Of a stretch of 41,711 bases of DNA, positions 1 to 41,711 are shown in pieces. The first letter of the stretch is position 1. Every line of letters begins with the position of its first letter. The DNA lies in the NCBI GenBank assembly GCA_018644725.1, contig JABGPZ010000012.1:1-41711 (forward strand), in the 5' to 3' direction. The stretch is from Phycisphaerales bacterium. Lineage in GTDB: Bacteria; Planctomycetota; Phycisphaerae; SM23-33. Under the pieces are notes generated by a model. The model saw only the letters and a list, made by a program, of their open reading frames with translations. It was not told the origin of the DNA and searched no databases. The position numbers were made by a program, and so were the translations under genes.

Positions 1-3000
1 GGTGTTGGTTTTCTTCGCGAGCCATGTGCAGAACGCCATCGCTTCGGTGTGGCTGACGCGGACGACGGGTTGGTTGTCGCGTTGGGTTTGGAATCCGAGC
101 ACGCCGAACTGGTAGCCGTGGCGCGATTCTTCGCGGCTGTCGTGGTTGGGCGCGAAGGCCTTGTACTGTGTGTTGGTGATTTCCGTCGCGGATATCCAGA
201 AGGGGTTGTCGATGGTGACGACCTTGGGTGCTTCCGAAGCGTGGGTGGCCGAGCCCATCACGAACGTCCCAGCCGGGATCAGCACGAGCTTGACCGTGTC
301 GCCGTTGGGGAGTTTGATGAGCTTTTCCGGTTTGGCCAGGCCGAGGGCTTTGGCGGCGGCGAGTTGCTTGGCCTTGGCGTTGGCAGTGTTCAAAGGCCAG
401 CCATTGAGGGTAGGTATCGCCAGCTTGGGCGGTTTTTTGCCGGTGGGTTTTTCGAACTTGATGTTCTTGGGGATCGGTGGCAGGCCGCCTTCATAGTCGA
501 TGTCGAATCCGGGCGCGTACTTTGCTCTGGCGGCGCGGCCTTTTTTGGTCATCGCGACGGCCTTCTTGGCACCGATCATTTCCGACCAGTTGCCATAGTA
601 GGGCGTGTTGAGGTCGATCCATGTGAAGATTGAGCGGTATTCCTTGGCGGAAAGCTCTACGCCGTGGTGACCCTTGCGGAGAATTTGGATCAGCTCGGAT
701 CCGTCGGCCGTAAATTCCATCGCCTTAAGCGTCTGCAGGTCACTCTCGATGCCAGGCTGGCGGACGTAGAGGTGCAGGTCGTAGTAGCTTTGGGTCCAGC
801 GGTCACCCGCGATTTTATAGCCCACGTTGCCTTTGAGGTCAGACTTCCATTTGAACTTGGTGTCGCCCTTGAAGTAGGGCCGGCCGGCCTTGGTCCCATC
901 GTGGCAGCCAACGCAGCGGCGGTCGAGGATGGGCTGAATTTCGCGGCTGAACGAGAAGTTGTAGTCCTTCGGGCGCCACTTGCTCATGTCGTCGGGCGCA
1001 CGGCGCGAGGCGACGGTGACGCTGACGGGTGCGACCTGGGTCGAAGGTTCGTGACAGCCAACGCAGCTGACGTTTTCGCCGGGCATGCCGACGAACCAGC
1101 TTCGCATGACCTGCAGGGCTTGGCCATCTTTGTCGAGCGGCTGAAGCGAAATCGGAAGGTTGGCAGGAATCTTGAACGAGGCGCTGCCGTCGGGCTCGAC
1201 CGGGACCGTGCCGATCACGCGTTTGATGTCCCACGGGCCGTCCAGGCCAATCGAACCATACAGGCCGCCAAAATCGCGCGGGCCAAAGTGGTAGGTGATC
1301 AGGCGGAGCTGTTTGACCGTGCCACGCTCGACCCCCTTGAGGCCCGGGCCCGTGTAGATGTCGGCGAGGTAGACGTTGGCGTGTTTTTGGGTGAGGTCGA
1401 CCTTTGTGGGGATCACCGGTGGACGCTTGGTTTTTTGCAGGAGGATCGGCTCGACGGGAATAAGGCCGCCCTCGGTGGTCTTGATGAGGACCATGTTGTC
1501 GTGGGTGTCCACGAGGTAGACCCCCCACGGGCTACGCGGGGAGAGTTGGGCGACCGCGATGACGTGCGACTCGCTCAGGGGGAAGGGGTGGAGGAATTTC
1601 GGCCAGTCGCCATCGACGAGCCGGTCGGCAATTTTGCGGGTGACCGGGCGCTTGGAATAGGGGAACTCGTGGACGCAACCCGTATTCTCACGCGTGCCGA
1701 CCTTGGGATCGAACACGATCATGCGCCCCGAGCGCATTGTGCCGTGGTGGCCGGTGGCGATGCCGACGACTTTGTTGGTCGTGCCGGGCATCACGCGCGG
1801 ATAGAAAATCGAGTTGGGGAAGTAGGACCCGCTGCCGTAGAATTCGGCCTGGCCGGTACCGTCGGGGTTCATCTGCATGAGGAAGCGGCTGTTGGAGTGG
1901 GGCAGGTCAGAATATTCCCAGCGCTGGTAGAGGATGCGGCCATTGGGCATCACGTTCTGGTTCCAGTTGTGTTCCTGGTCGAAGGTGAGCTGGCGGATTT
2001 TGCCGGTTGTGCGGGTGAGCTTGTAGGTGTTGGTGACGTGGCTGCTGCCATAGACGCACGGCACGCCGAGGTAGGTCGCGGTGGACTGGAAGAGGATGTC
2101 GCCGCTGGGGAGGTAGCACGAGTCATAGTTGTCGACGTCGGCTTCGGAGGTGAGTTTGAGTTCGACGACGGCCTTGGTGGCGAGGTTCATCTCGAAAAGG
2201 GTCCAGCGGTTTTTTGCGTTGACGGCACTGAACATCACCTTGTCGCCGTCAAACTCGAGGTCGACGTCGGTGATGGCGCTGCCGCGGGGGGACTTGTAGA
2301 GCGAGGTGTATTTGCCGCCAGGGGCGATGGGGCTGAGGACGACGAGTTCGTCTCTGAAGCCTTTGCGCGAGATGGAACTGTTGGACTTCCAGTTGTTGGT
2401 GAGGCCCATGGCCGGGCCTTTGCGGCGCACGAGCATCAGCTTTTGGCAACTCAGCAGGGGGTTGGCCAGCAGCGCTTTGGTTTGCAGCGCGCGCAGGGCT
2501 TTGGTTTGTGCGGCGGTGGGGGTGTTGTCTTTGATGGCGGCCGTGATCGCTTCGAGTTTCGAGAGATAGTCCTCTGCGTTGGGGTAGTCGCTGGCGAAGG
2601 TGGTTTCGAGTTCTTCAATCGCGGCTTTGATCGAGGCCGGGTCGAGCTTCCATTCGCCCAATCCTGCGGGGCGGGCCTTGGCGGGCTTTTCGCTGGGCGC
2701 GGGTTTCTTGCCCTTGCTGCCCTTGGCGTGTTTGGCGGCGAGGAAATTGGGCCGGGTGGGGGAGATCACGAACTGGCAGCTCGCAACTTCGCCCGCACCT
2801 GCATCGATTCCGACGTCGGTGGTGAACGATTTGTACTTGCCGCCGAGCTTGAAGTGTAACAAGCTCGGGCCGTGCGCCCAAAAGCCCTTGGCGTAGGCGG
2901 TCTTGCCAATCAACAGCGGCAGGTCCTGGTAATTTTTGTTCTTGAGCAGCTTGCCCCAGCCGACCTGGACCTTGGAGGGTTTCAGCGTGGTCAGCGAAGC

Positions 3001-3273
3001 GGTATCGCCGTCGGTGTCGGTCAGCATTGGGTTGCCCCAGATCGCCTGGTCCGAGCGGAAGCTGTCGCCGCCAATGGTGGCCATCAGGTAGAGATCGGTC
3101 CAGCCGGAAACGTCGACCGTCAGCGTTTGCCCGGCGGCCCCCCCGCCGCGAAGAATCTTCGAGGAGATGGCCTTGGCGGGCAGGGAATTGGCCTTTTTCT
3201 TTGGGGCGGCGGACGAAACGGAAACCAGCATGAGCAAAAGAACGGTTCCGGTGAGGTAGAACTTGGATCGCAT
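1..3273 (-). CDS. Giant multidomain secreted protein: NPCBM, HzsA-like propeller, two CxxCH motifs, SUMF1/FGE-like C-terminus (3' end cut by window)
   Basis: An open frame of 1,091 codons runs from ATG at 3273 off the window edge with no stop, so the gene is partial. AAGGAG lies just upstream of the ATG. Visible in order: a hydrophobic signal peptide (about 1-22); an NPCBM/galactose-binding-like region (about 30-160) with a Lys/Ala/Pro-rich linker; a long region resembling a TolB/hydrazine-synthase-alpha propeller (about 290-600); two heme-c type CxxCH motifs (C737/C740/H741 and C787/C790/H791); and the start of a SUMF1/formylglycine-generating-enzyme fold (from about 990) with the typical IPAGTFVMGS motif. 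The architecture matches large PVC-group proteins annotated as HzsA-related or SUMF1/EgtB/PvdO proteins, whose reaction is unknown. The CxxCH motifs suggest covalent heme and a periplasmic redox role. It is transcribed towards the left edge and lies 64 nt beyond rsmA. Domain calls are by motif reading; hydrazine synthesis itself is not implied. Confidence 0.85.
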   Translation of the reverse strand, partial: MRSKFYLTGTVLLLMLVSVSSAAPKKKANSLPAKAISSKILRGGGAAGQTLTVDVSGWTDLYLMATIGGDSFRSDQAIWGNPMLTDTDGDTASLTTLKPSKVQVGWGKLLKNKNYQDLPLLIGKTAYAKGFWAHGPSLLHFKLGGKYKSFTTDVGIDAGAGEVASCQFVISPTRPNFLAAKHAKGSKGKKPAPSEKPAKARPAGLGEWKLDPASIKAAIEELETTFASDYPNAEDYLSKLEAITAAIKDNTPTAAQTKALRALQTKALLANPLLSCQKLMLVRRKGPAMGLTNNWKSNSSISRKGFRDELVVLSPIAPGGKYTSLYKSPRGSAITDVDLEFDGDKVMFSAVNAKNRWTLFEMNLATKAVVELKLTSEADVDNYDSCYLPSGDILFQSTATYLGVPCVYGSSHVTNTYKLTRTTGKIRQLTFDQEHNWNQNVMPNGRILYQRWEYSDLPHSNSRFLMQMNPDGTGQAEFYGSGSYFPNSIFYPRVMPGTTNKVVGIATGHHGTMRSGRMIVFDPKVGTRENTGCVHEFPYSKRPVTRKIADRLVDGDWPKFLHPFPLSESHVIAVAQLSPRSPWGVYLVDTHDNMVLIKTTEGGLIPVEPILLQKTKRPPVIPTKVDLTQKHANVYLADIYTGPGLKGVERGTVKQLRLITYHFGPRDFGGLYGSIGLDGPWDIKRVIGTVPVEPDGSASFKIPANLPISLQPLDKDGQALQVMRSWFVGMPGENVSCVGCHEPSTQVAPVSVTVASRRAPDDMSKWRPKDYNFSFSREIQPILDRRCVGCHDGTKAGRPYFKGDTKFKWKSDLKGNVGYKIAGDRWTQSYYDLHLYVRQPGIESDLQTLKAMEFTADGSELIQILRKGHHGVELSAKEYRSIFTWIDLNTPYYGNWSEMIGAKKAVAMTKKGRAARAKYAPGFDIDYEGGLPPIPKNIKFEKPTGKKPPKLAIPTLNGWPLNTANAKAKQLAAAKALGLAKPEKLIKLPNGDTVKLVLIPAGTFVMGSATHASEAPKVVTIDNPFWISATEITNTQYKAFAPNHDSREESRHGYQFGVLGFQTQRDNQPVVRVSHTEAMAFCTWLAKKTNT

Positions 3274-3337
3274 CGTCGAATCTCCTTGTGGTTCTGTAGT
3301 AGAACGCGCCTGAAGTGAGAGGATTGCAGAATTGGGG

Positions 3338-4234
3338 TTATTGCTCGAGGCTGGGTTGTTCGCTCAGCGCGTTGACGACGGCGAGGAATTCATCCGGCGA
3401 AAGGGCATCGGCGCGGCGGTCGTGGGGGACGTTGGCGGCATCGAGCGCGGCGGCGAGGGTGGGTTTGTCGAACGCGGCGGCGCGGGATTTGGCCGTGGTA
3501 AGGACATTTTTGCGTCGTTGGGTGAAGCATTGTCGCAGGAGCGCCTGAAGAGTTTCGAGCGATTTGAGGCGTTCGGCCTTGATGGGGTTGAAGTCGATGC
3601 GAACGATCTGGGAGTCGATTTTCGGCGGCGGATAGAACGCGCCTGGCGGAATCACTTTGCCAAGTTTGACGTCGGCCAGAATTCCAATGAGGATCGAGAC
3701 CATGCCGTAGTCACTGGGGTTGTCCACGGTTGCGCCCATGCGGCGGGCGACTTCTTTTTGGACGATGAAGGTCATCCGCTCGAAGCAGACGCCCGGCCGG
3801 GAGAGCGATTGGTGGGACTCGTTGAGCATTTCGGCGATCAGCGGCGTGGCGATGTTGTAGGGGAGGTTCGCGACGAGATGGCAACGCGGCGCGACGGCTT
3901 CGAGGATGGCCGGCGCGAGGGCGTGTTTGCCCGCGAGGGCGTCGCCTTCGATGAGGGAAAAGCTGGGGGCGTCGGCGAAATGGTCGCGCAGATGGGCGGA
4001 AAGGTTGCGGTCGATCTCGGCTGCGACGACTTTGTTGGCGCGCGCGACAAGCTCTTCGGTGAGGCTGCCCGTGCCCGGGCCGACTTCGAGAACGGTCGCG
4101 CTGGCGGGGATGTGTGCGGCGTCGACGATCTTCTTCATCGTGTTGAGATCGATCATGAAATTCTGCCCGAAGCGGTGCATGGGGCGCGCGGAGAACCGTG
4201 CGAGAATCTCTCGAATTTGTGTGAGGGTCTGCAT
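3338..4234 (-). CDS. rsmA: 16S rRNA (adenine1518-N6/adenine1519-N6)-dimethyltransferase RsmA (KsgA)
   Basis: Cytoplasmic SAM-dependent enzyme that dimethylates the two adjacent adenines in the 3'-terminal hairpin of 16S rRNA during small-subunit assembly. The N-terminus has the KsgA signature with RFGQNFMID, then the SAM-binding motif VGPGTGSLTEELV, the acidic EIDR motif and the catalytic NLPYNIATPLI motif; the C-terminal half carries the family's helical domain. The frame is open upstream to 4465, but those 77 residues look like untranslated leader and approach the tRNA-Tyr gene, so ATG at 4234 (protein starting MQTLTQ) is chosen. This gives 298 aa, close to the usual 270-290. The Shine-Dalgarno site at this start is weak. 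It points away from tRNA-Tyr and towards the giant gene. Confidence 0.95.
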   Translation of the reverse strand: MQTLTQIREILARFSARPMHRFGQNFMIDLNTMKKIVDAAHIPASATVLEVGPGTGSLTEELVARANKVVAAEIDRNLSAHLRDHFADAPSFSLIEGDALAGKHALAPAILEAVAPRCHLVANLPYNIATPLIAEMLNESHQSLSRPGVCFERMTFIVQKEVARRMGATVDNPSDYGMVSILIGILADVKLGKVIPPGAFYPPPKIDSQIVRIDFNPIKAERLKSLETLQALLRQCFTQRRKNVLTTAKSRAAAFDKPTLAAALDAANVPHDRRADALSPDEFLAVVNALSEQPSLEQ

Positions 4235-4424
4235 GCCCAGAGGATACCCGAATTCCCCGTGGCGCGAAAGGTGGAATTGGGCCGAAAAAATGAGGGGAGT
4301 CTTGTCGGCGGGAAATCGCCTTTGCAATTCAGCCCATTTCTTCCGGTTTGCGCTGAGGGGGCGGCTTTTTTGTGGGCGGAGAGAGCCCGGGCGAGAAATT
4401 GTTTTCCTCTGGTGCGAAAAGCCC

Positions 4425-4452
4425 TTGACAATTTTCGCGGAATGAGTATTAT
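4425..4452 (+). promoter_or_regulatory. Sigma-70-type promoter for tRNA-Tyr
   Basis: A perfect -35 TTGACA (4425-4430) is followed after 16 nt by -10 TATTAT (4447-4452), 13 nt before the first base of tRNA-Tyr. The promoter of the other tRNA in this window has the same hexamers and the same spacing. Confidence 0.8.
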
Positions 4453-4465
4453 TATCCGCCCCCAC

Positions 4466-4548
4466 GGTAGTGTGGCCGAGTGGACAAAGGCATCAGACTG
4501 TAAATCTGACGGCGTAAGCCTACACTGGTTCGAATCCAGTCGCTACCA
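4466..4548 (+). tRNA. tRNA-Tyr (GTA)
   Basis: A class II tRNA of 83 nt. The acceptor stem is GGTAGTG paired with CGCTACC (one G-T pair), with discriminator A at 4548. The anticodon stem TCAGA/TCTGA encloses a seven-base loop with GTA. A long variable arm GGC-GTAA-GCC follows, then a T arm ACTGG/CCAGT with TTCGAAT in the loop. The long variable arm with anticodon GTA is diagnostic of bacterial tRNA-Tyr. CCA is not encoded. Confidence 0.97.
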
Positions 4549-4551
4549 CGA

Positions 4552-4582
4552 CCCGCGAGTTTCACGACTTGCGGGTTTTTTT
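4552..4582 (+). terminator. Rho-independent terminator of tRNA-Tyr
   Basis: CCCGC...AGT pairs with ACT...GCGGG around a short loop and is followed directly by a run of T. It begins four bases after the tRNA discriminator base. Confidence 0.85.
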
Positions 4583-4606
4583 ATGCGCATCGGGCTTTGT
4601 GGGCAT

Positions 4607-4632
4607 AAAAAAGGCGGACCGAATGGCCCGCC
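4607..4632 (-). terminator. Rho-independent terminator downstream of aspS
   Basis: Read on the minus strand: GGCGGGCC, loop ATTC, GGTCCGCC, then six T. It has one internal mismatch in a GC-rich stem and lies about 60 nt after the aspS stop codon. It also separates aspS from the tRNA-Tyr unit arriving from the other side. Confidence 0.75.
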
Positions 4633-4691
4633 TGATGTTTGTTTCTTCTGTTTTTCGGCAGCCTATGACCTATTCCCTTGCCACCTGCTTC

Positions 4692-6542
4692 TTACAGCAT
4701 TCCGGCGAGGGGGTCGGCCTCTTCGGCCTTGTCGGCGGGGGCGGTTTTTGAACCTTCTTCGGGGATCATCTGGAGGGATAGCTCGGTGAGCTGCTCTTCG
4801 TCCACGATGCCCGGCGCGGCGGTCATCGGGCAGCTGCCCTTTTGCGTTTTGGGGAACGCAATGACGTCGCGGATCGACGGCAGGTTCAGCATGACCATCA
4901 CGACGCGGTCAAGCCCGAGCGCGAGTCCCGCGTGCGGCGGTGCGCCATATTTCAGTGCGTCGAGGAGGAACGCGAATTTCTCTTCGGCCTCTTCGTCGGA
5001 GATGCTGAGGAAGTTGAAGACGGCCTTCTGCATTTCCGGCGTGTGGATACGGATGCTCCCGCCGCCGAGCTCGAGCCCGTTGCAGATGATGTCATACGCG
5101 CGGCTGCGCATTTTGGTCGGCTCGGCTTGGTACGCATCCCAGTCTTCGGCGAAGGGCGCGGTGAATGGGTGGTGCAACGCGACGTGTCGGCCGGCTTCGT
5201 CGTCGTGTTCGAACATCGGGAACTCGGTCACCCACAGCCATTCGAACGCGGCCGGGTCGATCATGTCGCGTTCGCGTGCGAGCTTGCAGCGCAATTCGCC
5301 GAGCACGCGGCGGACGACGCGCATTACGTCGGCCCCGAAGGCCAGCAGGTCGCCGGGTTTTGCGCCAGTGCGCTCGATCAGCGAGGCCGCGAGGGGGTTG
5401 ATGAATTTCGCAATGCCGGTTTCGAACGCGTCGCCCGATTCGGCGACCTTGGTCACGGCCAGGCCCTTGGCGCCGAAGCCCTTGGACCAGTCGGCCAGGC
5501 CGTCGGTTTCTTTGCGGGTCATGTCCGCGCCGCCGGGGACGACGATGCACTGGACCGTGCCGCCATTTTTGACTGCGCCACTGAAGACGCCAAATTCGCT
5601 GTCGGCGACGAGGTCGGAAATGTCGCACAGTTCCATGCCGAATCGCAGGTCAGGCCGGTCGGACCCGAAGCGACGCATCGCTTCTTCATAGGTCATCACG
5701 GCGACGGTTTCGGGATAGTCGATGTCGCACGCGGCGGTGACCTTGCGGAGGACTTCGTCGGTGGTGTCCATCACGTCCTGCTCGGTCGCGAAGCTCATTT
5801 CGATGTCGAGCTGCGTGAATTCGGGCTGGCGGTCGGCGCGGAGGTCTTCGTCGCGGAAGCAGCGCGCGATCTGGTAGTAGCGGTCGATGCCGCCGACCAT
5901 GAGGATCTGCTTGAAGAGCTGGGGGCTCTGGGGCAGGGCGTAGAATCCGTCGCGGCTCATGCGGCTGGGCACGAGGAAATCGCGTGCGCCTTCGGGGGTG
6001 GACTTGCAGAGCATCGGCGTTTCGACGTCGACAAACCCGCGCGCGTCGAGGACGTCGCGCATCGCTTTGGTGATCGCGTGGCGCATGCGCAGGGCGTTGT
6101 TCATCGCGGGGCGGCGCATGTCGATGTAGCGATATTTAAGGCGATTTTCTTCGCCGGTGGTGTGGTGTTCGTCGAGCTGGAACGGCACGGGCTCGCTGCG
6201 GTTGAGCACGATGAGGTTCTTGGAGAAGACTTCGATTTCGCCGGTGCCGAGTTTGTCGTTGGCGCGATCTTCGCCGCGGCTGCGGACGACGCCTGTGATC
6301 GAGATCACCCATTCGTCGCGCAGGTGGCGCGCGAGGGAGTGCTGCTGCTCGCCGGCATCGGGGTCGAAGACGACCTGGGTAATGCCGTCGCGGTCGCGCA
6401 GGTCGATAAAGACCACGCCGCCGTGATCGCGGTAGCTTTGGACCCAGCCGCACAGCGTGACGGTTTGGGCGTCGTCGCTTGCGCGGAGCTGGCCGCAGGT
6501 GTGGGTTCGTTTCAGTGCTTCGTTGGGGATGTTCGTGGTCAT
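4692..6542 (-). CDS. aspS: Aspartyl-tRNA synthetase (bacterial type)
   Basis: Cytoplasmic class II synthetase charging tRNA-Asp (possibly also tRNA-Asn). The 616-aa product has the N-terminal OB anticodon-binding domain (about 20-130, with GWVQSYRDHGGVVFIDLRDR), class II motif 2 with CFRDEDLRADRQPEFTQLD, the bacterial GAD insertion (about 300-420) and motif 3 near the C-terminus with GLALGLDRVVM. The tail after motif 3 is slightly extended and Ala/Glu-rich. ATG at 6542 is preferred over an in-frame ATG at 6647 because AAGGAA lies just upstream and the longer N-terminus would overlap the promoter. Whether it is discriminating or non-discriminating for Asn cannot be decided here; no gat genes are in the window. 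Confidence 0.97.
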   Translation of the reverse strand: MTTNIPNEALKRTHTCGQLRASDDAQTVTLCGWVQSYRDHGGVVFIDLRDRDGITQVVFDPDAGEQQHSLARHLRDEWVISITGVVRSRGEDRANDKLGTGEIEVFSKNLIVLNRSEPVPFQLDEHHTTGEENRLKYRYIDMRRPAMNNALRMRHAITKAMRDVLDARGFVDVETPMLCKSTPEGARDFLVPSRMSRDGFYALPQSPQLFKQILMVGGIDRYYQIARCFRDEDLRADRQPEFTQLDIEMSFATEQDVMDTTDEVLRKVTAACDIDYPETVAVMTYEEAMRRFGSDRPDLRFGMELCDISDLVADSEFGVFSGAVKNGGTVQCIVVPGGADMTRKETDGLADWSKGFGAKGLAVTKVAESGDAFETGIAKFINPLAASLIERTGAKPGDLLAFGADVMRVVRRVLGELRCKLARERDMIDPAAFEWLWVTEFPMFEHDDEAGRHVALHHPFTAPFAEDWDAYQAEPTKMRSRAYDIICNGLELGGGSIRIHTPEMQKAVFNFLSISDEEAEEKFAFLLDALKYGAPPHAGLALGLDRVVMVMLNLPSIRDVIAFPKTQKGSCPMTAAPGIVDEEQLTELSLQMIPEEGSKTAPADKAEEADPLAGML

Positions 6543-6606
6543 GGTCGTTCCTTGGAGGAGGCCGTGGGGGTCGGTGCGCACAGAAAGCGCAGATATACCG
6601 GCGCGG

Positions 6607-6634
6607 ATTGTATCAAATTTCGAAATGAATGCAA
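6607..6634 (-). promoter_or_regulatory. Probable aspS promoter
   Basis: On the minus strand, -35 TTGCAT (6629-6634) and -10 TACAAT (6607-6612) are separated by 16 nt, about 65 nt upstream of the aspS ATG, in an AT-rich gap. Hexamer quality and position support it; no transcript data are available. Confidence 0.6.
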
Positions 6635-6696
6635 CTACATTGAGCACAATGATGGAAAAAAGGGCCCTGCTCTCTCACCTTAGGAGTGCCCCCGAT

Positions 6697-7320
6697 TTAT
6701 TTCCCCTCACTCGGTTTGTAATGGGAGGGGAACAACTCCTTAATCAATTTTATCGCGGTGGGCGATTTTTGTATTAGGGCATCTTCTTTCTCAATAAAGG
6801 CGAGAATTTCCTTTTCTTTCTCTCTCAGTGAATCAAAAAAACTCGCGCTCCCATCCAAAAACCAAAACTCGCCAACTTTGATAAACCGGAACCCATAGCC
6901 CGATTCTTCCTGAAAATAAACAATCGTCACATCTCCTTCTGTTCCTTTCTTGTAACTTTCACGTTTGTAACTTTCACTCTCTTTAAAAGGGCTCACCGCT
7001 TTGAACATCGCGCCAAGAGCCTTTCCATTGATCTCAAAAAAGTAGTCGACCCAATTTATAGAAAATTTCTTCTCATATGCCGCTCTGTTCCGCGTTCTCA
7101 TGCGACAGCCCCGAAATTCGAAATCAATATTTTTTACATTCTCCTTATCGTAGTGTGTGATCGAATGATAAAGAGAAAGATCGCCTTCCAACATTGCTTT
7201 TCGATAAATGGAAAACGCCTCCTCAGGGGTTTTGGCACTTTGTTTTTTCTCAACGATCGTGGTCCCCACGCAACCTGCGGAGAAGGCAACAAGCAGGAGT
7301 AAATATAAGAACTTGTTCAT
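6697..7320 (-). CDS. Putative lipoprotein of unknown function, AT-rich gene
   Basis: I do not recognise a family. The product is 207 aa from ATG at 7320 (protein starting MNKFLYLL), preceded by AAGGGAA. A Lys-containing n-region, a Leu-rich core and a lipobox ending FSAGC (Cys17) predict a lipoprotein. The body is rich in Lys, Glu, Phe, Tyr and Ser and has alternating hydrophobic/charged segments. The region from TPEEAF onward resembles NTF2-like or DUF4878-type small lipoproteins with an early helix followed by beta strands, but this is only an impression. The gene is visibly AT-richer than every neighbour, with A/T-ending codons dominating, which suggests recent acquisition or low expression. 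It is divergent from nadK with a 165-nt shared gap. Confidence 0.7.
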   Translation of the reverse strand: MNKFLYLLLLVAFSAGCVGTTIVEKKQSAKTPEEAFSIYRKAMLEGDLSLYHSITHYDKENVKNIDFEFRGCRMRTRNRAAYEKKFSINWVDYFFEINGKALGAMFKAVSPFKESESYKRESYKKGTEGDVTIVYFQEESGYGFRFIKVGEFWFLDGSASFFDSLREKEKEILAFIEKEDALIQKSPTAIKLIKELFPSHYKPSEGK

Positions 7321-7485
7321 GTGATTCCCTTCTATGGTGATTTGTTTCCCCCGCTTAATTTGAAACGGGGCCATGATTTGATCTTACTCCCTAGGGTCAA
7401 TTTTCGCAATCAGATATGTTCAATTCGTCTTCAAAAATTGGGCAATTCGGCTTTCTTTTTCGCGGAAATCGGCTATTCTGGGGGG

Positions 7486-8322
7486 ATGAGCGAAAAACGC
7501 CCCTCCATTTTGATTGTAGCGCACCGCAAGAAGCCCGGCGTGGCGGCGGTGCTGGACGAGTTGCGTCCTTGGATCGAATCGCGTTGCGCCATTGTGGCCG
7601 ACGCGGAGCTGGCAGACCTGCCGGCGAAGTTGGACCCGGCCGGCGCGACGCTGTGCGTGGTGTTCGGCGGGGACGGATCGATCCTCGCGGCCGCCCGTGC
7701 GCTGGCGCATTCGCCGATGCCGATCCTCGGCGTGAACATGGGCAAGCTCGGGTTCCTCGCGGAGTTCAGCGTGGCCGAGTTCCGCGAGCAGTTCGACGCC
7801 GCGCTCGCGGGCGAGCTGCGCGTCTCGCGGCGACTGATGTTGGAGGTCGACTGCGGCGGCTGTGTTACGCCCGCGGCCAACGATGTGACGATCACGTCCG
7901 GCGCGCCGTTCCGCATGATCGAGCTGGAGGCCGCGCACGAGGGCGACTGCATCGCGCACTATCGCGGTGACGGCCTGATCGTGGCGACGCCGTCGGGCTC
8001 GACGGGCCATAACCTGTCTTCCGGCGGCGCGATTGTCCACCCGACGGTCGAGGCGATCGCGATCAATCCGCTCGCGCCGCACACGCTGTCGCTACGGCCT
8101 GTGGTTGTGCCGGCCGAGGGCGAAATTTCTGTGAAACTCCACGCCGCCAACGAGGGCACGAGTCTGCTGATCGATGGGCAGATCGTTCAGCCGCTGGGCG
8201 CGGAGAGCGAAATCACCATTCGGCCGCTGCCGGGAAAATTGCTACTGTTGACGAATCCTGGCCGACCCTATTTCAAAACCCTCGCCGAAAAACTCCACTG
8301 GGGCCGCAGCCCGAGAGGCTAG
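7486..8322 (+). CDS. nadK: NAD kinase (ATP- or polyphosphate-NAD kinase)
   Basis: Phosphorylates NAD to NADP in the cytoplasm. The 278-aa product has the diagnostic GGDGS motif (residues 61-65), NMGKLGFLAEF just after it, a conserved Asn-Asp (AANDV) and the second glycine-rich segment TPSGSTGHNLSSGG followed by the conserved NPLAPHTLS. ATG at 7486, preceded by a G-rich run, starts right before the first beta strand; the frame extends upstream but without family resemblance. The gene is convergent with the fetB-like gene, leaving 12 nt between the stops. Confidence 0.95.
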   Translation: MSEKRPSILIVAHRKKPGVAAVLDELRPWIESRCAIVADAELADLPAKLDPAGATLCVVFGGDGSILAAARALAHSPMPILGVNMGKLGFLAEFSVAEFREQFDAALAGELRVSRRLMLEVDCGGCVTPAANDVTITSGAPFRMIELEAAHEGDCIAHYRGDGLIVATPSGSTGHNLSSGGAIVHPTVEAIAINPLAPHTLSLRPVVVPAEGEISVKLHAANEGTSLLIDGQIVQPLGAESEITIRPLPGKLLLLTNPGRPYFKTLAEKLHWGRSPRG

Positions 8323-8334
8323 CAGGAGAAACGA

Positions 8335-9144
8335 TTATCCGCGTTTTTGGATGGCGTCGTGGAGGAGTTGGTCGCGGGTATTGAACAGTTTTCGCACGGA
8401 GAGGTTTGCGATGATCATACACCCGAGCGCACAGGCGGCCGCGATCATGAACATCACGATGATTTGATATCGCGCGGCCATGGGCGGATTGCCGCCGTTG
8501 ATGATCTGGCCGGTCATCATGCCCGGTAGGGACACGAGGCCCACGACCATCATCGAATTGATGATCGGGATCATGCCCTTGCGGACAGAGGCGCGCAAAA
8601 ATGGCCTTGCCGCTTCCCAGCGGTTCGCGCCCAGCGAGAGCATCATCTCCACTTCGCCGCGCCGCTCGCGAAGGCCTTCCAGCAGCGAGTCCAGACAGAG
8701 CGAAATGCCCGTGAGTGTGTTGCCGAGGATCATGCCCAGCATGGGGATGACATATTGCGCTTTGTACCACGGGTCGACCTGAATGATGGCTTGGGTGACG
8801 GTGGTGGCGACCACCAGCGACGAAAGGCACATTGTGATGACACTGGTGAGGTGGACCCCTTTGTAGCGGTAGCTCGTGCGTGCGACGGCGGCGTGCGAAG
8901 CGGTGGCAATCATCACCGCGATCACCGCGCCCACGGCCCACGGCGCGTCGAGGGCAAAGACTTCACTCAGGACATATCCCAGCAGCAGAAGCTGGACGAT
9001 GGTGCGAGCCGCCGAGAGCGCGAGGCGTTTTTCCAGCCCGAGCTTCATTACCATACTCACCGCGGCCGCGGCGAGAACCAGTCCCATTGCCCCCACCAGT
9101 TGCCACGGAGAAATGGGCGCGACGGAGGCCGCGTGCGCGAGCAC
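8335..9144 (-). CDS. fetB: FetB/YbbM-like ABC transporter permease (UPF0014)
   Basis: Inner-membrane permease of the FetAB family, which in E. coli works with the ATPase FetA in iron export and peroxide resistance. The 269-aa product has about seven hydrophobic segments and the hallmark sequences LGLEKRLALSAARTIVQLLLLGYVL near the start, then PMLGMILGNTLTGISL and SLPGMMTGQI. The start is a GTG at 9144: GGAGGA lies 6 nt upstream inside the last codons of the acetyltransferase gene, and the resulting length matches E. coli FetB (about 259 aa). The same frame stays open to 9651 but only as a shadow of that upstream gene. No ATPase partner is adjacent, so FetA would be encoded elsewhere or the permease is an orphan. 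Confidence 0.88.
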   Translation of the reverse strand: MLAHAASVAPISPWQLVGAMGLVLAAAAVSMVMKLGLEKRLALSAARTIVQLLLLGYVLSEVFALDAPWAVGAVIAVMIATASHAAVARTSYRYKGVHLTSVITMCLSSLVVATTVTQAIIQVDPWYKAQYVIPMLGMILGNTLTGISLCLDSLLEGLRERRGEVEMMLSLGANRWEAARPFLRASVRKGMIPIINSMMVVGLVSLPGMMTGQIINGGNPPMAARYQIIVMFMIAAACALGCMIIANLSVRKLFNTRDQLLHDAIQKRG

Positions 9145-9146
9145 GG

Positions 9147-9617
9147 CTAGTCCTCCAAGTCCATGCGGAAGGTGACCCAGTCGTCCATCTTGGTTGCCCC
9201 TTCGTCGAGGTAGAGGTCGATGGCGTTTTGGTTCCATTTCAGCGCGGTCCACTCGAATCGGGCGTAGTCGCGTTTTTGGGCAAGGTCGGCCAGATAGCGA
9301 ATGACTTTCCGCCCGATGCCGCAGCGGCGGTACTCTTCGTCGATGTAAAGGTCTTCCAGCCACAGCCCCACGCGCCCGGTGAATGTGGAGAAGGTGCGGA
9401 ACACAATCGCGAAGCCGATGGCCTTGCGGTCGTCTTCGAAGAGGAAGCATTCGGCGGCGGGGTGCGGGCCAAACAGATGTGCGCGAAGAAGTTGCTCGGT
9501 GTTGACGACCTCGCCTTCGAGCTTTTCGAATGTGGCGATTTTGCGGATGAATTGCAAAATCGTTCCCACGTCGTGCTGGGTGGCGTTGCGAATCGAGATG
9601 GCTTCGGCGGATGGCAT
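9147..9617 (-). CDS. GNAT family N-acetyltransferase, spermidine/diamine acetyltransferase-like
   Basis: A 156-aa cytoplasmic acetyl-CoA-dependent N-acetyltransferase. The protein is collinear with the SSAT/thialysine acetyltransferase group: FEKLEGEVV in the N-terminal helix region, FEDDRKAIGFAIVF in the core, WLEDLYIDEEYRRCGIGRKV as motif A with the acetyl-CoA loop (R/Q-x-x-G-x-G/A pattern as RRCGIG), and ALKWNQNAIDLYLDEGA as motif B with the catalytic-type Tyr. The substrate may be a polyamine or lysine analogue but cannot be fixed by sequence alone. Its stop is two bases from the GTG of the fetB-like gene, whose ribosome binding site lies inside this gene, so the two are translationally coupled. 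Confidence 0.88.
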   Translation of the reverse strand: MPSAEAISIRNATQHDVGTILQFIRKIATFEKLEGEVVNTEQLLRAHLFGPHPAAECFLFEDDRKAIGFAIVFRTFSTFTGRVGLWLEDLYIDEEYRRCGIGRKVIRYLADLAQKRDYARFEWTALKWNQNAIDLYLDEGATKMDDWVTFRMDLED

Positions 9618-9670
9618 ACCACAGTGTGGCCGAGGTCGGTGGGAATGTCAAGGCCTGGCCTCATATATCC

Positions 9671-9699
9671 TTGACAGCATCCCAGCGGGACGCTATGCT
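9671..9699 (+). promoter_or_regulatory. Probable promoter for the STAS gene
   Basis: TTGACA (9671-9676), 17-nt spacer, TATGCT (9694-9699), located 56 nt upstream of the STAS start codon. Confidence 0.7.
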
Positions 9700-9754
9700 G
9701 AATTGAGCAACAGGACTGTAGAGAACGCGAACGCGATTTAGAAGGAGCACCGAA

Positions 9755-10108
9755 ATGTCTATTCAAGATTGGTCCGACAACATTATTATCGTTGACCTCG
9801 CCGATGATCCGCAATACACCGAGGATCTCGACAATTTGATGAGCGAGGAAGAGGCCGCACCGCACCACGTCGTTTTGAATTTCCAGAACGTGACGTTCAT
9901 CAACTCGTCCAATATTGCTCACCTTTTGCGCGTCCGCAAGGGCCTGCACGACAAGCGCCGCAGCCTGTCGTTTTGCTGCCTCTCGAATGACATCAAGGGT
10001 TTGATGAAGGTCACGGGCCTTGACCTGCTGATTCCGATTCATGATTCGGTCGCGATGGCCATTGCCCAGACCCAGGTCGACGGGCACTGCCTCGACGACG
10101 CGGAATAG
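9755..10108 (+). CDS. STAS-domain protein, anti-sigma factor antagonist-like
   Basis: A 117-aa single-domain cytoplasmic protein. A short N-terminal strand segment with IIIVDLADD is followed by VVLNFQNVTFINSSNIAHLLRV, which aligns with the STAS core strand and the phosphorylatable Ser loop of SpoIIAA-type proteins (second Ser of INSS is the likely phosphosite). The rest fits the alpha/beta STAS fold. Such proteins bind a switch kinase/anti-sigma factor or a stressosome-like partner; no kinase or phosphatase partner is present in this window. It has GGAG-type ribosome binding upstream and its own promoter. A small membrane protein follows 24 nt later and shares its 3'-end sequence. Confidence 0.85.
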   Translation: MSIQDWSDNIIIVDLADDPQYTEDLDNLMSEEEAAPHHVVLNFQNVTFINSSNIAHLLRVRKGLHDKRRSLSFCCLSNDIKGLMKVTGLDLLIPIHDSVAMAIAQTQVDGHCLDDAE

Positions 10109-10476
10109 CGCGGCGTACGAAGAGAGAACGGTGTGAGAAGGAAGAATCAATATTGGCTTTGCTTTGGCGTTGCGTTGGTGTGTACGGTGGTGTCGTATTT
10201 TTTGCTGATCCAAGATTTCATGAGATCCGCTGGCAGTTCTTTGGGGCCGGTGGAAGAGATGTTCAGCGGCCTGCATTTGATACTGGGAATTCTTGTCCCA
10301 GGAGCGTTGGCACCCAATAACATCCCCTTAGTGATTCTGGTTCTTGTCCCGATCATTGGATGGAATTCGCTAGTTTACTACGGCCTGTTGCGTCTGGTGG
10401 CGAGGATTACACGGCCTTGGCGTAAAGGTCGAAATCGCACGTTGTCGGATTTGGAAAAGGACGCGGAATAGCGCGG
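10097..10476 (+). repeat. 17-bp direct repeat spanning the stop codons of two adjacent genes
   Basis: The 17-bp sequence gacgcggaatagcgcgg occurs at 10097-10113 and again at 10460-10476, each time covering the terminal Ala-Glu-stop of the gene plus six downstream bases. The coordinates given span both copies. Confidence 0.7.
10133..10471 (+). CDS. Small membrane protein of unknown function
   Basis: A 112-aa protein starting with GTG at 10133. It has three hydrophobic segments (about 8-27, 45-62 and 64-88) and a basic C-terminal tail beginning PWRKGRNR. No family is recognised. The start codon is 24 nt after the STAS stop, so cotranscription is likely. The last codons (DAE plus stop) and the following bases are identical to those of the STAS gene. 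Confidence 0.6.
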   Translation: MRRKNQYWLCFGVALVCTVVSYFLLIQDFMRSAGSSLGPVEEMFSGLHLILGILVPGALAPNNIPLVILVLVPIIGWNSLVYYGLLRLVARITRPWRKGRNRTLSDLEKDAE

Positions 10477-10571
10477 TTTCCCATTTTGTAGTTCACGCAG
10501 GGGCAATGTATCGTGTATGCTCTCGTTAACCCGTAAGAACACACGACCCCTTCCTTCTACAAGGAGTTTCC

Positions 10572-12155
10572 ATGCTTGATCGCAGAACCATGTTGAAAAT
10601 GATCGGTGTTGCCAGTAGCGCAGCCGCACTGCCTGCACTCGCCGAGTCAACCGCCCCCGCGAAACCAAAGAAGCCCAACATTCTCGTCATCGTCACTGAC
10701 GACCAGGGCTATGCCGACCTGTCGGCCTACGCGCACCACGCCAAGGACATCAAGACGCCGCATATGGACCGCATTGCCAAGGGCGGCGTTGCGCTGATGA
10801 ACGGCTATGTCAGCGCGCCAGTGTGTAGCCCGTCGCGTGCAGGCTGGAACACAGGCCGCTATCAGCAGCGCTGGGATCCGGCTGCGAGCTGGGGTCCGGG
10901 CCTGCCCGTAAACGTTCCCACCGTCGCGCAATATCTCAAAAAAGCGGGCTACGTCTGCGGCAAGGTCGGCAAGAGCGACTACGGCAAAGGCTATCACTCC
11001 ACGACCTCCCACGAGAATCCGATGAACCACGGCTATGACGAGTTCCTCGGCTTCTCCAGCCACGCGCACGACTTTTTCGTGCTTGACGAAGAGACCGAAA
11101 AAAAGGCGCCCGATCCCCGCGGGAAAAGTGCAGCGATGGGCCGACTGCTCAAGAACAAAGGCTGGGCGAGCTTCAAAGACGGATACACGACGAACATCTT
11201 CACCGACTTCGCGATCGACTTCCTCAAGCGTCACAAGGACGGCGAAAAGCCGATGTATCTCACGCTGAGCTATAGCGCGGTGCACCACCTCATTCACGAA
11301 GTGCCCGACAAGTACCTCAAGAAGCACGGCGTGAAGAAGATTCCGAATTACGATCCGGCCAAGAATGGTCGCTATGGCGCATACTACAATAAGTACAATC
11401 AGCTCGGCGCGATCAATGACAAGGACATGCGCGGGTACTATCTCGCGAACCTCAACTGCCTCGACGACAACATCGGCCGACTGCTCGACGCGATGACCAA
11501 AATGGGTCTCGACGAAAATACGCTGGTGATCTTCTTCGCGGACAATGGCGGCTCGCCGCTGACGGGTGCATGCAATCGGCCGTTGCGCGGTTCGAAATAT
11601 GTCATGTTCGAAGGCGGCCTGCGTGTGCCGATGATGATGCGCTTCCCGGGCACATTCAAGCCCGGCACGGTGTGCAAGGAAATCGTTTCGACGCTCGACG
11701 TGCTGCCGACGTGCCTGAGCGTCGCGGGGATCAAGGCCCCCGAGGATGCGATTCTCGACGGGCACAACATGCTCGACGTGGTCGCGGGCAAGGCCAAGTC
11801 GCCCTGGGCCGAGAAGCCGATGTTCTGGAAGTTCGGCGGCGACCGCGCCGTGCGCATGGGTGACTGGAAACTCGTGCGGGGCAAGAATTCCAATGGCCGC
11901 ACAGCAACCAGCCAGATTCTCTCCGGCCCGCACACCAAGGGCGAGTGGATGCTGTTCAACATCAAGGACGACCAGGCCGAACAGAACAATATTGCCTCCG
12001 CGCACCCCGATGTCGTCGCGCGTCTTTCGGATTTGTGGAAGGGCTGGGACATGAACGTCTGCGCCAGGCGCAAATCCGGCCCAGCCAAACCGAAAAAAGA
12101 GAAGGTCAAAAAGAAGGATAAGAAGAAAAACAAACAGGCCCCGGCCACTCACTAG
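10572..12155 (+). CDS. Type I sulfatase (arylsulfatase family) with Tat-like signal
   Basis: Exported hydrolase of sulfate esters, probably on polysaccharides or sugars. The 527-aa protein begins with DRRTMLK (a twin-arginine-type motif) and a hydrophobic stretch, with a likely signal peptidase site after ALA (about residue 24). The catalytic domain starts with PNILVIVTDDQG (metal-binding Asp43/Asp44). The formylglycine site is CSPSR with Cys85 and Arg89, i.e. a Cys-type sulfatase needing conversion by FGE or anSME. FFADNGGSP supplies further metal ligands. The C-terminus is a strongly basic Lys-rich tail of about 25 residues, unusual for the family and possibly an envelope or polyanion contact. 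Aids for classification such as flanking glycoside hydrolases are absent, so the substrate is unknown. A strong terminator follows. Confidence 0.93.
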   Translation: MLDRRTMLKMIGVASSAAALPALAESTAPAKPKKPNILVIVTDDQGYADLSAYAHHAKDIKTPHMDRIAKGGVALMNGYVSAPVCSPSRAGWNTGRYQQRWDPAASWGPGLPVNVPTVAQYLKKAGYVCGKVGKSDYGKGYHSTTSHENPMNHGYDEFLGFSSHAHDFFVLDEETEKKAPDPRGKSAAMGRLLKNKGWASFKDGYTTNIFTDFAIDFLKRHKDGEKPMYLTLSYSAVHHLIHEVPDKYLKKHGVKKIPNYDPAKNGRYGAYYNKYNQLGAINDKDMRGYYLANLNCLDDNIGRLLDAMTKMGLDENTLVIFFADNGGSPLTGACNRPLRGSKYVMFEGGLRVPMMMRFPGTFKPGTVCKEIVSTLDVLPTCLSVAGIKAPEDAILDGHNMLDVVAGKAKSPWAEKPMFWKFGGDRAVRMGDWKLVRGKNSNGRTATSQILSGPHTKGEWMLFNIKDDQAEQNNIASAHPDVVARLSDLWKGWDMNVCARRKSGPAKPKKEKVKKKDKKKNKQAPATH

Positions 12156-12174
12156 GCCTCCGTCGAATAAAACA

Positions 12175-12208
12175 ACAGCCCCGGGCGAATGCCTTGGGGC
12201 TGTTTTTG
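12175..12208 (+). terminator. Terminator downstream of the sulfatase gene
   Basis: ACAGCCCC pairs perfectly with GGGGCTGT over an approximately 13-nt loop, followed by TTTTG. It lies 20 nt after the sulfatase stop and faces the end of the convergent transferase gene. Confidence 0.8.
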
Positions 12209-12224
12209 TTTGGAGAGGGGAGGG

Positions 12225-13385
12225 TCAGTCGATGTCGACTTTCCAGATCGCTTCGAGCATGCCGATGAGGATCAGCACCGCCGCGATTTGCAGGCCGACG
12301 ATGCCCGCGACCAGTAGCGAGCTGGCGCATGCGAGGATCACCGCGCCGGAACACGACACGGCCGTGGCGAGGCAGATCGTCGCGACGGCCTGGCGGACCG
12401 ACAGCCCGCGCAGCAACAGCCGATGGGAAAAGTGTCGCCGGTCACCGACCATGATGCTCTCGCCGCGTCGCCAGCGAAGATAGAACACGCTGAAGGTGTC
12501 GTAGATCGGCACGGCCATGATGCACAGCGGGATCAGCCAGCCCACGCCCAGCAGGCCGCTGGCCGGCGCATAGGTCACCATGCAGCTGCAACACGCCAGC
12601 CAAAAGCCGACCACCAGCGAGCCCGCGTCGCCCATGTATAGCCGCGCGGGGGCGAGGTTGTGGGGCAGGAATCCCGCCAGTGCGCCCGCGAGCAGAATGG
12701 CCATCATGACCACGATCCACTGGCCGGTGATCATGGCGACCAGTGCGAGCGTGATTGCGCACAACAGACCCACGCCGCCGGCGAGGCCGTCCATGTTGTC
12801 GAGGAAATTGAACGAGTTCGTCAGTCCCACGATCCAGAGAATTGTGATGACGATGCTGGGGATTTCGCCCGCGAGGGTCAACACGCGCACACCGCACAGC
12901 AAGACCACGGCCGCAGCGCAGGCGATTTGTACCCACAGCTTCAGCCACGGCCCGAGCGGTTTGCGGTCGTCGCGGATTCCCAGCAAACACAACCCGCCCG
13001 CCGCCGCCAAAATCCCCAGCGTTTGCGGAGCGCGGGAAACAAGCTCGCGGCAGATCGTGGATACTCCGGAGACGCTTGTAGGCGCCAACCTTGTCCAGGC
13101 CGCGAGGGTTGCGATCAGCAGTGGCAGGGCGAGGCCGAGGAAAATTCCTACGCCGCCGCCGAGGGGGACTGTGCCTTGGTGAGCCTTGTGGCCGCCGGGG
13201 CGGTCTTCCAGGCCGAAGCGATGTGCGTGGCCGCGCATGAGGCACCCTGTGAGCAGCGAAATGATCGTCGGCAGAACGGTGCAGTACACCGCGATGGCCA
13301 GCAAAATTATCAGCGCAATTGTGCCCGCGGTGAGCAGCAGGAGTGCCGCCGCGAAGGGGCTTGTTTCTTCCAGCAGTAGATTCAT
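12225..13385 (-). CDS. WecA/MraY-family UDP-sugar:polyprenyl-phosphate glycosyl-1-phosphate transferase
   Basis: A polytopic inner-membrane enzyme of 386 aa that would transfer a sugar-1-phosphate from UDP-sugar to undecaprenyl phosphate, starting an envelope polysaccharide. Seen: about ten membrane segments; RPGGHKAHQGTVPLGGGVGI near the first cytoplasmic loop; GIRDDRKPLGPW containing the Asp-Asp metal motif; NSFNFLDNMDGLAGG; GDAGSL; and DRRHFSHRLLLRG with the His-rich motif typical of WecA-like rather than MraY enzymes. The start ATG at 13385 overlaps the stop of the propeller gene by ATGA, so it is the third gene of a tightly coupled operon. The exact donor (GlcNAc, GalNAc or other) cannot be read from sequence. 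Confidence 0.9.
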   Translation of the reverse strand: MNLLLEETSPFAAALLLLTAGTIALIILLAIAVYCTVLPTIISLLTGCLMRGHAHRFGLEDRPGGHKAHQGTVPLGGGVGIFLGLALPLLIATLAAWTRLAPTSVSGVSTICRELVSRAPQTLGILAAAGGLCLLGIRDDRKPLGPWLKLWVQIACAAAVVLLCGVRVLTLAGEIPSIVITILWIVGLTNSFNFLDNMDGLAGGVGLLCAITLALVAMITGQWIVVMMAILLAGALAGFLPHNLAPARLYMGDAGSLVVGFWLACCSCMVTYAPASGLLGVGWLIPLCIMAVPIYDTFSVFYLRWRRGESIMVGDRRHFSHRLLLRGLSVRQAVATICLATAVSCSGAVILACASSLLVAGIVGLQIAAVLILIGMLEAIWKVDID

Positions 13386-14470
13386 GGACGGGGTCCCTTG
13401 GGGTTTGGCGCGACTTTGGGTTCGATACAATATAGCCATCCGCTGGCCGAGCCGACGAGCAGGCGGTCCTTGGCGGGAACGACTGAAGTGAGTTTGCCGC
13501 CGCCGAGGCGATAGCTCCAGAGCGTTTTGCCATCGACGGGATTGATTGCGTAGACGCGGCCTTGGTCGGTGGTCACCAGCAGGTCGATCCCCACGAGGGT
13601 CGGCGGGGCGTGGATGCCGCCGCGCAGCCGCACACTCCAGAGCAGTTTGCCGTTGGTGGCGCTTAGGCAGCGGAGGTGGCCGGTGTCGTCGCCGAGGATC
13701 AGCCGCTTGCCGACGAGCGCGGGGGTGGCGAATAGGGACCCGAGTTTTTTTTCTTCGGCCTTGGTGGGCTTGGCGGTCCAGAGAGGTTTGCGGGTGGTGG
13801 CGTCGAGTTTGGCGACCGTGTGCCCGGCCGTCGCGATGTAGAGGGTAGTGCCCTCGACGACAGGCCCGGCGGGGAGATAGTCTTCCATGTCGACGCTGCC
13901 GAGGGTCTTGCCATCGCTGAGGCGCACGAAATAGACCTTGCCGTCGCAGCACCCGAAGACGACCGTCTCGCCGCAAAGTGCGGGCTGGCCGTTGATGCGA
14001 TCGCCCGCGGTCGCGGTCCACAGCAATTTCCCCTCGAGCGAAAGGCAATATAGATTCGCGTCATAGCAGCTCGCCAAAACGCGAGCGGGGGTGGTCTTGG
14101 TGGCGGGGAGAATCAGCGGCGCAGAGCCGAACGAGTCGGTGGCTTGATGCTGCCAGAGGCGTTTTCCCGTCGCGGCCTCGATGCATACGAGACGGTTGTC
14201 ACTGGTCGCAACCCACAGCCGTTTGCCGTGGAGGACGGGCGTGGTGTCCAGCGGCGCGCCGAGTTTCGTCGCCCAGGGGCGCTTTCCGGTTTTGACGGAG
14301 AGGGCATAGACGTACTCGTCCTGGCTGGTGCAATAGACGGTTGAGTCGGTGACGAGCGGCGCAGCCAAAATTTCGCCGCCGGTGCGAACGCGCCACGCGA
14401 TGGTCCAGCGGACCCCCGCGACCGCAGCCGCCGCGCACAGTAACAAGATGCATAGGGCAGCGCGTTTCAT
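13382..14470 (-). CDS. PQQ-binding-like beta-propeller protein, membrane-anchored or secreted
   Basis: A 362-aa protein with an N-terminal hydrophobic segment (about 3-20) that is either a signal peptide or an anchor, followed by an all-beta repeat region. Repeats of the PQQ/BamB kind recur, each with a pattern like DGKTLWSYRL or TGKRLWQHQ, with paired Gly and Trp at similar spacing (about seven blades). No dehydrogenase active-site residues are evident, so it is more likely a scaffold or binding propeller than a quinoprotein enzyme. It overlaps both neighbours by ATGA (regulator upstream, WecA-like gene downstream). A role in envelope glycan or exopolysaccharide processing is an inference from the operon. 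Confidence 0.85.
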   Translation of the reverse strand: MKRAALCILLLCAAAAVAGVRWTIAWRVRTGGEILAAPLVTDSTVYCTSQDEYVYALSVKTGKRPWATKLGAPLDTTPVLHGKRLWVATSDNRLVCIEAATGKRLWQHQATDSFGSAPLILPATKTTPARVLASCYDANLYCLSLEGKLLWTATAGDRINGQPALCGETVVFGCCDGKVYFVRLSDGKTLGSVDMEDYLPAGPVVEGTTLYIATAGHTVAKLDATTRKPLWTAKPTKAEEKKLGSLFATPALVGKRLILGDDTGHLRCLSATNGKLLWSVRLRGGIHAPPTLVGIDLLVTTDQGRVYAINPVDGKTLWSYRLGGGKLTSVVPAKDRLLVGSASGWLYCIEPKVAPNPKGPRP

Positions 14471-15618
14471 GTTGCTTTTTGCTTTCGCCAGAGACTCGGA
14501 GAGACGCCCATTTCGCGCTGGAAGACATTGGCGAAATATTGACTCGAAGAAAATCCGCAGCGCATGGCGATGACCGTGACGGGCATGCTGCCGCGTAGGA
14601 GCTGGCAGGCGCGCTCGATTCGGATCCGCATGATTTCGGCCTTGGGGCTGCGGCCGAGGGTTTCGCGGAAGAGTTTTTCCAGCAGGCTTCGGCTGACGGT
14701 GGAAGCGTCGACCACGTCCGAGACCGTGATGTTGCGGCAGGCGTTGGCGCGGATGAATTTGACCGCCTGGGCGACGTCGGGGTTTTCGATGGCGATGATG
14801 TCGGTGGATTGGCGCGTGACAATCGAAAGCGGGTCCACCCAGTCCGGCGTCTTTGGTGCGGCGCTGCCGGCCATCATGTTTTCGAGCAGGGCCGCAGAGC
14901 GATAGCCAATGAGTTCTGCATTTTGGTCGATGCTCGAGAGCGGGGGAGTAGTGAGGTTGCACAGCACCGGGTCGTTGTCCACGCCCAGGACCGCGATGCG
15001 TTCGGGAATTGCGACGCTGATTTGACGCGCCGCGTCCAGCAGGCGACTGCCGCAGAGGTCGTTGGCGCACAGAACGCCCACGGGCTTGGGCAAACTTTCG
15101 ATCCATTCACACATGGCGCTCCGCTGAGAAAGCCAGTCGCCCGGGTTTTGACGGCTGGGGCGATAGGCCCCCACCAGCTCGACCCCGGCGTCGTTGAGCG
15201 CTTCCAGCAGCGCGTCATGACGGAAGTTGGCCCACTCGCGGTTCACCAGCTGGCACCAGGCGATTTTCTGAATCCCGCGCGAGGTAAAGTGCGTCACCGC
15301 CATCTCGCAGAGGGCCTTTTCGTTGGAATAGACCAGCGGCACGGGGCGGTCCATTCCGCACATGTCGGTTTCGACGAGCGGCAGGCCCAGTTCGCCAAGC
15401 GCCTCGATCATGGCGGGGGAGTTGGAGTGACTGATGATCCCATCGCCGTGGAATTCTTTCATCCACGTTGGAAGGTTTTCACGCTTTCCGCGCTCTTCGG
15501 TATAGACCGCCCAACGGGCCGAGGTTTCGCGAATGAAGCGCCCAATTCCGTGTAACAGATTTCGGCCGAAGGACTTGGACGTTTCGATCACGAGCAGGAT
15601 GTTTTTCCGCTGAGGCAT
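14467..15618 (-). CDS. XylR-like transcriptional regulator (LacI-type sensor plus AraC DNA-binding domain)
   Basis: A 383-aa cytoplasmic regulator. The N-terminal 270 residues form a periplasmic-binding-protein-like sensor: it starts KNILLVIETSKSFGRNLLHGI and contains the paired LacI-type landmarks GVLCANDLCGSRLL and IAVLGVDNDPVLCNL. The C-terminal 110 residues are an AraC/XylS double helix-turn-helix, ending with MRCGFSSSQYFANVFQREMGVSPS. This arrangement is that of E. coli XylR, which activates sugar catabolism on binding xylose. ATG at 15618 has AAAGGAAC upstream. It is divergent from the catabolic operon beginning at 15827, whose likely regulator it is; the ligand is probably that operon's sugar. 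Unusually, it is also the first gene of an overlapping operon with the propeller and the WecA-like gene. Confidence 0.92.
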   Translation of the reverse strand: MPQRKNILLVIETSKSFGRNLLHGIGRFIRETSARWAVYTEERGKRENLPTWMKEFHGDGIISHSNSPAMIEALGELGLPLVETDMCGMDRPVPLVYSNEKALCEMAVTHFTSRGIQKIAWCQLVNREWANFRHDALLEALNDAGVELVGAYRPSRQNPGDWLSQRSAMCEWIESLPKPVGVLCANDLCGSRLLDAARQISVAIPERIAVLGVDNDPVLCNLTTPPLSSIDQNAELIGYRSAALLENMMAGSAAPKTPDWVDPLSIVTRQSTDIIAIENPDVAQAVKFIRANACRNITVSDVVDASTVSRSLLEKLFRETLGRSPKAEIMRIRIERACQLLRGSMPVTVIAMRCGFSSSQYFANVFQREMGVSPSLWRKQKAT

Positions 15619-15658
15619 AACTGAGTTCCTTTACGAATATTCATACATCATGGAGTGA

Positions 15659-15725
15659 AATTTGTACAGAAGAATTCGCGAAATCGAACAAATAGTCATA
15701 CAAAATATATTAGAATTTGTACAGA
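15659..15725. promoter_or_regulatory. Candidate operator region between regulator and catabolic operon
   Basis: The AT-rich 208-nt divergent gap carries the 12-mer AATTTGTACAGA twice in direct orientation (15659-15670 and 15714-15725, 55 nt start to start). TACAAA (15699-15704) additionally pairs with TTTGTA (15716-15721) as an inverted repeat with an 11-nt spacer. Direct repeats are the usual form of AraC-family half-sites. Assigning them to the XylR-like protein is inference. Confidence 0.5.
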
Positions 15726-15826
15726 CATTGGTCCCATAATTTGGTAGTTTCTTAGGATCAAGTTGGCGATAGCAGATGGTCTGGCCAAGTGGGCTGGAGT
15801 GTGCGCGCCGCTGAAGGAGATTTCTC

Positions 15827-16588
15827 ATGGATTTTGGATTGCAAGGAACCGTTGTTTTGGTCACGGGCGCCGCGAGCGGTCTGGGTACGACGATTGCCGA
15901 ATTGTATGCCGCAGAAGGCGCGCGCGTGGGCGTGAATTATCGCACCAAGCCCGAGCAGGCAGCGGCGGTGGTTGAGGGGATTGTTGCCGCGGGCGGCGAG
16001 GCCTTTGCTGTGGCTGGCGATCTGACCCAAGATGAAGATGTCGTGGCGATGTATGATGCGATGGAAGCGCATTTTGGCGGGCCGGTGGAGGTGTTGGTGA
16101 ACAATGCTGCCTATTGTCCCACGGCCCCGACGGCCGAGCTGGAAAGCGATGTATACATGCACACGGTCAATGTGAATATGGGCGGAACGTTCCGCTGTTG
16201 CAAAGAGTTGATTCGCCGGCTGGACGCGGCGGGCAAGGCGGGGCGGATTGTGAACATTTCGTCCCAGGCCGCCTTCCGCGGAAGCCGTAGCGGCAAGAGC
16301 GCGTACGATTCGAGCAAGATGGGAATCGTGGGCCTGACGATTTCGCTCGCACGCGAGCTTTCGGCCAAGGGCTACAACGTCAATTGCGTTTTGCCGGGTC
16401 TGATGTACACCGAAATGATCGCCGACGCGGTCGCCAAGGACCCCGAATCGTTCAACAGCCGCGTGCCGCTGAACCGTCTCGGTCAGACCAAGGAAATCGC
16501 CGACGTGGCAGTTTTCCTCGGATCAAAATGTGCAAGTTATATGACAGGATCGACAGTTGCGGTTGACGGCGGCTTGTCAATGCATTAA
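15827..16588 (+). CDS. Short-chain dehydrogenase/reductase 1 of the catabolic operon
   Basis: A classical SDR of 253 aa. The nucleotide-binding motif TGAASGLG is at 13-20, NNAA at 92-95, catalytic Ser in NISS (145/146) and the Tyr-x-x-x-Lys pair as YDSSK (Tyr160, Lys164). An Arg at position 39 after the second strand hints at NADP preference. AAGGAG precedes the ATG. It is the first gene of the plus-strand operon, divergent from the XylR-like regulator, so its substrate is probably the inducing sugar or polyol, or a keto intermediate. Its C-terminal motif (GGLSMH) matches that of the second SDR of the operon (GGREMH). Confidence 0.88.
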   Translation: MDFGLQGTVVLVTGAASGLGTTIAELYAAEGARVGVNYRTKPEQAAAVVEGIVAAGGEAFAVAGDLTQDEDVVAMYDAMEAHFGGPVEVLVNNAAYCPTAPTAELESDVYMHTVNVNMGGTFRCCKELIRRLDAAGKAGRIVNISSQAAFRGSRSGKSAYDSSKMGIVGLTISLARELSAKGYNVNCVLPGLMYTEMIADAVAKDPESFNSRVPLNRLGQTKEIADVAVFLGSKCASYMTGSTVAVDGGLSMH

Positions 16589-16596
16589 TCTATTCC

Positions 16597-16621
16597 TTAC
16601 TGCGTTTATCTGACGCAGTAA
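16597..16621 (+). other. Intercistronic hairpin between SDR and transporter genes
   Basis: TTACTGCG pairs with CGCAGTAA around a nine-base loop, nine nt after the SDR stop. There is no T run, so it is more likely an RNA-stability, processing or attenuating element, or an operator, than a terminator. Confidence 0.5.
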
Positions 16622-16669
16622 TGAAATGAAACAAATGCATTTTCCCTAATCCCGAAAGGATCGACAACG

Positions 16670-18595
16670 ATGACAGAAAAAAAAGCAGGAGTGAGCATGT
16701 GGGTGCGAATTTGCGCCGTGATGTTCCTACAATTCATGATGGTGGCGGCATGGTTCTTGCAGCTTGGCCCATACCTCAAAACCATTGGCGTCGAAAACGG
16801 CGACACGATGTTTGCATGGTTCATGAGTGTGATGGCATTGGGTTGCCTCGCTGGCCCGCTCATCGGGATGGTGGCTGACCGCTTCTTCGCGGCAGAACGT
16901 GTGCTGGCGACGTTGAATATTGCCGCTGCGGCATTGTTCATTGTCACGGCCATTGTCAGTGCGCCGTTGTCGAACAAGATGATTGATGAAGGTCTGGTGA
17001 TTAAGGAATCTTATAAGTCGACCCTGGAGGTTCCGCAAGACAAGAAAAAAGCGATCGAGGAAGCAACCAAGGGTGACTCGGTTACCGTCGCCAAAGCGGT
17101 TGTGGCTGAGGCGATCAATGCGGGGCAAGACGAAATTGCAACGGCTCTGAAGAATCGGGCGGAATATCCCGATGCGATCAAGGCCGCCCGTGAGGGACTG
17201 GACAGCTTGAGCAAGGCAGTTGATGCTGCTGAAAAAGCAGTTGCCGCCGCGCCCGAAGCCGTAAAGGGTGTTGCCGAAGCCGCGCTTGCAACAGCGAAAA
17301 AGACATTGAGCGACGCGAAGAAAGACATTCGTGACAAGCAGGATGCGTTGAAGGGGTACCCCGACACGCTGAAGATGTTGCAAGCAGATGTTCCCGCGCT
17401 GGAAAAAGCGGTTGCGGCTGCTACGGCTGACTCCGTCGTTCTCACCAAGGCCCTCTCGGCTACGGTCGTGCGGAACATTGATTCCGAAATCAAAACCATC
17501 ACCAAAACGATGGACGACGAAATTGACACCAAGACCAAGGCCATGCCTGACGCCTACTCCAAAGAAGAAGGCGCTGGATTTATCCAACAGAACCTGCCCA
17601 TGGTGGTGTTCATTCTGTTGCTGCTGCAAATGTGCTGCTACATGCCGACGTGGGGCCTGGCGACGGTTGTCGCGATGGGGCACCTCTCGAGCGAGCAGTT
17701 CGCCCGCGTGCGTATCTTCGGTTCGATTGGCTGGGTCGCTGCTGGCCTGGTCAGTGTGATCGCGATGAAGGGCTTTGGCGTAGAGGTCTTTGATGGTTCG
17801 GTTCTTCCGCTCTATGCGGCGGCAGGGGTCGGAATTCTCGGTGCGCTGATTGCGCTGACGATTCCCAAGACCGCACCTGCGGCCAAGGGTCAACCCATGT
17901 CGATCATCGATGCCTTGGGCCTGCGGACGCTGAGCATGTTCAAAGATTACAACTTCATGATCTTCATCGTGCTGTCGATTCTCGGCACGGTGGCGTTTGC
18001 AACGCACTTCAACTTCACGCAAGTGTTCCTTCAGGCCAAGGGCTTCAAGTACATCACCGTGACGCAGAACTGGGGCCAGGCCTTTGAAGTCGTCATCATG
18101 GGCGTTCTGCCGCTGATGCTGGCGTGGCTGGGCTTCCGCAAGGCGATGATTGTCGGCCTTGCCGTTCAGGCGCTGCGCTATGGCGCGTTCTATCTCGCTG
18201 CGGGTGAAGATGGTAGCCAGCTCGCGCTCTACGGCGGGATTATCGCCCACGGCATCATCTACTCGTTCATCTATGTCGGTGGCCAAATCTACATCGACAA
18301 GAAAGCCCCCGAAGCCATCCGCGGCCAGGCGCAAGGGTTCTACTTCCTCGCGACCTTCGGTATTGGGATGATTATCGGCAACTTCACAAACGCGTGGTTG
18401 ATGGACGTGTGCAAGGATGAAGCTGGCGTGATCCAATGGGCGCCGTTCTACAAGTACGTAGCAATCTACTCGGCCGCACTCGTGCCGGCGATGTGGTTGC
18501 TCTTCCGCGACAAGCTTAAAGGTGGCCAGCAAGAGACCATCGAAGAAAAAGAAGCCATCGTCGAAGAAGAACTTTCTGAACACCCCGTGGTCTGA
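16670..18595 (+). CDS. NupG-type nucleoside/sugar:H+ symporter (MFS) with a large periplasmic coiled-coil insertion
   Basis: An inner-membrane transporter, 641 aa against about 420 for NupG/XapB. The transmembrane body matches the nucleoside:H+ symporter branch of the MFS: TM1-TM3 at about 11-36, 47-66 and 79-100, TM4 from about 307, then RVRIFGSIGWVAAG and a hallmark YGGIIAHGIIYSFIYVGGQIYIDKKAP in the C-terminal half. Between TM3 and TM4 sits an extra segment of about 200 residues (100-306), rich in Ala, Lys, Glu, Asp and Val with heptad-like patterning, predicted to be an extracytoplasmic alpha-helical coiled coil. The tail is acidic. Its position in the catabolic operon makes it the substrate importer. 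The family assignment is solid; the substrate and the role of the insertion are not known. Confidence 0.88.
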   Translation: MTEKKAGVSMWVRICAVMFLQFMMVAAWFLQLGPYLKTIGVENGDTMFAWFMSVMALGCLAGPLIGMVADRFFAAERVLATLNIAAAALFIVTAIVSAPLSNKMIDEGLVIKESYKSTLEVPQDKKKAIEEATKGDSVTVAKAVVAEAINAGQDEIATALKNRAEYPDAIKAAREGLDSLSKAVDAAEKAVAAAPEAVKGVAEAALATAKKTLSDAKKDIRDKQDALKGYPDTLKMLQADVPALEKAVAAATADSVVLTKALSATVVRNIDSEIKTITKTMDDEIDTKTKAMPDAYSKEEGAGFIQQNLPMVVFILLLLQMCCYMPTWGLATVVAMGHLSSEQFARVRIFGSIGWVAAGLVSVIAMKGFGVEVFDGSVLPLYAAAGVGILGALIALTIPKTAPAAKGQPMSIIDALGLRTLSMFKDYNFMIFIVLSILGTVAFATHFNFTQVFLQAKGFKYITVTQNWGQAFEVVIMGVLPLMLAWLGFRKAMIVGLAVQALRYGAFYLAAGEDGSQLALYGGIIAHGIIYSFIYVGGQIYIDKKAPEAIRGQAQGFYFLATFGIGMIIGNFTNAWLMDVCKDEAGVIQWAPFYKYVAIYSAALVPAMWLLFRDKLKGGQQETIEEKEAIVEEELSEHPVV

Positions 18596-18627
18596 TCCAC
18601 GGAAGACAACTGAAAAGCAATGACGTG

Positions 18628-18663
18628 CCCGCCAGGCCCTCTTTATACAGGGGGTCTGGCGGG
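18628..18663 (+). other. Strong intergenic hairpin between transporter and kinase genes
   Basis: CCCGCCAG pairs with CTGGCGGG, with a further CCC/GGG extension inside, 32 nt after the transporter stop. It lacks a proper T run, so read-through into the kinase gene is expected; it may protect the upstream mRNA or give partial termination. Confidence 0.6.
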
Positions 18664-18709
18664 TTACTCTATTCTCTGATTCGACTCGTAGTGTGAACAT
18701 GGAGAACTC

Positions 18710-20218
18710 ATGACGGAATCCAACAAATACGTCCTCGGCCTCGATGCCGGGGGAACGAAAATCAAGGCCGGGATCTTTGATCTCACTGGCGAGATGATCG
18801 CCATTGCCCGCCGGGACAATCCCTGCACTACGCCCCAGGCGGGGTGGGTGGAAATTGATCCCGACGCGTTGTGGCAAGCCGCCGCTGAGTCGATCCGAGA
18901 AGCCATCGCCACCAGCGGAATCGACGCGAGCGTCATCGTGGGCGTTGCGCCGACCGGGTTTGGCAATGGCGTGTTCTGCGTCGATGCCGACTGCAATGCA
19001 ACGCGCCCGGCGATCAATTCTGGCGACGGCCGTGCGAAGGATATCTTCGCGCAGTGGAAAGAGGACGGGACCTATTCCAAGGCCCACCCCCACACGCTGC
19101 AAGCGGGATTCCCCGGACAGACCGCCGCGATCGTGCGTTGGATGGCCGACAATGAACCCGGCGCCCTCGACGCGACGCGCTGGCTGCTGTATTGCAAGGA
19201 TTTCCTCCGCATGAAACTCACCGGCGAAGCGATCACCGATACCACCGACGCGACGATTGCTGGGCTCGCGAGCCCGCAGACCAGCGACTGGTCCGACGAG
19301 GCTCTGGAGATTTACGGCCTGTCCTCGGTGCGCGACAAACTTCCGCCGATCCGTCAACCGATTGATGAAGCGGGCAAAGTGACTCCTGCCGCCGCCGACG
19401 AAACGGGCCTCGCGGTTGGTACGCCGGTCTTCGGTGGCCTGCTCGACGCCGACGCCTGCGCGGTTTCGGCCGGGTGCGTCGACGAATCGTCGGTCGTGCT
19501 CGTGGTGGGCAGCTGGGGCAACAACCAGTACATCACCCCCACGCCGCCGATCAGCGAAGACCTGTTCATCGTGGGCAACTATGCCATGGACGGGTTCTAC
19601 TACATTCTCGAAGGCAGCCCGACCTCGGCAAGCAATTTCGAATGGTTCGTGCGCGAATTCTTCGAGGCCGAAAAAGCCGCCGGCGAAAACCCCTACGCGC
19701 TGTGCGATGCCATGGTCGCGGACACGCCGGCCGAATCGGACGTGATGTTCCTGCCGTTCCTCTTTGGCTCGAACGCGTCGCTCAATGCGACGGGCACGTT
19801 CCTTAATCTTCGCGCGGGCGCGACCCGCGGGGCGATGGCGCGGGCGATTTTTGAAGGCGTGTGCTTCTCGCACTGCTGGCACATGGATCGCTTGCTGCAA
19901 TATCGCGACAAACCGGCTTCGCTTCGCCTCACGGGCGGCGCGGCCAACTCGGCCGTCTGGTCGCAGATGTTCTCGGACTTTTTCGGCCTGCCGTTGTCGA
20001 TTCCCGGCGGCGGCGAGCTGGGCTGCTTGGGCGCTTCGATTTGCGCAGCCGTGGGCGCGGGCGAGTTCGACTCGATCCCCGCCGCGTGCGACGCGATGGC
20101 CAAGCCCGGAAAAACCTACGAACCGGACATGGCGCGCCACGCGCTGTATCAGGCAAAATACCAACGCTACCTCAAGGTCCTCTCCGCGATGGAAGGCCCC
20201 TGGGACGAGCTGAAATAG
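18710..20218 (+). CDS. FGGY-family carbohydrate kinase
   Basis: A cytoplasmic ATP-dependent sugar kinase of 502 aa, a typical family length. The first ATPase motif is LGLDAGGTKIKAGIFD (8-23). PTGFGNGVFCVD and the conserved NSGDGRA segment follow. The C-terminal domain carries FEGVCFSHCWHMDRL and LTGGAANSAVWSQMFSDFFGLPL, the FGGY adenosine-binding region. Similarity is greatest to L-xylulose/erythritol-type kinases (LyxK, EryA) by eye, but FGGY members act on many ketoses and polyols. GGAGAACTC precedes ATG at 18710. In this operon it should phosphorylate the ketose or polyol before cleavage by the DeoC-family aldolase. Confidence 0.9.
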   Translation: MTESNKYVLGLDAGGTKIKAGIFDLTGEMIAIARRDNPCTTPQAGWVEIDPDALWQAAAESIREAIATSGIDASVIVGVAPTGFGNGVFCVDADCNATRPAINSGDGRAKDIFAQWKEDGTYSKAHPHTLQAGFPGQTAAIVRWMADNEPGALDATRWLLYCKDFLRMKLTGEAITDTTDATIAGLASPQTSDWSDEALEIYGLSSVRDKLPPIRQPIDEAGKVTPAAADETGLAVGTPVFGGLLDADACAVSAGCVDESSVVLVVGSWGNNQYITPTPPISEDLFIVGNYAMDGFYYILEGSPTSASNFEWFVREFFEAEKAAGENPYALCDAMVADTPAESDVMFLPFLFGSNASLNATGTFLNLRAGATRGAMARAIFEGVCFSHCWHMDRLLQYRDKPASLRLTGGAANSAVWSQMFSDFFGLPLSIPGGGELGCLGASICAAVGAGEFDSIPAACDAMAKPGKTYEPDMARHALYQAKYQRYLKVLSAMEGPWDELK

Positions 20219-20279
20219 AAATTCGGCGGCGAAGGTGCCGCCACACTCTAACCTGCAACACACTTGCAAGGAGAATCCC

Positions 20280-21059
20280 GTGAAACCGCAATTTGAGAAC
20301 AAGGTCGCCCTCGTGACCGGTGCTACTGGCACGATTGGCAAAGGCATCGCTCAGCGCGTCATCGAAGAAGGCGGCAAAGTGATGGTCACCGACCTTGACC
20401 CCGCAACCGTAGAAGCGCTCGTCGCTGAATTGGGCGACAAGGCCGTCGGCCTCGCCGCAGACTGCACCAATCCCGCAGCCGTGACGGCCGTCGTCGACAA
20501 GGCCATCGAAGCCTATGGAAAAATTGACTCGCTGTTCACCGTTGCTGGCGTGACCGGCAAGGGCGCACCCATCGAAGAGATCGAACCCGAGAACTGGGAC
20601 TTCATCTTCGCGGTCAATTGCAAGGGGACCTACCTGTTCATCAAAGACGTCGTGCCGCACATGAAGGCCGCCGGCGGGGGTAGCATTGTGAACTTCTCGA
20701 GCAAGTCCGGCAAAACTGGCTCGGCCCAGATGACGGCATACTCGGCCGCCAAGGGCGCGATCATGTCGCTGACCCAGGGCTTGGCGTTTGAGCTGGCGAA
20801 GGTTCCCGTCCGCGTGAACTGCGTCTGCCCCGGCATCGTCGAAGCAACCGGCGTGTGGAACCATGTCTCCAAGGCCTACACCGAAACGATGGACATGCCG
20901 ATGGAAGATATTGTCAAGGCGTTCACCGCCAAGGTGCCCCTCGGGCGTCTGGCCTACATCGAAGACGTTGTCAACGTCAGCTGCTTCCTCGCGTCCGACC
21001 AGGCCGCGTACATGACCGGCCAGTCGATCAATATCTCCGGCGGCCGCGAAATGCACTAA
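20280..21059 (+). CDS. Short-chain dehydrogenase/reductase 2 of the catabolic operon
   Basis: A 259-aa classical SDR translated from GTG at 20280, chosen because AAGGAG (20268-20273) stands seven bases upstream; an in-frame ATG at 20235 has no ribosome binding site and lies among leader residues without family similarity. Motifs: TGATGTIG (13-20), an Asp after the second beta strand (TDLD, pointing to NAD), TVAG (87-90) replacing the usual NNAG, Ser140/141 in NFSS and YSAAK (Tyr154, Lys158). The C-terminus ends GGREMH. It sits between the FGGY kinase and the aldolase. A sugar alcohol or aldose oxidation step is likely; the exact substrate is unknown. Confidence 0.88.
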   Translation: MKPQFENKVALVTGATGTIGKGIAQRVIEEGGKVMVTDLDPATVEALVAELGDKAVGLAADCTNPAAVTAVVDKAIEAYGKIDSLFTVAGVTGKGAPIEEIEPENWDFIFAVNCKGTYLFIKDVVPHMKAAGGGSIVNFSSKSGKTGSAQMTAYSAAKGAIMSLTQGLAFELAKVPVRVNCVCPGIVEATGVWNHVSKAYTETMDMPMEDIVKAFTAKVPLGRLAYIEDVVNVSCFLASDQAAYMTGQSINISGGREMH

Positions 21060-21190
21060 TCGGCTTGTGCCGACCGATTGCGAAATGCAATCACCAACAT
21101 CAACAAATCAAATACGATCACGGTGCGACTCCCAGCCTTGCTGCGGGGTCGTTGCGTGTCTCTATCACACCGAATTGAAAGGATCCTTCC

Positions 21191-21880
21191 ATGACCCAAT
21201 GGACCCGTGAAGCCGTAGCCAAGACCATCGACCACGCCGCACTGAAGACCGAAATGGTCGACGCGGACATCATCGAACAGTGCGAGCTCGGCGCGAAATA
21301 CAACGTCGCGAGCGTGTGCGTTCGTCCCACCGACGTCGCCACCGCCGCCAAGGCCCTCGAAGGTTCGAGTGTCCCGGTTTCGGCCGTCGTCGGTTTCCCC
21401 CATGGCCACCACTACCCCGAAGTCAAGGCCCTCGAAGCCAAGATGTGCATCGATGATGGCGCGGTCGAACTCGACATGGTCATGAACGTCGGCAAATTCC
21501 TCACCGGCGACTACGCCCTTGTCCAGCGCGACATCGAAGGAGTCGTCGCCGAAGCGCACCCGCGTGGCGCGAAGGTCAAGGTCATTCTCGAAACATGCTA
21601 CCTCACCCCCGAGCAAATCGTCAAGGCGTGCGAAATCTCGCGTGACGCAGGCGCGGACTGGGTCAAGACCTCGACCGGCTTCGGTAGCGGTCCGGCGACC
21701 CCCGAAGCGATCGACGTGATGATGAAGACCGTCGGCGACGTCATGGGCGTGAAGGCCTCGGGCGGCGTGCGCGACTACGAAACCGCAGTCGGCTACCTCG
21801 ACCAGGGCTGCAACCGTCTCGGCGCGGCCGGCGGTACCGCTTCCATTTGCGAAAATGCTCCCTGCGAAGGTGGCTACTAA
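21191..21880 (+). CDS. deoC: DeoC-family (deoxyribose-phosphate aldolase-like) class I aldolase
   Basis: A 229-aa cytoplasmic Schiff-base aldolase; deoxyribose-5-phosphate is split to glyceraldehyde-3-phosphate and acetaldehyde in the canonical reaction. The catalytic residues of E. coli DERA are found in place: Lys159 in WVKTSTGF (Schiff base), Lys188 in VKASGGVR (proton relay) and Asp95 in ELDMVMN. Length and the (beta/alpha)8 strand order fit. GGATCC-type ribosome binding (AAAGGATCC) is upstream. The gene is among FGGY kinase, SDRs and ADH rather than nucleoside phosphorylases, so the physiological substrate may be another ketose- or deoxyketose-phosphate. The gene symbol reflects family, not proven substrate. 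Confidence 0.92.
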   Translation: MTQWTREAVAKTIDHAALKTEMVDADIIEQCELGAKYNVASVCVRPTDVATAAKALEGSSVPVSAVVGFPHGHHYPEVKALEAKMCIDDGAVELDMVMNVGKFLTGDYALVQRDIEGVVAEAHPRGAKVKVILETCYLTPEQIVKACEISRDAGADWVKTSTGFGSGPATPEAIDVMMKTVGDVMGVKASGGVRDYETAVGYLDQGCNRLGAAGGTASICENAPCEGGY

Positions 21881-21913
21881 TCCGGAAACCCCGGGTGGAT
21901 AGTAAGGACTATT

Positions 21914-22966
21914 ATGACTGATACAATGAAAGCCGTGGTGTATCACGGCCCTGGCGATGTGCGCGTTCAGGACATGCCTGTCCCCACCTGCGAAGCGGGC
22001 GGGATCCTCGTACAGGTCGATGCCTGCGCCGTGTGCGGGTCGGACCTGAAGACCTATAAGGTTGGCAATCCGCGCATGCGGACCGAAACCGTCATGGGCC
22101 ACGAGCTCTCCGGCATCATTCGGAAAATTTCTCCCGAAGCCGACGCGAGCGACCTGGCAGTGGGCGACCGGATCGTCATGGCGACCTCCGTCGCCTGCGG
22201 CGAGTGCCTCTACTGCAAGCGTGGCTGGCGCAACCTCTGCAAGGACATCAAGCCGATGGGGTTCTACTTCAACGGCGGGATGGCCGAGTGGTGCGCGATC
22301 CCTGCGCTGGCGGTTTCCGGCGGTCACGTCGTGAAAGTGCCCGAAGGACTCAAGCCGGAATACGCCGCGCTCGCCGAGCCGATCAGCTGTGCGGTGAACT
22401 CCGTCGAGCAGTGCAATATCGAAGAGGGCGACGTGGTGCTCGTGATGGGCGCGGGGCCGATGGGCCTGCTCAACGCAGCCGTCGCTCGCGCTGCGGGAGC
22501 GGGGAAAATCATTCTCTCCGAACCCAACCCCGAGCGCCTCGCCCAGGCTGCACCGTTTTGCGATATTCTCGTGAACCCGATGGAGCAGGACCTCCCGGCG
22601 ATCGTCGCCGCCGAAACGGCCGAAGGCCTCGGCGCAGATGTGGCCATCGTCGCCGCTCCCGCCGCCCAGCCCCAGGCTCAGGCGCTCGAACTCGTTCGCA
22701 AGCGCGGCACGGTCTGCCTGTTTGCTTCGCTGCCGGTCGGCAACGAAATGCTCACGATCAACTCCCGCACGCTTCACTATGGCGAGTTGCGCCTCGTGGG
22801 GACCAGCGATTCCACGGCGGACCATGTTCGCACGGGACTTCGCTATCTCCAGGAAGGCAGAATTGACGGCTCGAAAGTCGCCACGCACATCCTCGGCCTC
22901 GACGAGATCGAAAAAGCCTTCGAGCTGATGATCTCCGGCGAGAGCCTGCGCGTGGTCCTGAAATAA
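21914..22966 (+). CDS. Zinc-dependent medium-chain alcohol dehydrogenase (polyol/sorbitol dehydrogenase-like)
   Basis: A 350-aa NAD(P)-dependent MDR enzyme. Catalytic zinc ligands are Cys41 (AVCGSDLKTYK) and His63-Glu64 (GHELSG); the structural zinc loop has Cys95, Cys98, Cys101 and Cys109. The Rossmann motif VMGAGPMGLL and an acidic residue at the end of the following strand (LSEPN) are present. By pattern it resembles the threonine/sorbitol/tagatose dehydrogenase branch. It begins 33 nt after the aldolase stop and 29 nt before the next gene, so it belongs to the same operon. It probably oxidises a polyol or sugar secondary alcohol in the same pathway. Confidence 0.9.
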   Translation: MTDTMKAVVYHGPGDVRVQDMPVPTCEAGGILVQVDACAVCGSDLKTYKVGNPRMRTETVMGHELSGIIRKISPEADASDLAVGDRIVMATSVACGECLYCKRGWRNLCKDIKPMGFYFNGGMAEWCAIPALAVSGGHVVKVPEGLKPEYAALAEPISCAVNSVEQCNIEEGDVVLVMGAGPMGLLNAAVARAAGAGKIILSEPNPERLAQAAPFCDILVNPMEQDLPAIVAAETAEGLGADVAIVAAPAAQPQAQALELVRKRGTVCLFASLPVGNEMLTINSRTLHYGELRLVGTSDSTADHVRTGLRYLQEGRIDGSKVATHILGLDEIEKAFELMISGESLRVVLK

Positions 22967-22995
22967 TACAACCCCTGAACCCGAAGGAGACTCCG

Positions 22996-24225
22996 ATGAT
23001 GAAACGCATGATGACATTGATGTTGCTGACGACGCTGTTTGTGGCTGGCTGTGGTTGTGGCTGCGGCGGCAAGTGCGGCGACAAGGCGGGCAAGTGCTGC
23101 GGGAAAGACGGCACCTGCTGCAAGGTTAAAAAAACCGGCGGCTGCGGCGGCAAGTGTGGCTGCAAGGGCGGCGCCAAGGCACCTGCGACCATTGTCCTTC
23201 CGTCTGTTGCTGGCGAAGCGGTCTCGATCGTTCTGCCCAAGGGCATGGCCAATCCCGACGGCATGCTCAACACGCCGTGCGGCTGTGGAACCTTCCTCGT
23301 TGTCACCAACGTGTCCCATCCCGGTTGCAGCGTGTTGATGATGATCGACAAGGACAACAAGATCACCAAGGTCATTGACCTGCCCCTTCACCCCGAGACC
23401 AAGACGATGGTTGCTCTTGGTGTTGCGGTCGGCAGCGATGGCAATCTCTACATCGCCGACAACCAGGAATTCGCTGGCCATGGCAGTCACAAGGCGCGCC
23501 TGCTGCGCGTGGTGGTGAAGGACAAGAAGGCCGTCAAGGTCGAAACGGTTGTGACGGGTATGATCGCCGCCAACGCCGTGGTGGCCTACAAGGATCGCCT
23601 CTACATCACCGAGACGACGCTCAAGGCCGGCCAAGCCCCGCACCAATCGGGCGTGTACGGTTTTTCGATTTCCGAACTCCAGGGCGACACGCCCCTCGCG
23701 ATCAAACCCGACGGTACGGACTCGCACCTGATTGCCACGTTGACCACGACGGCTGACGACTGGTGTGCAGGCATCGGTGCCAATGGCCTCGCGATCACCC
23801 CCGGCGGCATGATGTACGTCAGCAACTTCGGCACGGCCGAGATCCTCGGCGGCCAACTCTGCTCCGAAGGCAAGCTCGACGCGCCCCTCAAGGTCGTCGC
23901 CAAGGGCACGGAAGAAAACGGCATGGGCTCGGTCGACGGCATGAAGTATATCGCCGACAAGGGCGTGCTGATCGTGGCCGACTTCCACCACAATGGCGTT
24001 TGCGCCATCAACCCCAAGACCGGCGAAGTCAAAACCCTCGTGAAGAATGCCAACTCCGACGGCTCGAAGGGCCAGATGGACAAACCCTCGGAAGTGTGCC
24101 TCCGCGGCAACACGCTGTACGTCTCGAACATCGACCTCGGTGCCGACGGAAACAACGCGACCGCGGAGGGCAAGTCTGCCCCCGACGGCGTGGACACTAT
24201 CGTCGCGATTCCGCTCAAATGGTAA
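22996..24225 (+). CDS. Lipoprotein with Cys-rich metallothionein-like linker and SMP-30/NHL-type beta-propeller
   Basis: A 409-aa protein. The signal peptide has a lipobox ending FVAGC (Cys19). Immediately after it comes a 40-residue Cys/Gly/Lys segment with ten further cysteines (21, 23, 27, 34, 35, 41, 42, 50, 54, 56) arranged as CxC, CC and CxxxC, i.e. metallothionein-like spacing. From about residue 65 the chain is a beta-propeller of the SMP-30/gluconolactonase/NHL kind with repeats such as GVAVGSDGNLYIADNQEF and GLAITPGGMMYVSNFG. A metal-dependent lactonase activity is possible: an extracellular sugar lactone would fit the dehydrogenase operon, but catalytic residues cannot be confirmed by eye. 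The gene is preceded by GAAGGAGAC and ended by a strong terminator. Confidence 0.85.
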   Translation: MMKRMMTLMLLTTLFVAGCGCGCGGKCGDKAGKCCGKDGTCCKVKKTGGCGGKCGCKGGAKAPATIVLPSVAGEAVSIVLPKGMANPDGMLNTPCGCGTFLVVTNVSHPGCSVLMMIDKDNKITKVIDLPLHPETKTMVALGVAVGSDGNLYIADNQEFAGHGSHKARLLRVVVKDKKAVKVETVVTGMIAANAVVAYKDRLYITETTLKAGQAPHQSGVYGFSISELQGDTPLAIKPDGTDSHLIATLTTTADDWCAGIGANGLAITPGGMMYVSNFGTAEILGGQLCSEGKLDAPLKVVAKGTEENGMGSVDGMKYIADKGVLIVADFHHNGVCAINPKTGEVKTLVKNANSDGSKGQMDKPSEVCLRGNTLYVSNIDLGADGNNATAEGKSAPDGVDTIVAIPLKW

Positions 24226-24250
24226 CGACATAAGATAGAGTGATTCATTG

Positions 24251-24281
24251 CCGGCGGCTCTTCGGAGTCGTCGGTTTTTTT
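24251..24281 (+). terminator. Rho-independent terminator of the catabolic operon
   Basis: A ten-pair stem CCGGCGGCTC/GAGTCGTCGG (with two G-T pairs) and a TTCG tetraloop is followed by seven T. It is 25 nt after the lipoprotein stop and is the first intrinsic terminator of good quality seen downstream of 15827. Confidence 0.9.
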
Positions 24282-24402
24282 GTGCCCCCTGTTGGCTACG
24301 GTGGTTCCGAGGTGAGATCGATGCCTACAATGGGACGAGTGTGGGTTGCTGTCGGAGTGGTTTGCACAGATGGAATCCATGTCCTTTTGAAAGGAAAGTC
24401 CG

Positions 24403-24543
24403 ATGAAACGCTTTGCAATGTTAATGCTCGTGGCGATGTTCTTGGTGGCTGGCTGTGGGAAGAAAGCCGAAGCCCCCGCCGCCAAGACCGACTGCGAAGC
24501 TTGTGGCGTGGGTAACGCTTGCAAGTGCCCCGCACCCAAATAG
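24403..24543 (+). CDS. 46-residue Cys-containing small lipoprotein
   Basis: A short gene with AAAGGAAA seven bases before ATG 24403. The product has a lipoprotein signal (MKRFAMLMLVAMFLVAGC, lipid Cys18) whose core matches those of neighbouring lipoproteins, a short Lys/Ala/Pro spacer, then a CEAC motif (Cys31, Cys34) and a CKC motif (Cys40, Cys42), ending in PAPK. Four free cysteines in the mature part suggest metal binding or a redox role; no named family is recognised. It stands alone between two terminators and so has its own transcription unit. Confidence 0.72.
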   Translation: MKRFAMLMLVAMFLVAGCGKKAEAPAAKTDCEACGVGNACKCPAPK

Positions 24544-24611
24544 GGAAGTCGGCAGCTGGTAGACGAATTGAATGCAGGCCCACGGGAGATGGTGCTTCGA
24601 TGTATTTCCAG

Positions 24612-24640
24612 CCTGATGGCACGGGTCATCAGGTTTTTTT
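24612..24640 (+). terminator. Rho-independent terminator of the small lipoprotein gene
   Basis: CCTGATG pairs with CATCAGG over an eight-base loop, followed by seven T, 68 nt after the stop. Confidence 0.85.
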
Positions 24641-24741
24641 GTGTCCTGATCGAAAAAAATCTCTAAGATAAGGAGTATTAATTCGTCCAAAGGGGGAAGG
24701 CCGAAGACGGCCGATCCACTCGATGGCCCGTGGAGACCTGT

Positions 24742-25278
24742 ATGAGCGAGCAAACCGACCGCCGCCGCGCAATGCTGACCAAAGCACTGGAGGAGCACTC
24801 CGATGTGTTGGTGGGGTATGCGCGTAAACTTCTGGGCGACTGGGACCTTGCGCGCGACGTGGTGCAGGACGTGATGGTCAAGCTGATCCCGGCCGAACCG
24901 CTTCCCGCCGACGGCGCGCTCAAAAGCTGGCTGTTTCGGGTCTGCCGCAACCGTGCCATCGACATCATCCGCAAGGAGCGACGCATGAACTTCCTCGAAT
25001 CTCCCGGCGAGACAACGCCAGACCCGGCGATGAGCCCCGCCGCCGCCGTCGAGCTTGGCGACACCGTCTCGGGTGTGTTGGCGATGCTCGACACGCTGCC
25101 CACAAATCAACGTGAAGTGTTGCGCCTGAAATTCCAGGCCGAACTCAGCTATCGTGAAATCGCCGAAATTACAGGCCACAGTGTCTCAAACGTCGGCTTT
25201 TTGATCCACACCGGCATCCGCAAACTCCGTGACAAACTTCGCCCCACGGGCCTGCTGGTCCAGGGAGGTGTAGCATGA
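24742..25278 (+). CDS. ECF-type RNA polymerase sigma factor
   Basis: A 178-aa cytoplasmic sigma factor of the extracytoplasmic-function group. Region 2: YARKLLGDWDLARDVVQDVMVKLI, followed by WLFRVCRNRAIDIIRKERR. Region 4: LPTNQREVLRLKFQAELSYREIAEITG with the HTH and a basic C-terminus. Region 3 is replaced by a short acidic/Pro linker. ATG 24742 is preferred because GGAG stands seven bases upstream; a GTG at 24730 is possible. The stop overlaps the next gene by ATGA, as typical for a sigma/anti-sigma pair. No ECF-type autoregulated promoter could be defined in the roughly 100 nt upstream. Confidence 0.92.
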   Translation: MSEQTDRRRAMLTKALEEHSDVLVGYARKLLGDWDLARDVVQDVMVKLIPAEPLPADGALKSWLFRVCRNRAIDIIRKERRMNFLESPGETTPDPAMSPAAAVELGDTVSGVLAMLDTLPTNQREVLRLKFQAELSYREIAEITGHSVSNVGFLIHTGIRKLRDKLRPTGLLVQGGVA

Positions 25279-26546
25279 CCTATGACCCATCCAATACGCC
25301 CCGTGATGAACTGCTCGAACTCAAGCTGCCTGCGCTGATTGCTGGCGAGCTGAGCGAGGCCGAGGCCGCCGGGCTTCGCATGGCCATCAATGCCGACGAA
25401 GCTCTTGCCGCCGAATACGAAGAATTGCTCAGTGCGACGTCGCTGCTGGGGATGGCGTTGAAGCACGAGCCGACCCAGCCGCTGACCAATACCCAGATCG
25501 AAGCGATTCTCAAGGCGGCTGAAACGGGCGAAGAACGTCTTGACGCGCTCGAGTCGGCCGCACGGAGCCGCACGTTCCATTTCCCGTGCGGAGACGGCGG
25601 GCGCAAATGGCAGTGGTGGCTTTCGGTGGCGGCGAGCATTGTGGTTTGTATTGTCGCGGCGCAATTTTTGATGATGCTCGGCAGCGCAACCCGTCCCAAA
25701 CCGATTCCCGGCCCGGTGGCGACCACGCCCGATGGCGAGCAAACGCCCGAAGGGTATCACGGTACGCCCGCGCCGCTGGAGGGTGATACGATTTGGATCG
25801 ATCCCGGTATGATGCCTGACACCACCGAGCCGCATCTCGCCAGCGCACCGCGCGAGGGCTATGTCCCGCTCGAAATCAAGCTGCCTTCCCGCCGATCCGA
25901 CGGCACGCCTTGCCTCATCTCCCGCAACGAGCCGAACATGGAAGAACGCAAGCCGAGGGATTATCGCCGGCCACAGTTCTATGTTCCCAAGGGCACGATC
26001 AACGTCGCGCTCACCACGACCGTCACCGCCAGCGAAGAACCGATGATCGGGGAATTGTCCCAGATCGTTGATGGCATTGCCGAATCGGACGATGAGAATA
26101 TTCTCGACCTCGACTCCGGCCCGGTGTGGGTGACGTTGGACCTCGGCAAATCGTGCGAGCTTTTCGCGATTGTGATGTGGCATCGTGACCGCGGGGAAGT
26201 CGAAATTGCGATGCGCGACGTGATTGTCGAGACGGCCGACGACAAAGACTTCACAATCAACCATTACATCCTCTTCAACAACGATCACGATGGCTCGCTG
26301 AACAAAGGCCACCCCAAGGGCACCGACCAGCAGTACATCGAAACCCACGAGGGCAAGCTTGTCGACGCGCTGGCGGTCAAGGCGCGCTACGTGCGTTTCT
26401 GGTCCAACGGCAACACCGTGGACGATTGCACCTATTGGAGTGAGATCAAAATTTTCGGCAAGGATATCCCCACTTCGACCACGCCTGGGCTGAACCCCCT
26501 CGCGATGATCGTATCCCGAGCGCTTCGCGCTCACCTCGCGAGCTGA
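25275..26546 (+). CDS. Putative membrane anti-sigma factor with C-terminal discoidin-like domain (subtype A)
   Basis: A 423-aa single-pass protein. The N-terminal cytoplasmic part (1-110) is helical and acidic, starting DELLELKLPALIAGELSEAEA as in short anti-sigma domains, but it lacks a HxxxCxxC zinc motif. A transmembrane segment follows (about 112-135), then a Pro-rich linker, and from about 195 to 405 a beta-rich discoidin/F5-8-type-C-like domain with EPNMEERKP, RRPQFYVP, QIVDG, LDLGKSCELFAIVMWH, ILFNNDHDGSL, RYVRFWSNGN. This domain is the same as in the three lipoproteins downstream. Calling it anti-sigma rests on the ATGA overlap with the ECF gene and on topology, as no known anti-sigma domain is recognised with certainty. 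Confidence 0.75.
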   Translation: MTYDPSNTPRDELLELKLPALIAGELSEAEAAGLRMAINADEALAAEYEELLSATSLLGMALKHEPTQPLTNTQIEAILKAAETGEERLDALESAARSRTFHFPCGDGGRKWQWWLSVAASIVVCIVAAQFLMMLGSATRPKPIPGPVATTPDGEQTPEGYHGTPAPLEGDTIWIDPGMMPDTTEPHLASAPREGYVPLEIKLPSRRSDGTPCLISRNEPNMEERKPRDYRRPQFYVPKGTINVALTTTVTASEEPMIGELSQIVDGIAESDDENILDLDSGPVWVTLDLGKSCELFAIVMWHRDRGEVEIAMRDVIVETADDKDFTINHYILFNNDHDGSLNKGHPKGTDQQYIETHEGKLVDALAVKARYVRFWSNGNTVDDCTYWSEIKIFGKDIPTSTTPGLNPLAMIVSRALRAHLAS

Positions 26547-26610
26547 GGACTCGCAGGACCCCAACGTCGCATGGATGGAGACCACGACGAACGCACTGAA
26601 GGAGAATATC

Positions 26611-28857
26611 ATGAAATCTGCACTTTATACCTGCCTGATCGCAGCCGTACTGCTTGGCGTTGGCGGTTGTAAGAAATCCAAACCGCCCACACCGCCCACA
26701 CCTGCAACCCCCGCCACATCTGCGGATAAGGTGGAATTGACCTTTGAGCCGGGCTCGCCGTGCGGAGTCACCGGCGCGGTTTTGCCCGATGTCGTTATGC
26801 GCGACTTGACTGACGAGCAGAAACGTCATTTGCGCAACTTCATTCCTCCCAAGGGGAAATTTTTCGTCCGGCGAGGCGTGCGCAACGTGGCGAAATACAA
26901 AACTTTCACAACCAACAAGCGGTCCTCGGCCCACCCTTCCTATCTGGGCGATGGCGACATTGACCCGAATCGATGGGGTCGAAGTCTTTCCCTCTATGAA
27001 GATCCCGCGCCGAGCTATGCCAACGATGAGCAACCCCATGTGACGGTGGATCTCGGCGGCGAGTATGATGTGGAAGCGGTGTGCGTGTGGCATGATTATA
27101 AACGGCGGACAATTTTTGAGGGCGTGGTTGTGCAGGTGTCGACGCGGGCGGATTTCTCTACCAATTCGACCGAGACGGTGTTCAACAATGATTACTCGGG
27201 CGAGATGGGCTTTGGCACGGGGAAAGACTCGCTCTATCGTTCCAGCACCGACGGCGAGTTGATTCGTGTCGGCATCGAGGGCGTCGGTTGGCGCGGCCGT
27301 TATGTGCGGGTCTATACGCGCGGCGTGGCTGGCGATCCCGAGGCGAGTCCGACGCTGTTGGAAGTGGGGGTCTATGCGCGGCCGAACCCGGGCGACATTG
27401 ACCCCGACGACTTGGTCGAGTTGGAATTTGATTTTTTCAATTTCAACCGCGATGAAGATTGGAAGCATGGCCCGTGGCATATGGAGGGCGTGTCGCGTCC
27501 GACGATTTGCTATCCCGACAACATCAAGCCCGAGCAACAAAAGCGGATGCGGCCTAGGGCCTGGAGGCTGCCTTTGATGATGGTTCGCAAGGGCGTGCGA
27601 AATGTAGCACGAGGCAAAACATCCACCGCCAACAAGAAAAGGATGGGCTTGGGGAAACTAACCGTCCTGACCAACGGGGCCGTTGCGTGTGATACGTTGG
27701 AACAGGTGTTCATGCTGACGGACGAAGCGGCAGAGGGCCATGACGAGGATGAGATTCCTGCGGTGACGGTGGATCTCGGCGCGGAGTATGATGTGGAAGC
27801 GGTGTGCGTCTGGCACAATTATCGCCGGCCGATTATCTATGAGGGTGTTGTCGTGCAGGTTTCGACGGACAAGAATTTTCCCGATGACCCGGCCAAGACG
27901 CAGATCATTTTCAATAATGATTACCACGATGATGTCGGTTTTGGCAAAGGCGAGGACTTGTTGTATTGCGCCAGCATGTATGGCGAATTGATGCGAGCAG
28001 GGCCGATGGGCAAAGGCCGCAAGGCGCGGTATGTGCGGGTGTATACCTACGGCGTGCTGAACGATTTCTCGTCGTATCCCGCATTCCTCGAAATTGGCGT
28101 GTACGCACTGCCCAAGAAACTCGATGTGCAACAGGCCCGCCAGCACATCGTTCAGGCCAAGGCGGTCGAGAAACAACGCGAGACCGTGCAGGAAAAAGTT
28201 GCGGAGGAGCTTACCGTAGCGGTTGCTGCGGCGCAGGAAAATGCGCCCACGGGGATGGCTGCGCTCGATGTGACCCTTCCGAAGCAGCGCATTGATGGCA
28301 CACCTCAGCCGCCCAAGGGCGAACCGAACATGGAAACGTCCAAACCCAAGGGCTACACGCGTCCTGCGTTCTATGTCCCCACCGGCACGATCAATCTTGC
28401 CAAGGGCAAGACCGTCACCGTCAGCGAAGAGCCGATGGTCGGCGAGATATCGCAGATCGTCGACGGCGAAGCCGAATCGACCGACGAAACCACGCTCGAC
28501 CTCGACTCCGGCCCGGCCTGGGTGGTTGTCGACCTCGGCAAGGAATGCGAGATTTTCGCGATCCTGATGTGGCACCGTCACAGCAACATTTACGTCTTCC
28601 GTGACGTGATCATCGAAGTGTCCAACGACATGGACTTCCTCGATGCCACCGTCTTGTTCAACAACGACCACGACGGCTCGCTCGGCAAGGGTTACGAAAA
28701 GGGCCATGACAAGCAGTACATCGAAACGTACGAAGGCAAGCTGGTTGATGCCAAGGGCACCAAGGGGCGCTACGTCCGGTTCTGGTCGAACGGGAATCAC
28801 TACGACGGCTCGAACTACTGGATCGAAGCGATGGTCTTTGGCCGCGCGGTGAAATAG
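26611..28857 (+). CDS. Large lipoprotein with three discoidin-like domains (C-terminal subtype B)
   Basis: A 748-aa protein from ATG 26611, preceded by GAAGGAG. The signal peptide ends in a lipobox VGGC (Cys20), followed by a Pro/Thr-rich spacer. Three related beta-domains follow: about 87-255 and 325-500 (each with RGVRNVA or KGVRNVA, VTVDLG.EYDVEAVCVWH, VVVQVS, RYVRVYT), then 550-748, which is of the conserved family shared with the flanking genes (FYVPTGTINLAKGKTV, QIVDG, LDLDSGPAWVVVDLGKECEIFAILMWH, LFNNDHDGSLGKG, GRYVRFWSNGN). Such domains usually bind carbohydrates or other surface ligands. The protein is probably surface or periplasm exposed. Confidence 0.82.
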   Translation: MKSALYTCLIAAVLLGVGGCKKSKPPTPPTPATPATSADKVELTFEPGSPCGVTGAVLPDVVMRDLTDEQKRHLRNFIPPKGKFFVRRGVRNVAKYKTFTTNKRSSAHPSYLGDGDIDPNRWGRSLSLYEDPAPSYANDEQPHVTVDLGGEYDVEAVCVWHDYKRRTIFEGVVVQVSTRADFSTNSTETVFNNDYSGEMGFGTGKDSLYRSSTDGELIRVGIEGVGWRGRYVRVYTRGVAGDPEASPTLLEVGVYARPNPGDIDPDDLVELEFDFFNFNRDEDWKHGPWHMEGVSRPTICYPDNIKPEQQKRMRPRAWRLPLMMVRKGVRNVARGKTSTANKKRMGLGKLTVLTNGAVACDTLEQVFMLTDEAAEGHDEDEIPAVTVDLGAEYDVEAVCVWHNYRRPIIYEGVVVQVSTDKNFPDDPAKTQIIFNNDYHDDVGFGKGEDLLYCASMYGELMRAGPMGKGRKARYVRVYTYGVLNDFSSYPAFLEIGVYALPKKLDVQQARQHIVQAKAVEKQRETVQEKVAEELTVAVAAAQENAPTGMAALDVTLPKQRIDGTPQPPKGEPNMETSKPKGYTRPAFYVPTGTINLAKGKTVTVSEEPMVGEISQIVDGEAESTDETTLDLDSGPAWVVVDLGKECEIFAILMWHRHSNIYVFRDVIIEVSNDMDFLDATVLFNNDHDGSLGKGYEKGHDKQYIETYEGKLVDAKGTKGRYVRFWSNGNHYDGSNYWIEAMVFGRAVK

Positions 28858-29023
28858 AATGACGCGGCCTGTGCGGCCGACGCAATACAAGAACACAAGG
28901 GTAGAACCCTACACCAAACAGGAGACTCATGATGAAGACGCAAAAATGGATTATGCTGATGATGGTTGCGGCGCTGTTCGTCGCGGGGTGCGAAAAGCGC
29001 GACCCGGCCAAGAGCGCCAAGGA
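28815..29023 (+). repeat. 209-bp near-identical repeat, copy 1
   Basis: This block covers the last 14 codons of the 748-aa lipoprotein gene, the intergenic gap and the first 31 codons of the next gene. It recurs 836 bp downstream with two mismatches (28848 and 28871). The gap contains two small hairpins: CGGCC/GGCCG (28865-28879) and AGGGT/ACCCT (28898-28910). Confidence 0.95.
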
Positions 29024-29693
29024 GACCGACAACAAGACCCCGGCCCCCGCAGCCAAGGCTGATCCCGCAGCGCCTGCTGGCCAGGTCGCGCTGAAGATCA
29101 TGCTTCCCCAAGAGCGCTTTGACGGAACGCCCCTGTCGCCCAAGGACGAGCCGAACATGGAAGAACGCAAGCCGAGGGGCTATCGCCGGCCACAGTTCTA
29201 TGTTCCCATCGGCACGGTGAATTTGTCCCAGGGCAAGACCGTTACCGCCAGTGAAGAACCCTTTGTCGGGGAACTGAAACAGATTGTTGACGGCAATGCC
29301 GAATTGACCGACGAAACCACACTCGACCTGCACTCCGGCCCGGTGTGGGTGACAATCGACCTCGGCAAGGAATGCGAAATTTTCGCGGTCCTGATGTGGC
29401 ATCTTGACCGCGGGGTAATCGAAATTGCGATGCGCGATGTGATTGTCGAGACGGCCGACGACAAAGACTTCACAACCAACCATCACATCCTCTTCAACAA
29501 CGACCACAACGGCTCGCTGAAGAAGGGCCACGGCAAGGGCTCCGACAAGCAGTACCTCGAAACGTACGAAGGCAAGCTCGTCGATGCCAAGGGCACCAAG
29601 GGGCGCTACGTCCGGTTCTGGTCCAACGGTAACACCTGGGACGATTACACCTACTGGATCGAAGCGATGGTCTTTGGCCGCGCAGTGAAATAG
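28929..29693 (+). CDS. Lipoprotein with one discoidin-like domain (subtype A)
   Basis: A 254-aa lipoprotein. Signal MLMMVAALFVAGC (Cys21), a Lys/Ala/Pro-rich linker, then the conserved domain from about residue 50 with EPNMEERKPRGYRRPQFYVP, GKTVTASEEP, WVTIDLGKECEIFAVLMWH, EIAMRDVIVETADDKDF, ILFNNDHNGSL, RYVRFWSNGN. It shares long stretches of DNA as well as protein with the C-terminal domain of the anti-sigma-like gene. CAGGAG precedes the double ATG at 28929/28932. It is likely cotranscribed with the genes on both sides. Confidence 0.85.
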   Translation: MMKTQKWIMLMMVAALFVAGCEKRDPAKSAKETDNKTPAPAAKADPAAPAGQVALKIMLPQERFDGTPLSPKDEPNMEERKPRGYRRPQFYVPIGTVNLSQGKTVTASEEPFVGELKQIVDGNAELTDETTLDLHSGPVWVTIDLGKECEIFAVLMWHLDRGVIEIAMRDVIVETADDKDFTTNHHILFNNDHNGSLKKGHGKGSDKQYLETYEGKLVDAKGTKGRYVRFWSNGNTWDDYTYWIEAMVFGRAVK

Positions 29694-29859
29694 AATGACG
29701 CGGCCTATGCGGCCGACGCAATACAAGAACACAAGGGTAGAACCCTACACCAAACAGGAGACTCATGATGAAGACGCAAAAATGGATTATGCTGATGATG
29801 GTTGCGGCGCTGTTCGTCGCGGGGTGCGAAAAGCGCGACCCGGCCAAGAGCGCCAAGGA
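29651..29859 (+). repeat. 209-bp near-identical repeat, copy 2
   Basis: Second copy of the 28815-29023 block, spanning the end of the 254-aa lipoprotein gene, the gap and the first codons of the 288-aa lipoprotein gene. One of the two changes is in the loop of the CGGCC hairpin, leaving the stem intact. Confidence 0.95.
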
Positions 29860-30631
29860 TGTTGCAGACAAAGCAGGCGAAATCAAGATGGCTGACAACG
29901 CCGACGCGAAAGTCGCCGACAAGATAGATGACAAGGCTGACGCAAAAGTAGCCGACGACGCCCCGGCCCCCAACCCCGAGCCGAAACCGGCCCCCAAGCC
30001 GGAACCCAAGCCTTCCGCCGCGGGCCAAGTTGAGCTGAAGATCGCTCTCCCTGTGGAGCGCATCGACGGCACGCCCCTGCCGCCTCAGGGCGAACCGAAC
30101 ATGGAAACGTCCAAGCCCGTGGGCTACACGCGCCCCGCGTTCTACGTGCCTTCCGGCACGATCAACCTTGCCTTGGGCAAGACCGTCACCGTCAGCGATG
30201 AACCCCTGGGTGCCGAGCTTTCGCAGATCGTCGACGGCAATGCCGAATCGACCCAAGAAACCACGCTCGACTTCGGCTCCGCCCCGGCTTGGGTGGTTGT
30301 CGACCTCGGTAAGGAATGCGAAATTTTCGCAATCCTGATGTGGCACAGTCACAGCAACATCTACGTCTTCCGTGATGTGATCGTCGAAGTGTCCAACGAC
30401 CCGGACTTCCTCTCAAGCGAGGTCCTGTTCAACAACGACCATGACGGCTCGCTCGGCAAGGGCCACAAAAAGGGCACTGACAAGCAGTACGTCGAAACGT
30501 ACGAAGGCAAGCTGATTGACGCCAAGGGTGTCAAGGGGCGCTACGTCCGGTTCTGGTCGAACGGCAACACCGCCGACAAGTCGAACTACTGGATCGAAGC
30601 GCAAGTCTTTGGGAGAGCGCTGACGAAGTAG
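29765..30631 (+). CDS. Lipoprotein with one discoidin-like domain (subtype B)
   Basis: A 288-aa lipoprotein whose first 31 residues are identical to those of the preceding protein, lipid Cys21 included. It then has a longer, charged linker of about 50 residues with repeats of Asp-Ala-Lys-Val-Ala-Asp type and a Pro/Glu/Lys stretch, followed by the conserved domain with EPNMETSKPVGYTRPAFYVP, GKTVTVSDEP, WVVVDLGKECEIFAILMWH, HSNIYVFRDVIVEVSND, LFNNDHDGSLGKG, GRYVRFWSNGN. This pattern is of the subtype found in the C-terminal domain of the 748-aa protein. It is the last gene before a strong terminator. Confidence 0.85.
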   Translation: MMKTQKWIMLMMVAALFVAGCEKRDPAKSAKDVADKAGEIKMADNADAKVADKIDDKADAKVADDAPAPNPEPKPAPKPEPKPSAAGQVELKIALPVERIDGTPLPPQGEPNMETSKPVGYTRPAFYVPSGTINLALGKTVTVSDEPLGAELSQIVDGNAESTQETTLDFGSAPAWVVVDLGKECEIFAILMWHSHSNIYVFRDVIVEVSNDPDFLSSEVLFNNDHDGSLGKGHKKGTDKQYVETYEGKLIDAKGVKGRYVRFWSNGNTADKSNYWIEAQVFGRALTK

Positions 30632-30691
30632 GGGCATCCTTTGTGGGTGCCGTGGCGGGAACGACAACCGCAGACAACGCGAAGCGACGAA

Positions 30692-30721
30692 CCCGGCCGA
30701 AATCGGTCGGGTTTGTTTTTT
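30692..30721 (+). terminator. Terminator of the sigma/lipoprotein cluster
   Basis: CCCGGCCGA pairs with TCGGTCGGG (one G-T pair) and is followed by TTTGTTTTTT, 60 nt after the last lipoprotein stop. No good terminator was seen between 24742 and this point. Confidence 0.85.
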
Positions 30722-30730
30722 ATTCGCTAC

Positions 30731-30759
30731 TTGGCAATGGCCGCCGGGTTCCATACAAT
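30731..30759 (+). promoter_or_regulatory. Probable promoter of the arsEFG-like operon
   Basis: TTGGCA (30731-30736), 17-nt spacer, TACAAT (30754-30759), 32 nt upstream of the first start codon. Confidence 0.65.
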
Positions 30760-30791
30760 GGCAAGTCCCCATTGGGGCGAAAGGAATAACG

Positions 30792-31031
30792 ATGGCAAAG
30801 ACAATTGACGTCCTCGGCACAGGCTGTGCCAAGTGCAAAATGCAATACGAAACGGTTCTCCAGGCGGTCGCCGAGCTCGGCCTCGACGCGGAGGTGAATA
30901 AAGTCGAAGACATCGCCCAGATCGTCGCGGCCGGCGTGATGATGACACCCGCGATCCGCATTGACGGCACCGTCGTCGCCAGCGGCAAACTCTATGACCT
31001 CGCCGCCGTCAAAGCACTCTTGGAGGCCTGA
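30792..31031 (+). CDS. arsE: Small thioredoxin-fold redox protein (MTH895/TM0996 family; ArsE-like)
   Basis: A 79-aa cytoplasmic protein of the small redox-active-disulfide group. It begins with IDVLGTGCAKC, giving a CAKC active site (Cys12, Cys15), followed by a cis-Pro region MMTPAIRIDG, the mark of the thioredoxin fold. A GAAAGGAA site precedes ATG. It is the first of three genes with the same order as the arsEFG operon described from Shewanella putrefaciens, where ArsE and ArsF together reduce nitrated aromatic arsenicals and ArsG exports the amino product. The physiological substrate here is unproven; a general electron or disulfide relay is possible. Confidence 0.85.
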   Translation: MAKTIDVLGTGCAKCKMQYETVLQAVAELGLDAEVNKVEDIAQIVAAGVMMTPAIRIDGTVVASGKLYDLAAVKALLEA

Positions 31032-31034
31032 TTG

Positions 31035-31493
31035 ATGCCCATGCTTTGGAAACGTATTCTGGGACTCGCGATTGTCCTTTTCGCGGCCGGCTCGTTGGTC
31101 TATTCGTTTACGACCGACCCCTATGGCCACCTGCAACCCTACAAGCCGCCGCGCGATGGCGTGGTGGTGTACTATTTCCTCGTGGGGTCCAAGCGGTGTG
31201 ACACCTGCAAGAACATTGAGGCCTATACGCGCGCTGCCGCCCAAACGGCCAAGGCGGAGGCGGTCGTGTTTGCGCTGGTCAATGCCGACGCGGAGGCCAA
31301 TGCGCATTTTCGCGACCCGGCGGAATTTAACCTCGCGGGCAAGTCGGTCGTCGTCGCACGCTATGCTGACGGTAAGCTCGTCAAATCGGTCAAGTGCAAA
31401 AAGATTTGGACGTGGGTCCACCAGGGTCAGGACGTGTTTGTCGCGGGGGTTCACGCCGCGCTGAAGAGCGTCGCAGAGGGGGCGGAAGAATGA
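31035..31493 (+). CDS. arsF: Membrane-anchored CxxC protein, ArsF-like
   Basis: A 152-aa protein with one N-terminal membrane anchor (about 7-25) and an extracytoplasmic thioredoxin-like domain: VVYYFLVGSKRCDTCKNIE with a CDTC pair (Cys55, Cys58), then VVFALVNADAEANAHF and a later CKKIW motif. This matches proteins annotated as nitrophenyl compound nitroreductase subunit ArsF. ATG 31035 is chosen (GGAGG lies eight bases upstream, inside the end of the preceding gene); a TTG at 31032 is an alternative. Its stop overlaps the next start by ATGA, which indicates coupling with the permease. Confidence 0.8.
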   Translation: MPMLWKRILGLAIVLFAAGSLVYSFTTDPYGHLQPYKPPRDGVVVYYFLVGSKRCDTCKNIEAYTRAAAQTAKAEAVVFALVNADAEANAHFRDPAEFNLAGKSVVVARYADGKLVKSVKCKKIWTWVHQGQDVFVAGVHAALKSVAEGAEE

Positions 31494-32209
31494 TTGCGCA
31501 GGAGGTCCTGACATTTTCCGAAGCAATTCGCCTTGCACTGTGGCTGGGGCTGTGGCTGGGGATTCAGCCGTGTTCGCTGACGCTGAACATTGCGGCGGTC
31601 TCGTTTTTGTCGCGTGAGGTGGCTTCGCCCAGACGCGCAATGATTCAGTCGATTTTCTATACGCTTGGGCGCATTGCGGTGTATGTTGCGCTCGCGGCGT
31701 TTCTCGTTAGTGCCGTGGAGCGCTCGGCCGTCGTCGAGGCGTGGCTTCACAAGAACATGATGCGCATTGTCGGCCCGATGTTGCTGCTGATGGCGGTTCT
31801 GTTTTTGGAATGGCTTCCGCTGCGGATGTGGCATTTGCGCGCAGAAAAAACGGGTCAGGCCCTCGCCCGACGTGGTGGAGTGGTTGCGTCGTTTTTGCTG
31901 GGGATGCTATTCGCGGCTGCGTTTTGTCCCGTTTCGGCGTTGATCTTTTTCGGGAGCCTTGTGCCCTTGGCGATTCAACACAAAAGCCCCTATCTGTTGC
32001 CCGGGGTGTTCGGCGCGGCGACGGCGGCGATTGTCATCGGTTTTGCGATCATCATCATTTTTGCGGCCAGCAAACTCTCCAAGGTGTTTGCGACCGTCCA
32101 GGCCGTCGAAAAGTGGATTCGCCTGATTACCGCCATCGCATTTCTCGCCATTGGCCTGCATTATACCCTCGAACACACGCTGATGATTCACCTGTTCCAC
32201 GGGCATTAG
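31490..32209 (+). CDS. arsG: ArsG-like DsbD/CcdA-superfamily membrane permease
   Basis: A 239-aa polytopic inner-membrane protein with six hydrophobic helices. Key motifs are GIQPCSLTLNIAAVSFL in TM1 and FCPVSALIFFGSLVPLA in TM4, each with a Cys next to a Pro, as in CcdA/DsbD-type proteins and the aromatic arsenical permease ArsG. ATG 31490 overlaps the stop of the ArsF-like gene by ATGA. The two cysteines could carry electrons across the membrane, so the trio could work as a reductant relay to ArsF or as the described arsenical exporter; sequence alone does not separate these. Confidence 0.82.
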   Translation: MIAQEVLTFSEAIRLALWLGLWLGIQPCSLTLNIAAVSFLSREVASPRRAMIQSIFYTLGRIAVYVALAAFLVSAVERSAVVEAWLHKNMMRIVGPMLLLMAVLFLEWLPLRMWHLRAEKTGQALARRGGVVASFLLGMLFAAAFCPVSALIFFGSLVPLAIQHKSPYLLPGVFGAATAAIVIGFAIIIIFAASKLSKVFATVQAVEKWIRLITAIAFLAIGLHYTLEHTLMIHLFHGH

Positions 32210-32244
32210 TCGGGCTCTTTGCGCCAGTAAACTACATAAAGGGC

Positions 32245-32280
32245 TTGACAAGAACGGGAAAAAAACGATAATGCCCGTTC
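32245..32280 (+). promoter_or_regulatory. ilvC promoter with an inverted repeat across the -10
   Basis: TTGACA (32245-32250), 16-nt spacer, GATAAT (32267-32272). GAACGGG (32252-32258) and CCCGTTC (32274-32280) form a perfect seven-base inverted repeat with a 15-nt centre that encloses the -10. It may be an operator, or the 5' part of a leader structure. Confidence 0.75.
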
Positions 32281-32317
32281 TCTAACACGACACCGACCCT
32301 AACAAGGAGACTTTTTC

Positions 32318-33334
32318 ATGTCCGAACTGAAGATTTTCTACGACAAAGACGGATCGCTGGCACCTCTGCAAGGCAAGACCGTAGCTGTATTTGGCTATGG
32401 CAGCCAAGGCCACGCCCACGCCAACAACCTGCGCGACAGCGGCATCAATGTCATTGTCTCGGAGCTCGAAGGCACCCACAACTACAACCTCGCCAAGGAA
32501 GCCGGCTTTGAGATTTTCCCGGCTGACGAAGCGGCCAAGAAGGGCGACCTTCTGATCATCACCCTTCCTGACGAAGTGCAGGAAAAGGTCTACAACAGCG
32601 CCATCAAGCCGAACCTGACCGCCGGCAAGACCCTCGGGTTCTGCCACGGCTTCAACGTTCGCTTTGGCCTGATCACCCCGCCCGAGGGCGTGGACGTGAT
32701 CATGATCGCCCCCAAGGGCCCCGGCCACACCGTCCGTAGCTGCTTCACCGAAGGCTCGGGCGTTCCCTGCTTGATCGCGATCGAAAACGACACCACCGGC
32801 ACCGCACGCGAGCTGGCCATGGCATGGGCCATCGGCATCGGCGGCGGCCGCGCTGGCGTCCTCGAAACCACCTTCACCGAAGAAACCGAAACCGACCTCT
32901 TCGGCGAGCAAGTCGTCCTCTGTGGTGGCCTGACCGCCATGTGCAAGGCCGGCTTTGAAGTGCTGACCGAGGCTGGCTACCAGCCCCACATCGCCTACTT
33001 CGAAATCCTCCACGAACTCCTGCTGATCATCAAGCTGATGAGCGAAGGTGGCCTGAGCTACATGCGCTACAGCGTCTCGAACACGGCTGAGTGGGGCGAC
33101 CTCGAAGTCGGTCCCAAGATCATCACCGAGCACGTCAAGGACAACATGCGCCAGGCGCTCAAGGACATCCAGTCCGGCAAGTTTGCCAAGGAATGGATCG
33201 AAGAGTGCGAAGCCGGCAAGCCGAACTTCACCGCGCGCTATGAAGCCGACAAGAACCACCCCATCGAAGTCGTCGGCCGCGAACTGCGGAAGATGTTCAG
33301 CTGGATGGACGCCAAAGAAGTCCCCAACGAGTAA
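32318..33334 (+). CDS. ilvC: Ketol-acid reductoisomerase (class I, NADP)
   Basis: Second enzyme of branched-chain amino-acid synthesis, converting acetolactate to dihydroxyisovalerate. The 338-aa product has the nucleotide motif FGYGSQGHAHANNL (about residues 26-39), CHGFNV, the catalytic knotted domain with ETTFTEETETDLFGEQ containing the metal-binding Asp and Glu, and SNTAEWGDL. The length is that of class I short-form enzymes. AAGGAG precedes ATG. It is transcribed alone, flanked by its promoter and a terminator, without the ilvBN genes often placed beside it. Confidence 0.98.
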   Translation: MSELKIFYDKDGSLAPLQGKTVAVFGYGSQGHAHANNLRDSGINVIVSELEGTHNYNLAKEAGFEIFPADEAAKKGDLLIITLPDEVQEKVYNSAIKPNLTAGKTLGFCHGFNVRFGLITPPEGVDVIMIAPKGPGHTVRSCFTEGSGVPCLIAIENDTTGTARELAMAWAIGIGGGRAGVLETTFTEETETDLFGEQVVLCGGLTAMCKAGFEVLTEAGYQPHIAYFEILHELLLIIKLMSEGGLSYMRYSVSNTAEWGDLEVGPKIITEHVKDNMRQALKDIQSGKFAKEWIEECEAGKPNFTARYEADKNHPIEVVGRELRKMFSWMDAKEVPNE

Positions 33335-33368
33335 TCGTTCGACTTCGCGATTCCAATCGCAACAATTC

Positions 33369-33403
33369 AAAAGCACCTGTCGATTTCCGGCAGGTGCTTT
33401 TTT
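33369..33403 (+). terminator. Terminator of ilvC
   Basis: AAAAGCACCTG pairs with CAGGTGCTTTT around a loop with internal GTCG/CCGG pairing, followed by a T run. It begins 34 nt after the ilvC stop. Confidence 0.9.
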
Positions 33404-33417
33404 GTGGGCAGGGGGGG

Positions 33418-33903
33418 CTACCTCTTGATTTTGCAGGCGGCGAGGATTTCGCGTTGGAGGTTGGACTGGGGGCGGCCATACTTGCCCCAGATCAGTTCGC
33501 CGTCGTGGTAGACCTCGACCTGCCAGAGTTCCTCGCCGTCCCTGAAGCCGACGAGGCAAATCGCGGCCCCCGACTCGCTTCGCACGGTTTCGGCCCACGG
33601 CGCACAGAAAAACACCCCCACGCGTTCCATCAGCCCCGCGAGGTCGTCGGGATGATCGATGGTGTCGGCGAGCATGCCGTCGTAGGTCTGATAGCATTTC
33701 AGCGTGGCGACCTCTTCTTGCGTAACGGTCAGGCCGGCGGCCTTGGCGGTGGCGATCTTTTTCTCCAGCGCACTTTGAAGCGCCTGGAAATTCGCGGGCC
33801 GATGAATGACGTAAATCGTGTCCGGCTTCGGCGGCCTCTGATAGAAGAAGAAAAACACGCCGATGACCAGCACCGCTAAAATGACCCAAATCTTCGATTT
33901 CAT
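33418..33903 (-). CDS. Membrane-anchored protein of unknown function
   Basis: A 161-aa protein with one N-terminal transmembrane helix (about 5-21, ending in a Phe run) and a soluble domain of mixed alpha/beta character containing two well-spaced Trp-containing segments (FFCAPWAE, ELWQVEV). No family is recognised. The start overlaps the previous gene by ATGA (33900-33903), so it is the last gene of a four-gene set of small membrane proteins. Nothing in the sequence gives a function. Confidence 0.65.
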   Translation of the reverse strand: MKSKIWVILAVLVIGVFFFFYQRPPKPDTIYVIHRPANFQALQSALEKKIATAKAAGLTVTQEEVATLKCYQTYDGMLADTIDHPDDLAGLMERVGVFFCAPWAETVRSESGAAICLVGFRDGEELWQVEVYHDGELIWGKYGRPQSNLQREILAACKIKR

Positions 33904-34334
33904 TCTGTCGTCTCCTTGGCCGGTTTGCTTCTGGCGGCGAGGCGAAGGCAGATCGCCGAGAGCAGCGCTGTGCCCAGGGCGATCAGGCCGCTATAGAGCA
34001 TCGCCTTCGACCAGAGGCTCCGGCTGGTGGTGAGGGTCGTGGCCAAAAATTCTTCGTGCCATCCCTCGCCGCGCGGGGCCGTCATGTCGGCTTTGGAGAG
34101 GCTAAGATTTAGCGAGTCTTCAATGGAAAGGCGCTGGCCGTCATCGTCGACGAGGATGCGCACAAAGCCCGAGCCGGGTGCGCGTTTGAGGCGATCGAGC
34201 ACCGGCCGGTGTACGCCGAGGAATACGCCCGCCAGAATGGCCAGCAGGAGCAATCGACGCAGCCATACAGCCTGCGTGTTGCGGGGCGGCGTGGCGGATG
34301 GAGACTCTGTGTTGGGTGTTGTCTTATTTGTCAT
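33900..34334 (-). CDS. Two-helix membrane protein of unknown function
   Basis: A 144-aa protein. A Thr/Ser/Pro-rich N-terminus is followed by a transmembrane helix (about 25-43), an extracytoplasmic loop of some 65 residues with FVRILVDDDGQRLSIEDSL, and a second helix (about 110-133). No family recognised. It overlaps both neighbours by ATGA, showing translational coupling in a compact operon. Confidence 0.65.
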   Translation of the reverse strand: MTNKTTPNTESPSATPPRNTQAVWLRRLLLLAILAGVFLGVHRPVLDRLKRAPGSGFVRILVDDDGQRLSIEDSLNLSLSKADMTAPRGEGWHEEFLATTLTTSRSLWSKAMLYSGLIALGTALLSAICLRLAARSKPAKETTE

Positions 34335-34756
34335 GTTCGTGTCGCTCCTTGGCGGGGTTGTTCGAGTACGGATTCCTGCTGTTGCTGGTTCTCAATGCGC
34401 CTCCATTTTTTGAGGATGGCATGGTCCCATTGCACGAGCGGGATCCAGAGCGCGGTGAGGGCCAGCGCCAGAATCAGGCCTGTGCGAAAGAGAATTCGCT
34501 TGGAGGCGCGGATGTGTTGCAGCATATCGAAGACCCCAATGGCGAGGCAGGTGATCCAATAGGTGATCCCGACGAAAAGGGAATATCCGCTTTCCTTCGT
34601 AGGCCCCTGCGGATAGGGGTCGGTGACGGGCAGAAAAAGACGCATCACAAATCCCATGATGAGAGACATGAGAAATACGACAACAATCAGTCGTACGATG
34701 ACGGATAGATGATCTCCGGTTGATGCGAAGTTGTCATCGTGTAGGGTGTTTGTCAT
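34331..34756 (-). CDS. Multi-pass small membrane protein of unknown function
   Basis: A 141-aa protein with three hydrophobic helices (about 18-43, 57-80 and 90-108) and a Gln/Arg-rich C-terminal tail. AGGAAAGG precedes the ATG. It resembles small polytopic accessory proteins in general terms but no family is recognised. It overlaps the next gene by ATGA. Confidence 0.65.
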   Translation of the reverse strand: MTNTLHDDNFASTGDHLSVIVRLIVVVFLMSLIMGFVMRLFLPVTDPYPQGPTKESGYSLFVGITYWITCLAIGVFDMLQHIRASKRILFRTGLILALALTALWIPLVQWDHAILKKWRRIENQQQQESVLEQPRQGATRT

Positions 34757-34789
34757 TGGGCCTTTCCTGCGTGGTGTCGTGGCCGGGCA

Positions 34790-35401
34790 TTACATCGAGT
34801 TGAACATGGACTCGGAATATCGCTCTACGGTCTCCTCAAAGTTGCTGTATATCTGGTCGCCGTCTCGGTTGAATTTTGTTATCAGATCGTCGTCGGTGTC
34901 CATCACCTTGTCGACGCCGCCGCTTTGCAGCATGAGGATGATCTCTCCGTTTTCATCGGGCGTGATGGTGATTTTGATCGGCCTGTTCCAGCCGTCGAAT
35001 CGCGTGTTGCGATTGAAGCTATGCTGTTTTGCCAATAGTGTTTCAACCGTGGGGTCCTCGTCGACCCAGGCAATGGCGGAAAAGCGGGAACCCAGCATTT
35101 GGAATTTGGTTTGGGTTTCGGTGACCTGGACGAGGCCATAGACGCCTTTGAATATCGCCGAGCCTTGATAGACTGTGTAGGCAATGCACGCGACAATGCC
35201 GAACACGCAGAGGATGATAATCATCGGAAGGTAGTTGGTCTTTTTGGGTTCCATCGGCTCGGGAGCGTAGGGGGAGTTTGGCGGATTGGATCCGGACGGC
35301 GTGTCCAGCATATCGAGCGGCAATGGCGGAGGCTCTTGGCGGGGCTGAGAGGGCAGTGGTGGTGCGACGGGGCCTGATGATGGGGTGGGTGCGGGTGGCA
35401 T
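34790..35401 (-). CDS. Pro-rich, membrane-anchored protein with pseudopilin-like C-terminal motif
   Basis: A 203-aa protein: a Pro-rich cytoplasmic N-terminus of about 55 residues, a transmembrane helix (about 58-80) and an extracytoplasmic domain. The segment FDGWNRPIKI followed by QSGGVDKVMDTDDDLI looks like the C-terminal D-x-W-G-x-P and G-x-D-x-x-x-T-x-D-D motifs of type II secretion major pseudopilin GspG, which bind calcium. It lacks an N-terminal prepilin peptidase site. AAAGGAG precedes ATG 35401. First gene of the four-gene operon; a GspF-type gene lies on the other strand 400 nt away. The pseudopilin likeness is by eye only. Confidence 0.65.
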   Translation of the reverse strand: MPPAPTPSSGPVAPPLPSQPRQEPPPLPLDMLDTPSGSNPPNSPYAPEPMEPKKTNYLPMIIILCVFGIVACIAYTVYQGSAIFKGVYGLVQVTETQTKFQMLGSRFSAIAWVDEDPTVETLLAKQHSFNRNTRFDGWNRPIKITITPDENGEIILMLQSGGVDKVMDTDDDLITKFNRDGDQIYSNFEETVERYSESMFNSM

Positions 35402-35421
35402 GGGAGTTCTCCTTTCGTCCC

Positions 35422-35450
35422 ATTCTCTGTCCCGGCGGCATTAATGTCAA
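35422..35450 (-). promoter_or_regulatory. Promoter of the four-gene membrane-protein operon
   Basis: On the minus strand, TTGACA (35445-35450), 17-nt spacer, GAGAAT (35422-35427), about 20 nt upstream of the first ATG. The short leader holds the AAAGGAG site. Confidence 0.65.
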
Positions 35451-35487
35451 CTGGTTTGTTACAAAGGGAGAATTTTGAAGTGTGCAT

Positions 35488-35515
35488 AAAAAAACCGCCG
35501 CAAGAGTGCGACGGT
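35488..35515 (-). terminator. Terminator of the CAT-anticodon tRNA gene
   Basis: On the minus strand, ACCGTCGCA pairs with TGCGGCGGT (one T-G pair) over a CTCT loop, followed by seven T. It begins five bases after the tRNA. Confidence 0.85.
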
Positions 35516-35520
35516 GTTCC

Positions 35521-35594
35521 TAGCAGCAACTGGACTTGAACCAGTGACCTACGGCTTATGAAGCCGTCGCTCTAACCGACTGAGCTATGCTGCC
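35521..35594 (-). tRNA. tRNA-Met (CAT), elongator type; tRNA-Ile2 not excluded
   Basis: A 74-nt class I tRNA. Acceptor GGCAGCA pairs with TGCTGCT (first pair G-T), discriminator A at 35521. The D arm GCTC/GAGC, the anticodon stem ACGGC/GCCGT with loop TTCATAA and the T arm ACTGG/CCAGT are intact. The paired first acceptor position and the lack of three G-C pairs in the anticodon stem rule out initiator tRNA. A CAT anticodon could also be the lysidine-modified Ile2 tRNA; tilS is not in the window to help decide. Confidence 0.9.
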
Positions 35595-35621
35595 ACGTTG
35601 CCGGCTCGTGCCGGGCGGTAC

Positions 35622-35649
35622 ATAATACCCATCGCCGCTCAATTGTCAA
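35622..35649 (-). promoter_or_regulatory. Promoter of the CAT-anticodon tRNA gene
   Basis: On the minus strand, TTGACA (35644-35649), 16-nt spacer, TATTAT (35622-35627). Hexamers and spacing are identical to the tRNA-Tyr promoter, although the spacer sequences differ. Confidence 0.8.
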
Positions 35650-35808
35650 GCCCTTTGCGCGGAATTTTGTGGCGGAATGTTCACCCCGCGTGCGGGGGGC
35701 GACCCCGCTTGGCGGCGGCGATTGCCCAGGCCTTGGCGAAGAATTTTTGCATCGAATCTGCCGAAAGGCCCTATGTCGCAACGCGGCAATATGATAGGAT
35801 GATTTGCA

Positions 35809-37017
35809 ATGGCGAATTACCAGTACATCGCGAAGAATTCCGCCGGCGAAAGCGTCGATGGCGAAATCACGGCCGAGACCGAAGCGCTCGCGCTGCGGAT
35901 GCTGTCCGACGGCGGGCTGTTCGTGGTGAGCATCGCCGAGGCCAGCGCTGCCAGTGACCTGCTTGGGCGCGGCGGAAAGAAAATCCGCCCCCGCGATGTC
36001 GGCGCGACGCTGAGCAAACTCGCGGACCTGCTCCGCGCGGGCGTGCCGATTCTCCAGGGCCTCGACGTGCTGATCAAGACCACGCGCAACGAAACGTTGC
36101 TGGCGGTGCTGACGGACATCCGCGAGCGCGTCAGCCAGGGCACGAGCTTCCACGAATCACTCGCCGCCCACCCCAGCGTATTCCCGCCGCTCTATCGCTC
36201 GATGGTCCACGCCGGCGAAGAGGCCGACTTCCTCGCGGACGTGCTCGAACAGCTCGCGGGCTTCATCGAACGGCAAGACGAGCTGCGCAATCGCGTCGTC
36301 GGCATGATGGTCTATCCGATGGTCCTCGTGACGATCGGCGTGGTCGGGCTGGCCGCGATTCTGGTGTTCCTCGTGCCGAAATTCCGCGACGCCTTCGAAG
36401 CCGGCGACAGCGAGCTGCCGTGGATCACGCAGATGCTCTTCGGCGCGAGCGACGCGCTGTTGAACCACTTTCCGCTCGTCGGCGCGTTTTTGGCGTTGCT
36501 GGTGTTCGGCGTGATCACGTTTGTCAAAAGCGAATTTGGCCGTGGGTGCTGGCAGCGATGGCGACTGCATATGTGGATCGTCGGGCCGCTGAATCGTGCG
36601 GTGGCCCTTGCGCGGTTCTGCCGGATTCTCGGGACGATGCTCAACAATGGCGTCGCGCTGCTCGACGCGCTGGAGATTGCAGCCGGCGCGACCGGTAGTA
36701 CGATCCTCGCCGAGCAGGTGCGCATTGCCGCCGAGGAAGTTCAGCAGGGCCATTCCCTCGCCAAGCCCCTCGGCGAAGCGAGCGAGATCTTCCCGCCCGA
36801 CGTGGTGGAAATGGTCGCGGTCGCTGAGGAATCCAACCAGTTGCCCAGCGTTCTGCTCAAGGCTGCCGACACCGTAGAGCGCGACACCAATCGCCAAGTC
36901 GACATCGCCCTGCGCCTGGTCGAGCCGCTGATCCTCGTGGTCATCGCCGCGGCCGTGGGGTTCGCCGCCGTCGCGCTGCTCATGCCCATCCTCCTCATGG
37001 CATCAAACATGGCGTAG
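35809..37017 (+). CDS. GspF/PilC-type inner-membrane protein of type II secretion or type IV pilus
   Basis: A 402-aa polytopic membrane platform protein. Two tandem T2SSF domains are visible: N-terminal helical bundle with LSKLADLLRAGVPILQGLDVL and SQGTSFHESLAAHPSVFPPLYRSMVHAGEE, then after a membrane hairpin the repeat FCRILGTMLNNGVALLDALEI and VQQGHSLAKPLGEASEIFPPDVVEMVAVAEE. Three transmembrane helices (about 169-190, 223-243 and 367-396). An AGGATG-like site precedes ATG 35809. No GspE/PilB ATPase or PilD is in the window, so the gene is detached from a full operon. Whether it serves pilus or secretion cannot be told. Confidence 0.93.
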   Translation: MANYQYIAKNSAGESVDGEITAETEALALRMLSDGGLFVVSIAEASAASDLLGRGGKKIRPRDVGATLSKLADLLRAGVPILQGLDVLIKTTRNETLLAVLTDIRERVSQGTSFHESLAAHPSVFPPLYRSMVHAGEEADFLADVLEQLAGFIERQDELRNRVVGMMVYPMVLVTIGVVGLAAILVFLVPKFRDAFEAGDSELPWITQMLFGASDALLNHFPLVGAFLALLVFGVITFVKSEFGRGCWQRWRLHMWIVGPLNRAVALARFCRILGTMLNNGVALLDALEIAAGATGSTILAEQVRIAAEEVQQGHSLAKPLGEASEIFPPDVVEMVAVAEESNQLPSVLLKAADTVERDTNRQVDIALRLVEPLILVVIAAAVGFAAVALLMPILLMASNMA

Positions 37018-37117
37018 TCGAGGCCAGCCTCGTTAGAATTTGATTTAGGTGAGCGGCAGTCCCGTAACAAACAGATTGTGCTTGATTCATGGATGGGTAT
37101 TTGATTAGATAGCACCC

Positions 37118-37432
37118 ATGGACCTTTTCTTATATCTCGTGCTCGCAGCGTTGCCCGTAGTTCTCTACGTCGCAATATCGATTCTTCCGCATATGATTCG
37201 CCGGACGTGTCCAGAGTGCGAGAAGCGCGGGTTGCGTTGGTGTAGCGAGAGCAAGGGGCTTTTCTTTGAGGAAGGGCGCGCCGTCCGGGCCCACCGCGCG
37301 TATTATGTCTGCGAAAAATGTGACCAAGCATATGTTCGTCGCAACAAGGGCGATTATGAAGTGCTTTCGTCGGAAAGTCGCCACCAGTACATCGATGACA
37401 CGGGCAAGGACAAGAGTAAACCCAAGAAGTAG
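37118..37432 (+). CDS. Small membrane protein with zinc-ribbon motif
   Basis: A 104-aa protein with an N-terminal transmembrane helix (about 3-22) and a cytoplasmic part carrying CPEC (Cys31, Cys34) and CEKC (Cys65, Cys68), spaced as in a four-Cys zinc ribbon. The tail is Lys-rich. No family is recognised; it may interact with nucleic acid or protein partners. It is convergent with msrA, with 18 nt between stops. Confidence 0.7.
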   Translation: MDLFLYLVLAALPVVLYVAISILPHMIRRTCPECEKRGLRWCSESKGLFFEEGRAVRAHRAYYVCEKCDQAYVRRNKGDYEVLSSESRHQYIDDTGKDKSKPKK

Positions 37433-37450
37433 GGCCATTTGTTGCGGCGG

Positions 37451-38026
37451 TTATTTCGCGGGAGTATCAAATCGCAAAACAGGGAAGTGACATGACCCGT
37501 GGCCAGGATGCGTTTCGAAGTAGTCCTGATGATAGGCTTCGGCCGGGTAGAATGGTGACGCTTCGGCGAGTTCGGTCACGACGTCGTAGCCGTTGGTGCG
37601 TAGTTGGGCGATGAGCGCTTTGGCGGCGGCTTGTTCTTCGGCGGTGCGATAGTAGATGGCCGAGCGGTATTGCGTCCCTTTGTCGGGGCCTTGGCGGTTG
37701 AGTGTGGTGGGGTCGTGGATTTCGAAGAATCGCCTGGCGAGCGCGGCATAGGAAATCGTCGCCGGGTCATAGACGACCTCGACGCATTCGGCATGGCCTG
37801 TCTCGCCGGAGCAGACTTGTGTGTAGGTCGGGTTGGCGGTGTGGCCGCCGGTATAGCCGCTGGTGACAGACTGCACGCCGGGGAGCTGCTGGAGCTGGTG
37901 CTCGACGCCCCAGAAACACCCGCCCGCAAACAAGGCCGAGGCGTGTGTGTTGGATGCGGGGTCTTCACAGCCCAGCATCAGAGTCATCAGGCAGAAGCAG
38001 ATCGAAATGAGGAGGACCGAGTTCAT
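37451..38026 (-). CDS. msrA: Peptide methionine sulfoxide reductase MsrA, exported lipoprotein form
   Basis: Reduces methionine-S-sulfoxide in proteins. The 191-aa product has the hallmark GCFWG motif with catalytic Cys37 and the conserved GYTGG, GHAECVEV and HDPTTLNRQGPDKGTQYRS segments. Unlike the usual cytoplasmic enzyme it begins with a lipoprotein signal ending MLGC (Cys20), so repair is likely to act on envelope proteins. Two further Cys (Cys82, Cys90) may act as resolving residues. AGGAAAGG stands upstream of the ATG. No MsrB or redox partner is adjacent. Confidence 0.95.
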   Translation of the reverse strand: MNSVLLISICFCLMTLMLGCEDPASNTHASALFAGGCFWGVEHQLQQLPGVQSVTSGYTGGHTANPTYTQVCSGETGHAECVEVVYDPATISYAALARRFFEIHDPTTLNRQGPDKGTQYRSAIYYRTAEEQAAAKALIAQLRTNGYDVVTELAEASPFYPAEAYHQDYFETHPGHGSCHFPVLRFDTPAK

Positions 38027-38065
38027 GGGAAACGCCTTTCCTGGGATTGTCTCATTGTAGGCACT

Positions 38066-39382
38066 CTATTTGTACGCCCGGATGATCGTCGTGGTGGGGT
38101 AGTAAAACCCGAGAATCTCTTTGGCGCTCTGGCCATAGTCGGCCGCGCGAATCTGGGCACCCCATTGACTCATGCCGATGCCGTGGCCATAGCCGCCGCC
38201 CTTGGCAAACTCGACGGATGACCCGGTGTCGCGAATTTCGCAGTTCATCGACAGCAGTCCCCGCGCGGCCTTGGGGCAGGTGCGCAGCAGGCAGATCAGC
38301 AGGTCTTCCGCGACGACATCGAACGTCGGCGCAGGGTTGCCCGAGGCGGGCGCAGGCCCCGTTGCCCGCAAGATCAGAGGTCGGCCATAGCTGGTGGTTT
38401 TCAGGACGCGGAGTGCCCTCAGCGCGCCGAGTTTGCGCGCGGAGGAATATCGGTCGCACAACGCGCGGTAGACCTCGGTCTTGGAGATGCGCACCGTGGG
38501 CCAGCGCCATTGGCGGCAGCGGGTTTGGGCGATGTCTTGTTGGCCACCGCGCAATGGAACGATTGGCGGCGGGTCGAGTTGGCCGGTGAGGACTGCCAGC
38601 GAGTTGACGTAGCCCGCGTTGCAGGCCGAGAAGTAGGGCCGGAACACGGCGGGCGGGTTGTCGCCGATCGCGATTGCGAGCGCGAGCCCGTGTGTGGCCT
38701 GCGTGGCGGAGCGGCTTTTTTTCGTCTCGGAATCGGCGCCGCGATAGCGCTGGGTCCGCACCGAGGCCCACACGTCATAGGACCTGGATTTCCGTGCGGC
38801 GATTTCCGCGAGCGCCAGCGTGCGCGAAGTGATCGCCTGGGCGCAGTAGGCCTCGTCGGCGAATCCGGGGTACAGTTCACACGCTATGACCGACGCGACA
38901 TAGTCGTCGATGCCGACGTGGTTGACGAGATAGAACGTGCGGGCGCTGGAGGCGATGGCTTCGATGTGGCCACGATAGCGATTCTCGCCAACGCCAAAGG
39001 CAGGCACGGCGGCGGTGGGGGTGAATACAATGCGATCGGTGTTGTGCGTTTGGCCAGCGAATTCGAACGCACCATCGTTTCGTCGCAAGGTCAGTGTCGT
39101 TTCGGCGGCGGGGAATTCGACGCGTTTGCCATTGATGGTGACGACGGTGTCTGCCGCGACGCGCAGGGTGAGGGCGCGCACGGGGGAATTCTGCAGGCGC
39201 ACACGAACGATGGGCGCAGGCCCGAGAGGTGTATCGTGGGGAGTGGCGTTTTCGCATCCGCCGCATCCACGCACCAGCACGATTGCCAGCCCCGTCGCGA
39301 CCAGCAATCCCGCGAGGACGGACAGAATTGTTTTCCGCCCCGCCGCGCTCCGCATCCATGCATGTTCCCTTGGTTCGCCCAT
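38066..39382 (-). CDS. SpoIID/LytB-domain protein
   Basis: A 438-aa protein with an N-terminal membrane anchor (about 17-37) and a C-terminal SpoIID/LytB domain, recognised by DDYVASVIACELYP, QAITSRTLAL and the signature GGGYGHGIGMSQWGA near the end. Such proteins degrade or modify peptidoglycan (SpoIID is a lytic transglycosylase in sporulating Firmicutes; relatives elsewhere work in cell-wall remodelling or as amidase enhancers). No sporulation gene is nearby. ATG 39382 is taken as the start; no Shine-Dalgarno site is seen, and a TACAAT lies just upstream, so translation of a leaderless transcript is possible. Confidence 0.88.
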   Translation of the reverse strand: MGEPREHAWMRSAAGRKTILSVLAGLLVATGLAIVLVRGCGGCENATPHDTPLGPAPIVRVRLQNSPVRALTLRVAADTVVTINGKRVEFPAAETTLTLRRNDGAFEFAGQTHNTDRIVFTPTAAVPAFGVGENRYRGHIEAIASSARTFYLVNHVGIDDYVASVIACELYPGFADEAYCAQAITSRTLALAEIAARKSRSYDVWASVRTQRYRGADSETKKSRSATQATHGLALAIAIGDNPPAVFRPYFSACNAGYVNSLAVLTGQLDPPPIVPLRGGQQDIAQTRCRQWRWPTVRISKTEVYRALCDRYSSARKLGALRALRVLKTTSYGRPLILRATGPAPASGNPAPTFDVVAEDLLICLLRTCPKAARGLLSMNCEIRDTGSSVEFAKGGGYGHGIGMSQWGAQIRAADYGQSAKEILGFYYPTTTIIRAYK

Positions 39383-39418
39383 CGCGGCATTGTACCACGG
39401 GGGTGATTGAGGGGGTAT

Positions 39419-39449
39419 AAAAAACCGAGCAGCCGCAATGGCCGCCCGG
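39419..39449 (-). terminator. Terminator of pheT
   Basis: On the minus strand, CCGGGCGGCC pairs with GGCTGCTCGG (two G-T pairs) over a five-base loop, then six T. It is 26 nt after the pheT stop. Confidence 0.85.
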
Positions 39450-39474
39450 CAGGGAAGGTGCAAGAGTGCGCGAG

Positions 39475-41487
39475 TTACATCCGCACGTCGGCGCTGAATT
39501 TGTCCTTGAGGGTCGTGATGAGTTCGTCCATTTGTGGCTGAACCTGCTCGCGGGTGAGCGTCGCGGTGGGGCTGCGGAACTCGATGGTCAGCGTGAGCGA
39601 CTTTTGGCCCTTGGGGATCTGCTTGCCGCGATAGGTCGTGACATAGTCGATGCTCTGGCGCAGGGGCTGGTCGACGGCCTGGATCGCGCCGAGGATGTCG
39701 CCATAGCTCACGGCCTCATCGAGGATCAGCGACAGGTCGCGGACGATCGGCGGGAGCTTCGGCAGGGCGTGAGCGGATCGCACGAGGTTGGTTGCTTCGA
39801 CGAGCGGTGCGAACCAGAGCGTAGCCACGGCCGGGGCGGCGTCGAGGTTATAGTACTTCGTCGCGGCTTGGCTCAATCGGCCAAACGCGCCGATGGCGGC
39901 GCCGTTGAGGCGGACTTCGCCGCTGATGGTTTCGTCCAGGCCCGGCGCGGGGGCGGACACAATCTCCAGTGTCGCATCCGGGCAGAGCGCGCCGACGAGC
40001 GATTCGATTCCGCCGCGTAGATCGCGCAGGTCGCCCGTGGAGAGCATCGCGAGTTGGGTCTGTTCGGCGACGGGAACTTCGCTGCCGTTGGTGGCAGGCG
40101 GGAAGGCCGAAGCCAGTTCGAAGATGTGGACGTCGGAGTTGCCGAGCGACGCGTTTTTCTTGCAGGCGGCCGCGAGCGAGGGCAAAATCGACGGGCGCAG
40201 GGCGTTGTTGGTCCGGCGGACGTTGGGGTCCACGCGCACCGGCGCATCCACGCCGAACAGCGCCGCTTCGGCATCGTCCACGAAGGTGAACGTGATCGAT
40301 TCACAGAAGCCCGCAGCCGTCATCGCTTCGAGGGTGCGACGGCGAATGCGTTCATAGGTTCCCATCGCGTGGACGGGGTGGCTGACTTCGCCCTCGAGCG
40401 GCAGCTGGTCATAGCCGAACAGCCGCGCGATTTCTTCGATGAGGTCCACCTCGCGTTCGAGGTCGGCACGGAAGGAGGGGATTTCACAGCGGATCACGTC
40501 GCCGTCCTGGTCACATTTGATGTCCAGAGCGGTGAGAAATTCGATTTGTGTGTGGGTGGCGATGTCCACGCCGAGGAGTTTGCAAACGCGCGCGGGGCGC
40601 AGCTCGATCACGGGCGCGACCCACGGTCTTTGCCAGACATCGACGAGGCCTTCGACCATGTCCCCGCCCGCGATGTCGCAGATCATCTCGCAGGCGCGGC
40701 GGGAGGCTTCTTCCAGGGCGACGGGGTCGACGTGGCGTTCGAATCGGAAATTGGAATCGCTGAAGAGCCCGAGCTTGCGCGAGGTCTTGCGCGTGACGAG
40801 CTGGTCGAATTGCGCGGCCTCGAGGAGGATGGTTGTGGTGGACTCGGAGACTTCGGTGGCGAGCCCGCCCATGATCCCGGCGATTGCGATGGGGGCGTTG
40901 GCGTCGGCGATGACGAGCATCTCTTCGTTGAGTTCGCAGGTCGTCTCGTCGATGGAGACGAGGGTTTCGCCTTTGCGGGCGTTGCGGACGACGATGCGGC
41001 CTTCGGCGAGTTTGTCATAGTCGAAGCTGTGCAGCGGTTGGGAGTATTCCATGAGGACAAAGTTGGTGATGTCCACGACGTTGTTCACCGAGCGCAGGCC
41101 GATGGCCTCGAGGCGTTTGACGAGCCACTCGGGCGACGGGCCGACCTTGACGTTGCGGATGATGCGTGCGGTATAGCGCGGGCAGAGCGCGGGTGCATCG
41201 ACGGTGACGGAGGTCAGATCGTTGACGTCGTCGCTGCCGGCGGGGAGGGTGACGGTGGGGAGAGTGAACGGTTTTTCGGTTGCGGCGGCGAGTTCACGCG
41301 CCACGCCGAGGTGCCCCAGCCAGTCCGGCCGATTGGACGTCACTTCCAGGTCGAGGACGGTGTCGTCATGGTCGGTTTCAACGTAGCCTTCGAAGTTCAG
41401 CCCCGTCTGCGTGAGCAGTTCGGTGAGGTCCTCGGTGGGGAGGTCGATGTCGACGTATTCTTGTAGCCAGTTCAGGGATATATTCAT
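39475..41487 (-). CDS. pheT: Phenylalanyl-tRNA synthetase beta subunit, short form lacking the OB domain
   Basis: The cytoplasmic beta chain of the alpha2-beta2 synthetase, which charges tRNA-Phe. The 670-aa product starts MNISLNWLQEYVDIDLP and goes directly into LDLEVTSNRPDWLGHLGVARELA; the usual EMAP/OB tRNA-binding insertion of about 110 residues after residue 40 is absent, which accounts for the length (about 800 in most bacteria). The B3/B4 editing domain (about 110-270), the B5 domain (about 300-370), the catalytic-like core and the ferredoxin-like anticodon-binding FDX-ACB domain (580-670, ending SFADVRM-like) are present. GGAG stands upstream of ATG. It has its own promoter; pheS is not seen, so the usual pheST operon is broken or lies beyond the edge. 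Confidence 0.95.
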   Translation of the reverse strand: MNISLNWLQEYVDIDLPTEDLTELLTQTGLNFEGYVETDHDDTVLDLEVTSNRPDWLGHLGVARELAAATEKPFTLPTVTLPAGSDDVNDLTSVTVDAPALCPRYTARIIRNVKVGPSPEWLVKRLEAIGLRSVNNVVDITNFVLMEYSQPLHSFDYDKLAEGRIVVRNARKGETLVSIDETTCELNEEMLVIADANAPIAIAGIMGGLATEVSESTTTILLEAAQFDQLVTRKTSRKLGLFSDSNFRFERHVDPVALEEASRRACEMICDIAGGDMVEGLVDVWQRPWVAPVIELRPARVCKLLGVDIATHTQIEFLTALDIKCDQDGDVIRCEIPSFRADLEREVDLIEEIARLFGYDQLPLEGEVSHPVHAMGTYERIRRRTLEAMTAAGFCESITFTFVDDAEAALFGVDAPVRVDPNVRRTNNALRPSILPSLAAACKKNASLGNSDVHIFELASAFPPATNGSEVPVAEQTQLAMLSTGDLRDLRGGIESLVGALCPDATLEIVSAPAPGLDETISGEVRLNGAAIGAFGRLSQAATKYYNLDAAPAVATLWFAPLVEATNLVRSAHALPKLPPIVRDLSLILDEAVSYGDILGAIQAVDQPLRQSIDYVTTYRGKQIPKGQKSLTLTIEFRSPTATLTREQVQPQMDELITTLKDKFSADVRM

Positions 41488-41545
41488 GGATTGTGTCTCC
41501 GGTCAATCGAAAAAGGGGTGCGCCGTGGCGCGATAGGGAAGGCAT

Positions 41546-41573
41546 ATCCTATCCGCTCGGGCGCGAAAGTCAA
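41546..41573 (-). promoter_or_regulatory. Probable pheT promoter
   Basis: On the minus strand, TTGACT (41568-41573), 16-nt spacer, TAGGAT (41546-41551), about 60 nt upstream of the pheT ATG. Confidence 0.65.
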
Positions 41574-41711
41574 GCCGACGGCCTATTTTGAGGGAATTTG
41601 AGGCGATTTTCCGAAATATTTCACAGAAATTGTGCCAAAAAGCAAAAAAAAATAAAAAAGGGTTCTTTGAATAATAGCGTTTCGACTTTGAGTATTGTAT
41701 AATGCGGTCAT
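41574..41711. other. AT-rich intergenic end of window, no gene seen
   Basis: The last 138 bases are strongly AT-rich with poly-A stretches around 41641-41660 and an ATTGTATAAT element at 41694-41703 that could be a -10 on either strand. No convincing -35, hairpin or open frame is visible. Confidence 0.6.

Follow-up and report, generated by a model that had tools for sequence, protein, structure and literature searches.

It seems probable to us that the genes described here form an autonomous sensor operon, in which an ECF sigma factor is paired with a membrane anti-sigma that displays an envelope module's own domain, and in which the sigma drives both the operon and the module. ECF sigma factors are abundant, and for most of them the signal and the regulon are still to be found; the comparative genomics presented here gives a concrete candidate for an ECF regulon and its sensor domain. 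In the window, i.e. the whole 41,711-nucleotide stretch of DNA that was analysed, ORF, profile and alignment data confirmed a block of genes in which one domain is common to the putative anti-sigma and three lipoproteins, L1, L2 and L3 (Table 1).

Layout of the sigma operon

The sigma consists of regions 2 and 4 only (Sigma70_r2, E=2.8e-14; r4_2, E=2e-12), scores 89.9 bits with TIGR02937, above the cut-off of 42.9, and with 178 aa against the about 180 aa expected it belongs to the ECF class. Because a GGAG ribosome-binding site precedes the ATG at 24742, there is no need to assume a start at the upstream GTG (24730). The ATGA overlap reported in the preliminary description is real, and the three lipoprotein genes lie directly 3' of the sigma/anti-sigma pair, with two strong terminators bracketing all of these genes. 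These two are the strongest terminator-like sites on the plus strand, and the upstream one divides the block from a small lipoprotein gene; a third strong site lies farther upstream, at 24250-24275. Within the block the plus strand shows just weak 5-6-pair matches, in agreement with the earlier statement that no terminator interrupts it. The number of domains, given as five at that time, has to be corrected to six: L1 (748 aa) has three, and the anti-sigma, L2 and L3 have one each. Sulfatase and carbohydrate kinase genes are found near the block.

Table 1. Features of the sigma block in the window.
Feature	Position	Strand	Remarks
Intrinsic terminator-like hairpin	24610..24635	+	11-pair stem, then T run
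ECF sigma-70 factor, 178 aa	24742..25278 (ATG to stop)	+	Pfam Sigma70_r2/r4_2, TIGR02937
Putative membrane anti-sigma, 423 aa	25275..26546	+	ATGA overlap with the sigma gene
Lipoprotein L1, 748 aa	26611..28857	+	F5_F8_type_C_2 E=5e-16, three stretches
Lipoprotein L2, 254 aa, one domain	28929..29693	+	71%, the copy closest to the sensor domain
Lipoprotein L3, 288 aa	29765..30631	+	One domain plus proline/lysine-rich linker
Intrinsic terminator-like hairpin, end of the block	30686..30717	+	14-pair stem, then T run

The 423-aa protein looks like an anti-sigma of the adjacent sigma. An anti-sigma-like part (residues ~1-100) is followed by a single TM segment (~115-135), a proline-rich linker and the CBM32/discoidin-like domain (~191-402), and it is this combination of a gene overlapping an ECF gene, one TM and a C-terminal outer domain that characterizes membrane anti-sigmas. 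The anti-sigma profile NF052375 matches residues 18-135 with E=5.4e-7 and 29.8 bits, below its curated cut-off of 100. No Zn-anti-sigma motif was found with the Pfam and NCBIfam profiles; zf-HC2 gave E=0.084, and the first 100 residues are without cysteine. A single-sequence model of the N-terminus was of low confidence (pLDDT 58) and usable only for helices in residues 10-61. What holds of the earlier reading as an anti-sigma is the layout, the overlap and the N-terminal likeness, while the profile match is sub-threshold. The weak match and the missing Zn-anti-sigma motif could be taken to mean that the two proteins are not a regulatory pair and that the larger is a mere envelope protein in the same operon. 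We consider this very improbable given the ATGA overlap, the N-in/C-out single-pass layout and the resemblance of its N-terminus to proteins that adjoin related ECFs and have very different C-terminal parts, e.g. VWA/YfbK.

In the sigma tree, the closest relatives adjoin either VWA/YfbK-type or domain-bearing anti-sigmas of the same family. In three VWA-YfbK loci from the same planctomycete family, the sigmas are the closest relatives (51% identity) and the anti-sigma N-termini resemble that of the window protein, whereas on the outside a VWA/YfbK protein takes the place of the CBM32-like domain. Within these short loci, partner genes sharing the outer domain were not seen. Membership in FecR/TonB cell-surface signalling was ruled out, the 423-aa protein being without a FecR match in Pfam, as was membership in SigI/RsgI, the sigma being an ECF and no RsgI-type match appearing in Pfam or NCBIfam.

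The shared domain and its spread among relatives

That the sensor carries the same domain as the lipoproteins, as first claimed from the raw sequence, was borne out by alignment: the anti-sigma copy is 61-71% identical to the conserved copies (L1 domain 3, 61.6%; L2, 71.1%; L3, 60.8%). L1 has two diverged domains followed by the conserved one at its C-terminus; the diverged domains are 27-33% identical to the conserved copies and 46% identical to each other. Judged from these alignments, the identities are far beyond chance. All three downstream proteins have clear lipoboxes (GVGGC in L1, VAGC in L2 and L3). The domain tree places the L2 copy as sister to the anti-sigma domain (support 100/96), and L2 is built as a mosaic, some patches of which match that domain at 90-97% identity; L2 and L3 have a common 5' leader and signal sequence (98-100% DNA identity).

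The AlphaFold model of the domain (pLDDT 89, pTM 0.89) has a CBM32/discoidin-type fold, and a Foldseek search with it returned chitosan-binding modules, CBM32s and fucolectins with a probability of 1.00 and a TM on target of up to 0.77, so that by its predicted structure the domain is a galactose-binding-like jelly roll. The Pfam F5/F8-type match is over the curated cut-off in L1 and L3 and under it in the anti-sigma and L2 copies. Compared to CBM32 / F5/8 type C (e.g. the chitosan-binding modules 4zy9 and 4zz5), the fold is the same and the sequence similarity weak (E=0.011); the window domain measures about 200 aa against about 135, and it represents a separate, highly conserved subfamily having an N-terminal extension.

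A profile search for the domain at ECF-linked membrane proteins, as the preliminary description had proposed, revealed that several lineages of ECFs have this arrangement. The domain is carried by 78 of 298 sampled relatives, and in at least 18 of these 78 genomes, which belong to the class, an ECF gene lies directly upstream of a TM protein with the domain; six others have a second domain gene at the same locus. In the sigma tree, the domain-linked ECFs are distributed over three or more separate clades, all well supported. In the domain tree, the sensor label requires at least four changes even if well-supported branches alone are counted, and the sensor copies of the f12 group and of the window genome cluster with non-sensor copies from their own lineage. 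On this phylogenetic evidence, the trees show that ECF lineages recruited the domain repeatedly and independently. A second sensor class also carries it, with a BlaR1/M56 protein beside BlaI at one locus.

For most domain genes there is no ECF close by, and none of the 36 well-flanked loci is ECF-linked. A domain common without ECF partners had been named at the outset as a finding that would refute the idea, and formally this is what was seen; however, it speaks only against an obligatory ECF link and leaves a functional one untouched. The view of the domain as ECF-specific was rejected. The domain alignment as query of genome contigs returned 514 relatives, the 748-aa lipoprotein as query of the same contigs returned none, and viral contigs gave a single distant domain match. 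In the remaining phylum sample the domain occurs mostly in short stand-alone frames, and the frame listing suggests that the ECF fusion is absent outside the class. It could be envisioned that a common adhesive domain was locally duplicated into anti-sigmas and lipoproteins with no functional coupling at all, since the domain is abundant and tandemly duplicated (four genes in one locus) and L2 and L3 are, from their leaders, recent duplicates. Such neutral shuffling is improbable in view of the repeated recruitment in three or more ECF clades and of the promoter boxes common to ECF and domain operons only, which are described below.

Promoter boxes and the envelope redox module

Away from ECFs, the domain mostly occurs as a stand-alone protein, either secreted or a lipoprotein, with a 7-heme cytochrome, Gfo/Idh enzymes, ApbE and a membrane protein of the TIGR03663/Agl23 type as its usual neighbours. 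Fusions to flavin subunits of the NqrC/RnfG type occur as well, among them one on contig C59 of the window genome, where an NqrC-type diverged domain and a lipoprotein-type domain form a neighbouring pair in an NQR/RNF operon. L1 combines both types, and its second diverged domain is 68% identical to the NqrC-fused one. This redox/flavin setting was absent from the preliminary description. This envelope redox cluster is conserved and occurs in a wide range of phyla (Planctomycetota, Aminicenantes, Acidobacteria, KSB1, Verrucomicrobia), where it brings flavin transfer together with a CBM32-like protein and a 7-heme cytochrome; we found no description of a 7-heme cytochrome-domain-Agl23-ApbE cluster in the open-licence literature. 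ApbE-flavinylated extracytosolic electron-transfer systems (PMC8238504, PMC11334425) have ApbE, FMN_bind and NQR/RNF parts, which are likewise found around or fused to the domain. The main texts of both papers are without 'discoidin' and planctomycetes, and PMC11334425 mentions no sigma factor.

In the f12 group, whose stand-alone operon consists of the domain gene, Agl23 and ApbE, a pattern derived from four ECF upstream regions also matched upstream of stand-alone domain genes. A weight matrix built from the four ECF sites alone had its top match 182-259 nt upstream of a domain gene in three of three genomes (25-31 bits), against 20.5 bits for the best of 23 control loci, none of whose matches lay at a domain gene. 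This initial pattern and the ECF-only matrix are the sole box results free of hindsight, the refined f12 patterns (including the strict form) and the f21 pattern having been written after the domain-gene sites were seen. Read with that in mind, the refined f12 pattern occurs at only seven sites in four genomes, four of them at ECF operons and the other three at domain operons, while the reversed control gave no match, and the f21 box TGTAACA-n12-GCGCAA occurs at 18 sites in eight genomes versus 2 control sites (7 ECF, 4 domain genes, 4 Gfo/Idh genes and 3 unassigned). From these boxes, the ECFs of the two sister clades f12 and f21 appear to control the stand-alone domain operon, and the sensor has its domain in common with what is probably its own regulon. 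For the window itself, the sharing is seen in the domain; no box common to the sigma upstream region and the second domain locus on C59 was found in this one genome of the genus, and a dyad search of the window genome together with genus g10 gave nothing convincing.

Proposed mechanism and known systems

In the reading that we favour, the N-terminus of the anti-sigma would hold the sigma in the cytoplasm, while a copy of the module's CBM32-like domain is shown outside the membrane. The module would comprise the stand-alone domain protein, TIGR03663/Agl23, ApbE, the 7-heme cytochrome, Gfo/Idh oxidoreductases and in some cases an NQR/RNF FMN subunit. Contact of the sensor copy with the ligand or partner of the domain would inactivate the anti-sigma, most likely by way of regulated proteolysis, and the freed sigma would transcribe the domain module along with its own operon. 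Peptidases of the site-2-protease family are encoded in the window genome; being near universal, they lend this scheme weak support. The window organism would have its domain lipoproteins inside the sigma operon, and its relatives a separate module operon reached through a common promoter box; presumably the window pair follows the same regulon logic as the sister clades.

What the sensor copy meets can be viewed in two ways. It may be that the domain is a true CBM and that the sensor reports an environmental or envelope glycan, leading to more domain proteins to use or grip it, and we put this at somewhat short of an even chance. The nearest folds are glycan-binding CBM32s, the module includes Gfo/Idh sugar-type oxidoreductases, the sulfatase and carbohydrate kinase genes are near in the window, and SigI/RsgI provides a precedent for the logic (PMC4711584, PMC12203970). 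However, ~60% identity between phyla is unusually conserved for a CBM tracking varied glycans, and the fusion to NqrC/RnfG flavin subunits points to a constant partner. A tentative alternative is that the sensor domain mimics a module subunit and binds its protein partner, be it the cytochrome, an NqrC-like subunit or another; that free partner, or loss of the occupying lipoproteins, would then release the sigma in a homeostatic feedback is a similarly doubtful detail. This comes close to the competition for a ligand imagined in the preliminary description. Sensor copies have emerged several times next to non-sensor copies from their own lineage, L1 joins the two domain types that neighbour each other on C59, and gene-conversion-like patches keep the sensor and L2 alike, although such conversion may be neutral. 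In its boldest form, which we hold to be possible but rather unlikely, the anti-sigma would imitate one subunit of an as yet undescribed, widespread module for electron transfer in the envelope (7-heme cytochrome, flavinylated NQR-RNF subunit, CBM32-like lipoprotein, Agl23 and ApbE), and would sense the assembly, occupancy or redox state of this module and not free glycan; with the same reserve, one could imagine that ECF lineages, independently of one another, and in one case a receptor of the BlaR1 type, adopted the module's own domain as sensor.

The statement that no described system of this design is known finds, as worded, no support in view of SigI/RsgI of Clostridium thermocellum, where the RsgI ectodomains are carbohydrate-binding modules also found in SigI-activated proteins, and where the SigI regulon includes its own sigma operon and secreted CBM proteins (CBM3 in cipA and cel9V) (PMC4711584, PMC12203970). 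For the present domain together with its probable redox-linked regulon, we found no description; the open-licence literature, which takes in some of the ECF classification papers, yielded none on discoidin-type anti-sigma ectodomains in planctomycetes. In both systems the sigma gene precedes that of a one-pass anti-sigma whose outer domain is of the CBM type, and the promoters common to sensor operon and targets have their counterpart in the f12 and f21 boxes. However, SigI is not an ECF, and the N-terminal and the autocleaving periplasmic domains of RsgI are its own, with no match in the window protein. The SigI/RsgI ligands are plant polysaccharides and the targets cellulosome genes, whereas here the target would be a flavin/cytochrome-linked envelope module. 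Unlike in SigI/RsgI, several ECF lineages took up the sensor domain here, and copies of it lie within the same operon; such repeated recruitment of the target's own domain as sensor would, if true, amount to a general design rule of envelope signalling.

The sigma gene block and its outer domain

It had been proposed in a preliminary description that an ECF sigma gene and a membrane protein form a pair whose outer domain recurs in three downstream lipoproteins, here L1, L2 and L3, and that no terminator interrupts the genes until about 30692. Both observations were right, judging from the ECF calls, the ATGA overlap, the 61-71% identity of the sensor domain (the copy on the putative anti-sigma) to the conserved lipoprotein domains, and the strong terminator-like hairpins that flank the block, only weak ones lying inside it. 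Identities over all conserved pairs are 61-80%, and the intergenic gaps measure 64-71 bases. The domains in the block number six rather than the five first counted, two of them being diverged domains of L1 that are about 30% identical to the conserved copies.

Features of the block (24742-30631) and its immediate surroundings in the window
Feature	Position	Strand	Remarks
Lipoprotein with NHL/SGL-type propeller	22996-24225		N-terminus very cysteine-rich (CGCGCGGKCGDKAGKCC...)
Lipoprotein gene, 46-47 aa	24404-24544		MKRFAMLMLVAMFLVAGCGKK...; just 5' of the block, ended by the terminator at 24610
Terminator-like hairpin and T run	24610-24635	+	upstream side of block; terminator scan
ECF sigma gene	24742-25278	+	called ECF by Pfam and NCBIfam
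One-pass membrane protein, putative anti-sigma	25275-26546	+	423 aa; ATGA overlap with sigma gene
Lipoprotein gene L1	26611-28857	+	748 aa; in block
Lipoprotein gene L2	28929-29693	+	in block
Lipoprotein gene L3	29765-30631	+	in block
Terminator-like hairpin and T run	30686-30717	+	downstream side of block; terminator scan
Thioredoxin_3, thioredoxin-like membrane protein, DsbD_2-type membrane protein	30792-32209		directly past the terminator; possibly an envelope thiol-redox operon

In Pfam the domain matches F5/8 type C, weakly in the case of the sensor copy. A structure model of that copy (pLDDT 89, pTM 0.89, from a 56-row alignment) had chitosan-binding modules, CBM32s and fucose lectins as its top structural matches, at probability 1.00 and with TM-scores on the target of up to 0.77. 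This CBM32-type fold would suit a glycan as the sensed ligand. The subfamily spans about 200 residues and keeps about 60% identity across phyla.

The stretch holding L2 (28859-29693) is a mosaic of L3 in the leader (98-100% DNA identity), of the anti-sigma domain in two patches (up to 88-97%) and of the L1 domain in one (97%), a pattern expected after gene conversion among copies in sensor and target; the resulting likeness may be selected or neutral.

Recurrence of the ECF-linked sensor

The question whether the domain is found repeatedly on ECF-linked membrane proteins and in nearby genes can be answered positively. It occurs in 78 of the 298 genomes sampled from the class, and in at least 18 of the 78 an ECF gene lies directly 5' of a domain-bearing TM protein (G000, the window genome, and G009, G033, G047, G056, G076, G088, G133, G143, G153, G190, G195, G219, G243, G264, G276, G291 and G294), a lower bound since mainly the longer domain frames were fetched. 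Besides the window genome, six of the 18 carry a further domain gene in the ECF-linked locus.

In the sigma tree, the domain-linked ECFs fall in at least three well-separated clades, those of the sister groups f12 and f21 and that of the window sigma, which also takes in sigmas partnered by VWA/YfbK proteins; three f17 cases stand apart, one of them on a long branch. On the domain tree the sensor label must have changed at least four times, counting well-supported branches only, and in f12 and the window genome sensor copies group with non-sensor copies of their own lineage. The sigma clades and the label changes argue that the sensor fusion was made, or exchanged between partners, several times.

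At three loci (L019, L021, L022), near relatives of the window sigma adjoin one-pass proteins that have a like N-terminus but a VWA/YfbK ectodomain, so that ectodomains seem to have been exchanged on one sigma/anti-sigma chassis. Another receptor class has also adopted the domain, since at locus L190 (177-6890, G294:C85) the gene for a BlaI-type repressor precedes one for a BlaR1/M56 peptidase, about 2000 aa long, that ends in the domain, the frame being broken near the end.

The domain in redox-linked neighbourhoods

A pattern scan of GTDB genomes found at least 514 domain relatives in many phyla. Among the best 80 of these, 36 loci had 6 kb on both sides, and near the domain they held a TIGR03663/Agl23 membrane protein (32), ApbE (28), a Gfo/Idh oxidoreductase (25) and a 7-heme cytochrome (19); seven CxxCH motifs were present in 45 of 46 long cytochrome matches. 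An ECF gene was near the domain in none of the 36, which speaks against an obligatory tie between the domain and ECF partners but not against a functional one. A cluster found in many phyla (e.g. L071 3375-13009, L257, L260) runs Gfo/Idh, 7-heme cytochrome with TM part, in some cases a transporter, domain protein, TIGR03663/Agl23, ApbE and GT2; it is apparently undescribed and has no evident ApbE substrate. Elsewhere, four stand-alone secreted domain genes lie in tandem (L188 93-2889, G182:C550), and in the genus g10 two-CxxCH proteins with a hydrazine-synthase-alpha middle domain adjoin domain genes (L192 2649-5324, L044 587-2761). The domains of L101 and L194 (G182), both same-class relatives, are identical.

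Four loci (L035, L108, L122, L134) encode fusions of the domain with an FMN_bind protein of NqrC/RnfG type. One of them, L035, corresponds to contig C59 in the window genome, where an NQR/RNF-type operon (4487-10838) has a 454-aa fusion of this kind with a diverged domain copy, then a domain lipoprotein as its last gene. The diverged L1 domains are closest to the C59 fused domain (the second at 68% identity), and the conserved L1 domain and that of L3 share 84-86% identity with the C59 lipoprotein domain; by these identities, the sigma operon re-uses the two domain types found in the NQR-linked pair. The fusions to flavin subunits, together with the strong conservation of the domain, would favour a redox-module protein as the sensed ligand.

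Predicted regulon and comparison with known systems

Upstream regions of domain-linked ECFs were aligned, and conserved boxes emerged in two clades. The f12 box, GATTT-n-GTGATT-n12-GCGAGAT, from four ECF regions, also matches 5' of stand-alone domain genes in the same genomes, where the downstream operon is DOM-Agl23-ApbE. In each of the three genomes that have a stand-alone domain locus, a weight matrix built from the ECF sites only scored best 182-259 nt 5' of the domain gene (25.1, 26.3 and 30.8 bits), against a best score of 20.5 bits in 23 control loci, none of whose listed matches lay at a domain gene. A refined pattern gave seven sites in the whole genomes G047, G056, G076 and G088, at four ECF and three stand-alone domain operons, and its reversed control gave 0; a stricter form was also run over whole genomes. 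The matrix is the cleaner test, because the refined pattern was written once the sites had been seen. The full f21 box was found at ECFs only, and its core, TGTAACA-n12-GCGCAA, at 18 sites in eight genomes, the reversed control having 2. The 18 comprise 7 ECF operons, 4 cytochrome-cluster domain genes, 4 Gfo/Idh genes and 3 unassigned. These matches are good evidence that the f12 and f21 ECFs would control, besides themselves, the module centred on the domain. No box common to the window sigma region and C59 was found in the window genome; the window's domain lipoproteins are already within the sigma operon itself.

From the layout, the overlap, the likeness to other ECF partners and a match to an anti-sigma profile that stays below threshold, we infer that the anti-sigma N-terminus holds sigma. 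The outer sensor domain would meet a ligand or partner also met by the domain proteins of the module; the signal would inactivate the anti-sigma, with proteolysis as the probable route (the window genome has site-2-protease-family genes, which are near universal), and sigma would then raise expression of sensor and module. This explanation takes no side between a glycan and a redox-module protein as the ligand; either may be read into it.

The statement that no described system of this design was known is not supported as worded, as SigI/RsgI follows the logic proposed here: carbohydrate-binding modules serve as anti-sigma ectodomains, and the regulon takes in the sensor operon along with secreted proteins that bear CBMs (PMC4711584, PMC12203970). 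The window pair does not belong to that family, the window sigma being an ECF factor and its anti-sigma having no RsgI-type domain in Pfam or NCBIfam. The main text of the flavinylation surveys PMC8238504 and PMC11334425 does not mention the domain (the word discoidin is absent).
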